Virus record (IMG/VR): IMGVR_UViG_3300044642_000074
Coordinates: 50,809-114,808 of that record
Strand: one strand, 5' to 3'
Length of the DNA: 64,000 nt
Source of the DNA: a virus
Position numbers and translations under genes: made by a program. The notes beneath the pieces are model-generated. The model did no database searches and was not told the origin of the DNA. It saw nothing but the letters and a program-made list of their open reading frames with translations. Positions 1-64,000 of this stretch are shown one piece after another. The number at the start of each line of letters is the position of its first letter. Position 1 is the stretch's first letter.

Positions 1-354
1 AATCCTTTCTTTAATGTAGATCCTAGATCTGGTCTTTCTTATTTTACAAATGATGGGTATACTACAAAAGATCTTGGAAGAAGTTCTGCCGGTGCAGGTG
101 GAGGAGGTATAGATTGGTCTGAAATAAGCAGAGGCTTTCAAGATGCCAAAGGCAAGTTTCCTGGTCTTACTGAAGAGCAGTATCTCAGAATGACCAATCA
201 AAGAACTACATCTGTTGATACAAACAGAGACGGTCTACCTGACAGGACAAGTACTGCAAACATGGGACCCATGAGCTACATGTCTCAGATGCTTCCTATG
301 TATATGGCAATGTCTAACATTGCTAGATCAGCTAATCCTTTTACCGGGCAATAA
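1..354 (+). CDS. C-terminal part of a virion protein (partial)
   Basis: Frame 1 is open from the window edge to a TAA and gives 117 residues ending SANPFTGQ. The start lies outside the window. The segment has a glycine run (AGAGGGG), a Ca-loop-like DTNRDGLPD stretch, and a methionine-rich end (MGPMSYMSQMLPMYMAMS). It sits directly upstream of the virion cargo and RNA polymerase genes on the same strand, so a structural role is inferred. I do not recognise the family. Confidence 0.75.
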   Translation, partial: NPFFNVDPRSGLSYFTNDGYTTKDLGRSSAGAGGGGIDWSEISRGFQDAKGKFPGLTEEQYLRMTNQRTTSVDTNRDGLPDRTSTANMGPMSYMSQMLPMYMAMSNIARSANPFTGQ

Positions 355-431
355 GTTTATTCACACGCTTTAAACCTGTTAAGTTTAGTATTAAACTTCA
401 GAGATTTTTTAGTATATTATAATGTACACCT

Positions 432-2792
432 ATGGCTACATACCTTCCTAATATTACTGACGCAATACCAGAGCCAGCGTTGTTTACGCCTGACTTTTCC
501 TTCTTAGATACTATGCTAAGGAGAAGGCAGGGTCTTTATGAGCAAGGCTTTGCTCAGGTAAACAGTGCGTACAACTTTCTTAACAGGGATGTAACGCAGG
601 CTTACAATGCTCAGACTAAACAAAGATATCTTAATGAAGCTCGTTCTCGTTTAAAGAACTTGTCTGCTATGGATTTGTCTCAAAGACAGAATGTTTCTAC
701 AGCAACAGGTGTATTTGAACCTTTTTATAAGAATAGTACTTTACTTGGTGACCAGGCTCTTACTGCTCACTGGAACCAGCAGTTAAGTGTAGCAGATTCC
801 TATCGTTTACAAGACGGAGGAAAAGAGTTTCATGAAGATAATGCTGCTCTTGTCCGAATGCAACAGGAAAAGTTCAGAAGTGATACTCCTGATTCATGGC
901 AAAGGTATTACGGTAACCGTGAATATTATACTCCTTTTTATGACGCAGATAAGGAGATGATAGAGCTGATGAAGAACTTTAAGCCTTCTTCTACAAAGAT
1001 TGAAAGGGTAAACGGTATGTACATGGTTACTACCAAAGATGCTTCTTGGACCAAGGAGGAGATTTCTAGATACCTGAACGCTACTTTGTCAGAAAAAGCA
1101 AAGAAGCAGTTAGGTATACATGCAAAAGTTAGATACTCTGATCCTGCTGCTGTAGCTGGTCTATATGTTAACCAGGCTCAGATGGAACTTCCTGTTATTG
1201 AACAGAAGATATCAGATGTTAATGCATCTATAAAGAGTGAAAGAAACAAAGAAAAGCTTGAACAGCTTAAGAGTCTGCGTGAAACATTTGTACAGAACAG
1301 AAACGAGATTGCTTCAAACTTAGAAAGTATTTCTAAAGGAGATATATCTTTTTTACAAGGTAATGCTGAAAAGTTTGCCAGAAACGTATATATGTCTCAG
1401 GCTGTAGACCGTATAGCCAAAGGGTTTTCTCATAAAGATATTGAGCAGACCATTGATGCTAACCAAGTAGCCATGATGTATGCCCGCATGGCTTTTGACC
1501 GTGCTGAAAACGAAAAGAACAGAAAGGCTCAACAAGGAACTGAACTTCCTATAGTACCTGTTACTAGGGAAGGTGAGACAGTAACTACTTCATACAGTAC
1601 TTTACAGAATGATATTAAGAATGCTAAGAAAGTATCTGATGCTAAGTTTAACGAACTTAAAGACTACATGACTACTCAAGATGCTTTCCGTGGAAGATCT
1701 TCTGCTAGTATTACAGGGGAGGAAGTACAAAAATGGGTTTCTTCTCATCAACAGAATGAAAAAGTAATAGCTTTTGTAAATGCAGAAACAGTACATAGTG
1801 CTAAGAATGACCAGCTTACTAACTGGCAAAAAGGTGCTGAGCAGTGGGCTGTTCAACAAATGGGCAGTGAATATGATCAGCTATTAACATACCGTGAAGA
1901 ACAAAAGAAACTTGAAAACAAAGCTGTAAATAATATTACAGGTACTCAAACTATGACTGTAAATGGTCGTACGTTTCAAGTTCCTTCCTCAGTAATACCG
2001 GCAGGAAAAGATAAGTATTATTTTGAAAGAGGACCTTATGGTAAATCTCGGTATGATATAGATAAAGACTTGGCTAAAGCAGGTAGTAAGATGGTTGCTA
2101 GACAACAAACAGGTATAAATGGAGAGGCTTTAGAAAAGAAGTTTACTGATTTGAAAAAGCAGTATAATAGTAAGCAGAATACTGTGGAGGTAAGTAAGAA
2201 TACTCAAGGGTTTACTTTGAGTACTGATGATAAAAGATATAAATCTGCGGTGGGTTATCTTGAATCTATTTCTGGAGCTGATGGTATGATTTCTGGTGTA
2301 AAATGGTTTCCGACTTTAGAAGGGTTTGACATGACCTTTAAGTTAAATGATGCTGATAAAACAAATCCTAAAGATAGAGAAAAGCTAAGGAATGATTTAA
2401 TAAGTACACTAGGAACTAATCAGGTTACTTATAATAAAGACACTGATGTTTTTACTGTTGGAAATTTGGCCCCTACAATATCTCCTAGGTTAGATCCTTA
2501 TGGAGGTATTCCACCTGTGCACAGACAAGCGTTATCTTCTATTGAGGGGCTTGCTGGTCAGCCCGGTATGACAAGATCAACTGTTGCTTTTCCGATGACA
2601 GGAAAAGCTGGTACACATGCTGTACAAGTTGTAAAGTTGTTTGGAACCACCCCAGAATCTGACAGTTATATATTATATATGAATAACAAGTCTATAGATA
2701 GACCCTATAGTTCTCCATTGGACGCTTATGGTGCTGCTTTTGGCTTGGTCAACAATCCTGTTGCTTTGAGTACAGTATTGTCTGGTAACTAA
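432..2792 (+). CDS. Virion structural or cargo protein, 786 aa
   Basis: Long plus-strand gene in the virion module, 14 bp upstream of the giant RNA polymerase gene and probably co-transcribed with it. The protein is largely helical and charged, without a signal peptide or membrane segment, and begins MATYLPNITDAIPEP. No enzymatic motif is visible. In crAss-like phages the genes just before the virion RNA polymerase encode capsid-packed cargo or tail proteins, so a cargo role is inferred from position only. The 77-bp leader in front is AT-rich and has no Shine-Dalgarno, as is normal for Bacteroidota. Confidence 0.7.
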   Translation: MATYLPNITDAIPEPALFTPDFSFLDTMLRRRQGLYEQGFAQVNSAYNFLNRDVTQAYNAQTKQRYLNEARSRLKNLSAMDLSQRQNVSTATGVFEPFYKNSTLLGDQALTAHWNQQLSVADSYRLQDGGKEFHEDNAALVRMQQEKFRSDTPDSWQRYYGNREYYTPFYDADKEMIELMKNFKPSSTKIERVNGMYMVTTKDASWTKEEISRYLNATLSEKAKKQLGIHAKVRYSDPAAVAGLYVNQAQMELPVIEQKISDVNASIKSERNKEKLEQLKSLRETFVQNRNEIASNLESISKGDISFLQGNAEKFARNVYMSQAVDRIAKGFSHKDIEQTIDANQVAMMYARMAFDRAENEKNRKAQQGTELPIVPVTREGETVTTSYSTLQNDIKNAKKVSDAKFNELKDYMTTQDAFRGRSSASITGEEVQKWVSSHQQNEKVIAFVNAETVHSAKNDQLTNWQKGAEQWAVQQMGSEYDQLLTYREEQKKLENKAVNNITGTQTMTVNGRTFQVPSSVIPAGKDKYYFERGPYGKSRYDIDKDLAKAGSKMVARQQTGINGEALEKKFTDLKKQYNSKQNTVEVSKNTQGFTLSTDDKRYKSAVGYLESISGADGMISGVKWFPTLEGFDMTFKLNDADKTNPKDREKLRNDLISTLGTNQVTYNKDTDVFTVGNLAPTISPRLDPYGGIPPVHRQALSSIEGLAGQPGMTRSTVAFPMTGKAGTHAVQVVKLFGTTPESDSYILYMNNKSIDRPYSSPLDAYGAAFGLVNNPVALSTVLSGN

Positions 2793-2806
2793 ATATCCTA
2801 TACCCC

Positions 2807-5800
2807 ATGATAGAAAACCTTTTTGAACAAGGCTTAGATAACGTTGACGTTCCTGAAAACTTGGAAGAAACTCCAGGTTTAGAACTTGGTAATCTAGATC
2901 AGCCTGAAAGTCCTGAGCAAAGTCCATTAGGAACACCTGCTCCTGTTCAATCTACACCTTCGGTTGATCCTCCTACAAAGAAGTATAAGTCTTATGAGGC
3001 TGCTTTGGATGCTGCAGAACTTGGGGCTAAAAAGTTTTTTCCTTTTGCTGATACTGACTTCTTAAGATCCAAGACTGTTTCTGGTGATCGTGCCAGAAAG
3101 TATAACGATATGGAATATGGCTACCGTTATGGTGTAGACATGGATGACTTTTACGGGGAGATGGAAAGTCCGCTAACTACTTTTGCTAAAGGAGCAGGTA
3201 GATTTGTATTAGGTGTAGGAACCAAAGTAGGACAAGGTGCAGGTTTTCTTTTAGGTCTTGCAAACCCTCAGAATTGGGATGAAGATATTATTACAAAAGC
3301 TTCCGATAACGGTATTACATATTTATTTGACCAGCTGGACGAAAAGACCAAGCAAGATTGGTTACCTACTTTTCAAGAAGCAGCTGATAGAGACAAAGGT
3401 TTTTGGAATAAGTTTTTTACAGATGGGGATTTTTGGATGACTGATGCTGTAGACGGTGCTGCATTTCTAGTATCTGCATGGGTACCGGGTATGGCATTGT
3501 CTAAGTTAGGTCTAGGAACAAAGTTAGCTCAAAGTCTTTCAGGTCTTAGACTTGGTGTTGGCGGAGCTGAAGCTGCTGTAGAAGGAGCAGCCATGACACA
3601 GAACTATCTTACTAAAGCTAACAGTATCTTCAAAACAGGTATTGATAAGTTTAATGCTTGGGCTTTAGCAACAAGTTCTGAAGCTATGTTTGAAGCTGCA
3701 GAAGCAAGAAGGGGTATTATAGACTCATTGACTTATGATGAGTTTGGACGTTTGAAAATTAATCCTGTTACAGGAACTCCATATTCAGAAGATGAGAAAA
3801 GAAAGATTGCCGGTGGAGCTGCTCAGAATAGTTTCTTACTTAATGCTGCTTTGCTTGCTGGTACAAATGCTTTAGAACTTAGATGGATAGGCTCTATGTT
3901 TGGAGCTGGAGAAAGAGCTGCTGTTAGTGGAATAACCGGTGCAACTAATCTTACAGACCGTATGGTTGCAGAACAGGCAGTAGGTAAGTTTAGTAAGTTT
4001 TTATCATCTGGTAAGGGTGCTTTTTTAAGTGGAGCTACACAAGGTATTCTTGCAGAAGGTTTTGTAGAAGAGAATGCTCAGCTTGCTATACAGCGTGTAA
4101 ATCAGCAGTATGGTATGCAAGGTAAGGTTGCTGAATTTGGTAACCTTGGAGACTTTATAACTCAGTTTAAGAATCAAACCTTCAATGCTTTAATCGGCAA
4201 GGACCCAGAGGCTGCTACTAGTATAGGTATTGGTGGTATTCTTGGTACGCTAGGAGGTGGTATATCTTCTACAATACAACAGCGTAAAGATAGAACTCTT
4301 ACAGAACAGGTAATAAATGCATATAACTTAGCCCAGGATAACTGGCTTAAGTTTGGTAACATATATAAAACTCAAGATGTATTTACTGTAGATGAACAGG
4401 GTACTACTGTAAAAACACAGCAGGTAGTCTTTGATCAAAACGGGGAACCTGTAGTTGATCAAGAAAAACTGTCGGGTGCTTTAACAGGTTATACTGCAGT
4501 AACAGCTGCACTAGATGAAGCTTCAAAACTACAACCAGGTTTTCAAAGAGATATACTTAGAGACACTGCTTTTGCAGATTTTGTAACAGCTCATATTAAT
4601 GCTGGTATAGAAAACACTGTTATAGATAAACTTAACAGTCTTCAAAAAGCTTCACCTCAGGATCTTGCAAAGCTTGGATTTACTGTTGGTGAAAACGCAG
4701 AGCAGCAGATCAATAGGTATAAGAACCTAGCATCTGCTATTATCAATCAGAACAAACTGATTAACTCTGATATCTTGGTTGACAATAGCCAGGAAGATAA
4801 AGCCCGTAAAAATTATTTATTAAAGCTTGCTGCTGACCAGGCTGTATATAAGAGCTTGGTAAATGAGAACCAGACAGCCCTAACCGAGATACAGAATCAG
4901 TTAGTTACTTCTGAGAATTCTTCATTGTCAGATGGTTTAGTAGAACAGCTTAATGAGCTTGCTCAAAGGATCAAGTCTCAGGAAGAGATACTTCAGGAAA
5001 TGGGTACTAGTCCTGACACTGGTATTCGTAAGCAGGTAGCTAATCAAGTACTTGATGAGCTGAAGCAAAACTACGAACAGTTAGAAAAAGATAATACTAC
5101 AACTATTCAGAGTCTTAAAAAAGACAAGGATGGTTTTTATGAATATGAAAAACCAGGCCGTAATATACCTGGTGTATATGATCAGTACAAGAAGAAAGTA
5201 AGATTAAAAGGTGAACTGCAAAACCAGATTAAGTTAAATGGCCTTGAGTGGTCTAAGTATGCTGATACTAAAAACGGTAAGCAGAACTTTTTACAGATGT
5301 TCAAAGAGGACATTGTTGATCCTTTAACTCAAGCCGCAGCTGAAGCTCAGGACGCACAGTCTCAACTCGGAAAAACAATTACTCTTACTGGCACAGATGC
5401 TAACGGTAATCCTAAAGCAATAGATATAACCGTAGGTAAACTGTACGTTGGTAAGTTTACCAAGTCAGAAAGATACAGAGGCAAGCAGATTGTATCTGTA
5501 TTTAATAATGATAAGATTAAGATATTAGATATATCAGAGGATGGCTCTACCGTTACTATAAAGGCTAATGGAGAGGTTATGGAAATGTCAGCACAAGAGC
5601 TGGCAGATATTGCTATACCAGAAAACTGGAGAGCGTTTGATTCTTTAACTGATGATCAGAAACTTTATTTGACCCTGCGTAACCAAGTAATTGAGTACAG
5701 GGTTTTAGAACGAGATGCATCAGGTAAACCTATAAAACAAGCTAATGGTAAGTACAAGACACGCGTTGTAAAAGGACGTGTGGCTATGAATAAGAACAGA

Positions 5801-8800
5801 ACTGATCTTTTATTTACATATATAGACCCTACTACTAACAAGAAGAAGTTTGTGGACTTTGACATGAGGTATGTAGTAAATCAGGAGTCTCTTGAAAAAC
5901 TTCTTACCCCTCAGCAGTTTTCTGTTAAATCTCAGGAGGAAAAGGTTAAACAAAAGTATGAGACTCAAAAGCAGTTTCTTACAAACCTTATTACTGAAAC
6001 CGAAGCTAAGCTAGCTGATGCAGATACTCGTCGTCAGGCTAATGTTCAGGAGTTCCAGAAGCTGGAAGAAGATCTGAAAGGTATGAGAGAAATGCTTGAA
6101 GAAGCTGTTTCATTCCTTGAAAAGAATCCTTATACCCGTGGCAGAAAAAGCAATGCGTACAAGTCAATGGAAGAATTGTCTCAGCAGCTTACTGATGAGA
6201 TCAATAAAAAAGAGACCCAGCTTGCTGCTTTGCAAAAAGAAAAGGAAGATCTAACCAATCTTCTTGAAGCTCTTAAGAGCACTAATGAACTTTACTACCA
6301 AGGTCTTATTGAGTTGGAAGAGACTAGCCAGCCGTTTCTGGCTGATCAGTCCGGATCTATATTTGCTCAAGAACAGGCTGACTTGGAAACTGCACAAGAC
6401 AATCAGGTAACCAGACGCTTTAACAGCTCTGAGTTAGAACAGATGATTGAGCAGACTGAAACTGAGGTAGAACTTATTGACGATAGAGTAAACTATTTAC
6501 AGGGATATATTAACCAGCTGAAAAAAATGCTGGATAAAGTCCTGGTATTTAAAGATGTAGCTGATGCGTTGATGGAGATCACTGATCGTGAGCAGCTTCG
6601 TAACGCTCTGAAGATGCTAGAAGACCAGAGCTCTGTTCTTGCAGACAATACTGATGTAACCAAAGTTGGTGATATACTTTTACCTTCTGCTCCTGTTGAG
6701 AACATAGCTCCTCAGGTAACTGATGTAATAAAGAAAGAAATTGTGAAGGCTCTCCGTAAAGGACTTGCCCGTGGAGATAAAGGTATAGAAGCTCAGTACA
6801 CCCTTGAGTTGATTCAACGTTTAAAGGATTCTGTACAAGAGATGGATGATCTCATTCAGAAAAGAGATGAGCTTGCTCCTAAGTTAATCAGACTAGAAAC
6901 TGCCCTTCAGCAGAAGCAATTGCTTACTAGCTTGCAGGAAAGAGTAAACTTCTTAAAGACTATACAGGAAGGATTACTTGCCCAGTATGAAATACGTCAG
7001 CAGGAAATACTTACCCAGCGTCAAAGTAAGACAGCTGAGGTTGTACAGAACCAGATGATGGGGGACAAGCTTGCTGATGAGGAAGTATCTCAGGATTCTG
7101 AAACGTACAACTTTGATGTTAAGAAGCCTCTTTTAGCAGTACATGGATTATTTACTACTGCCGGTAGGCACTTTGTAGATGATGCGGATACAGAGCTGAA
7201 CATGGAAAACAATAACGCCCTGTTCTATAAGTTATCTGCAATGGCCGATTTGCTTACAGATGAGTTTTACTTGATGCCTGTAACTGCAGAGAATGATACG
7301 TTTGGTATCAGACGTCCTGATGTTTACGGGGATGATATCAAGTTGGTTGTAGTAAAGAAAGTAGGTAATGAGTTTAAGTTTGTAGATGCAAACGGTGAGG
7401 TTTTAGAAAATCCTACTAAAGAAACTTTAGTATATACTTCTATGCATGGTAATGCTACCATGTTTGGAGATAACGTACAGGCCGCAGTAGACAGTGTAAA
7501 GAACAGCTTTACTACAAAAGGTCTGACTGATGCTGAGATCCTGGATCATATTAAAAGATTCAAAGCATTCAGAGATAAGATCAAAGCTGATATAGAAGCC
7601 GGAAGACCTGCTTATGTACCTGTAATGGGTAAGAGCAAGGGTGTGCAAGTCTTTGTAGAAAAAGACGCTAGTGGTCTACCTCAGGAACTTCCTATGGAAG
7701 GAAGACTAATCAGTGAAGACACTGCTGACTATACTAACATGACCCACCCAGATGGGCAGGGTATATCTTTAGTAGTGTCTACTTTAAAAGATAACACTGC
7801 TGTGGATGTAAAACCCGGTCGTGTTATAATGCAAAAAGCAGACGGTACCGGATTCCGCGTATTTAACCGTCAGCTTTCACAAGAAGAAAAAGACAACTTT
7901 ATAAATACACTAAAGGTTCTTACTGGCTTATTGGCTAGAAAGAATTCTACTACAAGTCCTCTGTCTAAGCAAGAGGCTTTGGATCTTAGTGATGTTCTTA
8001 CTTACTTGAACGGTTTAGTATTCTGGACTAAGCAGGATAGTATAAGTCAAAGTGAGAATAAGTTTTATATTAACCAGGACAATGGTATGCTTTACCGCGG
8101 CACCAATGCTGTAGCACTTACAGCAGATGCTATTGAAGCAGCTAAAGAAACTCTTACCAAGGATCTTTACCACCAGGTTAATAACAACCTGGTTAAACTT
8201 AATGATCCTTTCTTCCAGGTTATTGTAGATGAGAACATGAAGATCAGTAAGGTAGAGTACCAAAACTATGTGCATTACTTACTGGGTACTCAGGACATGA
8301 AGGGACAGAATCGTAGACTCGGTACACCAGTGGTCTATACCAATACTCCTGCATATAGTCCTGATGACTTGACACCTCAACTTAAGAGCGTATTCTTTAC
8401 TTACCAGGATCCTGATAATCCGATCATCCCTAAGGTTACCGTTACACAGAATAACATAGCGTTTCCTGCTGCACAGGCTCAGCCAAACGGTCAGCCAGTA
8501 GTAGGTACTGCAGCTACTGGATTTGTAATTAATCCTGCTGCTTTTGGTGCAACGGCACCTGCAGCATCTCAGCAGCAGACTCCTGCTCCTGCAGTTGCTG
8601 CCCAGAATCCTTTTATATTTAATCCTGCCGGTTTTACAGCTCAGCCTCAGGCACAACCTGCAGCTCAGCCACAACCCGCTGTTCCTGGTTTTGTATTCAA
8701 TCCTAATCAGCCAGTACAACCTCAGTCTACTACTCAGGCTCCGGCCAATCCTTTTATCTTAAATACTGCAGAGTTTGTTGCTCCTCCTCAACCGGTATTT

Positions 8801-11800
8801 CCTACAACTCAGACAGCAACACCTGGTGCAAGTACTCTGATAAGTACCATACTTTCTGATCAATATCAGCAAAGTATGCCTAGCATGTCTGACCCTAGTA
8901 CCAAGGTTAGCAATGTGTACAGAGAAGCTCTGGATACTTTGAAGAAAAGAGAAGACTTTAAAAAGGTAGCTAAATGGTTTAGTGAGAAACTTCCACAGAT
9001 TTCTGTAGAGAAAGTAGCTGAGCTTATTGACGGTATTGCATGGGGGGCATTTAAAAACGGTGCGGTATATATATCTGAGAATGCAGAAGAAGGTACTGGT
9101 TTCCACGAAGCTTTTGAAGCAGTGTGGGGTAGTTATCTTACTGTAGAAGAACAGATGGAGCTTGCAAAAGCGTTCCGTTCTTTAGAAGGAGAGTTTACTA
9201 ATCCGTTTACTAAAGAGACCAAACCTTACAGCCAGGCTTCTATGTACGATGTACGTGAGATGTTAGCTGAGGGTATGAGAGATTATATGTTAGAAAGAAG
9301 TACTTACGGAGGTAAGATACTTGCTTTCTTTAAAGAACTATGGAATGCTATTAAAGCACTAGTAGGACTTGGAAACATTAATGAAGCTGAAGAGCTAATT
9401 AATAATGTCTATAAGTCTATTAATCAGGGTAAGTACGTCAATGCTAAACAGGTTCGTGACGTTAGCATGATGGGTACAGCTTACAGTCAGGCTATCCCAG
9501 GTACTACGCAGGAGTTTAGTACACAGTTTACTGAAGGACTTACCGGGTTCTTCTTTATGAATCTGTATGCTAGCCAAAAGAATATTGACAGCTTACTTGA
9601 TAAGTATTCAAATACCAACCAGCTTCTGAAACAACTCTTTGTTCAGAGTTTGGAAGACATGAAATCTTACCTGGTTGGACCTATGTCTAACTTTGCTCAG
9701 CGTTATGTTAACGTAGCAAGAAAGCAACTTGGTCGTGACCTTACACAGGATGAGCTGAACTTCTTATATACTCAGTATCTTAACCAGGATAGAAATGCAT
9801 ACCAGATAGAGCAGGCCTTCGGTCAGCCAAAGTATGTGTATGATAACCTAAAAGCATCTCTGAAGAAGTTTGGTTTGCAGTTTAAAGAATTGACAAGCCA
9901 GGAAGATGAGGAGTTTATTAATAATAAAGAAGAATCTGTAACTGATGCTTTAGGTATCCGTGATGCTATTTTCATAGACCCCCGCAGACTTACTGCAGTA
10001 AACTTCAGAATGTTACTTGGGTCTTTGACTTCAGATACCTATGACAGTGCATACAAGTCAGACACTAACCCGATGGGTATTGTGTTTGAAAAAAATAATC
10101 TTGGTCTTCCCAAGCTAATTGACTTTGATAATGTTCATAACATGCTTATCAATGAGCTTAATGGATCTGCTTCCCGTATTGAGGGAGGTAAGTTCATTGA
10201 CGCTTTGACCGAGATGATGAACAAGCTTGATAAGAAATATAAAAACATTAACGGTACTTATAAGCCTGGATACGTATGGATCCAGCGTCTGAAGAACCGT
10301 TTGAAATATGCCGGTACTGAAGGAAGTTATTTTACAACTGCTAACATTACTGCAGATGATATAGCCTTGATGATCGGTTTTGAGAAGAGTTTGCTTAACA
10401 AGCAGAACCTTCCTGTAAAGACTATTATTGGAGAGAACGGTTACATCTTTGATACAGATCCTATTCAGACAAACTCTGAAAGCAAGATCCGCGAAGAGTG
10501 GGAAAACAATGTGATGACAAGTACTCAGCCTTTGTCCCGTAAGAGTCAGTCTAGTTTATTGGGTGTGGATGACAAGGGTATGATCGTTATTGATCGTAGC
10601 AGCTACGCATATGCCGGTAACCCTGCTGATACAAGCAAGCCACACTTGTCTATGTCTAGACCTACGTTTAACCAGATAATAGAAATACTATCTGAGTTTG
10701 GAATTAAGTTTACGGCTAGCAATGAGGAGCTTAAGAAGCATAAGGTTGCTATTAACAGATCTTATAGTGCGATCAGGGAAAAGATCATAGACGGTACTAT
10801 TTCTACCATGCAAGATCTTTATGGTCGCAACGTAGTTAACAAGGCCATCACTGACCTAGTGGAAATCCAGGCAGAGTACAGTGCAGAGGATAATGTACTA
10901 ATGCATTTAACTGCAGAAGGTAAACCTCAGTACTCTATCACACTACCTTCCAACATTACATATGTACTTAACTCATTGAATGATGCTAAGAATCTTGCTG
11001 ACTTTGTAAGCAGCAATCCTCAGTTTGGTTTTGTAGACCAGAGCGGAAATGTTGCACTACATCCTTACCAAAGCAGAAGCTTGTTGTTAAAACCAGGTGG
11101 GCTGATATTTGATGCAGATGGAAACAAGCGTCTTGATATGGATGTAAAGTACCATCTTATTTCTGGTGTGGCTGCTCAGGACAGTGACGGTACAAATACG
11201 TCTGACCTGACTTACCCTGACCGTGTAATGCAGGAAATACATTACTTACTTAAGAATATTCACTATACTATTATCAACTCTGATAAGTCTACAGAGTTTG
11301 CTTTAGGACTGAACAATAGTTTTGTCAGCTTTAGAGAAGCATCTGCCGGCATTGATTCAGCTGACTTTAGTAAGGTAATTAATATTTACATGGATCAGCT
11401 AGAAGATGAAATAGATTCAGCTGTCCGTGAACAGGAGCTTCCTAGTAATATACAATACTATTCTAAAGAAGTTAAGCAGCTTGGTCACTACAGGGATATC
11501 CTGGGGCCCGCGTTAGTAAAAGAGTTTACTGATAAGGTTCTTAAAAAGAAGATGACCAAGCAGGACTTCATGAACAAGCCTGCTGTACAGGCTGCTATAA
11601 AGAACCATATTACTGGTCTTGCTAGTGAGACCTTACAAGGCCTGATTGATCTAGATATTATTAAAGCTACCCAGGTTGGAACAACAACTGCAGGAAAACC
11701 TGTATTTGAATACAGCACCAAGGCTATCAGTCAGGAGCAGTTGTCTTTACTGAAGCTTGATGGTAGCCAGATGAACCAGGCAGATATAGAATCATTGATG

Positions 11801-14800
11801 ACATATCTAGCTGTGAACAAAGAGATTGCGGTGGTAGAACAGCATAAGCTTATCTACGGTCATCCAGTTATGTATAAAGATTTGGCTAAGCGTGCAAACG
11901 GTGCCAACTCTAACAAAGATGCTATTGTAGATAACCACGAGATTGTCAAGTGGATGGATCAGAACATGCCGCGTTTGGATGGCAAGAAGCGTAGTAGCAA
12001 TACTACACAGACATTTAAGAATATTTCTTTCAAGGATGTTAATACGGTATCTGAGTTTTATAAAGAGATAGCAGAAAACATGTATGCTTCTATGAAGGAA
12101 GACATGTCAAAAGATGCTGCAGAAAAACGTATTGGTGTTAAGTTTGACGCCAAGGGTAAGTTCAAAAACTTTATCCTTGATGACAAGAAAGGATTTACCG
12201 GAGAGATCAAGGCTTATCTTAACCTTAATGAGGCGGACGCTCAGGCGTATATCATGCCTGATCTTTATAGAGACATGTTATACTTGTCTTCTAAGATCAG
12301 TAAGAACCAGCTTCGTCAGTGGGAGTATGAAAGAGCCTACGAGGTGGTAGCAAGAAGCTCAAAGCGTAAGGACCACCCTGCATATAAAAACTACTCTAAG
12401 ATTTATACTAAGGAACAAATGGCTGAGTTTAGGAAGATTGTTGAGGCCGGAAGCCCTGGTATAGTTATGCAGCCACTCAAACCTCAGTACTTTGGTTATG
12501 CTAATAACTCAAGCCTGATGCAGACCGTGTTCCTTAAACACTCGGTACAACCTAAGTTCTACCGTCAGGTAGAGGGCAGTCAGTTTGAAAAACTTTATTT
12601 GGCTGCACAGAACAATCAGGTAGATATTGTAGGCTTTGAGTCTGGAGAGAAAGTAGGTAACATGCTTAACAGCAAGGGAGAGTTCTTGCCTATATATAAT
12701 ACAGCCGGTGAAATTAACATACCGGTTCAGTATGATCAGAACGGAAACACCCAGTCTGTAAACCTTCCTGACGGCATGCCGGTACAGGAATTGTTTACCC
12801 GTTACTATGGTATTCAGCAGGAAGTACCTGCTCTTTCTAAGAGCAAGGTTGTACGCGGTACCCAGGTAACCAAGCTGGTTATGAGTAACTTCAAGGTAGA
12901 TGGTAAGTTTACATCTGCTGAAGCAGAAGCTAAGGTTAATGAGTACAATAGTATTCTAAGACAAATGATCCGTTTGGGTAAAGAGGAGTTATTAGAAGAG
13001 CTGGGTATGCAGAGACTTGGTGATGGAAGCTATATTGTTGCTGACATTAATAAGATGGTAAGCATGCTCAGGGAAGAGTTGGAAAAGAGAGATCTTCCAA
13101 ACAATTTGATTGATGGCTTACAGGCTACACCAGATGGTAGCAGCCTTATGTATAAGTTTGACACGCTGGCTAACCGTAATAAGATTGACAATATCCTGAA
13201 CTCTATTGTAGATAGCAGGGTAATTTCAGATAAGATGTTTGGTAAGTCTGCCGTACAGGTAGCTTCTACAGGTTTTGAAGGAGCTGGTCGTACAATGGTT
13301 TACCTAAATAATGGTGTATACGAAGAGGTTGCTGAAAATGAACTGACCGATGAACAGCGTGCAAGTGTACAGACTACATCCAATGAACTTAAGTTCTACC
13401 GTAATGAAAACGGCAGGATTCAAGGTATGGAAGTATACATATCCTGGTTCTTTGACGGAGTTAAACCTGAAGATGTTGGTTTAAAACTGGTTAACGGTAT
13501 TTACCAGATTCCGGAAAACTTTGACATGCGTTTACTGGAAGCTATCGGTTTTCGTATTCCTACTCAAGGTATGAACTCTATTGAGAACATCATCATCAAA
13601 GGATTCCTACCTAAGGAAGCCGGTGATATGGTGGTAGTTCCATCTGAGATTGTAGGTAAGGCCGGATCTGACTTTGACATAGATAAGCTAAACATGTACC
13701 TGTCTAACTACTATGTATTAGACGGAAAGATTAACTACCTGCAAGACGGGTTGACTACAGAACAGCTTACTGAAATAGCCAAGAAAATATATGCTGAGAA
13801 TACTGACACAAGAGTAGAAACTAATGAGTTTATTAACTCTGTTTTTGAAGGAATACCTAATGATGAAACAGAATTTGTTCAGTCTTTTGTAAAGAGTTAT
13901 GAGAAGAAGAATCTGCAGAACAAGTTTAAGAAAGTAATGCAGGATCTTGTTTCTCTACCTGAGAACTATCGTCAGTTGGTTGTACCTAACGGTGCCGCTA
14001 CACTGAAGTCTCTAGCTTCTGAGATCAATGAACTTAAGGGTAGAGATGATGCTGAGTCTTCATTCCTGGCCCTAAGAAAGTTTATTCCTATGGCTGAGGT
14101 ACGCCAACGTTACCTTACCGGTAAAGCAATGGTGGGTATCGCTGCCCTCCAGACTACCTCTCATACTATGAGTCAGGTATCTAGTATCAGACTTACCGGT
14201 ACATACGATCCTAAATCACTGTACTATCTTTTTGAAGGTACCCGTAAAAAAGAGATCATTGTTCGTCTGCCACATAACCGTACTGAAAACGGTGATCTAT
14301 ATCTCTATGCAAAGAAAGATCAGAGCGGACGTTGGATATCAGAACTTCTGTCTGAGGCATTGACTGGTTTCGTGGATGCAGCAAAAGATCCGTTTGTATT
14401 TGAACTTAACCTTAGTCTTGGTACAGCTGGTACCTGGTTTTATCTACAGAAGTTAGGTGTACCTGTTCAGGATATAGCTTACCTATTCAACCAGCCAATT
14501 GTTGACCAGTACATGAAGGAAGAGGCTAAGAACCGTTCTTACTTCAAGAAAGCCAACGATGAGTCACTGAGCAAGTTTTTGCTGATGATGAAGGTAGCTG
14601 CTCCTTATATGGATAACGTTCCTTCGTTAAGGGGAACTTATGAGAAGATCAACAACCTTCTTTCTGAAATAGAAAAGTTTGAGGACGCAGATATTCCTTT
14701 CCAGCTTAAGAATCAGCAGATCATTGGATTCAGAAAACAGATCAAGCAGCTTCGCCAGAAGACTGCAGATGAGCTTGCTTCTCTTAGAGACGAGTCTAAG

Positions 14801-16618
14801 ACACTTCGTACTGATGATCTAAGAGGTTCTATTGAACGCTATTATAGCAAAGGATATAAACTTAATGAGAAGGATTCAATCTTCCAGTTAGGTGTACTTT
14901 TAGATTATCTGGAATACAACTCTCAGGCTCAGTACTTGACTGAGTTTATTCGCTCTATTGGATATGATAATACCAAGACTAAGTCTATCATAGAGAACCA
15001 GTTGCAGAATACTCGTTGGGAAAAGATGCTGGGTAGTGAGTTTATTGCTAACCCAGAGGCTATTCTTGAGAATACTTTCATTGGTGAGATGAAAGAACAG
15101 AAGGAAGATCTTCCTAACCTGTTCCGTAATTTCTTTGTTTCTCTGCATCCTAAGGCTCAGCCGGTCTTTGAACCACTGAAAAGACAGATAAACAACCGGG
15201 ATATCTTTATGCTTCCTGATGCCCAGGCTGAGTTGATAAACAAATACCAGAACTTCTTTATAAATTATATTATACAGACTACTCCGTATATGAAGAACGG
15301 AATACAGACCAGCTTGAATGGTCAGTATGAAAACTTGATGAAAGGAGCAATGTCTATGGGTAAACAGCTGAAGATGCTTCGTGAGGTTCCTGATCCTAAT
15401 ATTTCTGAGAACCTAGTTGTAAAGGAACTCCTGCCTATCCTAACATCTGATTCTACGCAGGTAGATAATATCAAGCTGTTTAAGAATCGTATGGATACTT
15501 TTAAAAACAATATACTTATAGAGTCTGTAGACAATCTGTACAGCTATGCTAAGACTACTGGTAATATAGCTCTACAAAACTTTGTAGAAAATTTGGGAAC
15601 ATTTGCTATCTTGCAAACAGGTCTACAAGAAGGTGGTTTAAACTACACAAAGATTCTTCCAGTTCACCTCTATACAAAGGTTGTTAATGAGATCATGACC
15701 AACTTTACAGATGGTGTAGCAGAGGTTAATCCTCAGCTTGTTTGGAGACAGTTCCATCAGAACAACTGGAGAAACCAGAACATCACACCTAGAGTGAAGT
15801 TTGCAAAGAAAGATAAGCTTACCGGTAATTTATTACTTAGTGCAAGCTACAGTGATTCAGAGTATGACTATGTTTCTAAGACAACCATACGCCCTGACAT
15901 TGCCGGCCGTGCAAACGAGCAGAGAAGAGCTGAGCTCCTTAAGCAGAAGAGATACAATGAGGTGTTTGAGACTGTTATATATGAAAAGATTCAGAGTGAC
16001 CTGGATATGGGAGATGATACAAACGTAGCTTACCGACCTATACAAAAACTTGGAGACGTATATAAATTCGTGGAAGTATACGCAACAGACAGATCGTCTA
16101 TTATACCTCAGAACCTTACCGTGGATCTTACCACAGGAGCTCTTCAGGCTACTTATATTCCTCAAAGTGAAGTAAGTGTAGTAAGTGAAGCTAGTGCTGT
16201 AAAACCGGTACTGCCTCAGAATCAGGGTATGGCAATGCCTTCTAACTTAATCTTGAACCTAGGTGGAGTACAACCTGTTGCTGCTGAATCTAAAGTAGCA
16301 GAAGCTGCTTTAACACCAGTTGATAAAAATACTCTAAAAGATGGTGACGTTGTTTTTGACAAAAACGGAACCAGATTTACATTTAGAGGTTTAAGAGCTG
16401 AAGGACAAGTTGGTGCTCGTTCTCCAAGACTTGAAGAAGCCAATGGAAATATTGTTATTCCTGGTGAAAACATACAGCTTTTCCGTTCATCTGATCAGAA
16501 CATTTCCGATGCTCAGATCATTGCTAGCTCTGAATACAAAACCTGGGCTGCCAATAATGCTAATCCGTTAATGACTGACCAAGAGAATTTAGAATACTAT
16601 AAACAGTGTAAGTTATAA
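2807..16618 (+). CDS. Giant virion RNA polymerase polyprotein (crAss-like), 4603 aa
   Basis: Enormous uninterrupted ORF. Around residues 3615-3632 it reads VGKAGSDFDIDKLNMYL; D3622, D3624 and D3626 form the DFDID metal-binding motif of crAss-like virion RNA polymerases (phi14:2 gp66 type), related to the DxDxD loop of cellular polymerases and eukaryotic RNA-dependent polymerases. The N-terminal quarter has glycine-rich hydrophobic helices (about 130-155, 212-240, 470-485). Long coiled-coil stretches span about 660-1450. A Pro/Gln/Ala-rich linker at about 1885-2010 carries repeated F-hydrophobic-N-P motifs. HEAFE at 2100-2104, right after the linker, resembles a zincin motif. The polymerase would be packaged, injected and transcribe early genes. 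At roughly twice the length of phi14:2 gp66 it must carry extra cargo domains. The polymerase call is strong; the extra domains are not identified. Confidence 0.88.
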   Translation: MIENLFEQGLDNVDVPENLEETPGLELGNLDQPESPEQSPLGTPAPVQSTPSVDPPTKKYKSYEAALDAAELGAKKFFPFADTDFLRSKTVSGDRARKYNDMEYGYRYGVDMDDFYGEMESPLTTFAKGAGRFVLGVGTKVGQGAGFLLGLANPQNWDEDIITKASDNGITYLFDQLDEKTKQDWLPTFQEAADRDKGFWNKFFTDGDFWMTDAVDGAAFLVSAWVPGMALSKLGLGTKLAQSLSGLRLGVGGAEAAVEGAAMTQNYLTKANSIFKTGIDKFNAWALATSSEAMFEAAEARRGIIDSLTYDEFGRLKINPVTGTPYSEDEKRKIAGGAAQNSFLLNAALLAGTNALELRWIGSMFGAGERAAVSGITGATNLTDRMVAEQAVGKFSKFLSSGKGAFLSGATQGILAEGFVEENAQLAIQRVNQQYGMQGKVAEFGNLGDFITQFKNQTFNALIGKDPEAATSIGIGGILGTLGGGISSTIQQRKDRTLTEQVINAYNLAQDNWLKFGNIYKTQDVFTVDEQGTTVKTQQVVFDQNGEPVVDQEKLSGALTGYTAVTAALDEASKLQPGFQRDILRDTAFADFVTAHINAGIENTVIDKLNSLQKASPQDLAKLGFTVGENAEQQINRYKNLASAIINQNKLINSDILVDNSQEDKARKNYLLKLAADQAVYKSLVNENQTALTEIQNQLVTSENSSLSDGLVEQLNELAQRIKSQEEILQEMGTSPDTGIRKQVANQVLDELKQNYEQLEKDNTTTIQSLKKDKDGFYEYEKPGRNIPGVYDQYKKKVRLKGELQNQIKLNGLEWSKYADTKNGKQNFLQMFKEDIVDPLTQAAAEAQDAQSQLGKTITLTGTDANGNPKAIDITVGKLYVGKFTKSERYRGKQIVSVFNNDKIKILDISEDGSTVTIKANGEVMEMSAQELADIAIPENWRAFDSLTDDQKLYLTLRNQVIEYRVLERDASGKPIKQANGKYKTRVVKGRVAMNKNRTDLLFTYIDPTTNKKKFVDFDMRYVVNQESLEKLLTPQQFSVKSQEEKVKQKYETQKQFLTNLITETEAKLADADTRRQANVQEFQKLEEDLKGMREMLEEAVSFLEKNPYTRGRKSNAYKSMEELSQQLTDEINKKETQLAALQKEKEDLTNLLEALKSTNELYYQGLIELEETSQPFLADQSGSIFAQEQADLETAQDNQVTRRFNSSELEQMIEQTETEVELIDDRVNYLQGYINQLKKMLDKVLVFKDVADALMEITDREQLRNALKMLEDQSSVLADNTDVTKVGDILLPSAPVENIAPQVTDVIKKEIVKALRKGLARGDKGIEAQYTLELIQRLKDSVQEMDDLIQKRDELAPKLIRLETALQQKQLLTSLQERVNFLKTIQEGLLAQYEIRQQEILTQRQSKTAEVVQNQMMGDKLADEEVSQDSETYNFDVKKPLLAVHGLFTTAGRHFVDDADTELNMENNNALFYKLSAMADLLTDEFYLMPVTAENDTFGIRRPDVYGDDIKLVVVKKVGNEFKFVDANGEVLENPTKETLVYTSMHGNATMFGDNVQAAVDSVKNSFTTKGLTDAEILDHIKRFKAFRDKIKADIEAGRPAYVPVMGKSKGVQVFVEKDASGLPQELPMEGRLISEDTADYTNMTHPDGQGISLVVSTLKDNTAVDVKPGRVIMQKADGTGFRVFNRQLSQEEKDNFINTLKVLTGLLARKNSTTSPLSKQEALDLSDVLTYLNGLVFWTKQDSISQSENKFYINQDNGMLYRGTNAVALTADAIEAAKETLTKDLYHQVNNNLVKLNDPFFQVIVDENMKISKVEYQNYVHYLLGTQDMKGQNRRLGTPVVYTNTPAYSPDDLTPQLKSVFFTYQDPDNPIIPKVTVTQNNIAFPAAQAQPNGQPVVGTAATGFVINPAAFGATAPAASQQQTPAPAVAAQNPFIFNPAGFTAQPQAQPAAQPQPAVPGFVFNPNQPVQPQSTTQAPANPFILNTAEFVAPPQPVFPTTQTATPGASTLISTILSDQYQQSMPSMSDPSTKVSNVYREALDTLKKREDFKKVAKWFSEKLPQISVEKVAELIDGIAWGAFKNGAVYISENAEEGTGFHEAFEAVWGSYLTVEEQMELAKAFRSLEGEFTNPFTKETKPYSQASMYDVREMLAEGMRDYMLERSTYGGKILAFFKELWNAIKALVGLGNINEAEELINNVYKSINQGKYVNAKQVRDVSMMGTAYSQAIPGTTQEFSTQFTEGLTGFFFMNLYASQKNIDSLLDKYSNTNQLLKQLFVQSLEDMKSYLVGPMSNFAQRYVNVARKQLGRDLTQDELNFLYTQYLNQDRNAYQIEQAFGQPKYVYDNLKASLKKFGLQFKELTSQEDEEFINNKEESVTDALGIRDAIFIDPRRLTAVNFRMLLGSLTSDTYDSAYKSDTNPMGIVFEKNNLGLPKLIDFDNVHNMLINELNGSASRIEGGKFIDALTEMMNKLDKKYKNINGTYKPGYVWIQRLKNRLKYAGTEGSYFTTANITADDIALMIGFEKSLLNKQNLPVKTIIGENGYIFDTDPIQTNSESKIREEWENNVMTSTQPLSRKSQSSLLGVDDKGMIVIDRSSYAYAGNPADTSKPHLSMSRPTFNQIIEILSEFGIKFTASNEELKKHKVAINRSYSAIREKIIDGTISTMQDLYGRNVVNKAITDLVEIQAEYSAEDNVLMHLTAEGKPQYSITLPSNITYVLNSLNDAKNLADFVSSNPQFGFVDQSGNVALHPYQSRSLLLKPGGLIFDADGNKRLDMDVKYHLISGVAAQDSDGTNTSDLTYPDRVMQEIHYLLKNIHYTIINSDKSTEFALGLNNSFVSFREASAGIDSADFSKVINIYMDQLEDEIDSAVREQELPSNIQYYSKEVKQLGHYRDILGPALVKEFTDKVLKKKMTKQDFMNKPAVQAAIKNHITGLASETLQGLIDLDIIKATQVGTTTAGKPVFEYSTKAISQEQLSLLKLDGSQMNQADIESLMTYLAVNKEIAVVEQHKLIYGHPVMYKDLAKRANGANSNKDAIVDNHEIVKWMDQNMPRLDGKKRSSNTTQTFKNISFKDVNTVSEFYKEIAENMYASMKEDMSKDAAEKRIGVKFDAKGKFKNFILDDKKGFTGEIKAYLNLNEADAQAYIMPDLYRDMLYLSSKISKNQLRQWEYERAYEVVARSSKRKDHPAYKNYSKIYTKEQMAEFRKIVEAGSPGIVMQPLKPQYFGYANNSSLMQTVFLKHSVQPKFYRQVEGSQFEKLYLAAQNNQVDIVGFESGEKVGNMLNSKGEFLPIYNTAGEINIPVQYDQNGNTQSVNLPDGMPVQELFTRYYGIQQEVPALSKSKVVRGTQVTKLVMSNFKVDGKFTSAEAEAKVNEYNSILRQMIRLGKEELLEELGMQRLGDGSYIVADINKMVSMLREELEKRDLPNNLIDGLQATPDGSSLMYKFDTLANRNKIDNILNSIVDSRVISDKMFGKSAVQVASTGFEGAGRTMVYLNNGVYEEVAENELTDEQRASVQTTSNELKFYRNENGRIQGMEVYISWFFDGVKPEDVGLKLVNGIYQIPENFDMRLLEAIGFRIPTQGMNSIENIIIKGFLPKEAGDMVVVPSEIVGKAGSDFDIDKLNMYLSNYYVLDGKINYLQDGLTTEQLTEIAKKIYAENTDTRVETNEFINSVFEGIPNDETEFVQSFVKSYEKKNLQNKFKKVMQDLVSLPENYRQLVVPNGAATLKSLASEINELKGRDDAESSFLALRKFIPMAEVRQRYLTGKAMVGIAALQTTSHTMSQVSSIRLTGTYDPKSLYYLFEGTRKKEIIVRLPHNRTENGDLYLYAKKDQSGRWISELLSEALTGFVDAAKDPFVFELNLSLGTAGTWFYLQKLGVPVQDIAYLFNQPIVDQYMKEEAKNRSYFKKANDESLSKFLLMMKVAAPYMDNVPSLRGTYEKINNLLSEIEKFEDADIPFQLKNQQIIGFRKQIKQLRQKTADELASLRDESKTLRTDDLRGSIERYYSKGYKLNEKDSIFQLGVLLDYLEYNSQAQYLTEFIRSIGYDNTKTKSIIENQLQNTRWEKMLGSEFIANPEAILENTFIGEMKEQKEDLPNLFRNFFVSLHPKAQPVFEPLKRQINNRDIFMLPDAQAELINKYQNFFINYIIQTTPYMKNGIQTSLNGQYENLMKGAMSMGKQLKMLREVPDPNISENLVVKELLPILTSDSTQVDNIKLFKNRMDTFKNNILIESVDNLYSYAKTTGNIALQNFVENLGTFAILQTGLQEGGLNYTKILPVHLYTKVVNEIMTNFTDGVAEVNPQLVWRQFHQNNWRNQNITPRVKFAKKDKLTGNLLLSASYSDSEYDYVSKTTIRPDIAGRANEQRRAELLKQKRYNEVFETVIYEKIQSDLDMGDDTNVAYRPIQKLGDVYKFVEVYATDRSSIIPQNLTVDLTTGALQATYIPQSEVSVVSEASAVKPVLPQNQGMAMPSNLILNLGGVQPVAAESKVAEAALTPVDKNTLKDGDVVFDKNGTRFTFRGLRAEGQVGARSPRLEEANGNIVIPGENIQLFRSSDQNISDAQIIASSEYKTWAANNANPLMTDQENLEYYKQCKL

Positions 16619-16622
16619 ACCT

Positions 16623-19600
16623 ATGAAGTGTCTTAATACATCTTTACCTACTGTACAAGAAAGTTTGGCAGTAATCAAGTCTGAGCCCATGGTGGCTAAG
16701 ATCTTGGATATGCTGGATGAAAACGCTACTTCCCAAGACGTTATAAAAAAGTACAATGACATGTACAATAAGTCTGAGGAAGGAACAAAACTGAACCAGA
16801 AAGTCATGAGCTTTCTGGACAAGATTGGTGTATCTGTAGAAAAGGTAAACCAGATCAAGGATGCTGAAGGTAATCCTTTGCAAGCTACAGCCAAGGCTGA
16901 TATGCTCAATAAGATTATTCAGGTTATTGAAGGTCGTGCTGATCTTAACACATTATCTGAGGAAGCCGCTCACTTTTTTGTAGAGATGCTGAACGATGAC
17001 AGTCCGTTGCTTAAAGAGATGATGGATAAGATCACCGGTTATGATCTGTATAGACAGACTGTAGAAAGATATAAGAATCTGCCTGAGTATAGACTTCAGG
17101 GAGGTGGTGTTAACTTTCCTAAGCTTAAGAAGGAAGCTATTGGTCAGCTGATAGCTCAGGCTATTATCAGACAGGAACAAGGGAATGAGACTGATGAACG
17201 TCTTGGTTTCTTGATGAAATGGTGGAGCAAGCTTTGGGACTTTGTTACTAAGTCTTTTAGCAGGGTAGAGGAGAATCCGTTTGAAACAGCTGCTCAGCAA
17301 ATTGTAGCCGGGGAAACTGCAGACTTAGAAGTAAACAAAGACATAGAAGGTGTATACTTTCAGCTTGATGATAGTATAAACAAACTAAAGGACGAGCAAA
17401 GCAGATTGACACTAGATAACAGTGTTGATCCGCGTACTGGACAGAAGCGTCACGTATACAATCGTGATGGCAAAGTTGTAAAGTTAAACGTTACTACAGC
17501 TAAAGTAGACCCATACTATAGAAGCATATTCCCTAATGACAAAAGAGACGAGCGTAAAAAGCAGGTTGACCTTGAAAAAGCTCAGTACGGGGACATGATC
17601 CACGCTACTATAGAAGCAATCATTGATACTTATATTGATCCAATAACAAAGAGACGCAGGGTTAGCCCGGCTCAGTCAAGATCTCAATACGTAGGTACTG
17701 ACTTCTATAATACCTTGGACGCTTATGTACGTGAGTTGATCAGTACATACGATCCTAATACCGTGTTTATGCGTGAGGTTAAGGTTTATGACCCAACTCA
17801 AGACATGGCAGGTAGTATTGACTTGATTGCCGTTACACCGGATGGTACCGTGAATGTTTATGACTGGAAGAGTCAGGAAGTAGGTAAAGGTAAAACTGAA
17901 CTTCCTTCTTATAAAGAAAAGGCATACAAGATTCAGCTGCAGGAATATGTAAACATACTTAGAAATGTATACGGCTTTAATAAGTTTGGTAAGATAAGAG
18001 CCATTCCTATTAAGACAAACTTTGCTTATACGGGTCCTGTAGGAGCTAAGCAGCTTTCCGGATTAAATAGTGTGGAGATCGCACCTGTTGACTCTCGTTT
18101 AACAGATCCATCTAAAGATTACTTGCTACCAATTACTTTAAAAGAAGATAAGGAAGAAGATGAAAGTCTTTCTGAAATGATTGGTAAGCTTAACAGCTTG
18201 TTAGAGCGTTTTGAAAACACAGCTAAGAATGCTAGAGCTTCCGAAAGAATTAAGATGCAGGATCAGATTGATCGTTACAGAAAAGCTATCAGGGATCTAC
18301 ATCTTAGAAAAGATATTAGGAAATTTATTGAGCTAGGTACTTTTGAAGTTAACCGCTACCAGAAGAAACTAAATGAAAACACCCTTACAGAAAAGGATGC
18401 TTTAGAATCACTAGATATCTTAAAGGTTTTCTCTGGTACTACCTATTACTTTAAGAACTATATGGGCCAGCTTCGTGCTGCATTAAATGCAGAGCAGGAT
18501 CCGAATGTAAAACAGATTTACCAGGATATCATCAATAACTATAACTCTCTTAACTCTAATGCTGAGATTACAGTAAAAGAAATGGAGAAGGCTATTTTGG
18601 AAATAGGTAAGAAGGTAGCTGAAGAAAAAGGAGGTATTCAGAATCTGATGATGTCAGAAAAAAAGATTGGTTCTGCTGCCGGATTCTTTGATGCTCTTAG
18701 CCAAATACCACAAAGAGCTTTTAAAGCTTTTTACAGAATACTTAGCGATGCTCAGAATAAACGTGACCTTTTATATGCAGAGTCTGTAAAAACCTTGGGT
18801 CAGCTTAAGACAGATCTTGATGCCTGGGCTAGAAATAAAGGTCTTGCTGGAGAAAGAATGTTTGACGGACTATTGGAAATAGATGAGAAAGGTAACTGGA
18901 ACGGTGAGTTTCTTAGAAAATATAATAAGCAAGCATATAAAGAACGTAAGAAAGCTATTGATGGTGCGGATATAAACTGGATCAAAGCTAATATGACTTT
19001 TGATAAAGCCTGGTATGAAAAAGACCTGGCTTCATACGTCAAGTATGTAGAGTCTATGCAGTATGATACAGATCCTCAGATAAACGCTGCTATTCAACAG
19101 CGTACAATCAATAACTGGATCTCTAACTTTAACGTTGCTGCAAACGGTCAGAATGACTTTGCGTTGTTAAATGTACAAAACAAGTACATGAGATTTAATG
19201 ATAACTGGATTACTGACAAGTGGAAGAACCTGCAGAAGCCAGAGAATGCACCGTTAAAGAAAGTGTATGATGAGTTCCAGAAACTTCTACGTAGGTCAGA
19301 AGACTTAGGTATGATAGATGAATACTCTTGGGACTTTATTCCGTCTATCTACAAAGGAAAGCTAGATCATATTGCTTTTGGTGGTAGTGTGTTTACCTCA
19401 AAAGGATTTTTAGAAGAGCTACAAGTAGCAACCGGAGACAACTATACACCACAGATAGATCCTATTACCGGTAAGGTTATGATGAACATACCTGTTCATT
19501 TTACCCAGGATATTGGGGTAGAAAAAGAAGATGGTACAGTTGATTACTCTCAGAAGAGTAGAGATCTTTTTAAAGTATTTGGTGTATGGTCTGCACAGAT

Positions 19601-21242
19601 GGCTTCCTACGAAGCTATGAGTGAGATAGAAGATGCTGCCAATATACTTGTCCATGTGGAAAAGAACAAGGATTCACTTGTTACTGATAACTGGGGTAAT
19701 GTAGTTATTGAGAATAACTCAGCTAAGGTTGCAAAAGGAAATGAGCGTAATGCTAAACTACTTGAGGACTTTGTAAACTTCTACATGTATAACAAGATGA
19801 GTGACAATACCTCTGATACTAAGTTTAAGTTCAGAGATAAAGAATACTCTCTTAATAAGACTGCCAGATGGTTTATGAAATTCTTCTCGTTAAAGACTCT
19901 TGCGTTAAACCCTATATCAGGTACAGCACAGTTTGTTGGTGGTACCGGTAACGCTTTGTTTCTTGCTGCCAAGAAAACTATATTTACTACAGGAGACTGG
20001 ACCAGCTCAGTTTATCAAGTTACAAAACGTGATCCTAAGACTATTGCACTATTACACTATGCGGATATTCTTTTAGAAGACCGTAAAGAGGCCAGGTCAA
20101 CAGAGCTTTCTGTATCTAAGATTGTACAGTTTAATACGATGGACAAAATGTATTTTATCCAACGTGCTTCAGATAAAGCTGTTCAGTATCCTGTTGCTAT
20201 TGCTACAATGATGAACCACATGGTTGATGAAAACGGTAATATTGTAGATATTACAAAGACAGTTAAGAAAGAGTTTGATTATGACAAAGTGTTTTATAAC
20301 GTATCTCCTGAGGAGCGTAATGCTCTTAAAGAAAAGATAGATGCTAAAGTAAAAGAACTAAAGGAAAACAAGTCAATCTATGCTACTACCAAGATTGTAA
20401 ATGACAAGCTTGAGATTCCAGGAATAGATATTAACTCTCAGGAGTGGGCCAAGTTCAGAGGTAAGATCAAGCAGGTTAATAAAACAATCCTGGGTAACTC
20501 TACCCGTGATGATATTAACTCAGTACGAACTACACAGTTAGGTATGGCTTTAATGCAGTTCCGTTCATGGATGCCTCAGATGGTTAAAGAGCGTTTTGGT
20601 AAACTGAATTATAACCAGGATCTTGATCTGTACTCAATGGGTAAGACTAGGTTATTTTTTGGAGAGATTATTAAACACCCGTTAACTATTGCTAAGTCTA
20701 TTATATCTAGTTCCGGAACAAACATGATTGAAGCTGCTAAGCAGCGTTATATTCAAGAAAGAGCTGATGCTGCTTTAGAGGGAAGAGACTTTACTTTAAG
20801 TGAAGCTGAGTTTATTGATATGTATGTTGGTAATATCAGGTCCCAGATCCGCGAGTTGGCTACAGTTATTGGGGTACTCTCATTGATTATGATGGCTAAG
20901 CCTGGGGATGATGATGACAAGCATGAGAAAGGTGTTAGAAAATACATAGCCCGAGCTTTAGAAAAATACTATGCGGAGTTTTCATTCTACTATCTACCTA
21001 CATCATTTACAGAACTAGTTAACTCACCATTTCCTGTGGTAGGTTTAGCTACTGATTTTATTAGCTTTACTGAAGCTAGTGGTAAACAGTTTTACGGATA
21101 TGTAACAGATGATGCCAAGATACAGAAAGACGCTAAACCTCTTAAGTATGGCTCAAGATTACTACCTATATTAAAAGAAGGTATCATGATGAGGGCCATC
21201 TTTGATGATGACTTTAGAAAAGAATGGGATATCAGATTATAA
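16623..21242 (+). CDS. Virion protein with PD-(D/E)XK nuclease domain, polymerase partner, 1539 aa
   Basis: Starts 4 bp after the polymerase gene in the same operon. Residues about 320-440 show a RecB/Cas4-like PD-(D/E)XK nuclease layout: H327 in GDMIHATIEA, D400 in AGSIDLIAV, D414-x-K416 in VYDWKSQ, then QLQEYVNIL (QxxxY motif). An EEAAHFFVE stretch at H117 resembles a degenerate metallopeptidase helix. The rest is helical and charged, with one hydrophobic segment near 1410-1425 (ATVIGVLSLIMM). In crAss-like phages the large genes after the polymerase encode capsid cargo that is ejected with it, so injection into the host is inferred. The nuclease assignment rests on motif pattern. Confidence 0.75.
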   Translation: MKCLNTSLPTVQESLAVIKSEPMVAKILDMLDENATSQDVIKKYNDMYNKSEEGTKLNQKVMSFLDKIGVSVEKVNQIKDAEGNPLQATAKADMLNKIIQVIEGRADLNTLSEEAAHFFVEMLNDDSPLLKEMMDKITGYDLYRQTVERYKNLPEYRLQGGGVNFPKLKKEAIGQLIAQAIIRQEQGNETDERLGFLMKWWSKLWDFVTKSFSRVEENPFETAAQQIVAGETADLEVNKDIEGVYFQLDDSINKLKDEQSRLTLDNSVDPRTGQKRHVYNRDGKVVKLNVTTAKVDPYYRSIFPNDKRDERKKQVDLEKAQYGDMIHATIEAIIDTYIDPITKRRRVSPAQSRSQYVGTDFYNTLDAYVRELISTYDPNTVFMREVKVYDPTQDMAGSIDLIAVTPDGTVNVYDWKSQEVGKGKTELPSYKEKAYKIQLQEYVNILRNVYGFNKFGKIRAIPIKTNFAYTGPVGAKQLSGLNSVEIAPVDSRLTDPSKDYLLPITLKEDKEEDESLSEMIGKLNSLLERFENTAKNARASERIKMQDQIDRYRKAIRDLHLRKDIRKFIELGTFEVNRYQKKLNENTLTEKDALESLDILKVFSGTTYYFKNYMGQLRAALNAEQDPNVKQIYQDIINNYNSLNSNAEITVKEMEKAILEIGKKVAEEKGGIQNLMMSEKKIGSAAGFFDALSQIPQRAFKAFYRILSDAQNKRDLLYAESVKTLGQLKTDLDAWARNKGLAGERMFDGLLEIDEKGNWNGEFLRKYNKQAYKERKKAIDGADINWIKANMTFDKAWYEKDLASYVKYVESMQYDTDPQINAAIQQRTINNWISNFNVAANGQNDFALLNVQNKYMRFNDNWITDKWKNLQKPENAPLKKVYDEFQKLLRRSEDLGMIDEYSWDFIPSIYKGKLDHIAFGGSVFTSKGFLEELQVATGDNYTPQIDPITGKVMMNIPVHFTQDIGVEKEDGTVDYSQKSRDLFKVFGVWSAQMASYEAMSEIEDAANILVHVEKNKDSLVTDNWGNVVIENNSAKVAKGNERNAKLLEDFVNFYMYNKMSDNTSDTKFKFRDKEYSLNKTARWFMKFFSLKTLALNPISGTAQFVGGTGNALFLAAKKTIFTTGDWTSSVYQVTKRDPKTIALLHYADILLEDRKEARSTELSVSKIVQFNTMDKMYFIQRASDKAVQYPVAIATMMNHMVDENGNIVDITKTVKKEFDYDKVFYNVSPEERNALKEKIDAKVKELKENKSIYATTKIVNDKLEIPGIDINSQEWAKFRGKIKQVNKTILGNSTRDDINSVRTTQLGMALMQFRSWMPQMVKERFGKLNYNQDLDLYSMGKTRLFFGEIIKHPLTIAKSIISSSGTNMIEAAKQRYIQERADAALEGRDFTLSEAEFIDMYVGNIRSQIRELATVIGVLSLIMMAKPGDDDDKHEKGVRKYIARALEKYYAEFSFYYLPTSFTELVNSPFPVVGLATDFISFTEASGKQFYGYVTDDAKIQKDAKPLKYGSRLLPILKEGIMMRAIFDDDFRKEWDIRL

Positions 21243-21277
21243 AAGAAAAGAGCACTAACTGTGCTCTTTCTTTTTTC
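21243..21277. terminator. Bidirectional rho-independent terminator
   Basis: AAGAGCAC-taact-GTGCTCTT stem followed by a T-rich run on the plus strand and TTTTCTTTT on the minus strand. It sits where the plus virion operon and the minus early operon converge, so it can stop both. Confidence 0.85.
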
Positions 21278-21428
21278 TTCCAAGACTTAGTGTAAAGCTC
21301 ATAAAAATAAGTCCTACACGAAGACTGTAGACAGGAACCTTATAGATGTTGTCTATACCTGTTATAAATTCAACGCCTAGTAAAGCTCGGGTAGAGCTTA
21401 ATAGCTCAAAGGTAAATGTCCAAAGCAT
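21255..21428 (-). CDS. Small hydrophobic protein, 57 aa
   Basis: ATG lies 2 bases past the stop of the upstream cREC gene and the TAG falls inside the shared terminator hairpin. The product begins MLWTFTFELLSS, has a hydrophobic middle (VYSLRVGLIFMSFTLSL) and ends in a basic-acidic tail GRKKKEHS, which fits a one-pass membrane protein. The longer in-frame ORF from further upstream would overlap the cREC gene and is not preferred. Family unknown; last gene of the early operon. Confidence 0.5.
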   Translation of the reverse strand: MLWTFTFELLSSTRALLGVEFITGIDNIYKVPVYSLRVGLIFMSFTLSLGRKKKEHS

Positions 21429-21430
21429 AG

Positions 21431-21874
21431 TTATTGTTTTTCTACGGTGAAAGGATGACGTCCCAGGTAGCAGTCTTCCGGCCAACCCATGTGACGTTTA
21501 AACCCGTTGATGAAGCTTTGTATATTACTAGCTCCAACAGGGTTATGGCTGTGGACTGAAACAGCATTAATTGTTTTCCCAGAATTTTGGGAAAACTCTA
21601 CTAGCCATCGGGCACAGTCTAACCCGGTTTTTTCCTTATAGCTTTCATAGTCTGGTTGTTGCCATCCAATGCTTAGCTTCTGTTTAAAGTAATCATCTAT
21701 GTGTTCCTCTGCCAGATCGTGATCAAAACTGATCAGGTCAGGTATGCCTTTTTCTATAATAAATCCTGTAAACTCTTCATAGTTCCGAACAACAGACCAG
21801 GGATTATACCCCGGTATTGTTGTTGTTGGTGTCCTCTGATCGTCCAGGTACAATGCTGTTTTTAAGGTGCTCAT
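21431..21874 (-). CDS. Cyclic-phosphate processing receiver-domain (cREC) protein, 147 aa
   Basis: The pattern LYLDDQRTP near the start, then SFDHDLA at about 50, GLDCARWLVE, and VHSHNPVGASNI near the end matches the cREC family: a receiver-like fold with conserved Asp, DHD and H-x-N residues. This family has been predicted to act on cyclic-phosphate RNA ends or nucleotides. The start overlaps the DUF5522-like gene by 71 bp; LYLDD begins only at residue 8, so the overlap cannot be avoided by choosing a later start. A role in countering RNA damage during infection is inferred. Confidence 0.7.
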   Translation of the reverse strand: MSTLKTALYLDDQRTPTTTIPGYNPWSVVRNYEEFTGFIIEKGIPDLISFDHDLAEEHIDDYFKQKLSIGWQQPDYESYKEKTGLDCARWLVEFSQNSGKTINAVSVHSHNPVGASNIQSFINGFKRHMGWPEDCYLGRHPFTVEKQ

Positions 21875-22025
21875 AGAATGGATCTATATTTATGTTACCC
21901 TTGCTGTGCTTGGGTTCATAAGGGCAGTGTCTGCAGCCATTGCCACAGCACTGTCCACGGTTAATATGAAATAAGGGAGTGAGGATTACTCGGTCTCCCT
22001 CCATGTAGTAGAAGTCTTCTTTCAT
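21804..22025 (-). CDS. DUF5522-like cysteine-rich small protein, 73 aa
   Basis: Contains HINRGQCCGNGCRHCPY, closely resembling the RGYCCGNGCRHCPY signature of DUF5522, a small family common in Bacteroidota. The clustered cysteines and histidine probably bind a metal. The start overlaps the preceding HAD gene by 4 bp (ATGA), indicating translational coupling. Function unknown. Confidence 0.75.
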   Translation of the reverse strand: MKEDFYYMEGDRVILTPLFHINRGQCCGNGCRHCPYEPKHSKGNINIDPFYEHLKNSIVPGRSEDTNNNNTGV

Positions 22026-22426
22026 ATAGCTTCATTAAGAAGGATATTACATTTTTCCATCCAGTTACCAGCTAATACGTCAACGATAATAGGGGCTTTC
22101 ATACCTTTTTTATAGGCTTCGTAGCTTTCTTGTTCGTTGTCATCCAGGTGCCAGACGAACTCTGTTCCTTCTAAATAGTTTACTTTCCACTGCATGCAAG
22201 TAAATCTTACCCGCCAGCGTGGGATACCTAATCTGTCTACTACTTCCCAGAGATCATCCAGGGTAGCGTTATGAGGATACTTGTGTTTGTGGTTCTCGTC
22301 CCAGCGTGTGGTGACAACCCAAACTTCTATGCCGGATTCTATTAGTTCTTTAGCATAGTCTTGTACGTTTTGAAACTCTAACGTTCCGTCAAAGTCAAAG
22401 CTTACTTTTTTAGGGATTACTTTCAT
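22022..22426 (-). CDS. HAD-family phosphatase, 134 aa
   Basis: N-terminal VSFDFDGTLEF is the HAD nucleophile motif DxDGT (FDFDGT), followed by VWVVTTRWD (motif II Thr) and WHLDDNEQE (acidic motif). Size and layout suit a small soluble phosphatase acting on nucleotides or DNA/RNA 5' ends. I place the start at the second ATG, because the stop of a 42-aa upstream gene overlaps exactly there (ATGA); the first ATG would run into that gene. Confidence 0.75.
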   Translation of the reverse strand: MKVIPKKVSFDFDGTLEFQNVQDYAKELIESGIEVWVVTTRWDENHKHKYPHNATLDDLWEVVDRLGIPRWRVRFTCMQWKVNYLEGTEFVWHLDDNEQESYEAYKKGMKAPIIVDVLAGNWMEKCNILLNEAI

Positions 22427-22551
22427 AGGATAAAGGATAATAACCAGCTCCATAGTCTGAAGCCGAGGTAAAAAATAATAGACCAGGTGATGATGAAGGT
22501 CCAGTTCAGACTACTCAGTCTGTGTTTCCAGGTACGAATTATACTCTTCAT
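22423..22551 (-). CDS. Tiny membrane protein, 42 aa
   Basis: Starts MKSIIRTWKHRLSSLN and continues into an aromatic transmembrane helix (TFIITWSIIFYLGF then WSWLLSFIL). It begins inside the end of the preceding 89-aa gene in another frame, and its TGA overlaps the ATG of the HAD gene. The coupling at the 3' end and the clear membrane helix support it as real. Function unknown; a holin-like or envelope role is possible. Confidence 0.65.
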   Translation of the reverse strand: MKSIIRTWKHRLSSLNWTFIITWSIIFYLGFRLWSWLLSFIL

Positions 22552-22780
22552 ATATTTTAGGGTATTTACGCAGTATATCTTCCCTAGTAATCTCATGTCT
22601 GCCTGCTTCTACACTAATTATAAACAGCTCATCATACAGACTATCTTTTATGCAGGATATAGAGTCTAGTTGTTTATTTAATTCAGGAATTTGTTTTACC
22701 TGCTGTTTTAAATCAAACAACGTGTAGAACAGTAGCCCTATGGTACTGATACTCAGTATCGGGCCTATATACTTTTTCAT
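22511..22780 (-). CDS. Small membrane-anchored coiled-coil protein, 89 aa
   Basis: Begins MKKYIGPILSISTIGLLFYTLFD, an N-terminal membrane anchor, followed by a charged helix (DLKQQVKQIPELNKQL) and an acidic C-terminal domain. The start overlaps the previous gene by 4 bp. Family not recognised; resembles anchored periplasmic spanin-like proteins in architecture only. Confidence 0.7.
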   Translation of the reverse strand: MKKYIGPILSISTIGLLFYTLFDLKQQVKQIPELNKQLDSISCIKDSLYDELFIISVEAGRHEITREDILRKYPKIYEEYNSYLETQTE

Positions 22781-23058
22781 AAGAATTGATATTTAGAACA
22801 TTTACTAATAAGATCTTCATCTTCAGGCTTAAGTTTAGATAACCTACAGGCTACCTCCTTACCGTATTTTGAAGAGAATACTCTGGTTTTTGTTGTACAT
22901 CTTTGTTGTACTTGGCTTGCACTTAGTCCTAGCTTATGTGCTGCTTTTGCAAAGCTGGGGTATACACCCACAAGCCGCTTATCTGTTGGATCATAGACTT
23001 TTATACAGGTGTCTTTATGCAATCCGTTCAGGTCATCTTTCATTGATATCATATCCAA
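22777..23058 (-). CDS. NUMOD-like DNA-binding protein, 93 aa
   Basis: KVYDPTDKRLVGVYPSFAKAAHKLGLSASQV is the pattern of NUMOD1-type helix-turn-helix modules found in homing endonucleases (a short strand, then 'SFAKAAHKLGLSASQV' as the HTH). No nuclease domain is attached. It is the first gene after an intergenic terminator and promoter, so it may be a stand-alone DNA-binding regulator. Start chosen as the first ATG. Confidence 0.55.
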   Translation of the reverse strand: MDMISMKDDLNGLHKDTCIKVYDPTDKRLVGVYPSFAKAAHKLGLSASQVQQRCTTKTRVFSSKYGKEVACRLSKLKPEDEDLISKCSKYQFL

Positions 23059-23105
23059 TCTATAGAACTTGTAGAGGTAAAAGTAGAGAACTTATCTAAC
23101 ATCTA

Positions 23106-23142
23106 CAAATAAATAAGGGGGAAAATTTACTTCCCCCTTATT
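23106..23142 (-). promoter_or_regulatory. Terminator hairpin overlapping a promoter-like element
   Basis: Inverted repeat AATAAGGGGGA / TCCCCCTTATT (arms 23112-23122 and 23132-23142) follows the stop of the 74-aa gene. Read on the minus strand its T-rich tail TTATTTATTTGTAG doubles as a TTTG(TAGA) promoter-like element for the 93-aa gene. A compact stop-and-restart site. Confidence 0.6.
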
Positions 23143-23146
23143 GTTA

Positions 23147-23371
23147 TTAGTCAAAGCTTATATCTCTGTTACTCATGTACTCTCGTAGAAGATCTCGGAT
23201 CTCCTGGTACGCGTCATACTTGTCTTGAGATAGGTCGTCAGAAGCATATTTAGTTTTAGCTCTTAGTTCCTGATCAAGATCCCAGCATACTATATACCAG
23301 CTAGTAGCATTGGTTGCCATCTTAAAATCTTCTTGGTCATCGGGTAGATTGAACTCTAGAATTGCTTTCAT
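23147..23371 (-). CDS. Conserved phage protein, 74 aa
   Basis: MKAILEFNLPDDQEDFKMATNATSW followed by CWDLDQELRAKTKY and IRDLLREYM matches a small family seen in many phages (MKAILEFNLPEDQ... WDFDQELR). Function unknown. Last gene before a terminator; overlaps the upstream 87-aa gene by 35 bp. Confidence 0.8.
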   Translation of the reverse strand: MKAILEFNLPDDQEDFKMATNATSWYIVCWDLDQELRAKTKYASDDLSQDKYDAYQEIRDLLREYMSNRDISFD

Positions 23372-23600
23372 CGGTAAGGATTTTACTGTGATTAAAAGGA
23401 TAATATTCTTCTAGAGCACGTTTGTAAAACTCCATCTCCAGGCTATCCTTTTTGTACAGGATTTCCTGGTGTGTGAGTTTACGAGTAGCTCTGTTTTCTT
23501 TTTCTCTTTGGTACAGCCAGTAGCAACACACGGCTAGTATACTAAAGAAGACAGCTGGTACTACATAAAAACTAAAGAAGTTACTAAGCTTTTGTTTCAT
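23337..23600 (-). CDS. Small one-pass membrane protein, 87 aa
   Basis: One transmembrane helix near residues 10-29 (FYVVPAVFFSILAVCCYWLY) followed by a charged helical tail. No family recognised. Overlaps both neighbours, as is usual in this packed early operon. Confidence 0.65.
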   Translation of the reverse strand: MKQKLSNFFSFYVVPAVFFSILAVCCYWLYQREKENRATRKLTHQEILYKKDSLEMEFYKRALEEYYPFNHSKILTDESNSRVQSTR

Positions 23601-23814
23601 AGTATAGCTTTCTTACTTTTACTCCCAGTTCCATATCATTGGAAGTATTAATAATCATTTTTTCAGGTACCGCAATATGTGTACGGTTGGTTCCTTCCCT
23701 GTAACATTTGGAACAGAGTTGACCAAATCCTTCTATATAACCTATCCGTAAGTCTATATGGGTAGTGTCATCATAGGGAGTTTCTACTTTACATAGGATA
23801 CAACTGTCTTTCAT
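23584..23814 (-). CDS. Small zinc-ribbon-like protein, 76 aa
   Basis: Two CxxC pairs (CILCKVET near the start and CSKCYREG at about 34-37) form a likely four-cysteine zinc site. The rest is a short strand-rich domain. Function unknown. ATG start 12 bp after the stop of the upstream gene. Confidence 0.7.
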   Translation of the reverse strand: MKDSCILCKVETPYDDTTHIDLRIGYIEGFGQLCSKCYREGTNRTHIAVPEKMIINTSNDMELGVKVRKLYYETKA

Positions 23815-23826
23815 AGTAATTGGATT

Positions 23827-24084
23827 TTATAGGTCTACATTGATGTACTCATTTGTTTGTTTCCATCTAAGTTGTAAATCTTCCCAGTAACCTGTTTCAT
23901 CATTGAACCGGTTACAAATTGTAACCAACTCAGGAAAACCAAGAGCTATCTTAGCTCGGTTTTTTCTATCAAGTTTCCAAATGGCTTCTATAAGAGCAGT
24001 CATGCCGCTGCCTGCCATGCCTTTTTTGTAGTGCATAAATACTACTTCTGCTTCTGTCAATTGGGGTCTTTTTTCTGTGCTCAT
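23827..24084 (-). CDS. Hypothetical phage protein, 85 aa
   Basis: Soluble, mixed-charge protein with a small-residue stretch KKGMAGSGMTALIEAIWKLD followed by helices. Start overlaps the stop of the phosphoesterase gene by 4 bp. Family not recognised; conserved spacing supports it as a gene. Confidence 0.7.
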   Translation of the reverse strand: MSTEKRPQLTEAEVVFMHYKKGMAGSGMTALIEAIWKLDRKNRAKIALGFPELVTICNRFNDETGYWEDLQLRWKQTNEYINVDL

Positions 24085-24773
24085 AATGTTAAAATATTTC
24101 CGTGTGATGTAAGTCCAAGGTCAAACCTGCCATCGTACACACAGGCTGCATTTGAGAATACAGTTTTGGTACGGGAATAGTGTGCCACTCCTTGGTTAGT
24201 GTCAACACCCTTCATATTATGTATATGACCGAAACAAACTAGCTTTAATGTGTCCTTTAGAGCCCAGCATCTTTTCATAAGAGACAGGTCTCCACACATT
24301 TCTAGGTCTCCTTCTCGGTCAAAGCTTAAGTCCCTGACTCCTTTCGGGGGTCCGTGGACTATTAATACATCTGTGTCATCAGGAATCATCTGCCACACTT
24401 TATGTGTTTTGTCTCTTGCTTTCATGAATGACCAGTCACAAAAGCTTGGGGTAATAGGACTACCGTAGAACTTGACTCCGTCTATAATAGTTGCTTGGTT
24501 TTCTAGGTAGATAATTCCGGCTTCAGCAAAATACCCAGGGGTAACTAGACGACGTTCTATGGAAGTATCATGATTACCTGCTACATAGATCTTGTGTTTT
24601 ACAGGTACATTTTTGTACCACTCTATAAAGTCTAGTACTTCGTTGCTGTTACGATACGGGTCTCTGTAGTTACTGCAGTCACCACTGTGCACTACTACGT
24701 CTATATCCTGAAATCTTTCATCAGGAAATGTACCATGAAACCCATGAGTATCAGATATGTGTAGGATCTTCAT
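24081..24773 (-). CDS. Calcineurin-like metallophosphoesterase, 230 aa
   Basis: All signature motifs are present in order: DTH at D8-H10, GDCSN (GDxx), GNHD, IVHGPP and CFGHIH (GHxH). These coordinate two metals in the metallophosphoesterase fold. The family includes phage and bacterial phosphodiesterases acting on cyclic nucleotides, 5' phosphates or nucleic acid ends; the substrate here cannot be told. It sits among nucleotide-metabolism genes, two genes downstream of a dNMP kinase. Confidence 0.85.
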   Translation of the reverse strand: MKILHISDTHGFHGTFPDERFQDIDVVVHSGDCSNYRDPYRNSNEVLDFIEWYKNVPVKHKIYVAGNHDTSIERRLVTPGYFAEAGIIYLENQATIIDGVKFYGSPITPSFCDWSFMKARDKTHKVWQMIPDDTDVLIVHGPPKGVRDLSFDREGDLEMCGDLSLMKRCWALKDTLKLVCFGHIHNMKGVDTNQGVAHYSRTKTVFSNAACVYDGRFDLGLTSHGNILTL

Positions 24774-24975
24774 TGTTTAAATATTTTTCCTCATTAATGT
24801 AGTTTTCAGCATCATTAACATGATTACATTGAGCATCCGTATAACCCACATTATAGTCGGCTATTCGTTGCTGATACTCCATCTGTCTAGCTTGTTCTAT
24901 TAGTTCAGCTACTTTATCGTAACTGGTTCTATTAATTCTAGAAACTAGCCAATCAACTACAGTTTGCTTTATCAT
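24751..24975 (-). CDS. Hypothetical protein, 74 aa
   Basis: Small soluble helical protein (MIKQTVVDWLVSRINR, then YDKVAELIEQARQMEYQQR). Overlaps the phosphoesterase start by 23 bp. This resembles short helical phage proteins with a Tyr/Gln-rich middle found next to many operons, but I do not assign a function. Confidence 0.65.
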   Translation of the reverse strand: MIKQTVVDWLVSRINRTSYDKVAELIEQARQMEYQQRIADYNVGYTDAQCNHVNDAENYINEEKYLNNEDPTHI

Positions 24976-24985
24976 ATAATGATAT

Positions 24986-25702
24986 TCATATTAGTTTTTC
25001 TTTACGTAGTATACTACCTACAGTAAAGAGTAATGAAACCATGTCAGAGCCGTTCATAATCTTATGATCAAAGTCCCAGTTGTCTAGTCCAGTCTCAGAA
25101 GGGTGTGCATTTATTGCACTAACTCCAGGACGGTCTACTCGGATTACTATACCACCTGCATCTTTAATAGCTTTAGCTTCATTAGGAAAGCGTGTGTCTG
25201 TAATAATCCAGTTGTTACAGTCCCAACCATTAGGGGCACGGTCTGCAGGAACACATTCATAGTCTGCCATCAAAGCATTGACCCAGGTGTTTTCATGTAG
25301 TCCTGTACGGAGACCTTCTGTACCAAGTTTTTGTAAGAAGTCTCTTACAGTCATTGGTGTTTGTGTATCTGTCCAATCTTCTACATGCCCGTCATAATAT
25401 TCACCGAATGTTCTTACTGTTTTATTCCATTCAGGTCCAAGGTTGGTCTTCTTGAATTCCTGGTCTTCAAACTTCTCTTCCGGGATTCCGGTAAGTAGTG
25501 ACGCTATGGTCTTAAGCTTACCGGCCCATTTCTTAATTTCCCATCCGGACTTTTCTTCTATCCACCACTCGTTGTGAGCGTAGTCTTTAAGTATGTCATC
25601 TATGTCTTGACCTTCGGGTAGATCATTACATGCGGCTATTTGTATTAGTTTGCCTACTGTGTCTTTACCAGATCCAGAGTAGCCGTTTATACCGATTATC
25701 AT
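24986..25702 (-). CDS. Deoxynucleoside monophosphate kinase, 238 aa
   Basis: Begins MIIGINGYSGSGKDTVGKL: a P-loop (GxSGSGKDT) at the N terminus as in phage dNMP kinases. Other family hallmarks are WAGKLKTIASLLTG, MTVRDFLQKLGTEGLR and WIITDTRFPNEAKAI with the DxRxxxE-like lid region, then VIRVDRPGV. It would phosphorylate dNMPs to feed DNA synthesis. The start overlaps the upstream gene by 4 bp. Confidence 0.88.
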   Translation of the reverse strand: MIIGINGYSGSGKDTVGKLIQIAACNDLPEGQDIDDILKDYAHNEWWIEEKSGWEIKKWAGKLKTIASLLTGIPEEKFEDQEFKKTNLGPEWNKTVRTFGEYYDGHVEDWTDTQTPMTVRDFLQKLGTEGLRTGLHENTWVNALMADYECVPADRAPNGWDCNNWIITDTRFPNEAKAIKDAGGIVIRVDRPGVSAINAHPSETGLDNWDFDHKIMNGSDMVSLLFTVGSILRKEKLI

Positions 25703-26046
25703 AGTTCATTTAGTTTTATATCAGGGAAAGGGATTGAGTTCTTTTTCCATTCTGCTGCTTCTTCTTTATTCAGGAGTACATCTTTGATCTGGATCTTTCT
25801 ATCTTCTTTTAACTTTCTTAAGGACTTGGATTGTTCTTTACTAGTGAGGTGCCAGCCATGGCAATGCTTACAATAGTAGTACCTGCACTGTCCTGGCTTA
25901 CCAGCCCGTCTGTTAACCCTTTTACCTTGTATGTGATCATAGAATCTACCTGTTGATTTTATTCTTGTTATGGCTTCCTTAGCAGCTCCTGGATCAGGAT
26001 ACCTCATTTTCCCTGTAGCTTTGCATTTGTTGCTCAGGTTCTCCAT
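25699..26046 (-). CDS. Small zinc-finger-like phage protein, 115 aa
   Basis: Contains NKCKATGKMRYPDPGAA at the start and CRYYYCKHCHGWHLTS, with Cys and His placed as in a small treble-clef-like zinc finger (C...C-x2-C-x3-H). This pattern (YxCxxCxxWHL) is frequent in phages of Bacteroidota. Probably nucleic-acid binding; function unknown. Overlaps the upstream gene by 53 bp. Confidence 0.72.
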   Translation of the reverse strand: MENLSNKCKATGKMRYPDPGAAKEAITRIKSTGRFYDHIQGKRVNRRAGKPGQCRYYYCKHCHGWHLTSKEQSKSLRKLKEDRKIQIKDVLLNKEEAAEWKKNSIPFPDIKLNEL

Positions 26047-26380
26047 ATTTCTCTATTAGAAATTTATCTATGACGTCTACTATTTCTTCCATATCATCTG
26101 GTTTAATCCTCATAAGCTGTTCTGTAAGAACCATTACATAAACCAGGTCAGACTTATCTAGATCTTTCTTTACTTTCAGTACACTGTCAGAACTGGGAAG
26201 CAGATCACAGATTGTGTTGATAGCTCCAGTTACTTTAGTTAGTGCACTGTTTAATACATGTTTTTGTTTCTGACTGGTCAGGGCTTTTGCATAGTCTATT
26301 CTGATCTCTATACACTTGGCGTGCTGGAGTACTGACTGAAATAACTCACTAACCGTATGTTGACTTAGTACTTCTGCCAT
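25994..26380 (-). CDS. Hypothetical helical protein, 128 aa
   Basis: Entirely helical-looking soluble protein with no motif recognised. First gene after the hairpin that follows the DUF932-like gene. It may be a structural or accessory replication protein. Confidence 0.7.
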   Translation of the reverse strand: MAEVLSQHTVSELFQSVLQHAKCIEIRIDYAKALTSQKQKHVLNSALTKVTGAINTICDLLPSSDSVLKVKKDLDKSDLVYVMVLTEQLMRIKPDDMEEIVDVIDKFLIEKYGEPEQQMQSYRENEVS

Positions 26381-26390
26381 AGGAAAAGGC

Positions 26391-26411
26391 GGGGGTAGAA
26401 GAACTACCCCC
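26391..26411 (-). terminator. Intrinsic terminator-like hairpin after the DUF932-like gene
   Basis: GGGGGTAG-aagaa-CTACCCCC perfect 8-bp stem, with GCCTTTTCC after it on the minus strand and TTCTTTTATT on the other side. The tail is weak, so partial read-through to the next minus genes is likely. Confidence 0.65.
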
Positions 26412-26419
26412 TTCTTTTA

Positions 26420-27244
26420 TTAGTTAAACATTACACCGTAAGCGGTATTGAATTCCTGTTCCTCCTCTGTTTCTACTATATTCAGAATTTCTTCAGTATC
26501 TTCTTCTACAGCAGCGTAAGTGTTTTGAAGCTGACCCAACTCGTTCACAAAAAAGTTGTGGACTTTCTGGTGATCACTGAGATAGTTCAGTGGATGAGAA
26601 TCTTTAAGAGCCAGTGTGACGTGGTTATAAAGATCCCAAGCTGAGTTAGGATTAATACTGTACTGGTGAGTAGGCTTTTCAATCTCTCTTTGTACCATAC
26701 CGATTTGTGTGAGCGTGAGAATCTCCTGCTCTATAAATAACCTGCCTATCATAGAACCTTGTTGTGACTTGGTTAAGTGTACCTGTTTAAGCATCTCTTT
26801 GTCTGCTACCAGGTTATTATAATATTCCTTGGCATGATTAATCTGAAACTGGATAGAATTGGTTACATCTACTAATGCAGAGCCGGTATGCTTGCGTTTA
26901 TAGTTAGCCAAATCTCCTGAGACTACTCCGTTCATACAGATAAAGACCTGTGCACCAACGGCACACTTGAACCTCATCATCTTGTTATAAGAGTTAGACC
27001 AGGCAAACATGAGACCCATGTCTTGGTCTGTTCCGTAGTTCAGGTGATAAACACCTTGAGCTACTTGTCCATCAAGGCTGGTTTTATACAGCTCTTGGTT
27101 GATTACAAAGCCAGCGTTGGCTAGTTCTGCACGGGTCTGGTCAATGACGTACCCATGTGGGATTACTGTGTAACGCTTACCATGTTGAGGTAATGCTGCG
27201 TTACGGATGTGCTGCTCAGTTACAAATTGTGTTTTTACTGGCAT
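26420..27244 (-). CDS. DUF932-like phage protein, 274 aa
   Basis: Features of the DUF932 phage/plasmid family: FVINQELYKT, LMFAWSNSYNKMMRFKCAVGAQVFICMNG, KRKHTG and WDLYNHVTLALKDSHP near the C terminus. It ends with a Glu-rich tail. Members occur in many Bacteroidota phages and plasmids; function is unknown. It lies directly downstream of the DNA polymerase gene (10-bp gap), which suggests a role tied to replication. Confidence 0.78.
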   Translation of the reverse strand: MPVKTQFVTEQHIRNAALPQHGKRYTVIPHGYVIDQTRAELANAGFVINQELYKTSLDGQVAQGVYHLNYGTDQDMGLMFAWSNSYNKMMRFKCAVGAQVFICMNGVVSGDLANYKRKHTGSALVDVTNSIQFQINHAKEYYNNLVADKEMLKQVHLTKSQQGSMIGRLFIEQEILTLTQIGMVQREIEKPTHQYSINPNSAWDLYNHVTLALKDSHPLNYLSDHQKVHNFFVNELGQLQNTYAAVEEDTEEILNIVETEEEQEFNTAYGVMFN

Positions 27245-27254
27245 AACTGTGGTT

Positions 27255-29192
27255 TTAAAAAAGTGATAGTTGTGTAAATGACTTGGGTTTGACCTTTTCT
27301 ATCTGGGCTATCTGCTTGTATATCTCCTCTAGATAGTACTGTAGGTTGATGTCGTAAGAACTAAAAGGTTTGTCATTGTCTATGAAATTGACTACAGTTT
27401 GTAGCCACTGTCCTGACTCTACTTGGATCTCTCTTCCGTCCTTATGACACTTTACAAGCTTGCCTCCTGTATTAGATACATAGTATCTTACGATCTTCTG
27501 AAGACGTTCTATTGTTAGCTGACCTTCTACTATATTTCTTTCTTCATAGTACCAGCCGGCTTTAGCTTTTACACCTGCACAATAGTCTGTGATATCTTGA
27601 TTCTGAGCCAAGAAGTCTTCAGGCATAATACCGTTTACAAAATAGGCGTAGATAGCTTTGGGGATTATCAGAAAGCTTTTGTTCTTATGAAAGACAGCTA
27701 CTTTCTTTTTATCTAGATCCTCCCATTCAAACGCACCCTTGCATTTTACTTTGTCTTTGGTAGTGATGGCTATGTAGTTATTCACGTCCCTGATAATCAT
27801 CTTCTTGTACTGGTCGTGTTCAAGTGCGAGCTGGGTCATCTGCTCCCATTTGGAACAGATATCCATGTACTTGCCTACGGCAGCAGAAGGAATCATTGTT
27901 TCCAGACCGTCTGTGTTTTGCATTAGCGGTATGGCGTCAGGTATCTCCGTACAGATCATTTCATAAAGCATGCTGAGTAACAGCTGCCCGTTAATAGTAA
28001 TCTGCATAGTCATCCGGGGATCGTACAGAAAAGAGTTTTCATCACCTGTGAGACCGTAGGTTGAGTTCAGGATGATCTTGTAGACGTAGTTCTTGGGATC
28101 CGTTTTAGGAATCTTCTTACGTTCTTCAAAGAACCATTCGTACAATTCTCCAAACTCTTTCTTAGGAAGGTGTTCGGGATGAAACCCATTTTTGATAGCA
28201 AGATTAGGATAGAAGCTAGTAACATCTGAAGTCATTATTGTCCAACCAGGTTCAGCTTCATACAGACCTGCATCAGCTGCACCATGGATACCGCCAAGAC
28301 CATAGTCTGTGCGTATACCACGATATGTAACACTGTGCTTGAAACCTTCCTTAGTAGAAGTGATAACTTTTTTTCTGAAGTAATCCAGTACTTCCTGGAA
28401 CTCTGGCGTTTTAAACTGTACATAGGGAAGTATGCAGTCAGCCAAAATAATGTACGGTCTGGGAGTACGCAGCTGTTTGATATCAGCCTTGGCCCATCCG
28501 ATCTTTTGATGCAGGAAGTGTAGGAATAGTTCTTTAGATATTCTTGGCTCTGAAGCACTGTATAGATCAATACCGTATTCTCTGGTCAGAGTCTGACGCA
28601 GAACGATCTGTTCTTTACTATGCTCTAGAATTTTCTTTGTAGACAGTACGTCGTTAAGACAATACTTGACTATCATTCCTAATTGGTTACTGTCTGTAAC
28701 AGGTTGATAGTGCGGATGTGGCATCTCTTCTACATTCTGCCAATCCATAGAGTACTGTATCCATTTAAGAGAGCTCATCTTAGCACGGTTATCCCAGTGG
28801 TTCATCTTAAAGAGATCAATTTGTCTGATCTTTAGTTTGAATAGGGGATACTCGGCAAACTCTCCTCTGTCAGTACGATTAATAGTCTTCTGAGCATAAT
28901 CATATATGGCTTTGATTAACTCCTCTGTATTTAGTTTGAGAAGTTCTTGTTGATTGTCCAGCATCCATTGAGTTATCTGGGCATCAAAAGCAAGACCGTT
29001 ATATGAGATATGCCATTCTTTATCTTTCTTACACCGGTTCAGAAACTTTACAAACTTTGCAAAGTCATTTCTGTCTTGGTGTATTACAAAGACGTGTCTT
29101 ACGTTATCATCTTTGTAATGCTGGAATACTGCCACGAAACAGTTTATAAGTGTTTCGTAGTCCATTACCCAGTGTGTTTTTTGGTTGGTCAT
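27255..29192 (-). CDS. Family B DNA polymerase, 645 aa
   Basis: Replicative polymerase with 3'-5' exonuclease. Exo I MDYET (D11, E13), Exo II SYNGLAFD (N65, D70) and Exo III YCLND (Y177, D181) are intact. Polymerase motif A SDVTSFYPNLA (D324), motif B KIILNSTYG (K373, Y380) and motif C QNTDG (D429, with Asn for the first Asp of DTD) are present. The extreme C terminus is FTQLSLF: QLSLF matches the bacterial beta-clamp-binding consensus, so the enzyme probably uses the host sliding clamp. Short for the family; no terminal-protein gene was noticed. Several crAss-like clades carry PolB rather than PolA. Confidence 0.92.
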   Translation of the reverse strand: MTNQKTHWVMDYETLINCFVAVFQHYKDDNVRHVFVIHQDRNDFAKFVKFLNRCKKDKEWHISYNGLAFDAQITQWMLDNQQELLKLNTEELIKAIYDYAQKTINRTDRGEFAEYPLFKLKIRQIDLFKMNHWDNRAKMSSLKWIQYSMDWQNVEEMPHPHYQPVTDSNQLGMIVKYCLNDVLSTKKILEHSKEQIVLRQTLTREYGIDLYSASEPRISKELFLHFLHQKIGWAKADIKQLRTPRPYIILADCILPYVQFKTPEFQEVLDYFRKKVITSTKEGFKHSVTYRGIRTDYGLGGIHGAADAGLYEAEPGWTIMTSDVTSFYPNLAIKNGFHPEHLPKKEFGELYEWFFEERKKIPKTDPKNYVYKIILNSTYGLTGDENSFLYDPRMTMQITINGQLLLSMLYEMICTEIPDAIPLMQNTDGLETMIPSAAVGKYMDICSKWEQMTQLALEHDQYKKMIIRDVNNYIAITTKDKVKCKGAFEWEDLDKKKVAVFHKNKSFLIIPKAIYAYFVNGIMPEDFLAQNQDITDYCAGVKAKAGWYYEERNIVEGQLTIERLQKIVRYYVSNTGGKLVKCHKDGREIQVESGQWLQTVVNFIDNDKPFSSYDINLQYYLEEIYKQIAQIEKVKPKSFTQLSLF

Positions 29193-29234
29193 GATACGGA
29201 TGTTCAGTTAAGCTGTTCCCCCTTTTTACTGTTG

Positions 29235-29261
29235 CCAAAAAAAGGCAGAGTTAACTGCCTT
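29235..29261 (-). terminator. Rho-independent terminator
   Basis: On the minus strand AAGGCAG-ttaact-CTGCCTT is followed by TTTTTTGG. It lies between the 134-aa gene and the polymerase gene, so it probably attenuates transcription into the polymerase. Confidence 0.8.
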
Positions 29262-29287
29262 GGTTGGTTTTGGTCATAGGGCTGTCC

Positions 29288-29692
29288 TTAAACAGTAATA
29301 AGATTGGACGATGGAGCTTCTGTATAAGCCTGCTCCATGTATTGAGCATAGTCAAACACATCTGCGTTTATTGCAAAAGAGTTAACTATGTCTTTGATAT
29401 CTTCTGGATTTTCTATGTAGTACTCGTAATAACTTTCTAATGTCTTACGCTCTTCAGCATAATCTTTACCATTAGCTCTACGTCCTACTTTCATTGTTTT
29501 AACATCACCATGGTCATCAAGCTTGGCAACCATATGCATACTTTGTTTCTTTTCTTTACCGATCAAAGCAAGTACTTTACTATCACGGTCAAAAATTGCT
29601 TCGTTGTATGGGCAGTCAGCTTCAATAGGGATCATTTTAAATGTCTTATTGTTACCCCAGCTGCCGGTAACGAGCATCATTGATTTATTCAT
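29288..29692 (-). CDS. Conserved hypothetical phage protein, 134 aa
   Basis: Small soluble protein beginning MNKSMMLVTGSWGNNKTFKM, with CPYNEAIFDRDSKVLALIGKEKK. The charged core and acidic tail (YEYYIENPEDIKD) are typical of early phage proteins. It has its own promoter about 20 bp upstream (TAATTTTGTAGAACT) and a strong terminator after it, so it is an independently expressed and probably abundant early protein. Function unknown. Confidence 0.75.
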   Translation of the reverse strand: MNKSMMLVTGSWGNNKTFKMIPIEADCPYNEAIFDRDSKVLALIGKEKKQSMHMVAKLDDHGDVKTMKVGRRANGKDYAEERKTLESYYEYYIENPEDIKDIVNSFAINADVFDYAQYMEQAYTEAPSSNLITV

Positions 29693-29712
29693 AGTTCTAC
29701 AGATTAGTTCTA

Positions 29713-29720
29713 CAAAATTA
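29713..29720 (-). promoter_or_regulatory. Promoter -7 box TAATTTTG
   Basis: Exact match to the Bacteroidota -7 consensus TAnnTTTG, extended as TAATTTTGTAGAACTAA. A second copy of TGTAGAACT follows just before the ATG of the 134-aa gene. The element lies within the last codons of the upstream gene. Confidence 0.65.
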
Positions 29721-30278
29721 AGTGGTTTTCTGCAAGATCTCCAAATCTTCTACAGGTATTTTTAAAGTTTCTTTTTTTAAGTCACATGGGTCACATAGTT
29801 CCCCGATCTTTTGTAACATGTACAAGTCAACATCTAGTAGCTTGGCATAGACTTCATAGAACCTATCTGGAAACAGGTAAGATTCTATATACTTATACTC
29901 ACTAGATGTATCTCCATAGTAAGTCTTGATAGCCCGTTTTAACACAGGGGACAATTTGGAGTATTTACCCAGCATGAAGTTAAACCAGTCATCCATATAT
30001 GTTTGATAATCAAACAGATACAAATTGTAATCACGGATGTGAAGTACTTGGCTAAATAGTGGATTAGTTATGAGCATCTGCTCTTCAAAAATCTTGTAGC
30101 CTTCACTCTCGTTTTCTTTATACGCACATACTAATTTCATATCCTCCGGCTCTACTATACCGTTAATTGATATATAGGTACCGGCAGGGGAGAAGTTCGC
30201 AGTCTTTTTTACTCCCAGGGCAGGGAATAAAAAAGACCTTGACTTCTGAAAATACTTGGTATACAAGCTATCTATCAT
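29718..30278 (-). CDS. Conserved hypothetical phage protein, 186 aa
   Basis: Soluble protein with SRSFLFPALG and an aromatic middle (YNLYLFDYQTYMDDWFNFMLGKYSKLS) followed by YLFPDRFYEVYAKLL and a cysteine pair (CDPCD). This layout resembles small conserved proteins of phages in Bacteroidota, placed between the exonuclease and polymerase genes. No function can be assigned. Confidence 0.72.
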   Translation of the reverse strand: MIDSLYTKYFQKSRSFLFPALGVKKTANFSPAGTYISINGIVEPEDMKLVCAYKENESEGYKIFEEQMLITNPLFSQVLHIRDYNLYLFDYQTYMDDWFNFMLGKYSKLSPVLKRAIKTYYGDTSSEYKYIESYLFPDRFYEVYAKLLDVDLYMLQKIGELCDPCDLKKETLKIPVEDLEILQKTT

Positions 30279-30289
30279 TCCGTTCTCTT

Positions 30290-31318
30290 TTAGAGAACTA
30301 CGAGACCTTGAGCAAACTCATAAGGAAGATCGTAGCTCCTGTTTTGATAATGCCATTCTGCTTTCTTTATACATTCTGTGAACCGGTCCAACCAACTGTT
30401 CAGGGTTTTTTCAGATACAGGGAAAGCATAACTTTGGAACGTACGATCAATTACCACAAAGTGGAACTTGACCTGGTATCCATTGTTTAAAAGTTGAGCG
30501 TATACTTGACTTACCATGATCATGTAGACCACAGCTTGAAGCCAGTAAGAATAATACTCTATACTCTCAGGAAAATCCTTGAGATCTTTGGATGTAGTCT
30601 TGATATCATTAACAAAGATTGTTCTATTATCATGATCTATAACCAGGTTGTCTATTATACCTTTAAGTCCATAAGCTTGGTTAGGTAAGTCTATCAGTAT
30701 GTTTTTTTCATTGATAACTTCTTTGTTATCAAAATCAGTTACATTACAACCGATAAGGCTGCATACCTGCTGGTTGGTCTTTATAATTTCTACTGCGTCT
30801 TGGCAGAACTTTAAGGTGTCAGGATCTACAAGAGTCTTGTTACCTTTAGTTTTTAAGAACTCCCAGTAGCTTACTGCTTCTGCAGTGATGATTTTATCAA
30901 GACGCTGCTGGTCAGTCTTCAGGTTCTGGAAGTAGTTCATATCTGCCATAACATCCAGAATAGCTCCGTCAAACTGTGCAAGTTCTGTACGGTCGTCACC
31001 GTTGCGAGAGAGTTCTGCATAGTGACGAAACACACGGTCTATTACTGTTCTTAAGTTGCCACTAGGAATAGTACCAGGGGTCATCATAAACTCCTCAGCA
31101 AACATTTCAGGTTCTAAAAGCAGAAGATGTATAAGCTTACCTTGAACAAGGTGTTGCTCTAGCTTTTCTTCTTTTAGTCCTAGTACATACATCTGATAAA
31201 AGATCTGAGGATTCCAGATCAGTTTATTCAGGCTACTATAAGAGTAATAAAACTTTTTACTGTAAAAGTCTTTTTCTAAGATCCCTACGGATTCTTGCAT
31301 GATAGATTCTAGTTCCAT
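30290..31318 (-). CDS. PD-(D/E)XK exonuclease (RecB-like), 342 aa
   Basis: SYSSLNKLIWNPQIFY with VQGKLIHLLLLEPEMF gives the N-terminal helices and motif-I His (GxxxH). GLKGIIDNLVIDH then IFVNDIKTTS carries the D...(D/E)xK catalytic set, and YWLQAVVYMIM gives the QxxxY motif. This is the phage PDDEXK exonuclease family. It probably resects DNA for recombination or degrades host DNA. Adjacent to replication genes; overlaps the upstream 108-aa gene by 10 bp. Confidence 0.85.
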   Translation of the reverse strand: MELESIMQESVGILEKDFYSKKFYYSYSSLNKLIWNPQIFYQMYVLGLKEEKLEQHLVQGKLIHLLLLEPEMFAEEFMMTPGTIPSGNLRTVIDRVFRHYAELSRNGDDRTELAQFDGAILDVMADMNYFQNLKTDQQRLDKIITAEAVSYWEFLKTKGNKTLVDPDTLKFCQDAVEIIKTNQQVCSLIGCNVTDFDNKEVINEKNILIDLPNQAYGLKGIIDNLVIDHDNRTIFVNDIKTTSKDLKDFPESIEYYSYWLQAVVYMIMVSQVYAQLLNNGYQVKFHFVVIDRTFQSYAFPVSEKTLNSWLDRFTECIKKAEWHYQNRSYDLPYEFAQGLVVL

Positions 31319-31635
31319 CCTTCTTCGGGTTTTTGTTTTAGTAATTTCATAGCGGCATCACATAGTTGCATGCCGCTGATTTGGTTACCTGCTACTATAC
31401 TGTGTTCATCGGAAAACTCCGGATACTTTTCTACAAAGAGTCTAGCTACTCCTCTCCAGCTGTGTGTGTTTATATCTTCAGGACCGTCACCTACACGCCA
31501 GTTTCGGATGTCGGTTACCATACTTTGAGAAAGATCATTGTTTAGTCCGTTTATAATCTTTTCTTCTGCTTCTTGCATGAACTTATTTAACTGCTGGTAT
31601 TCTTCAGATTGAAACCATTCTTTAAAAGTTGACAT
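31309..31635 (-). CDS. Hypothetical protein, 108 aa
   Basis: Soluble protein with a Trp-rich middle (IRNWRVGDGPEDINTHSWRGVARLFVEKYPEF). Overlaps both neighbours by about 10 bp. No family recognised. Confidence 0.7.
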   Translation of the reverse strand: MSTFKEWFQSEEYQQLNKFMQEAEEKIINGLNNDLSQSMVTDIRNWRVGDGPEDINTHSWRGVARLFVEKYPEFSDEHSIVAGNQISGMQLCDAAMKLLKQKPEEGWN

Positions 31636-32062
31636 CTGGTTTAGCGTTTAAGGGTTTCCAGTTATGTTTATCTCTAGCACAATTTTGACAGAGTACAGTA
31701 ATCCATCCGCTAGTATGGCCGATATTATCTTCTGACCCACACTCTTGACAAGTATATGAGCAGATATACTCAGCCATGTTAATCATACCTTCTACAACTT
31801 CATCATGTCCGTCAGTATAGAAGCGTAAGCCTCCAAACTTTTCTTTCATTTGACTGCAGGTAACTTGGGCCGGTCTGTACTCACCATTTTTTGTATAGGA
31901 AATATGATTGTCTATATACCTTTGCATAGAACCACAGAGCTTATCTATTACTGGTAACCAACCGTCTGGTACACCAAACCAGTTTACCATACCAGGGTTC
32001 CCTTCGTACTGCTGAAATATCTTTGGATACTTCTGTATTAGTTGTTCTGTGGTGATGGCCAT
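31622..32062 (-). CDS. Zinc-binding phage protein, 146 aa
   Basis: N-terminal VPDGWLPVIDKLCGSMQ, then CSQMKEKFGGLRFYTDG and CSYTCQECGSE...VLCQNC: this is a widespread phage and prophage family with a GWxxLIDxLC start, a KEKFGGLRFY core and a C-terminal four-cysteine zinc ribbon. Function unknown. The start lies 25 bp inside a 59-aa upstream gene. Confidence 0.78.
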   Translation of the reverse strand: MAITTEQLIQKYPKIFQQYEGNPGMVNWFGVPDGWLPVIDKLCGSMQRYIDNHISYTKNGEYRPAQVTCSQMKEKFGGLRFYTDGHDEVVEGMINMAEYICSYTCQECGSEDNIGHTSGWITVLCQNCARDKHNWKPLNAKPDVNF

Positions 32063-32217
32063 ACTCCTAATTCTATTAGTTTTACACGGATACGTTTTTC
32101 AGATTTAGTATCTACGGTATAAGCGTTCTCGTATTGGAGGAACTCTACTAGTTCATCGTATTTACTTTGCAGGTCTGCCACACTACTAGGGCATGCTTTT
32201 ACTTCTACGTTTTGCAT
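32038..32217 (-). CDS. Small hypothetical protein, 59 aa
   Basis: Opens with ATG sharing one base with the stop of the GIY-YIG gene (TAATG) and ends within the next gene. The product starts MQNVEVKACPSSVADL, continues as a helix (SKYDELVEFLQYEN) and ends in KRIRVKLIELGVWP. It fills an otherwise empty 154-bp gap, and the coupling at both ends supports it. Function unknown. Confidence 0.65.
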   Translation of the reverse strand: MQNVEVKACPSSVADLQSKYDELVEFLQYENAYTVDTKSEKRIRVKLIELGVWPSPQNN

Positions 32218-32666
32218 TAGAAACAGTTTTCCATATCCCGGGGATAATAACGGCCCAAGATGTTTCCGTTGTAGTTGTTAAGTCTAAGTACATCTAGCTT
32301 GATCTGCCAGGCTACTTCTGCGTACGTAAGGTATTTTTTAGAGCAGCAGAGTTCTATGATAGTTCTCTTAAACCGCTGCTTACCATACTTCTGAATATCT
32401 GCAAGGAGTACTTTAGAAGATCCATAGTAATCCTTCCAGTCAGACTCTTTTACTGTACGTTCGTACGTCTTACGGGTCTTTGTAACTTTTTTTACTTTCT
32501 GTGAAATCTTCTTCTTACGTGTATTACGCAGGATCTTTTTGCCTATATAGCTTTTGAATGTTACAGTATCCTGTATCATGTATACAAACCCTTGGACCTT
32601 TTCATAATCCGGCAGGTCTTCTATATTGTTTATAGGCTTGTCTTTATAGAACCAAGGTTCTTGCAT
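32217..32666 (-). CDS. GIY-YIG-type nuclease-like protein (SegE-like), 149 aa
   Basis: GFVYMIQDTVTFKSYIGKK is a GIY-YIG fold core variant (G-F-V-Y ... Y-I-G). Then ESDWKDYYGSSKVL, FKRTIIELC and TYAEVAWQ supply the family's later conserved Glu and Gln. The pattern matches the T4 SegE-type phage endonucleases. It is short and free-standing, and may be a homing or repair endonuclease. It follows a clear promoter. Confidence 0.75.
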   Translation of the reverse strand: MQEPWFYKDKPINNIEDLPDYEKVQGFVYMIQDTVTFKSYIGKKILRNTRKKKISQKVKKVTKTRKTYERTVKESDWKDYYGSSKVLLADIQKYGKQRFKRTIIELCCSKKYLTYAEVAWQIKLDVLRLNNYNGNILGRYYPRDMENCF

Positions 32667-32687
32667 AGGGTTGGATATTAAGTTCTA

Positions 32688-32695
32688 CAAATATA
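32688..32695 (-). promoter_or_regulatory. Promoter -7 box TATATTTG
   Basis: Exact TAnnTTTG, extended TATATTTGTAGAACTTAA, about 22 bp before the ATG of the GIY-YIG gene. A TTGGAG sequence some 22 bp upstream may serve as the -33 TTG element. Confidence 0.7.
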
Positions 32696-32708
32696 CTGTA
32701 GAATATAA

Positions 32709-33680
32709 TTAGTTCTCCAACTTTCTGTTTAGTATTGGTACTATTCTTAAGAACACTTCTTTGGGTCCAAAGTCCTTAATAGAATCAGAAGGATCTTTAC
32801 TCATAGGTAAGACTGTTGTCACCAGTTCAGGATAGAGTTCTTTATATCTTTCCATGGCTTTGATACCGGCATCATCATAGTCAAACATGACGATGATCTT
32901 TTTATAGTTTTTCAGATACTCGGTCATCGTTTCCTTCTTGATTAGAGAGTTCTCAGAGTCTGGAGCTATTACGTCCAGTTTAAGTTTAAGGCTTTTTAAA
33001 GACATGATGTCTTTTAGAGAGCTTGTGATTAACAGGAAATCATTGTTCTTTACTTGCTCAGAGCCTTGTACGTAGTCAGTTACTTTGATGAATTTCTTGT
33101 CCAGGGTTTTGGGCTGGTAGATTTTATACAAGGTACCGTCAGCTTTAAAGTATCCATACATGTAGTTACCTGTAATACGCAGTTCTTTATCATCTTTTAC
33201 CATTAGGTAAGACTCTAGGGGTACTACGTTATGTTCAGTCAAGAGTCGCGTACCAATATTATACTGGGTCCAGTAGTACTGGTCCTGTGTACTCCACTGA
33301 CGTTTCTTAAAGCTGACTACTTTGTACTTAGATGCCTGTTTAAATTCCTGCACATCATAACCACCGTTATTGTGTAGTACAAAGTCATTGTACTTTTCTA
33401 CCACTTGCTGGCAAGCTTTATGATATGGCAGTTCTGTAAGTTCTTTAACCAGATCTATGGCTGAACCACCTTTACCAGAAGAAAAATCTTTATACCGGTA
33501 CATCTTTTTGTTTGCATCAAAATAGATACACATGCTAGGAGTACGTTCCTTGGAATTAAAAAGACTTTTGATTTTTACATCATGTCCGTTTAGTTTCTCT
33601 TTTAGTTTGCAGTAGTGCTCAAATATCCAGGGTGTTGGTACATCTTTCATGTCATGTACCAGGTTCTTTGTTTTAAACAT
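32709..33680 (-). CDS. DnaG-type primase-like protein, 323 aa
   Basis: N-terminal LFNSKERTPSMCIY (41-54) and YRYKDFSSGKGGSAIDLV correspond to the CHC2 zinc-domain core of DnaG/T7 primases (normally CPFHxEKTPSF and CFGCGxGGDxIDFV), but the cysteine and histidine ligands are missing. The Toprim part has IVMFDYDDAG (D267, D269) as the DxD motif. The usual catalytic Glu motif is replaced by LITSSLKDIM (S220-D224). This points to a divergent or non-catalytic Toprim protein rather than a standard primase. It sits between the SSB-like protein and nuclease genes of the replication arm. Confidence 0.75.
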   Translation of the reverse strand: MFKTKNLVHDMKDVPTPWIFEHYCKLKEKLNGHDVKIKSLFNSKERTPSMCIYFDANKKMYRYKDFSSGKGGSAIDLVKELTELPYHKACQQVVEKYNDFVLHNNGGYDVQEFKQASKYKVVSFKKRQWSTQDQYYWTQYNIGTRLLTEHNVVPLESYLMVKDDKELRITGNYMYGYFKADGTLYKIYQPKTLDKKFIKVTDYVQGSEQVKNNDFLLITSSLKDIMSLKSLKLKLDVIAPDSENSLIKKETMTEYLKNYKKIIVMFDYDDAGIKAMERYKELYPELVTTVLPMSKDPSDSIKDFGPKEVFLRIVPILNRKLEN

Positions 33681-33702
33681 AAACCATCCATTTTAAAGGA
33701 GA

Positions 33703-33734
33703 AAAAAAATGAGGGGAGTGTAGAAACACCCCCC
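33703..33734 (-). terminator. Rho-independent terminator
   Basis: On the minus strand GGGGGGTG-tttcta-CACTCCCC followed by TCATTTTTTTT, after the SSB-like gene and before the primase-like gene. Its loop and inner stem (GGTGTTTCTACACT) are the same as in the terminator beyond the tmRNA. Confidence 0.8.
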
Positions 33735-33760
33735 GTTGAATGGATAGAGAAATAAGATGA

Positions 33761-34372
33761 TTACATCTCAAAATCATCAGTAGCCGGCTCAAAGCTGCTC
33801 ACTGGTCTAGTGATCAAAGCTTTATAGTGGTACTTATTGTTTTTATCAAACTTGTCTAGTTTGTCTTCTTCTGCAGACACAAACTTGTACTTAGGAAGAG
33901 ACAGCTTGATAATGGTTTTACCGTTGTACTCTTCTTCGGTGCCCTTAAGGAACCAGTACAGTTTCTTTCCTTTTACTAGATTTAGAGCCTGTGTAGCCCA
34001 GTCTTCAATAGAAGAAGCCTGGATACGGTTTAGTTCATCACGAAGACCCAACTCTGTGGCAATCATGGTAAGTTTGTACATGATCTCATTGCGAGATACG
34101 TTTCCGTTGTTGAACTCATCTGTCCAGATGGTTGCACTAACACGACCAGTTTGACCCTTGTACTTAGGTCCATCTGGATTGTCTTTGTCTATAGACCAGC
34201 CCTCAAAGTTCTCTAACTCAGGTCCTTCAAGATAAAGCTCTAGGCTTTTCTTGTCACCCTTGTTTGAGGTTCTTAACTGGCCACTGTTGATGTGGGCATA
34301 AACTACCCCTGGTTGTAACGACTTTGCTAAGCCGCCTCCTGTCTTGACTTCTTGTCCTTGTGTACTGAACAT
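33761..34372 (-). CDS. Single-stranded DNA-binding protein candidate, 203 aa
   Basis: A beta-rich protein with GQTGRVSATIWTDEF and KTIIKLSLPKYKFVS, ending in an acidic, Phe-containing tail EPATDDFEM like the C-terminal tails of phage SSBs (T7 gp2.5, T4 gp32 function). Position beside the RecA-like ATPase, helicase and primase-like genes and its strong own terminator suggest an abundant replication protein. The SSB call is inference from tail, size and context; the fold is not directly recognised. Confidence 0.6.
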   Translation of the reverse strand: MFSTQGQEVKTGGGLAKSLQPGVVYAHINSGQLRTSNKGDKKSLELYLEGPELENFEGWSIDKDNPDGPKYKGQTGRVSATIWTDEFNNGNVSRNEIMYKLTMIATELGLRDELNRIQASSIEDWATQALNLVKGKKLYWFLKGTEEEYNGKTIIKLSLPKYKFVSAEEDKLDKFDKNNKYHYKALITRPVSSFEPATDDFEM

Positions 34373-34407
34373 ACTGTCTGTTTTGTATTTGTTAGAAAAA
34401 ATAGATA

Positions 34408-35091
34408 CTAGTTTTCATAGGCCTGCATTGCATCTTTGACGTATGCCAGGTTATTAGGTATTTCAAAATCAGGGAACATTCCCTTGGGACTCTTGCAGGT
34501 ATTGTCACCGGTAGTCTGAGTCTCAAACACATACCGGATAGTACCATCTTTATCTTTCTTTACTTTACCGAAAAGAACCATAGAAAACAGACCTTCAAAG
34601 GTCAGCTTCTCATCTACCATACGACCGATAGTCTTGGCTTTAAACTTACGTTTGCCTTCCATGTCGGTAGATTCTTCTGCGTGAGTTAAGAAAAAGATAG
34701 TCAGGTCATCTCTGAGATCTTTAGGCATTCGTGCAATACGAGCTAGGTGTCCACCAATCTGGGTGAACTTTTCGTAACCTTTCTCATCTACACGGTCAAA
34801 GAACTCAAAGGAACTCATATACTGAAAGTCATCTATAACTATAGTCTTGATCTCTTGACGCTTAGTATTTACATAGCCAAGACATGCTTCTATTTGCTGT
34901 GCAGTAGAACCTGAATAAAGGTTACCACTAGGGTTGTCTTTACTCCAGAGCACATACTTCTTTTTCCAGCCTTTGAAAGGCAAGGGTTTGTTAGCTACGT
35001 TAATAATAAATGTCTCTTTAGGATCTAGTGATTCTATAGAGGTAGACTTGCCAGCACCGCTTTCCGCGATAACTAAGATTCCATTTGCCAT
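34408..35091 (-). CDS. RecA-like phage ATPase (Sak4/AAA_24-like), 227 aa
   Basis: Walker A ESGAGKST at residues 10-17 directly at the N terminus, Walker B TIVIDDFQYM at about 82-91, then FFLTHAEES (sensor-like) and IGRMVDEKL. This layout is that of phage AAA_24/Sak4-type single-strand annealing and recombination ATPases. It lies next to the SSB-like gene, a common pairing. It probably promotes annealing or recombination during replication. Confidence 0.82.
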   Translation of the reverse strand: MANGILVIAESGAGKSTSIESLDPKETFIINVANKPLPFKGWKKKYVLWSKDNPSGNLYSGSTAQQIEACLGYVNTKRQEIKTIVIDDFQYMSSFEFFDRVDEKGYEKFTQIGGHLARIARMPKDLRDDLTIFFLTHAEESTDMEGKRKFKAKTIGRMVDEKLTFEGLFSMVLFGKVKKDKDGTIRYVFETQTTGDNTCKSPKGMFPDFEIPNNLAYVKDAMQAYEN

Positions 35092-35092
35092 A

Positions 35093-35710
35093 TTACTTCT
35101 GTGATTTTATTAGTTCGTTAAGCCAAGACTTAGAGCTTACAGGTTTTCCTGTATGGATAGCATAGAAATCCCTTATAGTCATTTCTTGATAAAGGGCATC
35201 TTCCATTGGTCCAGGAGCTTTGTAAGCAACAGAAGGTTTAGGAGCAGCTACCGTTTTTGTTGGGACATCTTCTAGTATGGCAGATGTACCGCTGATAGCA
35301 ATACTGCTGGCGTTAACTATTCTAAGTTCTTCTAGAGGAACTAGATAAGAACCTCTTTCGTTAAGCTCATACTCTTCCTCAAAGTTTGGATTGTATGGAA
35401 TCTTGTAAACTGTTCGGCTTGAATCTAGTGGTTCAAACTCATTTGTAATTAGTTCAAAATAGAAACCTTTTTCTTTCTTGAACTCTGATGAAAAGATACC
35501 TACTACGTTACGAGCTTGCTTGTCGTAGAAAGGCATCTTCATGTTAAAGTCCAAACGGCTGATACCAAGATTTTCTATAAGCCTATAATGATGCTCACGA
35601 AAATCTTCTAGGATTTCTGCCTTGTACTTTTTTTGTTCATCTTGACTTAAGGCTTTGTACTCCTGGTACGTCAGCCTCTTACGTGTTGGTGGGTGTGCTG
35701 TTGTAAACAT
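35093..35710 (-). CDS. Hypothetical replication-region protein, 205 aa
   Basis: Soluble, charged N-terminal half (RLTYQEYKALSQDEQKKYKAEILEDF), beta-rich middle and a Pro/Ala linker (VPTKTVAAPKPSVAYKAPGP) before a short C-terminal helix. It is sandwiched between the ATPase (1-bp gap) and the helicase, so it is likely a replisome accessory protein. No family recognised. Confidence 0.7.
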   Translation of the reverse strand: MFTTAHPPTRKRLTYQEYKALSQDEQKKYKAEILEDFREHHYRLIENLGISRLDFNMKMPFYDKQARNVVGIFSSEFKKEKGFYFELITNEFEPLDSSRTVYKIPYNPNFEEEYELNERGSYLVPLEELRIVNASSIAISGTSAILEDVPTKTVAAPKPSVAYKAPGPMEDALYQEMTIRDFYAIHTGKPVSSKSWLNELIKSQK

Positions 35711-35721
35711 GATATTGTGTT

Positions 35722-36777
35722 TTAGATCTCTTCTCCAATAGGAGCTGATATGTTTCTTTGATTACCGTTACCGGCTCTTTCTGTAAACCTTACAAAACCA
35801 TTTGGTCTTGCAGCAGTAGGTTCTGGTACTTCTGCCATGCGTTGCTGCTTACCAAACATCTTTAGAAATATGATGCTTTTCTTTTCATCACCGTTTCTTA
35901 CTTTGAGCAGGTGTAGGAAAACATCATCTTCTTTAGCTTCGTAAGCATACGGACCATAGCTTTTTATATCAGATTTCCAGGGTCTTGACAGAACTACTAC
36001 CATGTCTGAACCCTGCATCAAAGCGTCACCGCCAAAGATGTCAGAGCTTGTTGGGTAGTTTGCAATAGAACCGGATACCTTACGAGCAGCTTCATCTATA
36101 CTTCTGTTTAGCTGGGTGATCATCAGAACAATGATTGGTATTTTGTTCTTAAGCTTCATCAGCATTTCAGTAGTATTGTAGAGTACATCAAATTTGTCTT
36201 TGTCAGCACCACTTTTTTTGATAAGCCAGCTATGGTCTATCGTAACAATAAGTGGTTTGCTGCCTCCTTCTAGATATACTTCCTTGATGACTTCTTCCAT
36301 TTCAGCAGAAGTGATTGATTCGGATATAAGGTCTCGTTTGATACCTTGTTTTTCCATATACTCACACTCTGCTAGGTACTGCTTCATTTTTTCTATAATA
36401 AATTCATCCAGCTGTCTGTCAGTGCTTAGAACAACACCATAGTCCTGTGCTACTTCACCTGCAAACTGACGGGCTGCGTACTGTTCATCACCCATCTCAA
36501 ACTGAAACTCCAGTATGTTAAACTGCTGATCAGGATTAAGACGGTGGGCTTCACGGAGTATCTGTGATACAAGCATTGTCTTACCGGCACCAGGTCTGGC
36601 ACCGATAGTAAGCATAGATCCCCATTCGAGTCCTGCTATACCGGCTGAGTTAAACCCAGGCCATGGTGTTCGCAGACTCTTGATGTCTCCGTTACGTCTT
36701 TTTTCTATATACTTAAGTCCTTTTCTTAAAACGGATACGTAGCTTTTACGTCCAAACTTTTTTTGTTCAGTACTCAT
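35722..36777 (-). CDS. DnaB-family replicative helicase, 351 aa
   Basis: RecA-fold hexameric helicase core only: Walker A GARPGAGKT (59-67), Walker B LIVTIDHSWLI near 175-185, IIVLMITQLNRSIDE (motif H3 with the QLNR sensor) and DIFGGDALMQGSDMVVVLSRPW (motif H4). The usual N-terminal primase-interaction domain of DnaB is missing; only about 40 residues precede the core. It would unwind DNA at the fork with PolB and the primase-like protein. Confidence 0.9.
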   Translation of the reverse strand: MSTEQKKFGRKSYVSVLRKGLKYIEKRRNGDIKSLRTPWPGFNSAGIAGLEWGSMLTIGARPGAGKTMLVSQILREAHRLNPDQQFNILEFQFEMGDEQYAARQFAGEVAQDYGVVLSTDRQLDEFIIEKMKQYLAECEYMEKQGIKRDLISESITSAEMEEVIKEVYLEGGSKPLIVTIDHSWLIKKSGADKDKFDVLYNTTEMLMKLKNKIPIIVLMITQLNRSIDEAARKVSGSIANYPTSSDIFGGDALMQGSDMVVVLSRPWKSDIKSYGPYAYEAKEDDVFLHLLKVRNGDEKKSIIFLKMFGKQQRMAEVPEPTAARPNGFVRFTERAGNGNQRNISAPIGEEI

Positions 36778-36788
36778 CTATAAATGAT

Positions 36789-37016
36789 CTAATATTGGCT
36801 GAATGTTTCACTAACCATAGACTCTAGTTCGTTTAACCCATCGTTTTTGCCATTGTAGTAAGCTTGAGTCATCATCTTATCTACGAGCGTTTCAAGAAGA
36901 CCGAAGTTTATAAGCTTAACTTCTTCTTTAATATCTCCATAAAGTTTAGCTGAGGGCAGCTGATCAAAAATCTTTCTAAGTTCTTGCTGATGTGGGGTTG
37001 TGTTTTCTGTGGACAT
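36789..37016 (-). CDS. Small helical protein, 75 aa
   Basis: Acidic soluble protein (MSTENTTPHQQELRKIFDQLPS, C-terminal YYNGKNDGLNELESMVSETF). The C-terminal 'AYYNGKNDG' helix recurs in small phage proteins. It has a promoter box 47 bp upstream. Function unknown; first gene of the helicase operon. Confidence 0.7.
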   Translation of the reverse strand: MSTENTTPHQQELRKIFDQLPSAKLYGDIKEEVKLINFGLLETLVDKMMTQAYYNGKNDGLNELESMVSETFSQY

Positions 37017-37062
37017 GTTCTTTTTTAGGGGATGTAAATTTAGATAACTTGTTGTAGAACTC

Positions 37063-37070
37063 CAAAAATA
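37063..37070 (-). promoter_or_regulatory. Promoter -7 box TATTTTTG
   Basis: Exact TAnnTTTG on the minus strand in the short gap before the 75-aa and helicase genes, with GTTCTACAA in inverted orientation downstream. Confidence 0.6.
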
Positions 37071-37083
37071 ATCTGTAGAAGTT

Positions 37084-37662
37084 TTAGGTTTCTGAAAGAA
37101 TTTCTGGGTTGTCTACAATCATCTGGCAATAGTCAGCCAGGAGGGATCTGCTAGTCTTAGTAGAGGTATCTGTACGCTGGATAAAGTAGCTGCTGGTAGT
37201 AATATACTCCAGGTTTTCTCTACCCTTGGTGTAGATATAATAGTCTGTGGCATCTAGTACAAGTGCCCAGTCAAATTCAGGGTAGGTTTTGAAGAACCAG
37301 ATAAACTTTTGTTTAAGTTCCTGGACCGTCTGTCTTAAGAGGCCTACCCGGGGAACTCTTTTAGCAGGGAACATTTCACGATAAGTGTTGATGCATTGTA
37401 AAGCATTCATACCCAATACTTCAGAGGCTACCTTCTTCTTAGTTTTGACCAGAAGAGTCTCAAATTCATCTAGTACAAACAGGGCTCCTGAGGTCAGGTT
37501 ACCGTTTGCATCTAGGTGTCCTCTGTTCTGTGCTACCAGTCTTTCTGCGTCTTCATTGATAATACCGGTGGGTTTGATTTTGTTCCGGCAGCAATCAAGG
37601 AAGTACAGCTGGTTCGGGCTCACATTGTACTTGATCAGTGTCGTCCAAAGTTGATGACTCAT
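37084..37662 (-). CDS. Conserved replication-arm protein, 192 aa
   Basis: Soluble protein with SPNQLYFLDCCRNKIKPTGI at the start, SGALFVLDEFETLLVKTKKK in the middle and FKTYPEFDWALVLDATDYYI near the C terminus. It follows the DnaA-like protein and overlaps it by 68 bp, so it may act at replication initiation, for example as a loader. This is inference from context; the family is not recognised. Confidence 0.7.
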   Translation of the reverse strand: MSHQLWTTLIKYNVSPNQLYFLDCCRNKIKPTGIINEDAERLVAQNRGHLDANGNLTSGALFVLDEFETLLVKTKKKVASEVLGMNALQCINTYREMFPAKRVPRVGLLRQTVQELKQKFIWFFKTYPEFDWALVLDATDYYIYTKGRENLEYITTSSYFIQRTDTSTKTSRSLLADYCQMIVDNPEILSET

Positions 37663-38089
37663 AATTACTCTTTAAGGTTTTAAGGATACTAGTGTACTTG
37701 TGTTGGAAAGGCTCACAGGTTTCTAACAGGTTTTTGCAGGCTGTTATGGCATGGATCACTGTTGTATGATCTTTACCCAGAAACTTACCAATGACGGTAA
37801 GGTTATACCCCATTTGCCTGGCCAGTAGGCAGAAGATGTTTCTTAGTTCTACTAAAGGCCGGTTCCTGCTTCTGCTTTGCAGACACGTGGGTTTGTCAAA
37901 GAAAACAGGCATGAAAGGTTTAAGGTTATCCTCTAACATTTCAAGAGACATGATTGGTATTTCAGCGTTTTCTGAGGTATACATTTGGGTTATTACTGTT
38001 GGGTAATAGCCCAGTTTGTTATAAAACACTGACTTAAATTCTGTAATCAGTTTTTTTTCAAGCATAGCTGCGTAGCTTTTTGAATCCAT
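37595..38089 (-). CDS. DnaA domain IV-like DNA-binding protein, 164 aa
   Basis: Residues 72-120 read as the DnaA C-terminal DNA-binding domain: RPLVELRNIFCLLARQMG (helices) and IGKFLGKDHTTVIHA, where GKDHTTVIHA (105-114) matches the DnaA signature GRDHTTVxHA that contacts DnaA boxes. There is no AAA+ domain, so it binds DNA but cannot act as a full DnaA. It is the first gene of the minus replication arm, next to the AT-rich divergent region. Likely an origin-binding initiator or an early-promoter regulator. Confidence 0.8.
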   Translation of the reverse strand: MDSKSYAAMLEKKLITEFKSVFYNKLGYYPTVITQMYTSENAEIPIMSLEMLEDNLKPFMPVFFDKPTCLQSRSRNRPLVELRNIFCLLARQMGYNLTVIGKFLGKDHTTVIHAITACKNLLETCEPFQHKYTSILKTLKSNYESSTLDDTDQVQCEPEPAVLP

Positions 38090-38200
38090 AAATCTTGGAG
38101 GTTTAGTCTACAAATATAGGTTAGTTCTACAATATTACGTATATTATATTGTAGAGTATTTAAAAAGTCTACATAATTTAAGTTTATAAACCTTTATATA
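38090..38200. promoter_or_regulatory. Divergent control region with palindrome; possible origin
   Basis: AT-rich gap between the minus replication arm and the plus lysis arm. It contains an exact minus-strand -7 box TATATTTG (38111-38118, extended TATATTTGTAGACT) for the DnaA-like gene. An inverted repeat TCTACAATAT / ATATTGTAGA spans 38126-38155, whose arms contain the TTGTAGA promoter motif on each strand. The plus-strand copy would drive the lysis arm. Suitable as a shared operator; an origin role is inferred only from AT content and the DnaA-like neighbour. Confidence 0.6.
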
Positions 38201-38473
38201 ATGGCAAAGAAGTTTTACGCCCAGAAGGATGTCCTGGGTTTTCCTATTCCTGGTACTATGATGAGTGGAGAAAAGGTTCCTGCCAACTTGATTGAGATTC
38301 CTGCACAGAATGTTGCTCCTGGAGCTGGTCAAGTAGCTGTACCACACCCTGGTGATCTTCGCTATTTCGTACGTAAGGACAAGAGTGGAAAGATCATCCC
38401 TAACTCACTGATTATCAGTTTAAAAAAGCCTGCTGGGGATGTTTATGAGTTTAAACTTATAAAGGCTAGCTAA
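38201..38473 (+). CDS. Conserved small phage protein, 90 aa
   Basis: Begins MAKKFYAQKDVLGFPIPGTMMSG and ends in a beta-rich segment (NSLIISLKKPAGDVYEFKLI). The strand-rich composition and the start MAKKFYAQ..FPIPGTM are like small conserved virion-associated proteins of Bacteroidota phages. First gene of the plus lysis/envelope arm. Function unknown; a head-decoration or head-fibre role is possible. Confidence 0.75.
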   Translation: MAKKFYAQKDVLGFPIPGTMMSGEKVPANLIEIPAQNVAPGAGQVAVPHPGDLRYFVRKDKSGKIIPNSLIISLKKPAGDVYEFKLIKAS

Positions 38474-38475
38474 TC

Positions 38476-38781
38476 ATGCAGAGAGAAAGTTCAGCTATAG
38501 CAGCATTTAAAGTCTGGGTTTTCCCTAGTCTTGTGTCTATTATAAGTCTGTTAATCTGGAATGACGTCAACGAGATAAAGGCTGATGTCAAGGCTCTTAT
38601 GGCCCAGTCTAACATTGATAAGACCAGGATTGATAATCTTGAGCGACAGGTTTACGGATCTAAGACTGCTAGTCTACCTGAGAAACCTGCTCAGAAGCCT
38701 CCGTTTTTGAATGAACTGTACGCAGTTCTACCGTCTCCGGAGAAGAAACATAAATATAAAAAGATACTATATGACTTTTAA
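38476..38781 (+). CDS. Small membrane protein with coiled coil (lysis region), 101 aa
   Basis: One hydrophobic N-terminal segment (FKVWVFPSLVSIISLLIW), then a coiled-coil helix (NEIKADVKALMAQSNIDKTRIDNLERQV) and a proline-rich tail. This N-in anchored layout resembles phage i-spanins or small tail/lysis proteins. It overlaps the next gene by 11 bp. Spanin function is inference from topology and neighbours. Confidence 0.68.
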   Translation: MQRESSAIAAFKVWVFPSLVSIISLLIWNDVNEIKADVKALMAQSNIDKTRIDNLERQVYGSKTASLPEKPAQKPPFLNELYAVLPSPEKKHKYKKILYDF

Positions 38782-39019
38782 ACAATGGATTCTAGATCTA
38801 TTCAAAGATGAGAGAGGTTCTACCTCGATCAAACCTGTTGTAGGTTTTATGGGGGCCTTGTTTCTCTGTATAACTCTTACTGCTAACTCTTTTACTCACG
38901 GTGATATTAAACCTTCTGATGCTCTTGTGGATGCTGTACTGATTATGACCTGTGTAGGTATTGGAGCAGACAGTGTAGATAAATTTAGCCACAAGAAAAA
39001 GAAAGAAGATGAAGCTTAG
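38771..39019 (+). CDS. Holin-like two-helix membrane protein, 82 aa
   Basis: MTFKQWILDLFKDERGSTSIKPVVGFMGALFLCITLTANSF gives helix one; DALVDAVLIMTCVGIGADSVDKF gives helix two; the tail is KKKKEDEA. Two helices, a short loop and a charged C terminus are typical of Bacteroidota phage holins (the ERGSTSxKPVxGF start is recurrent). I use the ATG overlapping the upstream gene's stop region, since an earlier start would lie deep within that gene in another frame. Confidence 0.68.
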   Translation: MTFKQWILDLFKDERGSTSIKPVVGFMGALFLCITLTANSFTHGDIKPSDALVDAVLIMTCVGIGADSVDKFSHKKKKEDEA

Positions 39020-39641
39020 TAAATATGCCATTATAGTTCTAGCAGTAATTGGTCTGATTATTTTATCCAGATTAGGTTGTAACAACGGTCTTGGGTTTTT
39101 TGATAAACCTACAGCAGACACTGTAGTTACTATTGATACTTTATGGCAAGAACATGATACAGTAATCTATAAAAAGGTACCTGTAAAAGAAATCATTTAC
39201 GACATAGATACTTTGCCTCCTCAGTATATTCCAGATACAAACTATGATAAGTTAAAAGAACAGTATGAGCTTCTTGTAAAAGAGCATGCTTCTAAAGTAA
39301 TTCAGTTTGATACACTTAGAATACCCCAGCTTAAAGGCGGATTTTATATAAAGGATACTGTTCAGTTTAATAAAATATCTGGAAGATCATTTGAAGCTGA
39401 TTATGTTATACCTGTTGTAAAAGAAACAATTACTATTACAAAAGAAACTCCTAAAAGGAATCAGCTATATATTGGAGGTGGTGTAAATACTGCTAAAACA
39501 TTTGTGCCTCAGTCACTAGAAGCGGGGCTTTTACTCAAAACTAAACGTGATCAGATAATGGGTGTAAAAGCCGGATCTGATATTAACGGTAATATAACAT
39601 ACGGCTTCCAGAGTTACTGGAAGATTGGATCTAAAAAATAA
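39009..39641 (+). CDS. Membrane-anchored envelope protein with beta-rich domain, 210 aa
   Basis: N-terminal anchor (YAIIVLAVIGLIILSRLGC, with a Cys that could be a lipobox-like site), a helical stalk (YDKLKEQYELLVKEHASK) and a C-terminal beta domain of short alternating strands (QLYIGGGVNTAKTFVPQSLEAG...GNITYGFQSYW). Found in a lysis cluster, a spanin-like role spanning the periplasm is possible. The family is not certain. Start overlaps the holin-like gene by 11 bp. Confidence 0.65.
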   Translation: MKLSKYAIIVLAVIGLIILSRLGCNNGLGFFDKPTADTVVTIDTLWQEHDTVIYKKVPVKEIIYDIDTLPPQYIPDTNYDKLKEQYELLVKEHASKVIQFDTLRIPQLKGGFYIKDTVQFNKISGRSFEADYVIPVVKETITITKETPKRNQLYIGGGVNTAKTFVPQSLEAGLLLKTKRDQIMGVKAGSDINGNITYGFQSYWKIGSKK

Positions 39642-39647
39642 ATAAAC

Positions 39648-39809
39648 ATGAAAAGTATCGTAAAGATGCTTCTTGGTCTGTTTAAGAAAAAAGTTTCTAA
39701 ACAGGTTGAAGAAGTTAAAGAAAAGGTTATGCCTGTAGAGGTAGCTCCTGCACAAGAAAAAAAGAAGAAGAAATATTATCATCCTAAGCCTAAGAAAGCT
39801 AATATCTAA
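39648..39809 (+). CDS. Small basic protein, 53 aa
   Basis: Reads MKSIVKMLLGLFKKKV then VEEVKEKVMPVEVAPAQ and a Lys-rich tail (EKKKKKYYHPKPKK). Amphipathic N-terminal helix and very basic C terminus. It fills the gap between the spanin-like and endolysin genes and has a TAA 14 bp before the endolysin start. Function unknown; possibly a membrane-active lysis peptide. Confidence 0.65.
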   Translation: MKSIVKMLLGLFKKKVSKQVEEVKEKVMPVEVAPAQEKKKKKYYHPKPKKANI

Positions 39810-39823
39810 TTAATCTGTATCCT

Positions 39824-40423
39824 ATGAATCTTGAAAAACTTAAAGGCCACGTGCCGGATTCTGTTATTGCACAGATTCCTGGTGTGATTGATAGCTTTGC
39901 TGTTAATACCCCACTTCGTTTGGCTCATTTTTTAGCTCAGTGTGGTCACGAGTCTGGTGGTTTCAGGCTTACGCAAGAGAATCTAAACTATTCAGCTAAA
40001 GGTCTTATGGGAATCTTCAAGAAGTATTTCCCTACAGAAGCTTTAGCTAATGCTTATGCACGTAAACCTGAAAAGATTGCTAACCGCGTTTATGGTTCAC
40101 GCATGGGTAATGGTCCCGAAGCTAGTGGTGAGGGTTACAAGTTCCGCGGTCGTGGTTATATTCAATTGACTGGTAAACAGAACTATACTGCATTTGATGC
40201 TACAGTACCTGAAAGTATTGTAGATAATCCAGACTTAGTGGCTACTAAATATCCTTTAGCTTCTGCTGCATGGTTCTGGAGCAAGAACGGTCTTAACACT
40301 CTTGCTGACAAAGGAGCTTCTGATATTAATGTTACTGCTATTACAAAGCGTGTAAACGGTGGTACAATCGGTTTGACAGATAGAATTAAACACTTCAAAG
40401 AATATCATAACCTGCTGGTATGA
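39824..40423 (+). CDS. GH19-type endolysin (chitinase-like muramidase), 199 aa
   Basis: AHFLAQCGHESGGFRLTQENLNYS contains the GH19 catalytic Glu (E43 in HESGGF), followed by NRVYGSRMGNG and the hallmark KFRGRGYIQLTGKQNY, ASAAWFWS and the C-terminal ITKRVNGGTIGLTDR. This is a standard phage GH19 lysozyme domain with no signal peptide, so it needs a holin to reach the cell wall. Full length for the family. It cleaves peptidoglycan at lysis. Confidence 0.93.
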   Translation: MNLEKLKGHVPDSVIAQIPGVIDSFAVNTPLRLAHFLAQCGHESGGFRLTQENLNYSAKGLMGIFKKYFPTEALANAYARKPEKIANRVYGSRMGNGPEASGEGYKFRGRGYIQLTGKQNYTAFDATVPESIVDNPDLVATKYPLASAAWFWSKNGLNTLADKGASDINVTAITKRVNGGTIGLTDRIKHFKEYHNLLV

Positions 40424-40463
40424 TAGGACATGTTATTAAAAACATACCTAAAAACTATAAGAT

Positions 40464-40598
40464 ATGGCTAAGGCCAAAGGCTCCAAAGCCGGAGAATCTA
40501 GAAAGGTCACCTTCGGTAAACGTAAAACAGGAAGAGCTGCTAAAAGCAGAGGACCTAAAGACAAAAAAGTCTCTAAGTACCAAGGACAGGGAAGATAA
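40464..40598 (+). CDS. Small, very basic conserved protein, 44 aa
   Basis: MAKAKGSKAGESRKVTF then GKRKTGRAAKSRGPKDK and KYQGQGR. The pattern VTFGKRKxGxAxKSxxxxxKxxxKYxGQGR is a recurrent small protein of Bacteroidota and their phages. It is in a different frame from a 62-codon ORF over the same bases, and this frame is preferred because of that pattern. Likely nucleic-acid binding. Confidence 0.8.
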   Translation: MAKAKGSKAGESRKVTFGKRKTGRAAKSRGPKDKKVSKYQGQGR

Positions 40599-40632
40599 TT
40601 GTTTATAAAAACCAACCTCTAAAACTTATACT

Positions 40633-41115
40633 ATGAATCTTAGGGGTTTTTTTATTGTATTATTTTCTTTTTTGTGTGTATCAGTATACTCACAAAATAT
40701 TTTTATTGATAGTGTCCGTAATAACATAGCTACTGGTCCACTAACAGCTAACAAAAATCTGAGTTTTGGTGTGAAGAATATTCTAGCCGAAGTACTTCAG
40801 GATAAAGGTTTGGACTTACTTCCAAAAAAACAAGAAGCAGAACTTAGTCTAGTAACTGAGATCTACTTTTTTGATATTACACAAACCAATGCAGGTGTAT
40901 CTGTTTTTAAAAAGCAGAGTAACACTACAGTAATGGGTTTAAAGGGTAGCCTTTATAAAAACGGGAAACTAGTTAGTTCTAAAAAAGTAGAAGAATCCTC
41001 TTCAGAGGTAGTGATGGCTAATCTGGTAATTCCCGAAGACGGAAAACCTAATCAGCAATCAGTTAGTAATGTTATAAAAAAAGCCTGTCAAGCTTTAATT
41101 GACAAACTTCTATGA
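40633..41115 (+). CDS. Secreted periplasmic or envelope protein, CsgG-like fold suspected, 160 aa
   Basis: Signal peptide MNLRGFFIVLFSFLCVSVYSQ, then a domain with GVKNILAEVLQDKGLDLLP, EAELSLVTEIYFFDIT and VFKKQSNTTVMGLKGSLYKNGK, and a helix IKKACQALIDKLL. The alternation of an N-terminal helix before EIYFFD and a strand pair resembles the CsgG/LpoB-type fold of the 253-aa protein three kb downstream. Periplasmic or outer-membrane location is predicted. The 4-bp overlap with the T9SS gene (ATGA) indicates co-expression. Confidence 0.65.
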   Translation: MNLRGFFIVLFSFLCVSVYSQNIFIDSVRNNIATGPLTANKNLSFGVKNILAEVLQDKGLDLLPKKQEAELSLVTEIYFFDITQTNAGVSVFKKQSNTTVMGLKGSLYKNGKLVSSKKVEESSSEVVMANLVIPEDGKPNQQSVSNVIKKACQALIDKLL

Positions 41116-43013
41116 AAAAACTTTTGCTTGCCTGCTTAGCTATAGTGTTTACTAGTTTGGGTTATTCTCAAACTATTGGTCATTTCCAACAGTTAGCTTC
41201 TGTTAAAAGAGGGGACACTTTAGATGTGGCCTGGTATTATCAACCAAGTGGTTCAGTTGATGTCAGAACATTTCAGGTAGATTTTCAGTTTAAAAAGCAT
41301 CTGTTTACTCACATAAGTACTACTATTGATACACCATATGTTACTGTTGGTAGACAACCGCAGCTTGGGTACAATCAGTTTAATAACTTTAAGTATGACA
41401 ACTACGTAAACGGAAACTATACTTATGGAGCTGATACTAACTGGGCAGTTGGACGTAACTATTTAACACTTCCTGCTGGCAGTGGTTTTGGTACTGGTAA
41501 TGGATATATTATCCATAATAAGTTTAAGATTAATGAAGTACAGTCTAACTTTGTATCTGATACAATTACTGTTAACTGGGCTCGTCTCTTTAAAGTAGAT
41601 GGAACTACTATTGGAGATAACGTAGCAACTCTTACAAATAAGAAGCTTGCTATTTTCTTACAGGGTAACTTGACTATCTCAGGAAAGATCTGGATGGGGT
41701 CTAATACCGGCTTGCCAACGATTATTGCATATGCTGATAATACAGGTATTGAGGTTTCTCGTACAGTTCCTGCAGCCAATGGTACATATACTCTGACAAA
41801 TATAGAACAGAATACTAAGTATAAGATAAAGGTTGTTTTCTCAAGAGATAGTCTAATCACAATGCGTGATCGTGCAGTAACTATTGCTGATGCTGTGAAG
41901 ACTTATAATGAATTTACCGGAGCTAATGTTAGCCAGACATTCCCAAGAACTTTCTTGACAAACGGTCTTGCTTATTTGATTGCAGATGTCAGCCGAAACG
42001 GAGTCTTAGATGGTGGTGATCCTTATGGAATTTATGCTTCTGTATCAGGTCTAAGACCAATTGATACTGCACGTCTTGTAAATGTTTTCTTAAAGAATGA
42101 GTTTGATTCTTTGGCCATAGCAGCAAATCAGTGGACTAGTTGGGCAAGTAATGTAGACAAGGGTCTGTTTGTATTTGACTCTGTAGGTACTGTTAATAAT
42201 ACTAACGTAGACATTAAATACTTCTTATTGGGTGACGTAGACCGCTCACATTCTTCACCTGTGTTTAATGCACAAGGTCAGCAAGTTGCCCGTACAATCT
42301 ATAAGGGAAATATAAATGTTAGAATCCCAGATACTTATACAAACTCTAGTGATCCTCTCTATGTACCCTTCAATGTAAGTTATGCTAGTTATAAAAATAC
42401 AGGGTTACAGTTTGAGATGAAGTATGATCCTGCTGTTGTTAGGTTTGACCAGATTCAGTCTAACATAGATGGTCCATGGCTTCAATATGTGACTAACGAT
42501 AGTATTGCTGGTATCATCAGATTTGGTGGTATGAACAACCAAACAACCGGATATTTAAGTGGTGACTTTACTCCTTATAAGCTAAAGTTTTCTCCTAAAA
42601 ATCTAGGAACAAACATAACAAGTTACGTATATGTTAGACGTCTTATGGATGCTAGTGATGAGAACGGTGATCATTATAACATCGTACTTCAGTCAGATAG
42701 AATTGTTCTTAGCTACCGTATGAACGGTGCTACCTCTGTCTTTACAAATATGGAGCCTACTGTAAATGTTAGTCCTAATCCTAATACAGGTCAGTTTGAA
42801 CTAGTGGTATTTGTACCGCGTAACTCAACTATGAAAGCCGTGGTGTATGATATGAACGGAAAATTGATTAGAGAGTTAGGCAACTTTAAGACTGAAGATG
42901 CTGAGCAAAAATTTCGTAAAACCGTACCTACAGGGGACCTTCCTGCCGGTATGTATAATATAGTACTCTTTGATAACCGTAAGAGATATACTACTAAAAT
43001 GATTAAATCCTAA
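41112..43013 (+). CDS. Secreted T9SS-sorted dockerin/cohesin-like protein, 633 aa
   Basis: Signal peptide MKKLLLACLAIVFTSLGYSQ. A beta-rich domain follows; a carboxypeptidase-regulatory-like strand set near 185-280; a dockerin-like Ca motif ADVSRNGVLDGGD at about 291-303; LGDVDRSHSS near 373-382; and a cohesin-like region about 400-520 (LQFEMKYDPAVVRFDQIQ). Residues about 553-633 (VNVSPNPNTGQF ... VVYDMNGKLIREL ... LPAGMYNIVLFD ... KMIKS) are a type A T9SS C-terminal sorting domain. The protein should cross the outer membrane through the host type IX system and be anchored or released. Remarkable cargo for a phage. Confidence 0.88.
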   Translation: MKKLLLACLAIVFTSLGYSQTIGHFQQLASVKRGDTLDVAWYYQPSGSVDVRTFQVDFQFKKHLFTHISTTIDTPYVTVGRQPQLGYNQFNNFKYDNYVNGNYTYGADTNWAVGRNYLTLPAGSGFGTGNGYIIHNKFKINEVQSNFVSDTITVNWARLFKVDGTTIGDNVATLTNKKLAIFLQGNLTISGKIWMGSNTGLPTIIAYADNTGIEVSRTVPAANGTYTLTNIEQNTKYKIKVVFSRDSLITMRDRAVTIADAVKTYNEFTGANVSQTFPRTFLTNGLAYLIADVSRNGVLDGGDPYGIYASVSGLRPIDTARLVNVFLKNEFDSLAIAANQWTSWASNVDKGLFVFDSVGTVNNTNVDIKYFLLGDVDRSHSSPVFNAQGQQVARTIYKGNINVRIPDTYTNSSDPLYVPFNVSYASYKNTGLQFEMKYDPAVVRFDQIQSNIDGPWLQYVTNDSIAGIIRFGGMNNQTTGYLSGDFTPYKLKFSPKNLGTNITSYVYVRRLMDASDENGDHYNIVLQSDRIVLSYRMNGATSVFTNMEPTVNVSPNPNTGQFELVVFVPRNSTMKAVVYDMNGKLIRELGNFKTEDAEQKFRKTVPTGDLPAGMYNIVLFDNRKRYTTKMIKS

Positions 43014-43017
43014 TACT

Positions 43018-43335
43018 ATGTCAGAAGAACAAGTTCAACAAGAAGAAGGTACCTGGTCAAGTCTTAAGAAGACTATTGTAGGTACACTTGCTACAGTTAT
43101 TACTGGTGGTGGAGCTTATGTAGCTACCACATTATTTGGTGGAGGTGACGCTGCTCAACCTGCAGCTCCTGCTCAGCCAAGTATCATCATTAATAATACA
43201 CAGCAACAACAGCAGCAACAGGCTGCCGGTAAGACCGTTATAATTAAAGAGGCAGCTCCTGCCGCAGCTAAACCTGCAGAAGAGAAACCTAAGCCTAAGA
43301 AAGATGACTGGGCTAAAGAAGAACCAAAGTGGTAA
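43018..43335 (+). CDS. Small membrane protein with Gln/Ala/Pro linker, 105 aa
   Basis: One hydrophobic helix (IVGTLATVITGGGAYVATTLFGGG) then low-complexity: APAQPSIIINNTQQQQQQQAAG and Pro/Ala/Lys repeats ending DDWAKEEPKW. Function unknown. Its position between the T9SS protein and the holin-like gene suggests a lysis or envelope function. Confidence 0.72.
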   Translation: MSEEQVQQEEGTWSSLKKTIVGTLATVITGGGAYVATTLFGGGDAAQPAAPAQPSIIINNTQQQQQQQAAGKTVIIKEAAPAAAKPAEEKPKPKKDDWAKEEPKW

Positions 43336-43351
43336 TTTATAAACAAACTAT

Positions 43352-43969
43352 ATGACTAAGGAAAAAACAAACGAAACTGGTTTTCAAGCTTTATTGAACG
43401 CTATGATGAAAAGACGCTGGTTTATTACAGCGTTAGTACTAGGATCTTTTATGTTGATAATCGGTGGTATATTCTCCGCTATCACATATAGCACTCCGAT
43501 TCAGGGTGAATGGAAAGAACTTTTACTACTCTTACTTGGTGCCTTTATTGGTAGTTATGGTAAGATCATTGACTACTGGTTTTCTGATACAGACAAAGAC
43601 AAGATGCTTGTCCAGAAGATGGATGAGGAAGACGGTGTTAGTCTGTCTCATACCAACGACATGAAAGAGTCAGCTAAACCTGCTAGTACCAGTCTTGTAG
43701 ACCCAACCTTTGCCGCATTTGCCGCAAAAGCTGCGGAGAATAAAGAACCAATCACCGCAGAAACAAAATCTGCTGAAGCTGCACCTGCTAAAAAAGGTGT
43801 AGAGATTGATGAAGATGGAGACGGTGTTATGGACGGTCTTGACTTTGATGGTGACGGTAAGATTGACGAATACTTTGCACACAGACAGTGTGAGCATATT
43901 TGGGGTGACGCTGATGGAGACGGTGATGAAGAGTGCCTTAAGTGTGGCAAGATAAAAGATCCGGAATAA
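43352..43969 (+). CDS. Holin-like protein with Ca-loop and zinc-ribbon tail, 205 aa
   Basis: Two transmembrane helices at about 24-45 (FITALVLGSFMLIIGGIFSAI) and 55-77 (KELLLLLLGAFIGSYGKIIDYWF). The second reads LLLGAFIGSYGKIIDYWFSD, typical of phage holins. The cytoplasmic tail contains three DxDGDG Ca-loop motifs (IDEDGDGVMDG, LDFDGDGKID, GDADGDGDEE) and a CxH...CxxC zinc-like cluster (C180, H182, C195, C198). Holin fused to an EF-hand-like tail is unusual. Probably a lysis timing protein. Confidence 0.75.
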   Translation: MTKEKTNETGFQALLNAMMKRRWFITALVLGSFMLIIGGIFSAITYSTPIQGEWKELLLLLLGAFIGSYGKIIDYWFSDTDKDKMLVQKMDEEDGVSLSHTNDMKESAKPASTSLVDPTFAAFAAKAAENKEPITAETKSAEAAPAKKGVEIDEDGDGVMDGLDFDGDGKIDEYFAHRQCEHIWGDADGDGDEECLKCGKIKDPE

Positions 43970-44002
43970 TATTTTTCACTTAATCCTGTAACATGGAAGC
44001 TG

Positions 44003-44224
44003 ATGAACAAAAGAAACAGACTAAAGATTTTACGTTCCTCTCGGGATATAAGCTTGATGTTGGCAATGTTCTTTTTGCCATTAGGTTACGATCTTTTATT
44101 CAAGACGCTCTTAAACATCACGGGCAGTTTTTGGGTTACCGATATCATATTTTATTGTATATCAGGCTTATTCTGGCTGCTTTACTTTTTATTATCCAAG
44201 ACTTTAAAGTCTAATAATGTATGA
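44003..44224 (+). CDS. Small two-helix membrane protein, 73 aa
   Basis: Two strong transmembrane helices (DISLMLAMFFLPLGYDLLF and TDIIFYCISGLFWLLYFLLS) with a basic N terminus MNKRNRLKILRSSR. Another ORF overlaps in frame +1 but lacks this pattern, so I choose this frame. The TGA overlaps the ATG of the CsgG-like gene, so they are translationally coupled. Confidence 0.75.
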   Translation: MNKRNRLKILRSSRDISLMLAMFFLPLGYDLLFKTLLNITGSFWVTDIIFYCISGLFWLLYFLLSKTLKSNNV

Positions 44225-44982
44225 AAACTACCAAAGAAAATCTAAGAATAATCCTATTGGTTGGTTTATGGTTCTTGTTTATGTTTTTAATCAGTTCTGT
44301 ACTAACTAAGTGTACTGCTCAAACTGTAGGATCTACAAAAACAGAACAATACCAAGCTGGTTTTGAAAAGAAAGTAAACATTGATTCCTTGATGGACTAT
44401 GACGGTCCAACTATTCCTGTTCAGTTGTTGAATATAGGAATCAGTGAAGAGGTGTATGCTATATACCCAGAACTTAAAGACAAACGTGTCGGTCTGGGCG
44501 TTACTAATATCATTGTTGAGTATCTGGAGGAAACCGGTAGGTTCACCTTTACAGAAGATAAGACAGAGATCAAGAACCGTATGGTAAAACAGTTTCAGGC
44601 ATCTGCCTCAGGTTTTACCGAGAATAAGCTTGACGGTAAAGGCAAGATAAAACTTGCCCGTTATTTTGTTTACATAGAAGTGTATGACTTCTCTGTATCT
44701 GTAGATGAGGAGTTGAAGCTTAAAGATGGTGTTAAAGAAACTATGGTTACACGCCTTGGTCTACAAGCCAAGTTTGTAGATGCTGAAACAGGAGAATACT
44801 TCACTGCCTCAGGTCTTGGAGAAGCTAAAACAGTTAGAGAGCTTACTCTTCTTAATGATGATAACCTCTCTGAGATTAAGTTCAACCAATCAACGATTGG
44901 TATCACTACTAAGAAAGCTCTGGAAACAGCGGCTTCAAGAGTAGTTCTGCGTATGATAAAGAAGCAGATCTTTAAAAACTAG
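44221..44982 (+). CDS. CsgG-like curli-secretion-type protein, 253 aa
   Basis: Hydrophobic N terminus (IILLVGLWFLFMFLISSVLTKC, possible lipoprotein or signal anchor with Cys), then GLGVTNIIVEYLEETGRFTFTED followed by KNRMVKQFQ, a helix-strand pattern matching CsgG: N-terminal GGxxxxxxL, 'GRFxVxE' and the KxxxxARYFVYIEVYDFS strand, 'KARYFVYIEVYDFSVS' and a C-terminal long helix. CsgG forms an outer-membrane pore for amyloid export. This may be a pore or a regulator. Coupled to the gene before it and the barrel gene after it. Confidence 0.68.
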   Translation: MKTTKENLRIILLVGLWFLFMFLISSVLTKCTAQTVGSTKTEQYQAGFEKKVNIDSLMDYDGPTIPVQLLNIGISEEVYAIYPELKDKRVGLGVTNIIVEYLEETGRFTFTEDKTEIKNRMVKQFQASASGFTENKLDGKGKIKLARYFVYIEVYDFSVSVDEELKLKDGVKETMVTRLGLQAKFVDAETGEYFTASGLGEAKTVRELTLLNDDNLSEIKFNQSTIGITTKKALETAASRVVLRMIKKQIFKN

Positions 44983-46367
44983 TGTGGCACCGCGCCTTTT
45001 ATATCATATTATTGCTTGCTTTTACTTTGACTGCAAGAAGTCAGGTGTTGACGTATCCGTTTACAGATCCTTGTACAAAGGTCGTGACTACGTTTACAAT
45101 ACCTGTAACGGGTAATACTACTATTTACTTTCTGGGAAAATCAGCCTCGTTTACTGCAGCAGATGTCAGTAGCGGGGCTTTTGCTGTTTGGATCAATACT
45201 ACTTATACTGACTATAGAAAGATCTCACCGTGTGGTCAGCAATCTGGGCAGGTTACACAGAATCAGATTACCAGTCAGATAATAGGTAACACTGTACAAA
45301 GCGTGGTGGGGTCTATAATGAGTTCTGCACAGAGTCAGGCTACTTCATCAGTAGTTTCTAGTGGAACAGGTTCATCTGGAGGTGCATCTAATGCAAGCTC
45401 TAAGGATAATAAAGATTCTAAATCTAATAAAAATGGGAATTCTTCTAATAGCTCTACTAATAGTTCTTCTAATAATCAGTCTGAAAGTTCGACAAGCTCT
45501 TCTAGTTCTGGGGAAACTACTTCTAGTAATGGTGGCTCTAGCAGTAGCAATAGCAGTGGCTCATCTTCATCTAATAAAAAGTCTTCTACAGAAGAGTCTC
45601 AAGAAGTTGCAGCATCAACCACGATGAGTGCTGATGCGTCTGCTGATAAATCAGGAGGGGATAACAGTTCTTCTTCAAAAGGTAGTGGTAAATCAGGCGG
45701 TAAAGGTGGAGTTAATAATCCAATAATTGTTTCATCTGACTTTACTACGGCACAGAACCTGGATAAAACTTTTACTCCCATCTTGAATCTTTCTATGAGT
45801 CAGTCATCTTTGACTGGTAAGACAAGTTGGGGAATGACCGGGATGATTTGGTTTAACTTTAAGCAGTTTGCTCTTAGTGGTAAGTATACCAAAATGAGTG
45901 TAAACAAGAGCGGTAAGCTGAAGTATATATCTAATGTTGCTCTCACTGCAGTGTATAGCTACGGAAACATCTTGGGTTTTATTGGGTACAGTGGTATTCT
46001 AAATGCCGGCAAGTATGGTGTTACAGGTTTCAACTTATCAGGTGCAGCAAGTGTAATATCTGAAGATGATAATACATTTTTTAGTCCTTCTATCACTGCG
46101 TTCTATACTAAGCCTTTTTACTTAAATAAACGAAAGAGGCTCACTATTTCACCTGAACTGTATATTATTTCCACACCGCTAATTTATTCTACTAAAGATA
46201 AAGTGACTCAAAGTGACAGAACTTTTAGTTTCTTTGCAGGAAGTGGTTTTGACTATCAGATAAGCAAGCGGTTTAAAGTTAATCTAAACTATAAGCTAAA
46301 TGCTAGTACAAACCGTGAGTTTCCTATTCTAAGCTTCTTTTTAATAGGAAGTAAAGTAAACCTATGA
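44982..46367 (+). CDS. Outer-membrane beta-barrel with Ser-rich linker, 461 aa
   Basis: GTG start overlapping the upstream stop (TAGTG). Signal peptide (AFYIILLLAFTLTARSQ), then a short domain with two Cys (DPCTKVVTTF, SPCGQQSG), a 120-residue Ser/Asn/Gly-rich low-complexity linker (residues about 115-240), and a C-terminal region of alternating strands (KTSWGMTGMIWFNFKQFALSGKYTKMS ... FKVNLNYKLNASTNREFP) ending SFFLIGSKVNL with the terminal aromatic/hydrophobic pattern of outer-membrane barrels. Partner for the CsgG-like protein is inferred. Confidence 0.78.
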   Translation: MWHRAFYIILLLAFTLTARSQVLTYPFTDPCTKVVTTFTIPVTGNTTIYFLGKSASFTAADVSSGAFAVWINTTYTDYRKISPCGQQSGQVTQNQITSQIIGNTVQSVVGSIMSSAQSQATSSVVSSGTGSSGGASNASSKDNKDSKSNKNGNSSNSSTNSSSNNQSESSTSSSSSGETTSSNGGSSSSNSSGSSSSNKKSSTEESQEVAASTTMSADASADKSGGDNSSSSKGSGKSGGKGGVNNPIIVSSDFTTAQNLDKTFTPILNLSMSQSSLTGKTSWGMTGMIWFNFKQFALSGKYTKMSVNKSGKLKYISNVALTAVYSYGNILGFIGYSGILNAGKYGVTGFNLSGAASVISEDDNTFFSPSITAFYTKPFYLNKRKRLTISPELYIISTPLIYSTKDKVTQSDRTFSFFAGSGFDYQISKRFKVNLNYKLNASTNREFPILSFFLIGSKVNL

Positions 46368-47809
46368 GAACCCTACTTGTCATATTATTTGGCTTGATGA
46401 CTTTGTGTACACAGGCTCAATCAATCACAGCTCCTCCTGGTAGAACATACCAGGTTAGCGTGACTGGGCAAGACGCAAGCGGTTTTGTTATTAGTGGGTA
46501 CAATACACAGACTTTGTTAACTTCTATAGGATTAGTTAATCCACCTGCAGGTGTATCATTTAGTATTACAACTACTACAGGTTTATCTTTTACAACAGGT
46601 TATAACTCTTGGACTAATCAAACCCGCGTGAGTTTTACTGGTACGCAAGCTAACATAAACAATGCGTTAGCTTCTTTAAAAATCAATACTGGATCTACAG
46701 TGGGAAATGTCCAGATATCTGTGTCTACTACAGAAAACCCATCCGGTTACTTTTATAATCCAATCAACGGTCACTTTTACAGACCTATATCTGCTGCTGC
46801 TACATATGATAATGCTAAGTCTTTGTCTGCTGGTCAGATATTTAAAGGTCAGACTGGCTATCTTGTAACAATCACTTCATCTAATGAAGAGTCTTTTATT
46901 ATAACAAATGTACCTCAGAGTAATATATGGTTTGCTCTTACAGATCGAGCTCAAGAAGGTTACTGGCGTATAGATGCAGGTCCTGAAAACGGCACTTTAA
47001 TAAAAACAGCAAACGGTCAGCTTAATGGTAACATTTCAGGCCAGTATAATAACTGGTGTGCCGGTGAACCCAATAACGCTGGTGACGAAGACTTTGCTGT
47101 AACCAAGTGGGGTGGGGGCAGTTGTTGGAATGACTTACCAGGAACTTCTAGTTGGTCTAATCCATATATAGTTGAGTTTGGTACTTGGACTAATCCAGCA
47201 GATGCTACTTTTACAGGATTTTATACAGCAAACACTACTAATACAGTAGCCGTAACTAACACTCTTACAGGAACTGTAAGTATACCCGCGGGATTAACGT
47301 CAAGACCGTTACTTACACTTTATAGAGTAGTAAACGGATCAGATGTATTGGTTGATTATAGAACAGTTAACACTGATGGTACATTTACTTTTACTCTTCC
47401 TAATCAGAACTCTACGTATAAACTAGTACCCTCACTTGCTATACAGGGTGTTACTTCTGTTGACTTTACACCAACCTTAAGTGAATGTTTGAATATTAAC
47501 ACTCCTAATAACATTAGTCCAGGTCTTTCTTTAACAGGGACCAAGCAGTGGAAAGCTGCAGACGTAAATAAGAATGGTATATTAGACCTAGGGGATGCTT
47601 TTTTGATCCTGGCACATACTACTGGATTAAGATTAATTACAGATGTCTTATGGTTTAACCCATCGGACTATGATAGTATAACAAGATCTAATTATTCTAG
47701 TATAAATCCAGTTAGCTTGTTTACTATAAATGTAGCTACTAGTAATGTTACACAGAATATAAAGTTTTGTATACTGGGTGATGTGAATTTATCCCACAGC
47801 TCAAACTAA
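46364..47809 (+). CDS. Secreted C-type-lectin protein with dockerin-like repeat, 481 aa
   Basis: Signal peptide MRTLLVILFGLMTLCTQAQS. A C-type lectin-like domain about 140-275 shows GHFYRPISAAATYDNAK, YLVTITSSNEESFI, WFALTDRAQEGYWRI, NNWCAGEPNNAGDEDF and SCWNDLPGTSSWSNPYIVEF. EPN and WND are the Ca/sugar-binding signatures. A carboxypeptidase-regulatory-like strand set and a dockerin motif ADVNKNGILDLGDAF (about 398-412) follow. The protein stops abruptly after LGDVNLSHSSN, whereas the paralogous 633-aa protein continues from the same motif into cohesin-like and T9SS domains. It is thus a paralog lacking the sorting domain. Predicted surface or secreted sugar-binding protein. Confidence 0.82.
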   Translation: MRTLLVILFGLMTLCTQAQSITAPPGRTYQVSVTGQDASGFVISGYNTQTLLTSIGLVNPPAGVSFSITTTTGLSFTTGYNSWTNQTRVSFTGTQANINNALASLKINTGSTVGNVQISVSTTENPSGYFYNPINGHFYRPISAAATYDNAKSLSAGQIFKGQTGYLVTITSSNEESFIITNVPQSNIWFALTDRAQEGYWRIDAGPENGTLIKTANGQLNGNISGQYNNWCAGEPNNAGDEDFAVTKWGGGSCWNDLPGTSSWSNPYIVEFGTWTNPADATFTGFYTANTTNTVAVTNTLTGTVSIPAGLTSRPLLTLYRVVNGSDVLVDYRTVNTDGTFTFTLPNQNSTYKLVPSLAIQGVTSVDFTPTLSECLNINTPNNISPGLSLTGTKQWKAADVNKNGILDLGDAFLILAHTTGLRLITDVLWFNPSDYDSITRSNYSSINPVSLFTINVATSNVTQNIKFCILGDVNLSHSSN

Positions 47810-47817
47810 AAAAGAAA

Positions 47818-47856
47818 AAGGTCTCAGGACTAGTCTATTTACTAATCCTGAGATAC
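47818..47856. terminator. Intrinsic terminator at convergence
   Basis: TCTCAGGA-CTAGT ... ACTAA-TCCTGAGA stem after the lectin gene, between plus and minus arms; A-rich on one side, T-poor tail on the other. Probably ends the plus envelope operon. Confidence 0.7.
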
Positions 47857-47899
47857 CTATATTATAGTTTGTTATACTTAGTTCTAAATAAACTTATAA

Positions 47900-48004
47900 C
47901 TACATATAACCTCTGCCTGACTTAGTCATGCATTCTATTCTTTTTTCTTCTACTAGCTTGAGAAAAGCTATGAACTTTTTAGACCACTGTATTACCTTCT
48001 TCAT
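47900..48004 (-). CDS. Tiny basic protein, 34 aa (possible)
   Basis: ATG inside the 3' end of the VWA gene in another frame gives MKKVIQWSKKFIAFLKLV then EEKRIECMTKSGRGYM. It is basic with an amphipathic helix and ends in GRGYM. It covers most of an otherwise empty gap. Such short helices ending with a Gly-rich tail occur in phages, but the evidence is only coding-like composition and position. Confidence 0.45.
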   Translation of the reverse strand: MKKVIQWSKKFIAFLKLVEEKRIECMTKSGRGYM

Positions 48005-49487
48005 TTACTTTAGATATTTTATTGCCGTCAAAGACTATTACTTGTCCACGTTGAGAGTATTGCTTGATAACATCACCTTCAAAGTGGTTAAATCTAGCTC
48101 CTTCTAAGCCTATAAAGAAAGCTTTGTCTGTAAATACTCTGCAACGATCTTCTGCATCTGTAATAACTAGTGCGTTACGATCGTTTCTCTGGATACTACT
48201 TACAGCTGCGTCAATTGATGTACCGCCACAACAGTCTATCATAGAGATAGATATCAGATCATTGCGGTATTTCTTAACGCGGGTATCAAAGAGATATACA
48301 TCGTTTAGCATATCCATTTCTTTTAGCTTAGCTATCATAGATTTTGCAAAGTCTATACGGCTAATAGAATGACCATCATCAGTGCGGGACCCGCAACCGG
48401 ATGACATGGATCCGGATATGTCAACGTATACATCTATCTTACCTACAGCTTTAGTATCCTTTATTTGGATATCTTCTGCAAAGATCTTACGCAGTTTTGG
48501 ATGTAGTAGTTCATAGTCTTCAAGACCAGATACATCTTGAGCATTGAATAGATCCTCGTAGGTAGTGATCTTTCTGGATGAGAAATAACTAGCACTTTTG
48601 TCTAAGATCTTCTTGAGTTTTTCTTTCAATGCACCCATAGAGAGCTTGATATTAGCGAGTCTACCTGCTACTTGACGCATATAGTCAGGGCTTAGCTTAC
48701 TTGCTTCACCACCACCAGATTGGTTAGATTCATCAAACATTTTTTCTTGAATATCCTGTTCAAGATTTTCATCCATCATCTTACAAGTGTCTTGTGCATC
48801 CTGCATAGCACGATCCAGAGAGTTCTTACTAGTCTGGCTACCGAATATTTTGTCCATAGCTTTATCAGCGTCATCGTTGTTAAACTCTGAATCACCGTTT
48901 AACCCATTCATCAAGTCTTGTGCAGCATTCGGATCAACATACTCCATCTGGGTATATTGCATCAGATAGTACATCATCATGTTACGGGTAAATATGCTGG
49001 ATTTAAGGTTTGCACTTTCAGTCATGATCTTACCAACAGGATTGTTTGCTTTTTCCAGAAACTTAAACCTGGTATGGTTAGCATCAGTCCGCTCTTCAAA
49101 CTCAAGTTTATCTATCTTGTTGTAATACATCTTGAAGATATCATACTTAAGATGCTTAGGAAACTTATCATAGTTTTCTCTAAGCTTAGTATAAAACTTA
49201 CTAAAGTCTGGCTTCTTGTCATCTTGTATTTTTGCATACGCAGATGTCTTGCTAAAGTAGTCAAACTCTTTTTTGACTTTGGACTGATCTTGAAGTGATC
49301 CTTCTACTATACGAGAGATCTTACCTTCGTCTATATAGTGGACATAAGGTTTGATCAGGTCAGCTTTCTTATAAAAGTTTAGCTTACCAAATAAACCCTG
49401 GCTCTCTTTGTAGTGAGTTTGTATCTCACCTTTCTTTACTTTTTCAAGAATGGTATATACATTCTTGTATTGTTTACTTGAAGCCAT
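47979..49487 (-). CDS. VWA-domain protein (CobT-like partner of MoxR ATPase), 502 aa
   Basis: C-terminal VWA domain with a complete MIDAS: DISGSM (D356, S358, S360), GGTSID (T423) and ITDAEDRC. The N-terminal two thirds are helical with acidic, Gly-poor low complexity (MNGLNGDSEFNNDDADKAMD). The adjacent upstream gene is a MoxR/CobS-like AAA+ ATPase, and the pair forms the classic MoxR-VWA chaperone system, also seen as CobS/CobT-like pairs in other large phages. Probably used to remodel a phage or host complex. Confidence 0.85.
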   Translation of the reverse strand: MASSKQYKNVYTILEKVKKGEIQTHYKESQGLFGKLNFYKKADLIKPYVHYIDEGKISRIVEGSLQDQSKVKKEFDYFSKTSAYAKIQDDKKPDFSKFYTKLRENYDKFPKHLKYDIFKMYYNKIDKLEFEERTDANHTRFKFLEKANNPVGKIMTESANLKSSIFTRNMMMYYLMQYTQMEYVDPNAAQDLMNGLNGDSEFNNDDADKAMDKIFGSQTSKNSLDRAMQDAQDTCKMMDENLEQDIQEKMFDESNQSGGGEASKLSPDYMRQVAGRLANIKLSMGALKEKLKKILDKSASYFSSRKITTYEDLFNAQDVSGLEDYELLHPKLRKIFAEDIQIKDTKAVGKIDVYVDISGSMSSGCGSRTDDGHSISRIDFAKSMIAKLKEMDMLNDVYLFDTRVKKYRNDLISISMIDCCGGTSIDAAVSSIQRNDRNALVITDAEDRCRVFTDKAFFIGLEGARFNHFEGDVIKQYSQRGQVIVFDGNKISKVNEEGNTVV

Positions 49488-49579
49488 GTTAAAATTGTAT
49501 TAGCAGGTCATGAAGTTCTTGAAGAGTGGCCGGATTGGTTACCGGCACACTATCAAGATTAGGACTACTATGACCTATT

Positions 49580-50908
49580 TTAAAAAGTATTAGATACTGA
49601 AACTTCTTCCATCAAAGTGTCAAACTCTTCTGCAGACTGGTAGTCTTTACGTGCAGGGTGAGAAGATAAGATGTATTGCATAGACAGTTCGATCTCTTCT
49701 ACCTGAGTTTCATCCATGATACCACGGGAAACATAAGTATTAATAAGAGACTCTACGTCTGCAATAGCTAGTTCCAGTTGTTCATTGGTAGTATAGCTGT
49801 GCAGCATTTCTACCTTAGACATGACAGCTTTCACTTCTGGGCTCATCAGTTTATTCTGAAGTTCAGAACCGGCTGACTGACCAATCATGATCTGTGCTGT
49901 TTTTACAAGGGCTTTGTCCACACTGATGTCCCAGATATAACTTACTGCTTTAGTAAGTTTAGGTACAAATGTCAGTGTACGGTCAGAGCTGTGTTGGTAA
50001 CCAACCTCAAGATATTTCTCCAGTTTGTTTACTGGAATCTCTACTTTATCGATCTCAGCGTTATTGGGTACACCAATGCTGAATTTCTCACGGTAGTTAC
50101 GTGCACCTTTGTTGTAGTACTTTACAAGCTCACCGGCAGATACGCGGTTAACTGTCATCTTAAGCATGAAACGGTCCCAGAAAGGAGAGTCTGCTTCATC
50201 CTTAGGGATTTCATTACAGGTAGCAATGAATAGCTTCCATTTACAAGGAAGTTTGTGCTTGCCGTTAAATAAGAACTTCTCGTTCATTACACCCAGCATA
50301 GCGTTACGAATAGCTGAGCTGGCTTTATCTACTTCGTTAATAATAACGATCTCTGCATCTGCAATGGGAGCTGAAAGCTCATACTTGTTCTCGGTAAATA
50401 ACTTACCTAAGTCCGGCATACCCTTGATTTCAGAAGCTTTGGTACCTTCATCAGTCTCGAGGATATAGATCTTGTTAGCAAAGTCCTGGGCAGTCATCTT
50501 ACCATCTTTGTTAAGCCACGCTTTTGCGTACTCAATAACAGTTTTTGTTTTTGCTACACCTGGTTCACCTACTAATAAGCAAGGTAGACCTGTAGATTCT
50601 GCCAGGGCTAACATTTTAAATACTTCTTCCTTGTTAATCAAAGAAGTTTCAATGGTACGTACCTCTTGGGTAGTTTTTTTAGTGATAGTCTTCACTTTAG
50701 ACATGTTTACTTTGTTTGTAATGTTAGGACTTGGATTTACTTGTGTCTGCACAGGTTGCTGTGCCATGACGTTACTTGTTGGGCTTATGTGTTTTACCCA
50801 TCGTTGGATGCCGTTATAGTTCTTGGTAATCCACCAATTACCGTCGTTACCTCTGCGTATAGTGCCTTCTTTAAATATAGTAGCACTTTCTGTTGGACTC
50901 TGTCTCAT
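49580..50908 (-). CDS. MoxR-type AAA+ ATPase, 442 aa
   Basis: Walker A GEPGVAKTK (G114 to K120), Walker B EIVIINEVDKAS with the acidic/Asp pair, sensor 1 LFIATCNE, and an Arg finger near FWDRFMLKM; this is the MoxR/CobS AAA_5 layout. N-terminal residues about 12-38 (GTIRRGNDGNWWITKNYNG...RWVKH) form a separate small domain. I use the ATG one base after the upstream stop; the longer ORF from further upstream would overlap the whole 132-aa gene. Likely partner of the downstream VWA protein. Confidence 0.88.
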   Translation of the reverse strand: MRQSPTESATIFKEGTIRRGNDGNWWITKNYNGIQRWVKHISPTSNVMAQQPVQTQVNPSPNITNKVNMSKVKTITKKTTQEVRTIETSLINKEEVFKMLALAESTGLPCLLVGEPGVAKTKTVIEYAKAWLNKDGKMTAQDFANKIYILETDEGTKASEIKGMPDLGKLFTENKYELSAPIADAEIVIINEVDKASSAIRNAMLGVMNEKFLFNGKHKLPCKWKLFIATCNEIPKDEADSPFWDRFMLKMTVNRVSAGELVKYYNKGARNYREKFSIGVPNNAEIDKVEIPVNKLEKYLEVGYQHSSDRTLTFVPKLTKAVSYIWDISVDKALVKTAQIMIGQSAGSELQNKLMSPEVKAVMSKVEMLHSYTTNEQLELAIADVESLINTYVSRGIMDETQVEEIELSMQYILSSHPARKDYQSAEEFDTLMEEVSVSNTF

Positions 50909-50909
50909 A

Positions 50910-51308
50910 TTAGAGGCTGGCGAAAGCAGCAAGCTCGTCTTCTGCTGTAGCAGATGTTTCTCCATTACTTTCTTTGTGCTCTGGTAAAGTACTTCCGCTT
51001 GAGATGGTACTGCTTGTATCAAAGCTAAGTATGCGTTCCAAAGACTCATCAGTCTTTGATCCGTCAGAGGATAAGGTGGTTGCTGCTCTTTCATTCTTAG
51101 TGTCGTCAATAATGTTAAATACTGTGATGTTGGTCTCTGCATCTTTAAGAGCAGGATGCTTACGGATCATAACAATCTGCTGATCTTTTGCATTGTACTT
51201 GTCTTGGATACTTCCATATCCTACGTCATCACGTTTTAGCCAAGTCAGGCCATTGTCGAGGTCTTCAAGGATCTGTGATACATACAGATCTACTTTGTTT
51301 ACTGCCAT
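50910..51308 (-). CDS. Hypothetical acidic protein, 132 aa
   Basis: Short ordered N-terminal domain (DLYVSQILEDLDNGLTWLKRDDVGYGSIQDKYN) then an acidic, Ser/Thr-rich tail with SSDGSKTDESLERI. It ends one base before the MoxR start. Possibly an adaptor for the MoxR-VWA pair; this is inference from position. Confidence 0.7.
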   Translation of the reverse strand: MAVNKVDLYVSQILEDLDNGLTWLKRDDVGYGSIQDKYNAKDQQIVMIRKHPALKDAETNITVFNIIDDTKNERAATTLSSDGSKTDESLERILSFDTSSTISSGSTLPEHKESNGETSATAEDELAAFASL

Positions 51309-51338
51309 AGTAGTTGTGTTTAATATATGATTGATTAA

Positions 51339-51914
51339 TTAATAGATTGCAAAACCTCCGCAGTTTCTGAGGAAGGCTATCCAGTTTTTGATTCTGCCGT
51401 AACTGGTACCGTGAGATGGTTGCACAATCATTCCGTCTTCTAGTACAATAGATGCATGTAGTATTGTACCGATAGGATATTTTTCAGTAAGCTTTTCTTC
51501 TATCTCTGATGGAATGAACGTCCCTTCGTTTGTATTCCAGCAATCAAGACAGAAATATATTATGTCATCATCTTCTTTTAGCTGATCACCAAGATTCTTA
51601 CTGATATAGTCTTCTAAAGCATCAGCTAGTTTGTTACATGTTTTAGGATTACGTAACCCTCCCCCGGAGTTGTCACCCCAACGAGATGTATTAATCCTTA
51701 GCTTATACTTACTCTGTACAATGTCACAGAGTGCATGTATTGGTCTCCAACCCCACCAGTTTGATTGGAAATACTCACCGGGGTTTTCTTCTCTATATTT
51801 GTCCATTGCTTCCCAATAAGATTCCTTTTCTGGTTCAGAAGCAGTACGGTAATCTATATGAGCTGGACGTTCTGTTGTAATTACAGGGTTAAGTCCTGTG
51901 ATATCTACTCCCAT
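51339..51914 (-). CDS. Conserved phage protein of the GVDIxGxNPV family, 191 aa
   Basis: N terminus MGVDITGLNPVITTERPA followed by EYFQSNWWGWRPIHALC matches a phage family beginning GxDIxGxxP with FRxNxWxWRPLW. The C terminus is CWNTNEGTFIP and HGTSYGRIKNW. I take the ATG one base past the UDG stop; the upstream-extended version would overlap UDG. Function unknown. Confidence 0.78.
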   Translation of the reverse strand: MGVDITGLNPVITTERPAHIDYRTASEPEKESYWEAMDKYREENPGEYFQSNWWGWRPIHALCDIVQSKYKLRINTSRWGDNSGGGLRNPKTCNKLADALEDYISKNLGDQLKEDDDIIYFCLDCWNTNEGTFIPSEIEEKLTEKYPIGTILHASIVLEDGMIVQPSHGTSYGRIKNWIAFLRNCGGFAIY

Positions 51915-51915
51915 G

Positions 51916-52632
51916 TTACCATTGGATTTTGTACTGGGGACCGTTATTCTTTCCAAGAATCTCATTAGCCTTGTTGAAAATGTCGTTACAGTCCCAGGTA
52001 GTTTTAGTATATGCAGCCGATGCAGGATGGCTGGCTTTTAGAACATAGTGATGCTGGCTAATCAGAGGCTCTAATTCTTGGGCTTTAGAACCTAACAGCA
52101 TAAAAATCAGTCCTGAGTTAGTCAAGCTGAGCATGTCAAGTACGTATGCTATAAAGTCTTTCCAGATATCATAGTGAGTACCTACTTTGTCTACCTGTGT
52201 TGTTAGTGCACTATTAAGCATGAGTACACCTTGGTTAGCCCATCTGGTTAGATCAGGATCCTGATGTGTAGGATATCCATAAAATACTGTTTCTTCTATA
52301 GCTTCAAACATGTTGTTTAGACTGGGCTGAGGTTTGCCAGTAAGACCACAGGAAAATGCTATCCCATCTGCTACACCGAAGTGAGGGTAGGGGTCTTGTC
52401 CAATCATAACAATCTTAAGATCTTTCTCTGGGCATTCTTGAAAAGCTCTAAATACAAGCTTTAAAGGAGGAGTAAATCTTTTACCAGCATCTCTTTCTTT
52501 TAAGAGTTCATCAAGGATTTGATCAAAGTCTGAGCTTTGAATAAACCCTCGGAGTTTGGTTGCCCACCCAGATGGGGTAAGCTTTTCTATAAGCTTACAT
52601 TTTATTTCAGTAAGGTCTACAGTTTGTGTCAT
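51916..52632 (-). CDS. ung: Uracil-DNA glycosylase (family 1), 238 aa
   Basis: Family 1 UDG motifs: water-activating VMIGQDPYP (78-83, D80), uracil-pocket FSCG, PSLNNMFEAIE, WANQGVLMLNSALT and DNA-intercalation ASHPAS. It removes uracil from DNA; carrying UDG together with PolB is common in crAss-like phages. Start at the ATG next to the divergent promoter; the longer ORF extends across that promoter. Confidence 0.92.
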   Translation of the reverse strand: MTQTVDLTEIKCKLIEKLTPSGWATKLRGFIQSSDFDQILDELLKERDAGKRFTPPLKLVFRAFQECPEKDLKIVMIGQDPYPHFGVADGIAFSCGLTGKPQPSLNNMFEAIEETVFYGYPTHQDPDLTRWANQGVLMLNSALTTQVDKVGTHYDIWKDFIAYVLDMLSLTNSGLIFMLLGSKAQELEPLISQHHYVLKASHPASAAYTKTTWDCNDIFNKANEILGKNNGPQYKIQW

Positions 52633-52641
52633 AAAGTTCTC

Positions 52642-52649
52642 TAAATTTG
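52642..52649 (+). promoter_or_regulatory. Promoter -7 box TAAATTTG
   Basis: Exact plus-strand TAnnTTTG with TAG downstream, in the 33-bp gap between the divergent UDG gene and the plus 93-aa gene, 17 bp from that gene's ATG. Confidence 0.6.
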
Positions 52650-52665
52650 TAGTAAATAATATTCT

Positions 52666-52947
52666 ATGTCTACAGTTAAGTTGATCAAAAGTGATGCTCA
52701 GATATCTATTACTTTTGGTGCACCATTTATTCAGAAGATTCAAGCACTTATGCTTTATCTTACTGAGAACCATAGTGTTGAGGAGCTCACTGCTTTAAGT
52801 GAAGCAATCAAAAGCCAAGAAGAGTTATCTGAACCCTGGATGGAACATTTGCAAACTGTTATCACTCTGCTCAGAGAAATAGAAACTACAGCTGAAACTC
52901 AAGGTCAGACTGTAGAAACTAATGTTGATGATATTACCAAAGAGTAA
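52666..52947 (+). CDS. Isolated plus-strand hypothetical protein, 93 aa
   Basis: Soluble helical acidic protein (MSTVKLIKSDAQISITFGAPF then KIQALMLYLTENHSVEELTALS). It stands alone on the plus strand within a minus-strand block with its own promoter, and converges with the next gene by 14 bp. Independent expression suggests a regulator or anti-host factor. No family recognised. Confidence 0.72.
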   Translation: MSTVKLIKSDAQISITFGAPFIQKIQALMLYLTENHSVEELTALSEAIKSQEELSEPWMEHLQTVITLLREIETTAETQGQTVETNVDDITKE

Positions 52948-53329
52948 AGCCAACATTTTCTCCTATTTCCATAGCAGCTTGTATTGCCAGGGAGAGTTCT
53001 TCTTTAGAACACTCTGAAAAGCTTTTGGCTAAGAAGTATTCTTTTCCAGATACTTCCCTGGCTATACACAAACCTGCTCTATCTTTCACTAACAATTTCA
53101 TATTTTCTACGGTCTCACCTACGTGTGCAGAAAGTTGCTTGATTAATACATGCAGTTTAGCTAACTGTGGTAGGGTACCATCATCGTGTTGTTCTTCATA
53201 GAATACTTCTACGATCTGTCCTTCAGGTATATGTGATACAAACAGTTCAAACTGTTTAGAGGCAGCTAGTGTACTAAACTCCAAACGTCCGTTTTGTTTT
53301 ATATATTTACCTGTGAAGTGTAGGTTCAT
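52934..53329 (-). CDS. NinB-like recombination protein candidate, 131 aa
   Basis: Pattern KQFELFVSHIPEGQIVEVFYEEQ...QLAKLHVLIKQLSAHVGETVENMKLLVKDRAGLC resembles NinB/Orf-type phage recombination mediators (Q-x-A/K-LHxxIxxLxxxxG...WK/VKxxxGL). It lies directly downstream of the SF2 helicase (23-bp overlap). Single-strand DNA binding in recombination is inferred. Confidence 0.55.
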   Translation of the reverse strand: MNLHFTGKYIKQNGRLEFSTLAASKQFELFVSHIPEGQIVEVFYEEQHDDGTLPQLAKLHVLIKQLSAHVGETVENMKLLVKDRAGLCIAREVSGKEYFLAKSFSECSKEELSLAIQAAMEIGENVGFTLW

Positions 53330-54431
53330 AGTCGGATACTTTTACTTCGTGATATTTGATTTTTCTAGGATCTAGATCTCTAAGAGCTTCTGCAACCCAG
53401 CGTTCGTCTACTGTGCCAGAATAGCAAAGTATGTGTATGATAGCTGTATCATCTGGGTTAAGTCTTAGTAGTCTTCCTATTCTTTGGGATGACTTTCGTT
53501 CGTTACCATATGCATGCATAATGATTCCGGCTCTGAGATTAGGGATGTTTACACCTTCATTAAGCTGTAATACACAAGAGAGTTCGTTGATCCTATCTCT
53601 CTTAAACATCTCAAGATTAGCTTCGGCATCTGGATTTTCTGAGTGTACACTGTACCTACAGATTCTATCTGCTTGAGCCTGCGTGTTACAAAAGACGATA
53701 CACTTGTCTTCTATTTCGTTAAGTAAATACTTAGCGTAAGTTTCTTTTGTTCTAAAGTCCATCATAACTCTCATCCGCATAACAGATGCTATCTGTTCTT
53801 GCTTCTTGGTCTGGGCTTCTACAATACGTTTGCTCCAGTAGTCATAACTTTTCTTTTCAGAAGTGTAGAAATCATTGTTTTTTACTTTAACAAGTAGATT
53901 GGTTATAAGATTGAGCGGCATCTTGTGTACGATGATTCTATAATCATTTAGAATATCATCACCAATAGCGTCATCAGTAATGTACTTATAAAGTATAGGA
54001 CAGTACTTTGCTACCATTTGACCTTTCTCAGTATTTCCGTACCTAGGTGGAGTACCTGTTAATCCAAGTATTCTTCCTTTGTAGTTAGCTAAGAAAGTTT
54101 CGTGTGTATCTAATAAACTATGACACTCATCTAGTACAATGAGATCATAGTTATGCGGGTTCTGCTTGTGTAACGACAAATATGTTGTGTAATCAGCAGA
54201 CTCTATATCTATGCCAAACTTTTCTGCGTCTGTCTTCCAAGTATCAAATATGCTAAGTTTAGGGGCTACAATCAGCACATTTAGCTTATCCATATTTGTT
54301 TTCTGAAAGTGATCTATGTAGCGTAATCCTATAAGAGTTTTACCAACTCCCATGGATATACCTAGGCCTACACGTCTTTGCTTTACGGCTATATCTAAGG
54401 CTTGCTGCTGGATTTCGTTACGTTTACTCAT
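53307..54431 (-). CDS. SF2 DNA helicase, 374 aa
   Basis: Motif I GISMGVGKT (K31), motif Ia IVAPKLS, motif II DECH (101-104), motif III TGTPPRYGN, motif IV IVFCNTQAQADRI, motif V LNEGVNIPN and motif VI QRIGRLLR. The short DECH-box helicase resembles T4 UvsW and other phage SF2 branch-migrating helicases. It acts in recombination-dependent replication or repair. Full domain set, no extra domains. Confidence 0.9.
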   Translation of the reverse strand: MSKRNEIQQQALDIAVKQRRVGLGISMGVGKTLIGLRYIDHFQKTNMDKLNVLIVAPKLSIFDTWKTDAEKFGIDIESADYTTYLSLHKQNPHNYDLIVLDECHSLLDTHETFLANYKGRILGLTGTPPRYGNTEKGQMVAKYCPILYKYITDDAIGDDILNDYRIIVHKMPLNLITNLLVKVKNNDFYTSEKKSYDYWSKRIVEAQTKKQEQIASVMRMRVMMDFRTKETYAKYLLNEIEDKCIVFCNTQAQADRICRYSVHSENPDAEANLEMFKRDRINELSCVLQLNEGVNIPNLRAGIIMHAYGNERKSSQRIGRLLRLNPDDTAIIHILCYSGTVDERWVAEALRDLDPRKIKYHEVKVSDYEPTLHR

Positions 54432-54906
54432 AGTTATTATCTTCTTCGTAATCGTCTTGGAATACTACTTCTACTTTTACTAGGTATCCGTTATTATCAT
54501 AAGTTGCTAAAACTGGATACATACCATCACCAAAAGCTGTACGGAATGCTACACCTACACCAGGATGACCCAGATTAAAGTTTAACTGTCCGTAACCTTC
54601 ATCTGATAGCGTGGCTTTAGCACAAGCATTATAACTGAACGGATGCTTTGGTGCGTGGTAATACTTTTGAGATTCCCACTCACCAGTAGCGTTAAGCTCG
54701 TTCATCGTCTTGCCGTACTGATCAATGATAGCTTCATAGTGTGGAAAGTCCACACGGTACTGAAGAATATCTCCAGTAGTTTTATGCATATATACTCTGA
54801 TGTCCTCAAAGTCTTCTTTGTTCCATTCAGAGTCTATATAACAGGGATCACATAACAGAAGCTGACCTGAGTCTACTCCTACGTGTCCTATTAGTCTTTG
54901 TTCCAT
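54424..54906 (-). CDS. DUF4241-like phage protein, 160 aa
   Basis: Begins LIGHVGVDSGQLLLCDPCYID and ends GVGVAFRTAFGDGMYPVLATYDNNGYLVKVEVVF. These strings match the DUF4241-type 'VDSGQLxxCDPCYI' pattern of phage and bacterial proteins of unknown function. A beta-rich single domain. Overlaps the helicase gene by 8 bp. Confidence 0.72.
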   Translation of the reverse strand: MEQRLIGHVGVDSGQLLLCDPCYIDSEWNKEDFEDIRVYMHKTTGDILQYRVDFPHYEAIIDQYGKTMNELNATGEWESQKYYHAPKHPFSYNACAKATLSDEGYGQLNFNLGHPGVGVAFRTAFGDGMYPVLATYDNNGYLVKVEVVFQDDYEEDNNYE

Positions 54907-54912
54907 AAATAA

Positions 54913-55305
54913 TTAGTTTAATCTGTTATCAGATAAACCAAGTTCCTTAGCTTCTTCTGGGTTTTCTTCTACCCATCTGTGGCAGTTTCTACAAAGTGCT
55001 TTCCAGGTAGACATGTTTAAATAGTTATCTCCTACACGTCCCATCATATGGTGTACATCAGTAGCTTTACTGGTACATCCAACTAGTTTAGCATGGCAGG
55101 TAGGATTGGCTATTAGAAACAAGTCACGTTTTTTGGAATATTCGTCCATCTCAACCCGTCTTTTTTTAGAGACAGGTGAGATAGACTTAGGCTTTTCCAT
55201 AGTATACCAGCACTCTTTACAGTACTTGTCTTTACCATGGGATTTCCATATTACTTTGCTTTGACTGCAGCCATTACAGATCTTGGTTTTTGTCAGTAGC
55301 ATCAT
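54913..55305 (-). CDS. HNH endonuclease-like protein, 130 aa
   Basis: N-terminal CxxC pairs (ICNGCSQ, YCKECW) plus a C-terminal HNH fold: NPTCHAKLVGCTSKATDVHHMMGR with the HH of the HNH motif and LCRNCHRWVEENP. Phage HNH of this size occur as free-standing nucleases near packaging or replication genes. Start at the first of two ATGs downstream of the upstream gene's overlap. Confidence 0.8.
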   Translation of the reverse strand: MMLLTKTKICNGCSQSKVIWKSHGKDKYCKECWYTMEKPKSISPVSKKRRVEMDEYSKKRDLFLIANPTCHAKLVGCTSKATDVHHMMGRVGDNYLNMSTWKALCRNCHRWVEENPEEAKELGLSDNRLN

Positions 55306-55492
55306 GCTGTATTTTAGGTTGAAGAACCAGGGCATCTTTTACAGACTGCCCCAGGATACCTATAGGTTGACTAATCAATTCCAGAGATACAGGACCTGAT
55401 TCAGTCAGTTTGGATAGAAGTATTCTATCTAGCTCATTCTTGGGAACAAGAACAAGCCGTACATCTCCATTAGTTATAAATATGGTTTCCAT
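55274..55492 (-). CDS. Hypothetical protein, 72 aa
   Basis: Small, beta-rich N terminus (IFITNGDVRLVLVPKNELD) then a helical end. Its end overlaps the HNH gene by 32 bp. Unknown. Confidence 0.65.
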   Translation of the reverse strand: METIFITNGDVRLVLVPKNELDRILLSKLTESGPVSLELISQPIGILGQSVKDALVLQPKIQHDATDKNQDL

Positions 55493-55505
55493 AGTGCGGA
55501 TTTAG

Positions 55506-56021
55506 TTATGCTAACTCAAAAAAGTTTGATGGTAATAAGCCAGCATTAACTAGCTTCTCAGCAATCTTTTCTTGAGTCAGTCCTAATTCTTTAAATGTGT
55601 GACGATCTTTGTACCCACGATCGTAAGACTTAACCTCACACATTTGTTTAATAAATAATGACTTGTGAAATAATGCAGACAATAGTGCATTCACCTGCTC
55701 GTTTATTACTTCCTGTTTCAGCTTATTAAGGAAATGTTGTACACGTTTGTACACTGAGATAATCTCATGTTTACGTTTAGGGGAGAGTTCCTTAATTTGC
55801 TCAGCTGATAGTACCGTAAGTCCATAAACGGTTTCTGCATAGAGTTTTTGTTGTGTTTTATTAAACACAGGTCTGTCAAGCTGTTGGTACTTAGCCTTTC
55901 CTAACTGTATTTCTTGTACAGCTTTGGATTGATAGGGTATGTACTTGTGCTTGTTACAGTCTCTGAAGGATATAATAATACCTTTAGAGTTGGCGGTAAC
56001 GGTTTTGTTAGGGTTGTACAT
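55506..56021 (-). CDS. Conserved hypothetical protein, 171 aa
   Basis: Begins MYNPNKTVTANSKGIIISFRD; helical (EIISVYKRVQHFLNKLKQEVINEQVN) with a C-terminal HTFKELGLTQEKIAEKLVNAGLLP. Positive charge and position after the promoter point to a regulator or DNA-binding protein. Not recognised. Confidence 0.7.
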   Translation of the reverse strand: MYNPNKTVTANSKGIIISFRDCNKHKYIPYQSKAVQEIQLGKAKYQQLDRPVFNKTQQKLYAETVYGLTVLSAEQIKELSPKRKHEIISVYKRVQHFLNKLKQEVINEQVNALLSALFHKSLFIKQMCEVKSYDRGYKDRHTFKELGLTQEKIAEKLVNAGLLPSNFFELA

Positions 56022-56027
56022 GTTCTA

Positions 56028-56035
56028 CAAATTAG
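56028..56035 (-). promoter_or_regulatory. Promoter-like CTAATTTG/TAGAAC
   Basis: CTAATTTGTAGAAC ends only a base before the ATG of the 171-aa gene; it differs from TAnnTTTG but keeps TTTGTAGAAC. The transcript would be nearly leaderless. Confidence 0.45.
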
Positions 56036-56072
56036 AGAGGTGAAGTTAGAGAATTTATACGAGTTCTACAAG

Positions 56073-56102
56073 AAAAAAGCCCAGGATTTCTCCCGGGCTT
56101 TT
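56073..56102 (-). terminator. Rho-independent terminator
   Basis: Minus strand AAAAGCCC...GGGCTTTT with TTTTTTCTTG tail, after the 155-aa gene, before the promoter for the next gene. Confidence 0.85.
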
Positions 56103-56122
56103 AGTTGTTTTTATGCTAACTA

Positions 56123-56590
56123 TTATAACTGAACTGCTTCAGTTTTTAAGGTTAATGCAGAAATAGAACGTTGTGCTGCTTGTACTTCTTTGATTTCCTG
56201 TGAGTTAGTATGCACAATGAACTGGTCATTAGCATTCAAGTTAGATGTATAGAAGCTTTGACGATAAATAGGCTGATCATCATAGCGGCATATTACACCT
56301 GTATCACCTGCAATCTTGAGATCTCTTTCAGGATTCTCTGAGTTAAATGGAGTCAAAGACTCTATAACTACAATCTTACCTGGAATTTCCTGGCCTGCAG
56401 AAAAACCGGTTTCTACTAAGTCTTTTACAAGACCTTTGATTAATGCAGAACGTCTGCTGATACGGAGCCAACCTTGGTCATTGATAAAACTTCCAGTCTG
56501 CTCTACACGTACGTAACCGTACTCGGGATTGTTTTCTGATATGCCAATCACATTACCGTTTTGATCGGCTGAAACTACTACTTTACCCAT
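56123..56590 (-). CDS. Conserved small phage protein, 155 aa
   Basis: MGKVVVSADQNGNVIGIS then EYGYVRVEQTG and GWLRISRRSALIKGLVKDL, a beta-rich fold. It is flanked by strong terminators on both sides, which suggests high, independent expression; such isolated genes in crAss-like phages often encode abundant proteins of unknown function. I use the internal ATG near the terminator since the upstream part of the ORF runs through the hairpin. Confidence 0.75.
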   Translation of the reverse strand: MGKVVVSADQNGNVIGISENNPEYGYVRVEQTGSFINDQGWLRISRRSALIKGLVKDLVETGFSAGQEIPGKIVVIESLTPFNSENPERDLKIAGDTGVICRYDDQPIYRQSFYTSNLNANDQFIVHTNSQEIKEVQAAQRSISALTLKTEAVQL

Positions 56591-56616
56591 TGTTAGGTAT
56601 TTTAGTTGATTAAAAA

Positions 56617-56649
56617 ATAAAACCCCCAAGGACAGTTAGTCCCCAGGGG
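56617..56649 (-). terminator. Rho-independent terminator
   Basis: CCCCTGGGGAC-taact-GTCCTTGGGGG on the minus strand followed by TTTTATTTTTT, between the 86-aa and 155-aa genes. Confidence 0.85.
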
Positions 56650-56674
56650 CTTGATTACTTGAATAATAAAGAAG

Positions 56675-56935
56675 TTAGTCCTCTTCAGGATTATAGTCTA
56701 TATCACTATAGGATATCTTATCTGTATCAGGTATGTCAGTTAAGTCCGGTGCTACATCTAATATATCTTCTGATATGGTGTTATCTTTCTTACTAAGGAC
56801 GGATCCAAACCATGGATCTTCCATGACGTCTCCGTAGTTATATGCAATAAGATATTCCAGTTCTTCATCGGACATTTCAACATACTGCTCGGTGCTTATC
56901 TCAATTACCTTACCATTTGGTAACTGGTAGAGCAT
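56675..56935 (-). CDS. Conserved acidic small protein, 86 aa
   Basis: MLYQLPNGKVIEISTEQYVEM...DEELEYLIAYNYGD: the YQLPNGKxI...xYLxMSDEELxYL pattern recurs in small proteins of Bacteroidota phages. Acidic C-terminal tail. Function unknown. Confidence 0.8.
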   Translation of the reverse strand: MLYQLPNGKVIEISTEQYVEMSDEELEYLIAYNYGDVMEDPWFGSVLSKKDNTISEDILDVAPDLTDIPDTDKISYSDIDYNPEED

Positions 56936-56994
56936 GGGTTAGCATTTATATTAGTATAAAGCTAACTTGTAGAACTAACATAACCAAAGGTCTA

Positions 56995-57002
56995 CAAATA
57001 GA
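56995..57002 (-). promoter_or_regulatory. Promoter-like TTTGTAGA element
   Basis: Minus-strand TCTATTTGTAGACC, 60 bp upstream of the 86-aa gene. It keeps TTTGTAGA but not the full TAnnTTTG. A TTGTAGAACT copy on the plus strand follows 27 bp later, so the site is arranged as inverted copies. Confidence 0.45.
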
Positions 57003-57029
57003 ACTATGGATAATAGAGCTATAATATTT

Positions 57030-57200
57030 TTAGTGGGTAGTTTTACTACGCATAAGGTCGTTGAAACGACGTTTCCAGTATGCATTAGTTTTGTTGATGT
57101 GTTCTTGCCTCTCCACCAGTTTTTCCCTGAGCTCTTTGTTTTCCTGCTCAAGTACTTTTACCTTGGTCCACGGAAATAGCTTGTTCAACCATTCTAGCAT
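57030..57200 (-). CDS. Small coiled-coil protein, 56 aa
   Basis: MLEWLNKLFPWTKVKVLEQENKELREKL with a leucine-heptad-like coil and C-terminal TNAYWKRRFNDLMR. I use the ATG after the upstream gene's stop; the longer one would overlap the HTH gene. Unknown function, perhaps a membrane- or complex-associated protein. Confidence 0.6.
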   Translation of the reverse strand: MLEWLNKLFPWTKVKVLEQENKELREKLVERQEHINKTNAYWKRRFNDLMRSKTTH

Positions 57201-57207
57201 AGTGTGT

Positions 57208-57555
57208 TTAGTATTTAATGTCAACTACTTCAGGAGATACGTATACACTTTTAACATTTTGAATATCTAGTGTAGTTCCGTTAACCATAAGTTTAAATCC
57301 TTGATTAGTAGATGACGGGTTAACGATAGTTTGATTTGTTGCTGCGTTCGTCTTTGTTTGACGTGTAGCTCTTTTTTTCCTCGCTGTTCTGTACAACGGT
57401 TGCAGGGCTCCTGCTTTTACTAGTTTCTTTCGGATATAAGATACTTGAGCATAACTTAATCCGGATACTGAAGCTACGTCACTTAGTTTTTCACCACTAA
57501 CCAGCATTTTATTTACTTCTTGCTGAGTGTTTGAGTCTACTTTACTTGTAAACAT
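57208..57555 (-). CDS. HTH regulator with NGT-type C-terminal domain, 115 aa (paralog A)
   Basis: N-terminal HTH (QQEVNKMLVSGEKLSDVASVSGLSYAQVSYIRKKLVKAG), a basic linker (RTARKKRATRQTK), and a C-terminal domain FKLMVNGTTLDIQNVKSV. The gene at 57.7-58.0 kb on the same strand has the same domain order and a related C-terminal domain (FIVNGTSVKISGHAKNI). Paralogous HTH pair beside the recombinase and attP. Confidence 0.72.
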   Translation of the reverse strand: MFTSKVDSNTQQEVNKMLVSGEKLSDVASVSGLSYAQVSYIRKKLVKAGALQPLYRTARKKRATRQTKTNAATNQTIVNPSSTNQGFKLMVNGTTLDIQNVKSVYVSPEVVDIKY

Positions 57556-57580
57556 GTTCTAGGATATTAGATTTTGAAAT

Positions 57581-57607
57581 AAAAAAAACCGTGATATTTT
57601 ATCACGG
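57581..57607 (-). terminator. Rho-independent terminator
   Basis: Minus strand CCGTGAT(a)tttt ATCACGG-type stem followed by TTTTTTTTATTT, after paralog B and before paralog A. Confidence 0.9.
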
Positions 57608-57634
57608 CTTGCTTTAACTAGTATGTGTACTAGT

Positions 57635-57991
57635 TTAGAAGTTGATTTCCATGCTATCTTTATTTATGTTAATATTTTTAGCATGGCCAGATATTTTAAC
57701 AGAGGTTCCGTTAACTATAAAATTATACTCTTCAGAATTTATCTGTTGAGATGATGAGCTAATTTGTCCTGTAGCATTAGAAACTGGTCTTATTGTTTCT
57801 ACTGAACCAGTAGGACGTTTACCTCTAACTGAAGGGAATTTAAACCCATCAGCTTTAAACCTAGCTTTATAATTGTGTACGGATGAAATAGCTACTCCAA
57901 AATGTTTGGCTATATCTTCAGGAGAATTACCGTTTTTAACCATCAGTTTCATCTGTTCTACCTGATCATGTGAAAGACGTTTGTGTGCCAT
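57635..57991 (-). CDS. HTH regulator with NGT-type C-terminal domain, 118 aa (paralog B)
   Basis: HTH at about 4-40 (LSHDQVEQMKLMVKNGNSPEDIAKHFGVAISSVHNYKARF), Ser/Gln linker, C-terminal FIVNGTSVKISGHAKNININ. Exact -7 box TAATTTTG lies 25 bp upstream. The start chosen is the internal ATG (MAHKRLS); nine upstream codons are poorly supported. A divergent neighbour of attP/recombinase: candidate for lysogeny control. Confidence 0.72.
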   Translation of the reverse strand: MAHKRLSHDQVEQMKLMVKNGNSPEDIAKHFGVAISSVHNYKARFKADGFKFPSVRGKRPTGSVETIRPVSNATGQISSSSQQINSEEYNFIVNGTSVKISGHAKNININKDSMEINF

Positions 57992-58015
57992 AAAGTTCTT
58001 CTTTTTAGACCAAAA

Positions 58016-58023
58016 CAAAATTA
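58016..58023 (-). promoter_or_regulatory. Promoter -7 box TAATTTTG
   Basis: Exact TAnnTTTG, 25 bp before paralog B's ATG. Lacks the TAGAAC extension seen at early promoters. Confidence 0.6.
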
Positions 58024-58084
58024 CATCTTTTCACAGGATTATTAGATTTTGTATATTTACATGTACGTTTTCTGTTAATAAGCC

Positions 58085-58184
58085 TACGTAACTAATTGAT
58101 TATCAACGTGTGCATCTGCCTTACAAGCAGAGGGTCGGCGGTTCGATCCCGTCAACTCCCACTTGATTATCAATGAGTTACGTG
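58085..58184. other. Putative phage attachment site (attP)
   Basis: A 50-bp tRNA 3' half is flanked by 22-bp imperfect inverted arms (58085-58106 and 58163-58184; about 19 of 22 matched). Each arm contains TTGATTATCAA in direct orientation and TACGTAACT/AGTTACGTG at its outer end. A tyrosine recombinase starts 25 bp away. This is the classic layout of a tRNA-targeting attP core with arm sites. Confidence 0.7.
58112..58161 (+). pseudogene. tRNA-Val(TAC) 3' half in attP
   Basis: The anticodon stem TCTGC-CTTACAA-GCAGA (anticodon TAC), a T-arm GGCGG-TTCGATC-CCGTC and acceptor strand AACTCCC+A are present. No 5' half (GGGAGTT, D-arm) lies upstream, so it is a fragment. It would restore the 3' end of a host tRNA-Val gene after integration. 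Confidence 0.75.
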
Positions 58185-58208
58185 GTATAACTACTAAAAA
58201 AGTTAACC

Positions 58209-59078
58209 ATGTTTCTTACGAAATCTTTAGATTACGCTTTTTCAAAGCTAAAAGTGGAGCCACATACCCGAGAGTGTGTGGCTTCTTCATTGAAATATAT
58301 CCAACTTTCTATACGGGCTCTGGGATATAATCAGATAGAAGCACATCGTATAACGCGTAAGCATGTTCGTTTGATAATGGATCAGTGTGAGCAAGATAGA
58401 AATCTTTCTGCTCGTAGCTGGAACGCATACAGAACCTACCTGGGCATGCTGTTTGAACAGCTTATGGAGTACGAACTGATAGAAAATAATCCAGTATTAC
58501 AACTCCGTAAAAAGCAGGAAGATGAGGTTGTGCGTACCGTTCTGACGCTAGAACAAAGAAAATTACTGATAGAACACTTAAAAGAAACCGACCCGGTCTT
58601 CTTAAGATTCATACAAATCTTCTTTCACTCTGGTGCCAGGCGTACTGAGCTACTTGATTTACGTATAGAAAACATACACTTAGATAAAGGATATTACCAG
58701 GTCTTTGTCAAAAAGGGACGAAAGAAACGCTGGGTAACCAAGGTAATTAAGGAAATAGCCCTGCCCTTCTGGAGGGAACAGATTGGTAATCACATATCCG
58801 GTTATATATTTTCTATAGGCTTATTACCTGGTGGTAAACCTATTCGTCCAGAACAGGTTACCCGCAGGTGGAAACGTCATGTAAAGGATAAACTTGACAT
58901 TACAGCAGATCTGTATAGTTTGAAGCATCTTAATACAGATGAAGTATCATCTGAGCTATCTCTTATAGAGGCAGCTAAGCATAACTCTCACTCTGTGCAG
59001 ATGGCCAAAAAACATTATGCTGTTAATGAAACGTTGCGTGAATTGGAACGAGTCAGGAAGATCAAGAATGAGCTTTAA
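58209..59078 (+). CDS. Tyrosine recombinase/integrase, 289 aa
   Basis: N-terminal SAM-like helical core-binding region (YIQLSIRALGYNQIEAHRITRKHV), then FHSGARRTELLDLR with the box I Arg (R144/R145), KKGRKKRW, then YSLKHLNTDE (Y236, K239, H240) and KHNSHSVQMAKKHYAVN with H261 and nucleophile Y270. The usual HxLRH is YSLKH, a variant known in Bacteroidota recombinases. It starts 25 bp from the attP-like site and should integrate the phage at a tRNA-Val gene. Confidence 0.85.
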   Translation: MFLTKSLDYAFSKLKVEPHTRECVASSLKYIQLSIRALGYNQIEAHRITRKHVRLIMDQCEQDRNLSARSWNAYRTYLGMLFEQLMEYELIENNPVLQLRKKQEDEVVRTVLTLEQRKLLIEHLKETDPVFLRFIQIFFHSGARRTELLDLRIENIHLDKGYYQVFVKKGRKKRWVTKVIKEIALPFWREQIGNHISGYIFSIGLLPGGKPIRPEQVTRRWKRHVKDKLDITADLYSLKHLNTDEVSSELSLIEAAKHNSHSVQMAKKHYAVNETLRELERVRKIKNEL

Positions 59079-59607
59079 CAAACTTACTTAGTAATCCGCT
59101 AAACCTTCCGCTTATATTATCAGCACCTGACATAGTCTGATCTTCTATGAGATCAATTTGGTCTATTAGGTCACCTTCTTCGTTGACTTGTTTACCCATC
59201 CGTTTGATATCATAGACAATTGCTTCTGTCTTGTGTTCAAACTCCAGGTTGATAAACAGTACTTCCCTTTTGATTGGGAGATCCTTCCAGTTATCTGGAA
59301 GTTTATCATTTTTAGGTGATGTTCTGACCCAAGCTTCTGTTGCCCAGCCCACACCATAAGGTATAAACTTTTCATGTATACCGTCAGCTATACCAGGTAA
59401 GACAACATCAACGAAAGTATCTTTCATGTCTTCTGACTTTAGAAACTCGTCAGGTATGGGGATGTGGATGATAGCATCTTTATCATTACCATCTTTATGT
59501 GCACCGAATACGGTGACATGAGGAAATAGATCTCCTACAGAAAGCATATATCTCTTGATATTGTCAAGATATCCTTTCTTAATCTCTTCATATTTTTCTT
59601 CTGTCAT
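59062..59607 (-). CDS. Hypothetical protein, 181 aa
   Basis: Soluble, acidic protein with AHKDGNDKDAIIHIPIPDEF and EVLFINLEFEHKTEAIVYDIKRM, probably alpha/beta. It converges with the recombinase with 17 bp of overlap. Similar proteins of this size occur in phages of Bacteroidota, but no function is recognised. Confidence 0.7.
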   Translation of the reverse strand: MTEEKYEEIKKGYLDNIKRYMLSVGDLFPHVTVFGAHKDGNDKDAIIHIPIPDEFLKSEDMKDTFVDVVLPGIADGIHEKFIPYGVGWATEAWVRTSPKNDKLPDNWKDLPIKREVLFINLEFEHKTEAIVYDIKRMGKQVNEEGDLIDQIDLIEDQTMSGADNISGRFSGLLSKFVKAHS

Positions 59608-59616
59608 AAGATTGAT

Positions 59617-60201
59617 TTAGTCCCACCAGTGGTTTAGTTTATAATGGATGAGCTTCCAAAAGATACGCTCACACTTTTGTTGGTTGTAATCAGATACTCT
59701 AAAAGCTAGTTTTTCTGTATCTGCTACTTTTAGTTTGTATTTCTTACGAAGTTTCTTGGCCGTACGTTTATATTTAGCCAGATAGTCTTCAAGATTGTCT
59801 TCTAGGATGGTTAATTCCATAGTGACATACTCACCAGTAACATCAGCCGGTACAAAGTCGTATGACTTTTTGATGTACTCAGACATTTCAAGTTCATAGT
59901 AGCTGTGTTTAATACGTTCCAATAAGTTTAGAGCTAGAGTAATGTCTTTGTTAACAGCTTCTACGCCAACAAATCTGTTTGCGTTTACTAATTCTTCTCT
60001 TGTAAACTCAAGCTTTTTCTGAAGTATATCAGTTATAAAACTATGGTCCCAGTGTCTGTCTTTGTAGATGGTTGGCATCCATCTAATGATGTTACGCAGT
60101 CCTTGTAAGAACTGTTTAAGCCATATGGGTACATAACGTAACCATTTGTTTCTTTCCCAGGCTGAGTCTTTAGGAATTGGAAGTGGTTTATACTGTTTCA
60201 T
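59617..60201 (-). CDS. Conserved phage protein, 194 aa
   Basis: Contains LRNIIRWMPTIYKDRHWDHSFI, the 'IRWxPxIxKDRxWDxxF' pattern frequently found in Bacteroidota phage proteins. Helical middle and RVSDYNQQKCERIFWKLIHYKLNHWWD C terminus. Likely structural or regulatory; function unknown. Confidence 0.75.
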   Translation of the reverse strand: MKQYKPLPIPKDSAWERNKWLRYVPIWLKQFLQGLRNIIRWMPTIYKDRHWDHSFITDILQKKLEFTREELVNANRFVGVEAVNKDITLALNLLERIKHSYYELEMSEYIKKSYDFVPADVTGEYVTMELTILEDNLEDYLAKYKRTAKKLRKKYKLKVADTEKLAFRVSDYNQQKCERIFWKLIHYKLNHWWD

Positions 60202-60463
60202 CTTTTAGATGTTGGATTACTTGTTCAAGATCTTTGACGTGAGAGTTATCAAGTATAAACTCATCCCATGCACCGTATCTGGATTTATATCCAAAGATGT
60301 ATTTCAGACCGTACTTGAGACGGTACCAGAAAGAACGTCTTACTAGGTGTACGTGTACATACACTTCTGGTGGAAACCATTCTGTTCCATCTGATTTATA
60401 CATGACCATTTGATGTTCTGTACTATGACAGCTGCATATAAACAATTGGTTAGTTTGTTCCAT
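60188..60463 (-). CDS. Conserved small protein, 91 aa
   Basis: MEQTNQLFICSCHSTEHQMVMYKSDG and YRLKYGLKYIFGYKSRYGAWDEFIL: a recurrent phage pattern. CxCH at the N terminus could bind metal. Start at the third ATG, which shortens overlap with the upstream gene; the second ATG (60478) is also possible. Confidence 0.72.
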   Translation of the reverse strand: MEQTNQLFICSCHSTEHQMVMYKSDGTEWFPPEVYVHVHLVRRSFWYRLKYGLKYIFGYKSRYGAWDEFILDNSHVKDLEQVIQHLKDETV

Positions 60464-60644
60464 CTCTATCTGTTTCATAAAACCCGGCAGAGTCATACGC
60501 AGGTCCCTTGTCTTCTAGATAATCCATGTTACAGGTGTCTCCCTGACAGCATGGTTGGATATTACTTTTACAAATACTGCACTGTACGTGACCATGTACA
60601 TCTACAGGCACATAAGGCTGGTTACAAATAGGGCATAAGTTCAT
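60450..60644 (-). CDS. Zinc-ribbon protein, 64 aa
   Basis: CPICNQPYVPVDVHGHVQCSICKSN (CxxC-x15-CxxC), followed by CCQGDTC. A small zinc-ribbon of the MNLCPxCxxP type. Overlaps the next gene by 14-29 bp. Probably binds nucleic acid. Confidence 0.75.
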   Translation of the reverse strand: MNLCPICNQPYVPVDVHGHVQCSICKSNIQPCCQGDTCNMDYLEDKGPAYDSAGFYETDRDGTN

Positions 60645-60668
60645 AAGCTTGTGATGTTTTAAAAGTGA

Positions 60669-61106
60669 TTAGTGACCTTGGTTTATTCTTTGTAAAGCTC
60701 CTTTACTAAAGGTTTTTCTTTCTCTTTCTATAAGAGCTTTGTACTTAGATCTGAAATAACCTTTTGATCTAGTAGACATAGCTGCTAGAATACCTGCCTT
60801 ATTAGGTTCTTTATTATTACCAGATTTGGTTTTTATTAATGACTTGGTAGATACATACAGATTTCTGTTCTGATAATAGTCAAACTTTTCAGGATCTTTA
60901 CCTGGCTTCTGTATATAATCTTCTTCTCTGATGTTGAGCTGTTCAAGAACAGCCTTGGTAAAAGTTATATTACCGTAATGAAAATACATGTAAATCAGTG
61001 AGATCTTTGACCGCATTATGAGTTCTGCTACAGTAGAACCTGCATTCTTGCCGGCAGAGATTACTGACTTTTCAGTAAGTGTTTTTAATAGTATTTTTCC
61101 TTCCAT
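60669..61106 (-). CDS. Hypothetical basic protein, 145 aa
   Basis: Starts MEGKILLKTLTEKSVISAGK; basic C terminus (SKYKALIERERKTFSKGALQRINQ). I use the ATG after the terminator that follows the tmRNA; the longer ORF would run through the tmRNA 3' end. No family recognised. Confidence 0.7.
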   Translation of the reverse strand: MEGKILLKTLTEKSVISAGKNAGSTVAELIMRSKISLIYMYFHYGNITFTKAVLEQLNIREEDYIQKPGKDPEKFDYYQNRNLYVSTKSLIKTKSGNNKEPNKAGILAAMSTRSKGYFRSKYKALIERERKTFSKGALQRINQGH

Positions 61107-61121
61107 AAAAAATAAGATTGT

Positions 61122-61149
61122 TAAAACCCCAGTGTAGAAACACCAGGGG
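61122..61149 (-). terminator. Terminator after tmRNA
   Basis: CCCC(TGG)GTG-tttcta-CAC(T)GGGG on the minus strand then TTTTAAC, with a small internal loop. It shares the core GGTGTTTCTACACT with the SSB-like gene's terminator. Confidence 0.65.
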
Positions 61150-61174
61150 TACGATTGCTTGCCATATGAAAAAG

Positions 61175-61686
61175 TGGAGGTGAGGGGAATCGAACCCCTG
61201 TCCAGAATAGAAGTCAATACGTAAAACGTATCACATGCTTAGTACTGTATTTCTACTGCACCGTAGGGGTTGAACCGATATGGTCGGACTCCACCACCTG
61301 ATTTAAGTTCAGGAACTTTGATAAATGTCAGCACGCCATCAGTATCCGGCAACGTAAGTGCTATCATAGGACTCTGTACCATTTATCAATGTAAGGCTGG
61401 GGCGATGTAGTCATTTAACTTAGTTTCACACCCATCACTCCTAAAGAGCTGTCAGTACTAAGTTACCTTACGGTTTACTATTTTCTGTTGCCAGGGATAG
61501 ATCCCCCGTAGGTTAGGCAGCTACTGCTACTTCACCGAAGATAGAAGCTAAGATAGCTTCACCTTCTGCTACACGGTCAGACTGTGTCTTGCCGTTTAAT
61601 TGTTTGCAGTTTGTTTAAGGACCACTTCTACCAACGGTCCGCATGTTTACGTACCACTTAACTACCTGTCAAATCCAGGCACCCCC
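61175..61686 (-). ncRNA. ssrA: Phage-encoded tmRNA (about 512 nt)
   Basis: The 5' end GGGGGUG...GGAUUUGACAGG and 3' end GACAGGGGUUCGAUUCCCCUC-ACCUCCA pair as a tRNA-Ala-like acceptor arm (7 bp, with one G-U) and T-arm. The 3' part includes ACUAAGCAUGU, a highly conserved tmRNA string. The CCA is not encoded. A tag ORF at 61513-61563 ends VAVAA-TAA; with the resume codon GGU and AGAA before it the tag reads GEAILASIFGEVAVAA. It is longer than the usual 350-400 nt. It rescues stalled ribosomes and tags proteins for proteolysis. An ORF of 51 codons ends 6 bp upstream, so it may be processed from a longer transcript. Confidence 0.9.
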
Positions 61687-61692
61687 ATGGTA

Positions 61693-61848
61693 TTATTTGT
61701 CTACCAGAATAAAGTCTAGGCTCCACTTGAGCCAGAATATTTCTATAGAAAGAAAGCACAGCTCTCCTTCGTAGAAGTTATCATATACCACCCGTAAGCC
61801 GGGTAGTATATAATAACAGTCTAAATGATTACTGATTTTCAGCTTCAT
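61693..61848 (-). CDS. Small aromatic protein upstream of tmRNA, 51 aa
   Basis: Reads MKLKISNHLDCYYILPG then LRVVYDNFYEGELCFLS and IEIFWLKWSLDFILVDK. Strong aromatic/hydrophobic content. It starts 1 bp after the NADAR stop and ends 6 bp before the tmRNA 5' end. The YYILPG...VVYD pattern recurs in small phage proteins of this host group. Function unknown. Confidence 0.65.
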   Translation of the reverse strand: MKLKISNHLDCYYILPGLRVVYDNFYEGELCFLSIEIFWLKWSLDFILVDK

Positions 61849-61849
61849 A

Positions 61850-62341
61850 TTATGCGTTGTATAGTTCGTATCTTAAAACAGCACGAACATTCATGATAGC
61901 TTGACCTAACAGATTAAGTCCACGCCACTTAGTAATATCTTCAACATCAGGATCTGTTTCGTGCATACCAATACCCCATATTTTATCAGTAGGGGAGGCT
62001 TCTACTATGATTCTGTTATCTGTTACACGTAACTCTTTTTCAAGATCTGGATGCTGAGAAAACTTAGCATAGTTTGCCTTGAATACTATATTCATACAGT
62101 GCTGATCCCATACATCTCGGTTAAAGTTTTTAACTTGTCTACCCAATGCTTTCTGTTCATCAGGGTAAGTTGTTTTCATAATAGCTTTAGCTGCATCTTT
62201 ATCATTAAAGAGCAAAGCTTTCTGTTCCATCATGTATTGTTCACAGCATGAATACATTACACCGTCTATTTGCATAGGACGTTGTAACCATTGGGAGTAA
62301 GGACCATCCCAGAAAAAAACAAATTTGTCTGTTATCTTCAT
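61850..62341 (-). CDS. NADAR/YbiA-family protein, 163 aa
   Basis: FVFFWDGPYSQW, YSCCEQYMMEQKALLF, KALGRQVKNFN and EASPTDKIWGIGM match NADAR (YbiA), a family with N-glycosidase and ADP-ribose-related activity. In phages NADAR proteins can reverse host ADP-ribosylation-based defences. Complete for the family. Confidence 0.88.
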   Translation of the reverse strand: MKITDKFVFFWDGPYSQWLQRPMQIDGVMYSCCEQYMMEQKALLFNDKDAAKAIMKTTYPDEQKALGRQVKNFNRDVWDQHCMNIVFKANYAKFSQHPDLEKELRVTDNRIIVEASPTDKIWGIGMHETDPDVEDITKWRGLNLLGQAIMNVRAVLRYELYNA

Positions 62342-62354
62342 TTTATTAGTTTTT

Positions 62355-62603
62355 ATAAATACAAAAAGTCTATCTCAGGGACTGCTTTTGGAGCTCATCG
62401 AACAGGCTACTAAGCGTGGCAACGTTTCATGGACCGGGATCCTTTTCTCTAGCTGCGGTCATTACTCAATTACTGTTCCGTTTGCGGTTACCCAGAAAAC
62501 CTACTTACAGGCTCCTGAGATCAGACTTTGTTTTTTAACTACTGTAACAGACCAATGCTGGACGAATCCATTTGACTTACTCGGTGTTGATACAGTCAGT
62601 TAA
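62355..62603 (+). CDS. Isolated plus-strand protein, 82 aa (start uncertain)
   Basis: Frame +1 is open with protein-like composition: QGLLLELIEQATKRGNVSWTG, HYSITVPFAVTQKTYLQ and a Cys/Trp C terminus QCWTNPFDLLGVD. No ATG is available; ATA (here used), TTG at 62325 or TTG at 62388 could start it. It fills a 270-bp gap between two minus genes. A fragment of an older gene is the alternative. Confidence 0.45.
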   Translation: MNTKSLSQGLLLELIEQATKRGNVSWTGILFSSCGHYSITVPFAVTQKTYLQAPEIRLCFLTTVTDQCWTNPFDLLGVDTVS

Positions 62604-62613
62604 AAAAGTTTAA

Positions 62614-62901
62614 TTACTTTAGTATGATAGTAGTCTTAGGTTCATCACGAGATACAAATACCCGTTTGATGATATGACTTGATTCCAATCTTTTCAAAGA
62701 TCTTATGATAGTTTGTTTAGAAACCGATAGTTCTGCAGCCATAGTAAATACACTGACTTGTAATTGGTTAGATTGACTATCAGCAAATGTGCATAGATAT
62801 GCATATATAGCTTTGTCATTCAAGTTAACAGCAGGATCTCTCATCACTGTACTTGTAGATTGACCAAAGCCATTCTTAAGTCTGGGATTATTGTATGACA
62901 T
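62614..62901 (-). CDS. Winged HTH protein, 95 aa
   Basis: GFGQSTSTVMRDPAVNLNDKAIYAYLCTFAD then SVFTMAAELSVSKQTIIRSLKRLESSHIIKR: HTH_36 winged-helix family (phage replication/transcription regulators). No other domain. It has a TTTGTAGAACT element upstream. Confidence 0.82.
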   Translation of the reverse strand: MSYNNPRLKNGFGQSTSTVMRDPAVNLNDKAIYAYLCTFADSQSNQLQVSVFTMAAELSVSKQTIIRSLKRLESSHIIKRVFVSRDEPKTTIILK

Positions 62902-62942
62902 AGAAATTGTAGAACAATATTAGAGAACTTTTCTGAGTTCTA

Positions 62943-62950
62943 CAAATAAT
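62943..62950 (-). promoter_or_regulatory. Promoter-like ATTATTTGTAGAACT element
   Basis: Minus-strand TTATTTGTAGAACTC about 42 bp before the wHTH gene's ATG. It lies just after the terminator that follows the 199-aa gene; a second partial copy (AATATTGTTCTAC) is closer to the ATG. Confidence 0.5.
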
Positions 62951-62956
62951 TCTTAA

Positions 62957-62984
62957 AAAAAAGGGGACCTGTTTCCAGATCCCC
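62957..62984 (-). terminator. Rho-independent terminator
   Basis: GGGGA-t-CTG gaaa CAG-g-TCCCC, followed by TTTTTTTTAAG on the minus strand, after the 199-aa gene. Confidence 0.85.
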
Positions 62985-63002
62985 GTACTTACCAACCCTA
63001 AA

Positions 63003-63602
63003 CTAATCCTCATTACCTGAGAATAAATTTCTTAAGAAGTCATCTATATCCGGTTTACCGTTATTATTAGGTTCACCATTAGCCCATTTATAGAGCATAT
63101 TCATATAAGTATCAAAGTTGTAATGACTGTTTTTTATAAGTTTGATACGTTTAACCATAGTCTTTTTGTTCAGTTTATCTACTGGAGCTTCATCTGCATC
63201 CTCATCATCATCGTCATCTTTGCTACCACGGATTTCTTCCATAAGTTCCAAGATCTTCATCTTAACGCGGTCTTCCCTGTTGTTCTGGCTTTCCAACATG
63301 TGTTTGTAATAAGCCATAGTTTCTGTAGCCATACGTTGAGCGTTGTTAAAGATCATTAAGGTATACTCATACTCTAAAGGATCAGTTATCATACGCAGAC
63401 AACGCTGAAGGTCACCTGTAACGGTAAGCATTTCTTTTGGTGCGTCATTTTTGTCTTCAAAAAGTTCTTGTACATGAAGAACATTACTTATTGTAGAGAA
63501 GAAAACACGTTCTCTGCATTTGGTACGGGTATCATCAGAGATACCCATAGCTTGATGAAAGTTTTCAATCTCATGATTGAATTGTTTGGTTGCTAATACC
63601 AT
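63003..63602 (-). CDS. Conserved hypothetical protein, 199 aa
   Basis: Helical protein (MVLATKQFNHEIENFHQAMGI, YYKHMLESQNNREDRVKMKI) with an acidic linker GSKDDDDDEDADEAP before a basic end, then FLRNLFSGNED. I use the second ATG (MVLATK), since the first 15 codons come through the terminator stem. Flanked by strong terminators, so probably an independently expressed early or middle protein. Function unknown. Confidence 0.72.
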   Translation of the reverse strand: MVLATKQFNHEIENFHQAMGISDDTRTKCRERVFFSTISNVLHVQELFEDKNDAPKEMLTVTGDLQRCLRMITDPLEYEYTLMIFNNAQRMATETMAYYKHMLESQNNREDRVKMKILELMEEIRGSKDDDDDEDADEAPVDKLNKKTMVKRIKLIKNSHYNFDTYMNMLYKWANGEPNNNGKPDIDDFLRNLFSGNED

Positions 63603-63631
63603 AAAAAGGTTTTTAGGATGATTGGATAAAG

Positions 63632-63658
63632 AAAAAACCGGCTTCACGTACCGGTTTT
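63632..63658 (-). terminator. Rho-independent terminator
   Basis: AAAACCGG-tacgtgaag-CCGGTTTT followed by TTC on the minus strand. It ends transcription from the genes beyond the right edge. Confidence 0.85.
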
Positions 63659-63741
63659 GATTGGAGTTTCCTACGTCTATACAGCTATGCTGTCAGGTTC
63701 AGTATTATATAATTACTGGCTTCCACTTATCTTATGTGAAG

Positions 63742-63858
63742 TTAATCACTGTAAGCTTCTGCGTTCAAAACCTCCGTCACGGCAGTCGTTATCAACTGCA
63801 GCAGCTCATGGTTGATCAGTGTCCTGAGTCCAATTGGTTCGGGCAAGAGCGTGCCCAT
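63742..63858 (-). CDS. Small protein, 38 aa
   Basis: ATG GGC... gives MGTLLPEPIGLRTLINHELL then QLITTAVTEVLNAEAYSD. Helical, acidic end. It lies between the edge gene and terminator with no overlap. Function unknown; composition supports coding. The 83 bases from here to the terminator hold no gene that I can see. Confidence 0.55.
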   Translation of the reverse strand: MGTLLPEPIGLRTLINHELLQLITTAVTEVLNAEAYSD

Positions 63859-63889
63859 GATAGCTATTGCTACCCTCACCGAGTTTATA

Positions 63890-64000
63890 CTATAAGGCAA
63901 AATACTGTCTTACAGTAACTATTTTCATTCCATCGTAAGACTTAGACGATAGAATAGTTTGATGAATAGGTTGTCCATTAGTTGTTGTCCGAGGATTGTT
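63890..64000 (-). CDS. C-terminal part of a gene crossing the right edge
   Basis: Minus frame open from the edge, ending NGQPIHQTILSSKSYDGMKI then VTVRQYFAL-TAG (36 residues seen). Start lies outside. No family recognised. Confidence 0.6.
   Translation of the reverse strand, partial: NNPRTTTNGQPIHQTILSSKSYDGMKIVTVRQYFAL

Follow-up and report, generated by a model that had tools for sequence, protein, structure and literature searches.

A conserved operon of environmental phages with a CsgG-fold protein and a predicted outer-membrane barrel: a putative export and display apparatus in infected Bacteroidota cells

Curli (T8SS) modules are carried by phages of SAR11 and OM43, and the roles proposed for them include aggregation ('sibling capture'), exclusion, import and the function of a pinholin (PMC7029224, PMC9599517, PMC9004378). 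Curli A, G and F have likewise been annotated by the authors describing TARA_ERS488589_N000003, a T4-like marine Bacteroidetes virus (PMC7198788). When E. coli CsgG was compared with 50,697 phage records, we recovered Pelagibacter and Methylophilales phages as well as one short Salmonella record. The carriage of a CsgG-type module by a phage is not new. The current study concerns an operon that is undescribed as a unit: a sequence-only reading of the locus had held that no phage system of this make-up was described, and none was found in the openly searchable literature, although phage CsgG-type modules as such are already published. We place at roughly one half the probability that this operon provides the infected Bacteroidota cell, late in infection, with a phage-encoded apparatus for outer-membrane export and display.

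The operon is located in the window, i.e. the whole 64,000-nucleotide stretch that was analysed (bases 50809-114808 of IMG/VR record IMGVR_UViG_3300044642_000074, which has 114,808 bases). Eight closely spaced plus-strand genes, here termed A to H, occupy positions 40633-47809 of the window, directly downstream of a GH19-type endolysin gene (39824..40423, plus strand; PHROG 181 at 7e-70, Pfam GH19 at 1.5e-9). Our analysis reproduced the open reading frames, strand and coordinates of this cassette as well as its position beside a lysis gene. The genes belong to a plus-strand run without a large gap (38201-47809), in which the endolysin is followed by a 62-aa ORF and then by A to H. Upstream of the endolysin, the plus strand also encodes a small, holin-sized membrane protein with two segments (38711..39019; family TM7), relatives of which are placed between D and F in other loci, and a 210-aa protein with an N-terminal export or anchor segment (39009..39641), which is possibly spanin-like. 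Gene overlaps of 1-4 bp (ATGA, TAGTG), which had been remarked upon previously, are present at A/B, E/F and G/H (4 bp each) and at F/G (1 bp, TAGTG); the A/B overlap is kept in 53 of 74 loci and the G/H overlap in 33 of 33. A 13-bp hairpin after H (47822..47853), which precedes a convergent minus-strand gene and was scored as the terminator of that gene, likely marks the end of the A to H run. A scan for sigma-70 promoters yielded no more sites than were found in shuffled sequence.

The proximity to lysis genes is a recurrent property of the module. An endolysin gene lies near it on the same strand in 50 of 80 F loci, often at a distance of 30-190 bp, and is positioned upstream in 27 and downstream in 23. 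This occurrence on either side suggests more than one origin of the association and frequent expression of the module together with lysis genes. Conceivably, F and G could breach or loosen the outer membrane when the cell lyses, either in place of a spanin or as a timing pore, while the surface proteins would be passengers. The adjoining endolysin is consistent with such a lysis accessory, as are the single strand run that the module shares with holin-sized and endolysin genes in the window and the same role put forward for the CsgGF of Melnitz, the pinholin idea (PMC9004378). Nonetheless, we consider this role unlikely, since 20 of the 80 F loci have ample flank and no endolysin nearby, a cohesin scaffold and a lectin are unnecessary for lysis, and B is retained in 80 of 80 F loci, which argues against it being a passenger. 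Late expression is also not certain, as the module of Flavobacterium phage immuto is placed beside RNR, nuclease and nucleotide-metabolism/replication genes.

The linkage of the genes themselves is far more consistent. A scan of viral contigs with F returned at least 597 relatives, and 80 loci were kept. HMMs detected B-type proteins in 80 of these F loci, C and G in 79 each, A in 77 and D in 52, with the qualification that the loci are redundant and viral records may be fragments. Conversely, 77 of the 80 G loci contain F; the other three start at a contig end. Most of the A loci lacking F or G either end early or exhibit the order A-B-H-G-...-F. In this latter group, F would fall beyond the fetched end. 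A-B-C-F-G occur together in nearly all of the 237 loci with room that were fetched by F, A or G, usually in the order A-B-(lipoprotein)-C-(D)-F-G-(H). Rather than being unrelated in their occurrence across phages, the genes are thus linked beyond chance, which supports A-B-C-F-G as one co-inherited unit, as judged from gene content. Gene C (43018..43335, plus), which was omitted from the original gene list of the cassette, is among the most conserved members of the module, being found in 79 of 80 F loci.

The best-conserved member is F (44221..44982, plus; 253 aa), an exported protein whose initial designation as CsgG-like holds by fold and not by sequence models. Its AlphaFold2 model has moderate confidence (pLDDT 68); the best 19 matches among 350,542 PDB chains are all CsgG (E 1e-7 to 3e-6), and the next ones, FlgT, GNA1162 and PelC, belong to that fold class. 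Within the limits of this moderate-confidence model, F has the CsgG fold. At the sequence level, the CsgG family PF03783 matched none of 35 F members and nothing in 7 phage records, while control genomes did match, and LpoB was a sub-threshold NCBIfam match of F. The F profile aligned with a wider CsgG-family profile over 147 columns (45% probability); a curli CsgG profile built from two sequences gave only 0.1%. An N-terminal lipidated cysteine is not conserved in the F alignment, and the signal peptides terminate in AQ. Searching viral folds with F returned one distant annotated CsgG, the rest being recombinase-type noise, and PDB sequence searches with profiles of F, A, G and B gave nothing meaningful. 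The moderate confidence of the F model, its strands, which may not span the membrane, and the lack of a conserved lipidated cysteine count against the export reading.

Directly downstream, G (44982..46367, plus; 461 aa) was suspected to be an outer-membrane barrel with a Ser-rich linker, and both appear in its moderate-confidence model, which consists of a small N-terminal domain with a conserved Cys pair, a long helix, a disordered Ser-rich linker and a barrel of 12 strands (residues 248-460). We therefore regard G as a predicted outer-membrane barrel. Its best PDB match is FapF (1.3e-6), with KdgM (2.7e-6) and NanC close behind. FapF is barely ahead of these sugar porins, and several 12-strand matches were obtained overall. 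The presence of KdgM and NanC among the best fold matches, together with the location of the immuto copy next to RNR and nuclease genes, might also point to an uptake channel, with the barrel and the CsgG-like protein taking nutrients into the infected cell and the lectin or cohesin catching polysaccharide. This seems improbable, as the module has neither a SusD-type binding lipoprotein nor a TonB-dependent receptor, and F and G resemble exporters in fold class at least as closely.

The remaining small proteins are less informative. A (40633..41115, plus; 160 aa) is a small exported protein with no family-model match of its own, and most A products have a signal peptide. Its proposed likeness to CsgG is weak: Lipoprotein_16 is matched by 16 of 38 A relatives (best 9e-5), suggesting a weakly CsgG/YajG-like protein, and the A profile matches the F profile at 65-74% probability with a common FNQ-S-KK motif near the C-terminus. 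C (105 aa) lacks a signal peptide and contains a moderately hydrophobic segment, a Q/N-rich stretch and a P/K/E-rich tail. D (43352..43969, plus) is a membrane protein with an Asp-rich tail containing Cys/His, and E (44003..44224, plus) is a 73-aa membrane protein present only in close relatives. Both D and E exhibit hydrophobic segments only and match no holin family in Pfam or PHROGs, so the former label of holin-like protein was dropped. In scans of A to H against Pfam, PHROGs and NCBIfam, only the domains of B and H were above threshold. No curli subunit, CsgE or CsgF family was detected in A to H at the Pfam/NCBIfam thresholds used, which very remote homologues might escape. Single weak matches to pectate lyase (A), TiaS_FLD (F) and DDHD (G), as well as weak matches of C to Zot-like and Herpes UL4 families, were put aside as composition or chance.

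The candidate cargo of the module is more readily recognized. In B (41112..43013, plus; 633 aa), a signal peptide is accompanied by a dockerin-like segment, a cohesin and, in line with the T9SS sorting claimed at the outset, a type A T9SS sorting domain, which is above cut-off (Pfam 3e-8, NCBIfam 2e-9; 37.3 bits vs a cut-off of 23 for TIGR04183 / PF18962). This sorting domain, together with the host of immuto, makes one of the Bacteroidota the most likely host of the window phage. B ends in the sorting domain in 159 loci, whereas in 41 others B terminates behind the cohesin and is followed by the gene of a separate lipoprotein of ~120-130 aa; 16 loci have neither and 0 have both, although many of these loci are near-copies, so the counts are not independent. 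The second half of the lipoprotein aligns to the T9SS sorting domain (86% probability, E 5e-6). This fused-or-split arrangement speaks for a need to tether B to the membrane or the surface of the cell. The N-termini of the lipoproteins combine Cys with acidic residues (CSDLE, CEKFE, CADVE) and resemble the published Bacteroidetes lipoprotein surface export signal, which is SDDFE in F. johnsoniae (PMC5080379). T9SS anchoring is evidently not universal, given the 41 loci with a separate lipoprotein instead.

H (46364..47809, plus; 481 aa) is an exported protein with a dockerin-like C-terminal segment and the C-type lectin domain assigned to it from the beginning (Lectin_C, 24.2 bits vs a cut-off of 22.6; best relative 3e-15). 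EPN and WND motifs in C-type lectins constitute a Ca-dependent mannose-type site. Since both are found in 62 of 64 distinct H sequences, H appears to carry an intact mannose-type site with putative binding activity. With regard to a possible cohesin-dockerin pairing of B with H, a cohesin is found in 12 of 26 B relatives and Dockerin_1 in only 1 of 13 H relatives. H accompanies the sorting-domain version of the module (40 of 45 loci vs 2 of 32 lipoprotein-version loci) and, being missing from most of the latter, was rejected as a core part. Based upon the fused-or-split pattern, the core comprises A-B-C-F-G, with the lectin and sorting domain optional.

Simple exclusion usually requires just one small gene. 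The present module is a seven-gene apparatus, and its use in superinfection exclusion, whereby lectin, scaffold and barrel would cover or crowd receptor glycans of the infected cell and thereby prevent adsorption of later phages, or of the phage's own offspring at debris, strikes us as somewhat unlikely. It would agree with surface display and a predicted mannose-type lectin, and TraT, a lipoprotein of surface exclusion, is matched by three A relatives, albeit weakly (best 0.012); the same role was put forward for pelagiphage curli (PMC9599517). However, many loci lack the lectin altogether.

Export signals provide a further constraint upon the possible functions. By a crude rule devised for this analysis, signal-peptide-like N-termini are found in 82 of 82 F, 68 of 69 G and 109 of 115 B/H proteins, compared to 68 of 773 other ORFs. 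C-type-lectin folds are present in some phage receptor-binding proteins, and one might therefore regard B, H or G as tail or fibre proteins. We judge this to be very improbable: virions assemble in the cytoplasm, which F, B, G and H should leave, nearly always having a signal peptide, and the T9SS sorting domain likewise directs its product out of the cytoplasm. Both the export signals and the surface domains point to the host envelope rather than the virion, in agreement with the localization initially proposed.

When examining the distribution of the module, it is evident that it is not confined to one phage lineage. The window capsid protein shares 21-25% identity with those of the crAss-like phages cr10_1, cr56_1 and cr4_1 and Azobacteroides phage, and 28% with a Leptolyngbya phage record. 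Among 21 long F records, six have a crAss-like capsid, ten (immuto included) have a T4-type Gp23, five are untyped and 0 have both. A protein at 605-2821 of the record, taken for the terminase from its position, also occurs in the same six crAss-like-capsid records. The two capsid groups cannot be matched to each other, whereas F identity is 65-91% across most relatives and 57% in immuto. Neither capsid group forms a single clade in the F tree, in which the window F is placed with the Gp23 phages, though not with firm support. The similarity of F despite unmatched capsids and its grouping in the tree suggest that the module was probably passed between crAss-like and T4-type phage lineages. A comparison of gene order, as was advised for crAss-like genomes, confirmed that the unit recurs, while its presence in ten Gp23 records excludes a crAss-specific module and neither the lectin nor the sorting domain is universal. 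Bacterial genomes hardly ever carry F: a pattern-limited scan of 84,980 species genomes detected it in 2 contigs, and an HMM search of 295 genomes from a single class detected it in one, on a contig where B is present as well. A module that spans unrelated lineages of capsid and is almost never encountered in the searched bacterial genomes would seem to be specific to phages and strongly selected. In the 50,697 phage records, F matched immuto isolates only, and tblastn with A and with G found no cultured phage.

Based upon the gene set, its linkage, and the export signals, domains and folds seen in sequence or models, several steps of export and display in the infected cell can be proposed. 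F would most likely form a ring at the outer membrane or just below it, and G would most likely be a pore or anchor in contact with F, with a periplasmic stalk on a flexible linker. A, which may share the fold class of F, would be a smaller helper. Presumably, the load is a surface adhesin consisting of the cohesin-bearing scaffold B and, mainly in the T9SS version, the lectin H. B would be held at the surface by its own T9SS domain, through the action of the host T9SS, or by the separate lipoprotein, and the Ca-dependent mannose-type site of H would grip glycans of its own or a neighbouring cell. Late in infection, infected cells or their remains would then likely stick to neighbours or to polysaccharide. 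The adhesion or secretion apparatus envisaged in the sequence-only reading fits this combination of a CsgG-like protein, a barrel, a cohesin, a sorting domain and a lectin, at least as a prediction, and its purpose may be aggregation or, less probably, receptor masking or lysis. If true, a widespread operon of environmental Bacteroidota phages, crAss-like phages included, remodels the surface of the dying host, using host T9SS or lipoprotein export together with a phage-made channel. Furthermore, cultured immuto phages carry a rearranged version, which makes the role of phage CsgG-type modules directly testable. Only tentatively do we suggest that these operons could represent a new class of envelope machine, in which a CsgG-fold ring and a FapF-like barrel export a modular adhesin anchored via host T9SS or surface-lipoprotein pathways, and which is traded between crAss-like and T4-type Bacteroidota phages and renders cells sticky before they burst.

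Several known systems are close to the module. In Flavobacterium phage immuto (NC_055915), gp013-gp019 include a lectin, a cohesin protein, C, F (57%), a probable G and A in one run; their order differs, and they were annotated piecemeal as hypothetical, lectin and cohesin proteins. TARA_ERS488589_N000003, whose curli-annotated genes may form a comparable module, is T4-like with a predicted Bacteroidetes host, and adhesion of infected cells has been proposed for it. Among single components, FapF has a 12-strand barrel after a helix and flexible linker, as in G, and exports functional amyloid, but no Fap fibre proteins were recognised beside G. PelC, HfaB and LpoB are CsgG-like periplasmic proteins in the fold class of F, although the present module has no Pel, holdfast or PBP partner genes. 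The curli modules of pelagiphages and Melnitz are similarly phage operons encoding a CsgG-fold protein and further exported proteins in hosts without these genes, and similar roles have been proposed for them. However, their CsgG is visible by sequence and is accompanied by CsgF and curli-type repeats, whereas F is not visible in this way, and its partners are instead a 12-strand barrel, a cohesin/T9SS scaffold, a lectin and small membrane proteins. Since F is not matched by the CsgG model and lacks a conserved lipid cysteine, and since the module has no recognisable curli partners, we have not filed it as curli; by its modelled fold and probable task, it would nevertheless act like a CsgG-type system.

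The 105-aa protein C (window 43018-43335, plus strand) contains a Q/N-rich stretch, IIINNTQQQQQQQ, to which NNNTNQQKQQSNNNN corresponds in C of the cultured Flavobacterium phage immuto; this stretch in C and its relatives resembles the type found in amyloid-prone proteins, and downstream of it EEPKW is conserved at the C-terminus of most relatives. At its C-terminal end, the membrane protein D (window 43352-43969, plus strand) combines an Asp-rich DxDxDG repeat with a C-x2-H...C-x2-C pattern; together they look like a small metal-binding tail, a type of tail unusual in a membrane protein of this size.

Among the viral loci holding module relatives, several encode an exported DNA/RNA endonuclease within or adjoining the module, frequently immediately 5' of the predicted outer-membrane barrel gene G, or 3' of it (L002:9935-10513, L013:8970-9584, L020:10295-10918 and L033:8917-9534); its immuto counterpart is NUC1-like. 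In one locus group, G is followed by a gene for a lipase-like protein with a GHSLGAAMA motif (L013:11009-11788, L027:6170-6952 and L033:11051-11827) and then by an endolysin gene. In two loci a short extra G-like protein (258-259 aa) precedes full-length G (L025:8716-10953 and L031:8708-11025).

Convergent to the module, on the minus strand (window 47979-51142), lie genes for a MoxR-type ATPase of 520 aa and for a 502-aa protein in which DxSGSMS forms a von Willebrand-like, metal-binding motif, a pair that adjoins the module in approximately 8-10 further loci. Elsewhere, a single 4603-aa ORF (window 2807-16618) may correspond to the giant multi-domain protein that crAss-like phages encode.

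Follow-up and report, generated by a model that had tools for sequence, protein, structure and literature searches.

The DNA at positions 58085-58184 of the window analysed here (a 64-kb stretch comprising bases 50809-114808 of the 114,808-bp record IMGVR_UViG_3300044642_000074) raises the question of whether a crAss-like phage can insert its genome into a host tRNA gene. The record carries the crAss-like markers capsid (PF23898 Crass_capsid, E 2e-30), terminase (phrog_6681) and portal (phrog_6547), and its named crAss-like relatives are distant, with capsid identities of at most 28%. The mode by which crAss-like phages persist is debated. Cultured crAss-like phages lack lysogeny genes (PMC8042965) and have been described as incapable of lysogeny (PMC8375218), while integrases have been mentioned for some crAss-like phages (PMC9980608). 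In the literature collection searched, no relevant paper linked Crassvirales with lysogeny and attP.

The locus contains the following features:

57208-57555, minus strand: paralogous helix-turn-helix (HTH) protein (HTH57208) in the left flank of the cassette, present too in some relatives without the integrase
57635-58018, minus strand: small HTH protein of 127 aa (HTH57635) with a resolvase-like HTH, divergent from the integrase gene across the putative attP
58085-58106, plus strand: left (P) arm, TACGTAACTAATTGATTATCAA, paired as an inverted repeat with the right arm
58112-58162, plus strand: putative attP core, the 3' half of tRNA-Val(TAC), 51/51 to host tRNA-Val(TAC)
58115-58131, plus strand: predicted crossover region, the anticodon stem-loop TCTGC-CTTACAA-GCAGA; attP/attB identity starts immediately 5' of this stem-loop in every lineage
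58163-58184, plus strand: right (P') arm, TTGATTATCAATGAGTTACGTG, inverted partner of the left arm, conserved in relatives
58209-59078, plus strand: tyrosine recombinase (integrase) of 289 aa (PHROG integrase, E 1e-23; PF00589, E 4e-8)
59062-59607, minus strand: conserved right-flank gene (g59062), the end of which overlaps the end of the integrase gene
59617-60201, minus strand: conserved flank gene (g59617), the anchor for locating the same locus in relatives

The tRNA stretch runs from the anticodon stem through the T-arm and the acceptor strand to the discriminator A and one C, and its 5' boundary lies just 5' of the anticodon stem, the anticodon being TAC. ARAGORN detected no complete tRNA in the window, and the 5' half of tRNA-Val is absent at the site. 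As stated in a preliminary description of this DNA, the tRNA half is enclosed by 22-bp inverted arms, which are complementary at 19 of 22 positions; TTGATTATCAA occurs in each of them in the same, direct orientation. In a scan of the 64-kb window for 22-mers in inverted arrangement, matching at 19 or more positions and spaced by 20-80 bp, the arm pair was the only repeat found, and 20 Markov-1 simulations yielded none. The same description placed a 50-bp tRNA-Val 3' half at the site and a tyrosine recombinase 25 bp away; both elements are present, but the half measures 51 bp and the gap between the right arm and the integrase start 24 bp.

The 51 bp are identical, at 51/51 positions, to positions 26-76 of many host tRNA-Val(TAC) genes. 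A 46-nt pattern derived from the tRNA half gave at least 129 matches at no fewer than 119 bacterial loci. Among the matches listed, nearly all are from Bacteroidota, chiefly Chitinophagales and some Cytophagales (Spirosoma, Larkinella), and nearly all of the 129 listed sit inside intact tRNA-Val genes. Thus, an attB exists: Chitinophagales and their relatives possess intact tRNA-Val(TAC) genes whose 3' half matches the 51 bp exactly. The preliminary description had proposed to search host genomes for a tRNA-Val(TAC) with the same stretch, and such genes turned out to be widespread in Chitinophagales and to occur in some Cytophagales. The probable host is of the Chitinophagales type.

Integrase and attP were detected together in seven records including that of the window. 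The integrases of the six others, in four lineages, are 66-100% identical to the window integrase, i.e. near-identical in G401 and G402, 94% in G403, 79% in G404 and 66-67% in G405/G406. Compared with the window, the other lineages keep 47-49 of the 51 positions of the tRNA half and 14-18 of the 22 positions of the arms, with the left arm of G403-G406 keeping 17-18 of 22, while the upstream DNA is ~65% identical. A purine change in the T-loop of G403 and G404 (TTCAAAC) leaves the tRNA plausible. Among 20 records tested, the six that carry the integrase are the same six that carry the attP, and the other 14, long relatives with capsids 83-96% identical, carry neither the window-type integrase nor the attP. 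The preliminary description had considered that lytic relatives might contain this region with an intact tRNA; instead, relatives without the integrase are without the attP altogether. A further, partial left-arm copy in G403 (49114-49134), immediately ahead of a gene and devoid of the TGAT core, was set aside as a chance match.

Phages often carry tRNA genes, and the record contains a tRNA-Met, in line with the notion that the tRNA half is the remnant of a degraded phage tRNA gene or else a fragment present by chance or without function. However, the fragment ends at the anticodon stem in every lineage, is bracketed by symmetrical conserved arms and adjoins an integrase, and parallel cassettes in relatives (see below) hold matching pieces of other tRNAs; such an origin is scarcely credible. 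In total, the presence of attB in hosts, the co-occurrence of integrase and attP, and the conservation of core and arms bear out the attP proposed in the preliminary description, and we consider it very probable that this crAss-like phage uses the site as its attP and that its integrase recombines it with the 3' half of host tRNA-Val(TAC), most likely by strand exchange in the anticodon stem-loop.

Under this mechanism, the integrase would exchange strands within TCTGC-CTTACAA-GCAGA, where the overlap is likely the 7-bp anticodon loop at 58120-58126, and the phage-borne 3' half would be placed behind the host tRNA-Val 5' half, which would rebuild an intact tRNA-Val at one junction. The right arm and the integrase gene would come after the rebuilt tRNA-Val, and the displaced host 3' half would end beside the left arm.

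The integrase contains the core-binding and catalytic domains and lacks the N-terminal arm-binding domain. Its structure model (pLDDT 80, pTM 0.51, weak at the C-terminus) resembles tyrosine recombinases such as lambda Int and the arm-less Brujita Int. The box II arginine is a lysine (SLKH; YSLKH) in the branch of the window integrase as well as in most bacterial homologues, and is kept in the L012 integrase; because of this lysine in its family branch, the activity of the integrase is not certain. In 396 Chitinophagales genomes, its six top homologues share 35-42% identity with it. All six begin shortly downstream of an intact tRNA gene (Arg, Met, His, Arg, His and Arg) and have the same orientation as that tRNA, as integration would be expected to leave them. 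Thus, the integrase family is a tRNA-site family. With regard to the divergent gene on the other side of the attP, full homologues of HTH57635 were found only at loci with integrases, with one truncated remnant elsewhere, and for this reason its product is a candidate for a regulatory or directionality role.

Both arms match the IHF consensus, the left arm with YAANNNNTTGATW at 58089-58101 and the right arm with WATCAANNNNTTR at 58168-58180. The consensus has five matches in the 64 kb, two of them in the arms, where 5.3 are expected by chance over the window, and by eye three of the other eight arm copies differ from it at one position. The arm motif does not occur elsewhere in the 114.8-kb record. 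HU/IHF-like genes were detected in six of the eight records of the group, and IHF genes have been reported as a signature of crAss-like phages (PMC7886860).

The arms might alternatively be lambda-like arm-type sites bound by the integrase itself, as could be expected of sites that are conserved and symmetrical around the core. However, the window integrase starts directly at the core-binding domain, and as an arm-binding domain is missing, the arms probably do not serve as its arm-type sites. Moreover, an N-terminal extension is present in the bacterial homologues, G405/G406, L012 and L013 and absent in the window, G403 and G404, and G405/G406 contain four TTAGAGG repeats around the attP; the extension is ~75 aa long in L010/L011, which have four extra TTAGAGG repeats. 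These repeats are absent beside the arm-less integrases, whereas the inner arms are kept in all lineages. In addition, bacterial homologues with long N-termini show, by eye, short direct repeats before the integrase gene. The simplest reading is that TTAGAGG would serve the N-terminal domain of the integrase and the inner arms another protein. Together, these observations make binding of the arms by the integrase unlikely, and support that the arms are more likely sites for a bending protein of the IHF/HU type, either host- or phage-encoded. We hold this reading of the arms with moderate confidence because it is based on a single contrast between lineages and a match to the consensus.

The gene order g59617, g59062, cassette, HTH57208, g56675, g56123, g55506, g54913 is kept in relatives, while the content of the cassette differs. 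In G405/G406, the cassette at this locus has the longer integrase. The L242 cassette contains a different integrase (Phage_int_SAM_5), a small excisionase-like protein and a tRNA-Asp(GTC) piece corresponding to the last 22 nt (3' end) of tRNA-Asp(GTC), a host tRNA. Among twelve long records tested that lack the window-type integrase, one (G411) has an unrelated integrase; its cassette (L244) holds this third integrase on the opposite strand and, at L244:2300-2620, a tRNA-Val(GAC) 5' half matching at 39/39 nt. In this crAss-like relative, it is thus the 5' half of a tRNA, not the 3' half, that lies beside the integrase. At thirteen further loci with the same gene order, the integrase is absent, and in L254 the C-terminal end of the HTH57635 gene directly follows g59062, i.e. 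a deletion scar. The best reading of this exchange and loss at one locus is that the cassette is exchangeable and losable, rendering some environmental crAss-like phages potentially temperate. A broader model, which we put forward tentatively and rate at somewhat below even chances, is that these phages share one docking locus at which unrelated integrase-attP cassettes targeting different tRNAs are swapped or deleted, so that closely related phages would alternate between a temperate and a strictly lytic lifestyle, and that the arm-less type would use the phages' own IHF at the symmetric arms.

The closest bacterial integrases adjoin tRNAs in bacterial chromosomes and the cassette is missing from many relatives, two features that would also fit a small mobile element or island residing in the phage, with the integrase and tRNA half serving its own mobility rather than lysogeny of the phage. 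This idea is very improbable. The record contains a single attP with both arms, and neither a second att copy nor an integrated junction was found within it; as the cassette is not flanked by att sites, recombination would integrate the whole phage genome. Moreover, three unrelated cassettes with an associated HTH gene family occupy the same locus.

The right-arm junction was not detected in any of 396 genomes sampled at the order level from Chitinophagales, and in IMG/VR its pattern was found only in the already known attP contigs; thus, the prophage junctions that the preliminary description had suggested looking for were found neither in the sampled host genomes nor in IMG/VR. Similarly, the capsid gene had no match in the 396 order-level Chitinophagales genomes. 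In 394 family-level genomes it had one match, in the contig G633:C26 (L343-L345), a 45-kb crAss-like contig in a Chitinophagaceae bin with an 86% identical capsid. Because this contig is phage throughout and has no host flank, it is a binned phage contig, and it is weak evidence for the host. The genomes sampled for lysogens comprised one genome per species and many MAGs. In every attP-bearing record the attP is intact, so the DNA of these records was that of free or replicating phage. The subset of proteins scanned yielded no lysogeny repressor.

A cassette that is the relic of a temperate ancestor and no longer works, in a phage as virulent as the cultured gut crAss-like phages, would account for the lack of lysogens in the genomes searched, as well as for the lysine in box II, the deletion scar in L254 and the absence of an integrase from most relatives with 83-96% identical capsids. 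However, the integrase has stayed intact, with 66-94% identity from one lineage to another, the tRNA half and arms are kept in surroundings that are only ~65% identical, and integrase and attP are gained or lost together; furthermore, the lysine is no fresh inactivation, because the bacterial homologues at tRNAs share it. We therefore regard a relic as improbable and favour a working integration site. As to the suggestion that this crAss-like backbone may be temperate, the attP on which it was based stands, lysogens and junctions were not found in the genomes searched, and lysogeny of the window phage is a prediction from sequence.

Several known systems resemble the one described here. Epsilon crAss-like phages (crAssE-Sib) have been proposed to be temperate based on repressor/anti-repressor genes and two incomplete Parabacteroides prophages (PMC11054128); by contrast, the case for the window phage, likewise crAss-like with a proposed temperate lifestyle, is the match between integrase, attP and attB in a distant environmental group (capsid 25% identical to csAssE-Sib). 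The mycobacteriophages Boilgate and Omega have a tRNA 3' half in attP, with cores of 43 bp and 44 bp, respectively (PMC10865867). As here, a tyrosine integrase adjoins the site, the tRNA is predicted to be rebuilt at attL and integration systems vary among closely related phages; by contrast, the present system, known from its sequence, belongs to a crAss-like phage of Bacteroidota and has an arm-less integrase and symmetric IHF-like arms. The arm-less integrase of Brujita (5vfz) uses an attP in the repressor gene without arm sites (PMC7194413). The window integrase shares with it the lack of the N-terminal arm-binding domain, and its structure model matches 5vfz, whereas the window attP is a tRNA half that lies between genes and is flanked by conserved arms. 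The nearest annotated phage integrase, that of Cellulophaga phage phi46:1 (KC821611), is 34% identical over 98%, but this phage is not among the crAss-like capsid matches. Finally, in tRNA-dependent lysogeny, a short core that does not rebuild the tRNA is combined with a phage tRNA of the same isotype (PMC10865867); this arrangement was rejected, as the 51-bp core is long and the record has no tRNA-Val.

Because attB and the integrase are named and there are probable hosts, lysogeny in the crAss-like order becomes directly testable, and the close relatives without the cassette are natural controls. Moreover, cassette swapping at one locus suggests a simple way in which phages of a largely virulent lineage could acquire and lose a temperate lifestyle.

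Two host genomes contain orphan tRNA-Val 3' halves (L044:5010 and L059:3364), each within ~170 bp of another gene that appears by eye to be Bacteroidota integrase-like. These halves, which may be remains or ends of integrated elements, suggest that other elements use the same tRNA-Val. In Limnovirga soli (L086:2611) and a Chitinophagaceae MAG (L054:4743), TGATWATCAAGCARTTAT directly follows tRNA-Val. These trailers, two of the 129 listed, contain the arm-like TGATWATCA and closely resemble the phage right arm; an attL or the origin of the arm was considered for them, but they lead straight into a terminator with no integrase after it.

Elsewhere in the phage, the region of structural and transcription genes contains a gene for a 1302-aa protein (G000:C1:42227-46135; L135:2227-6135) with an ADP-ribosyltransferase-like domain (PF03496) and DUF5872. 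The gene for a glycoside hydrolase 19 (chitinase/lysozyme-like) at 39824-40423 of the window likely encodes an endolysin.
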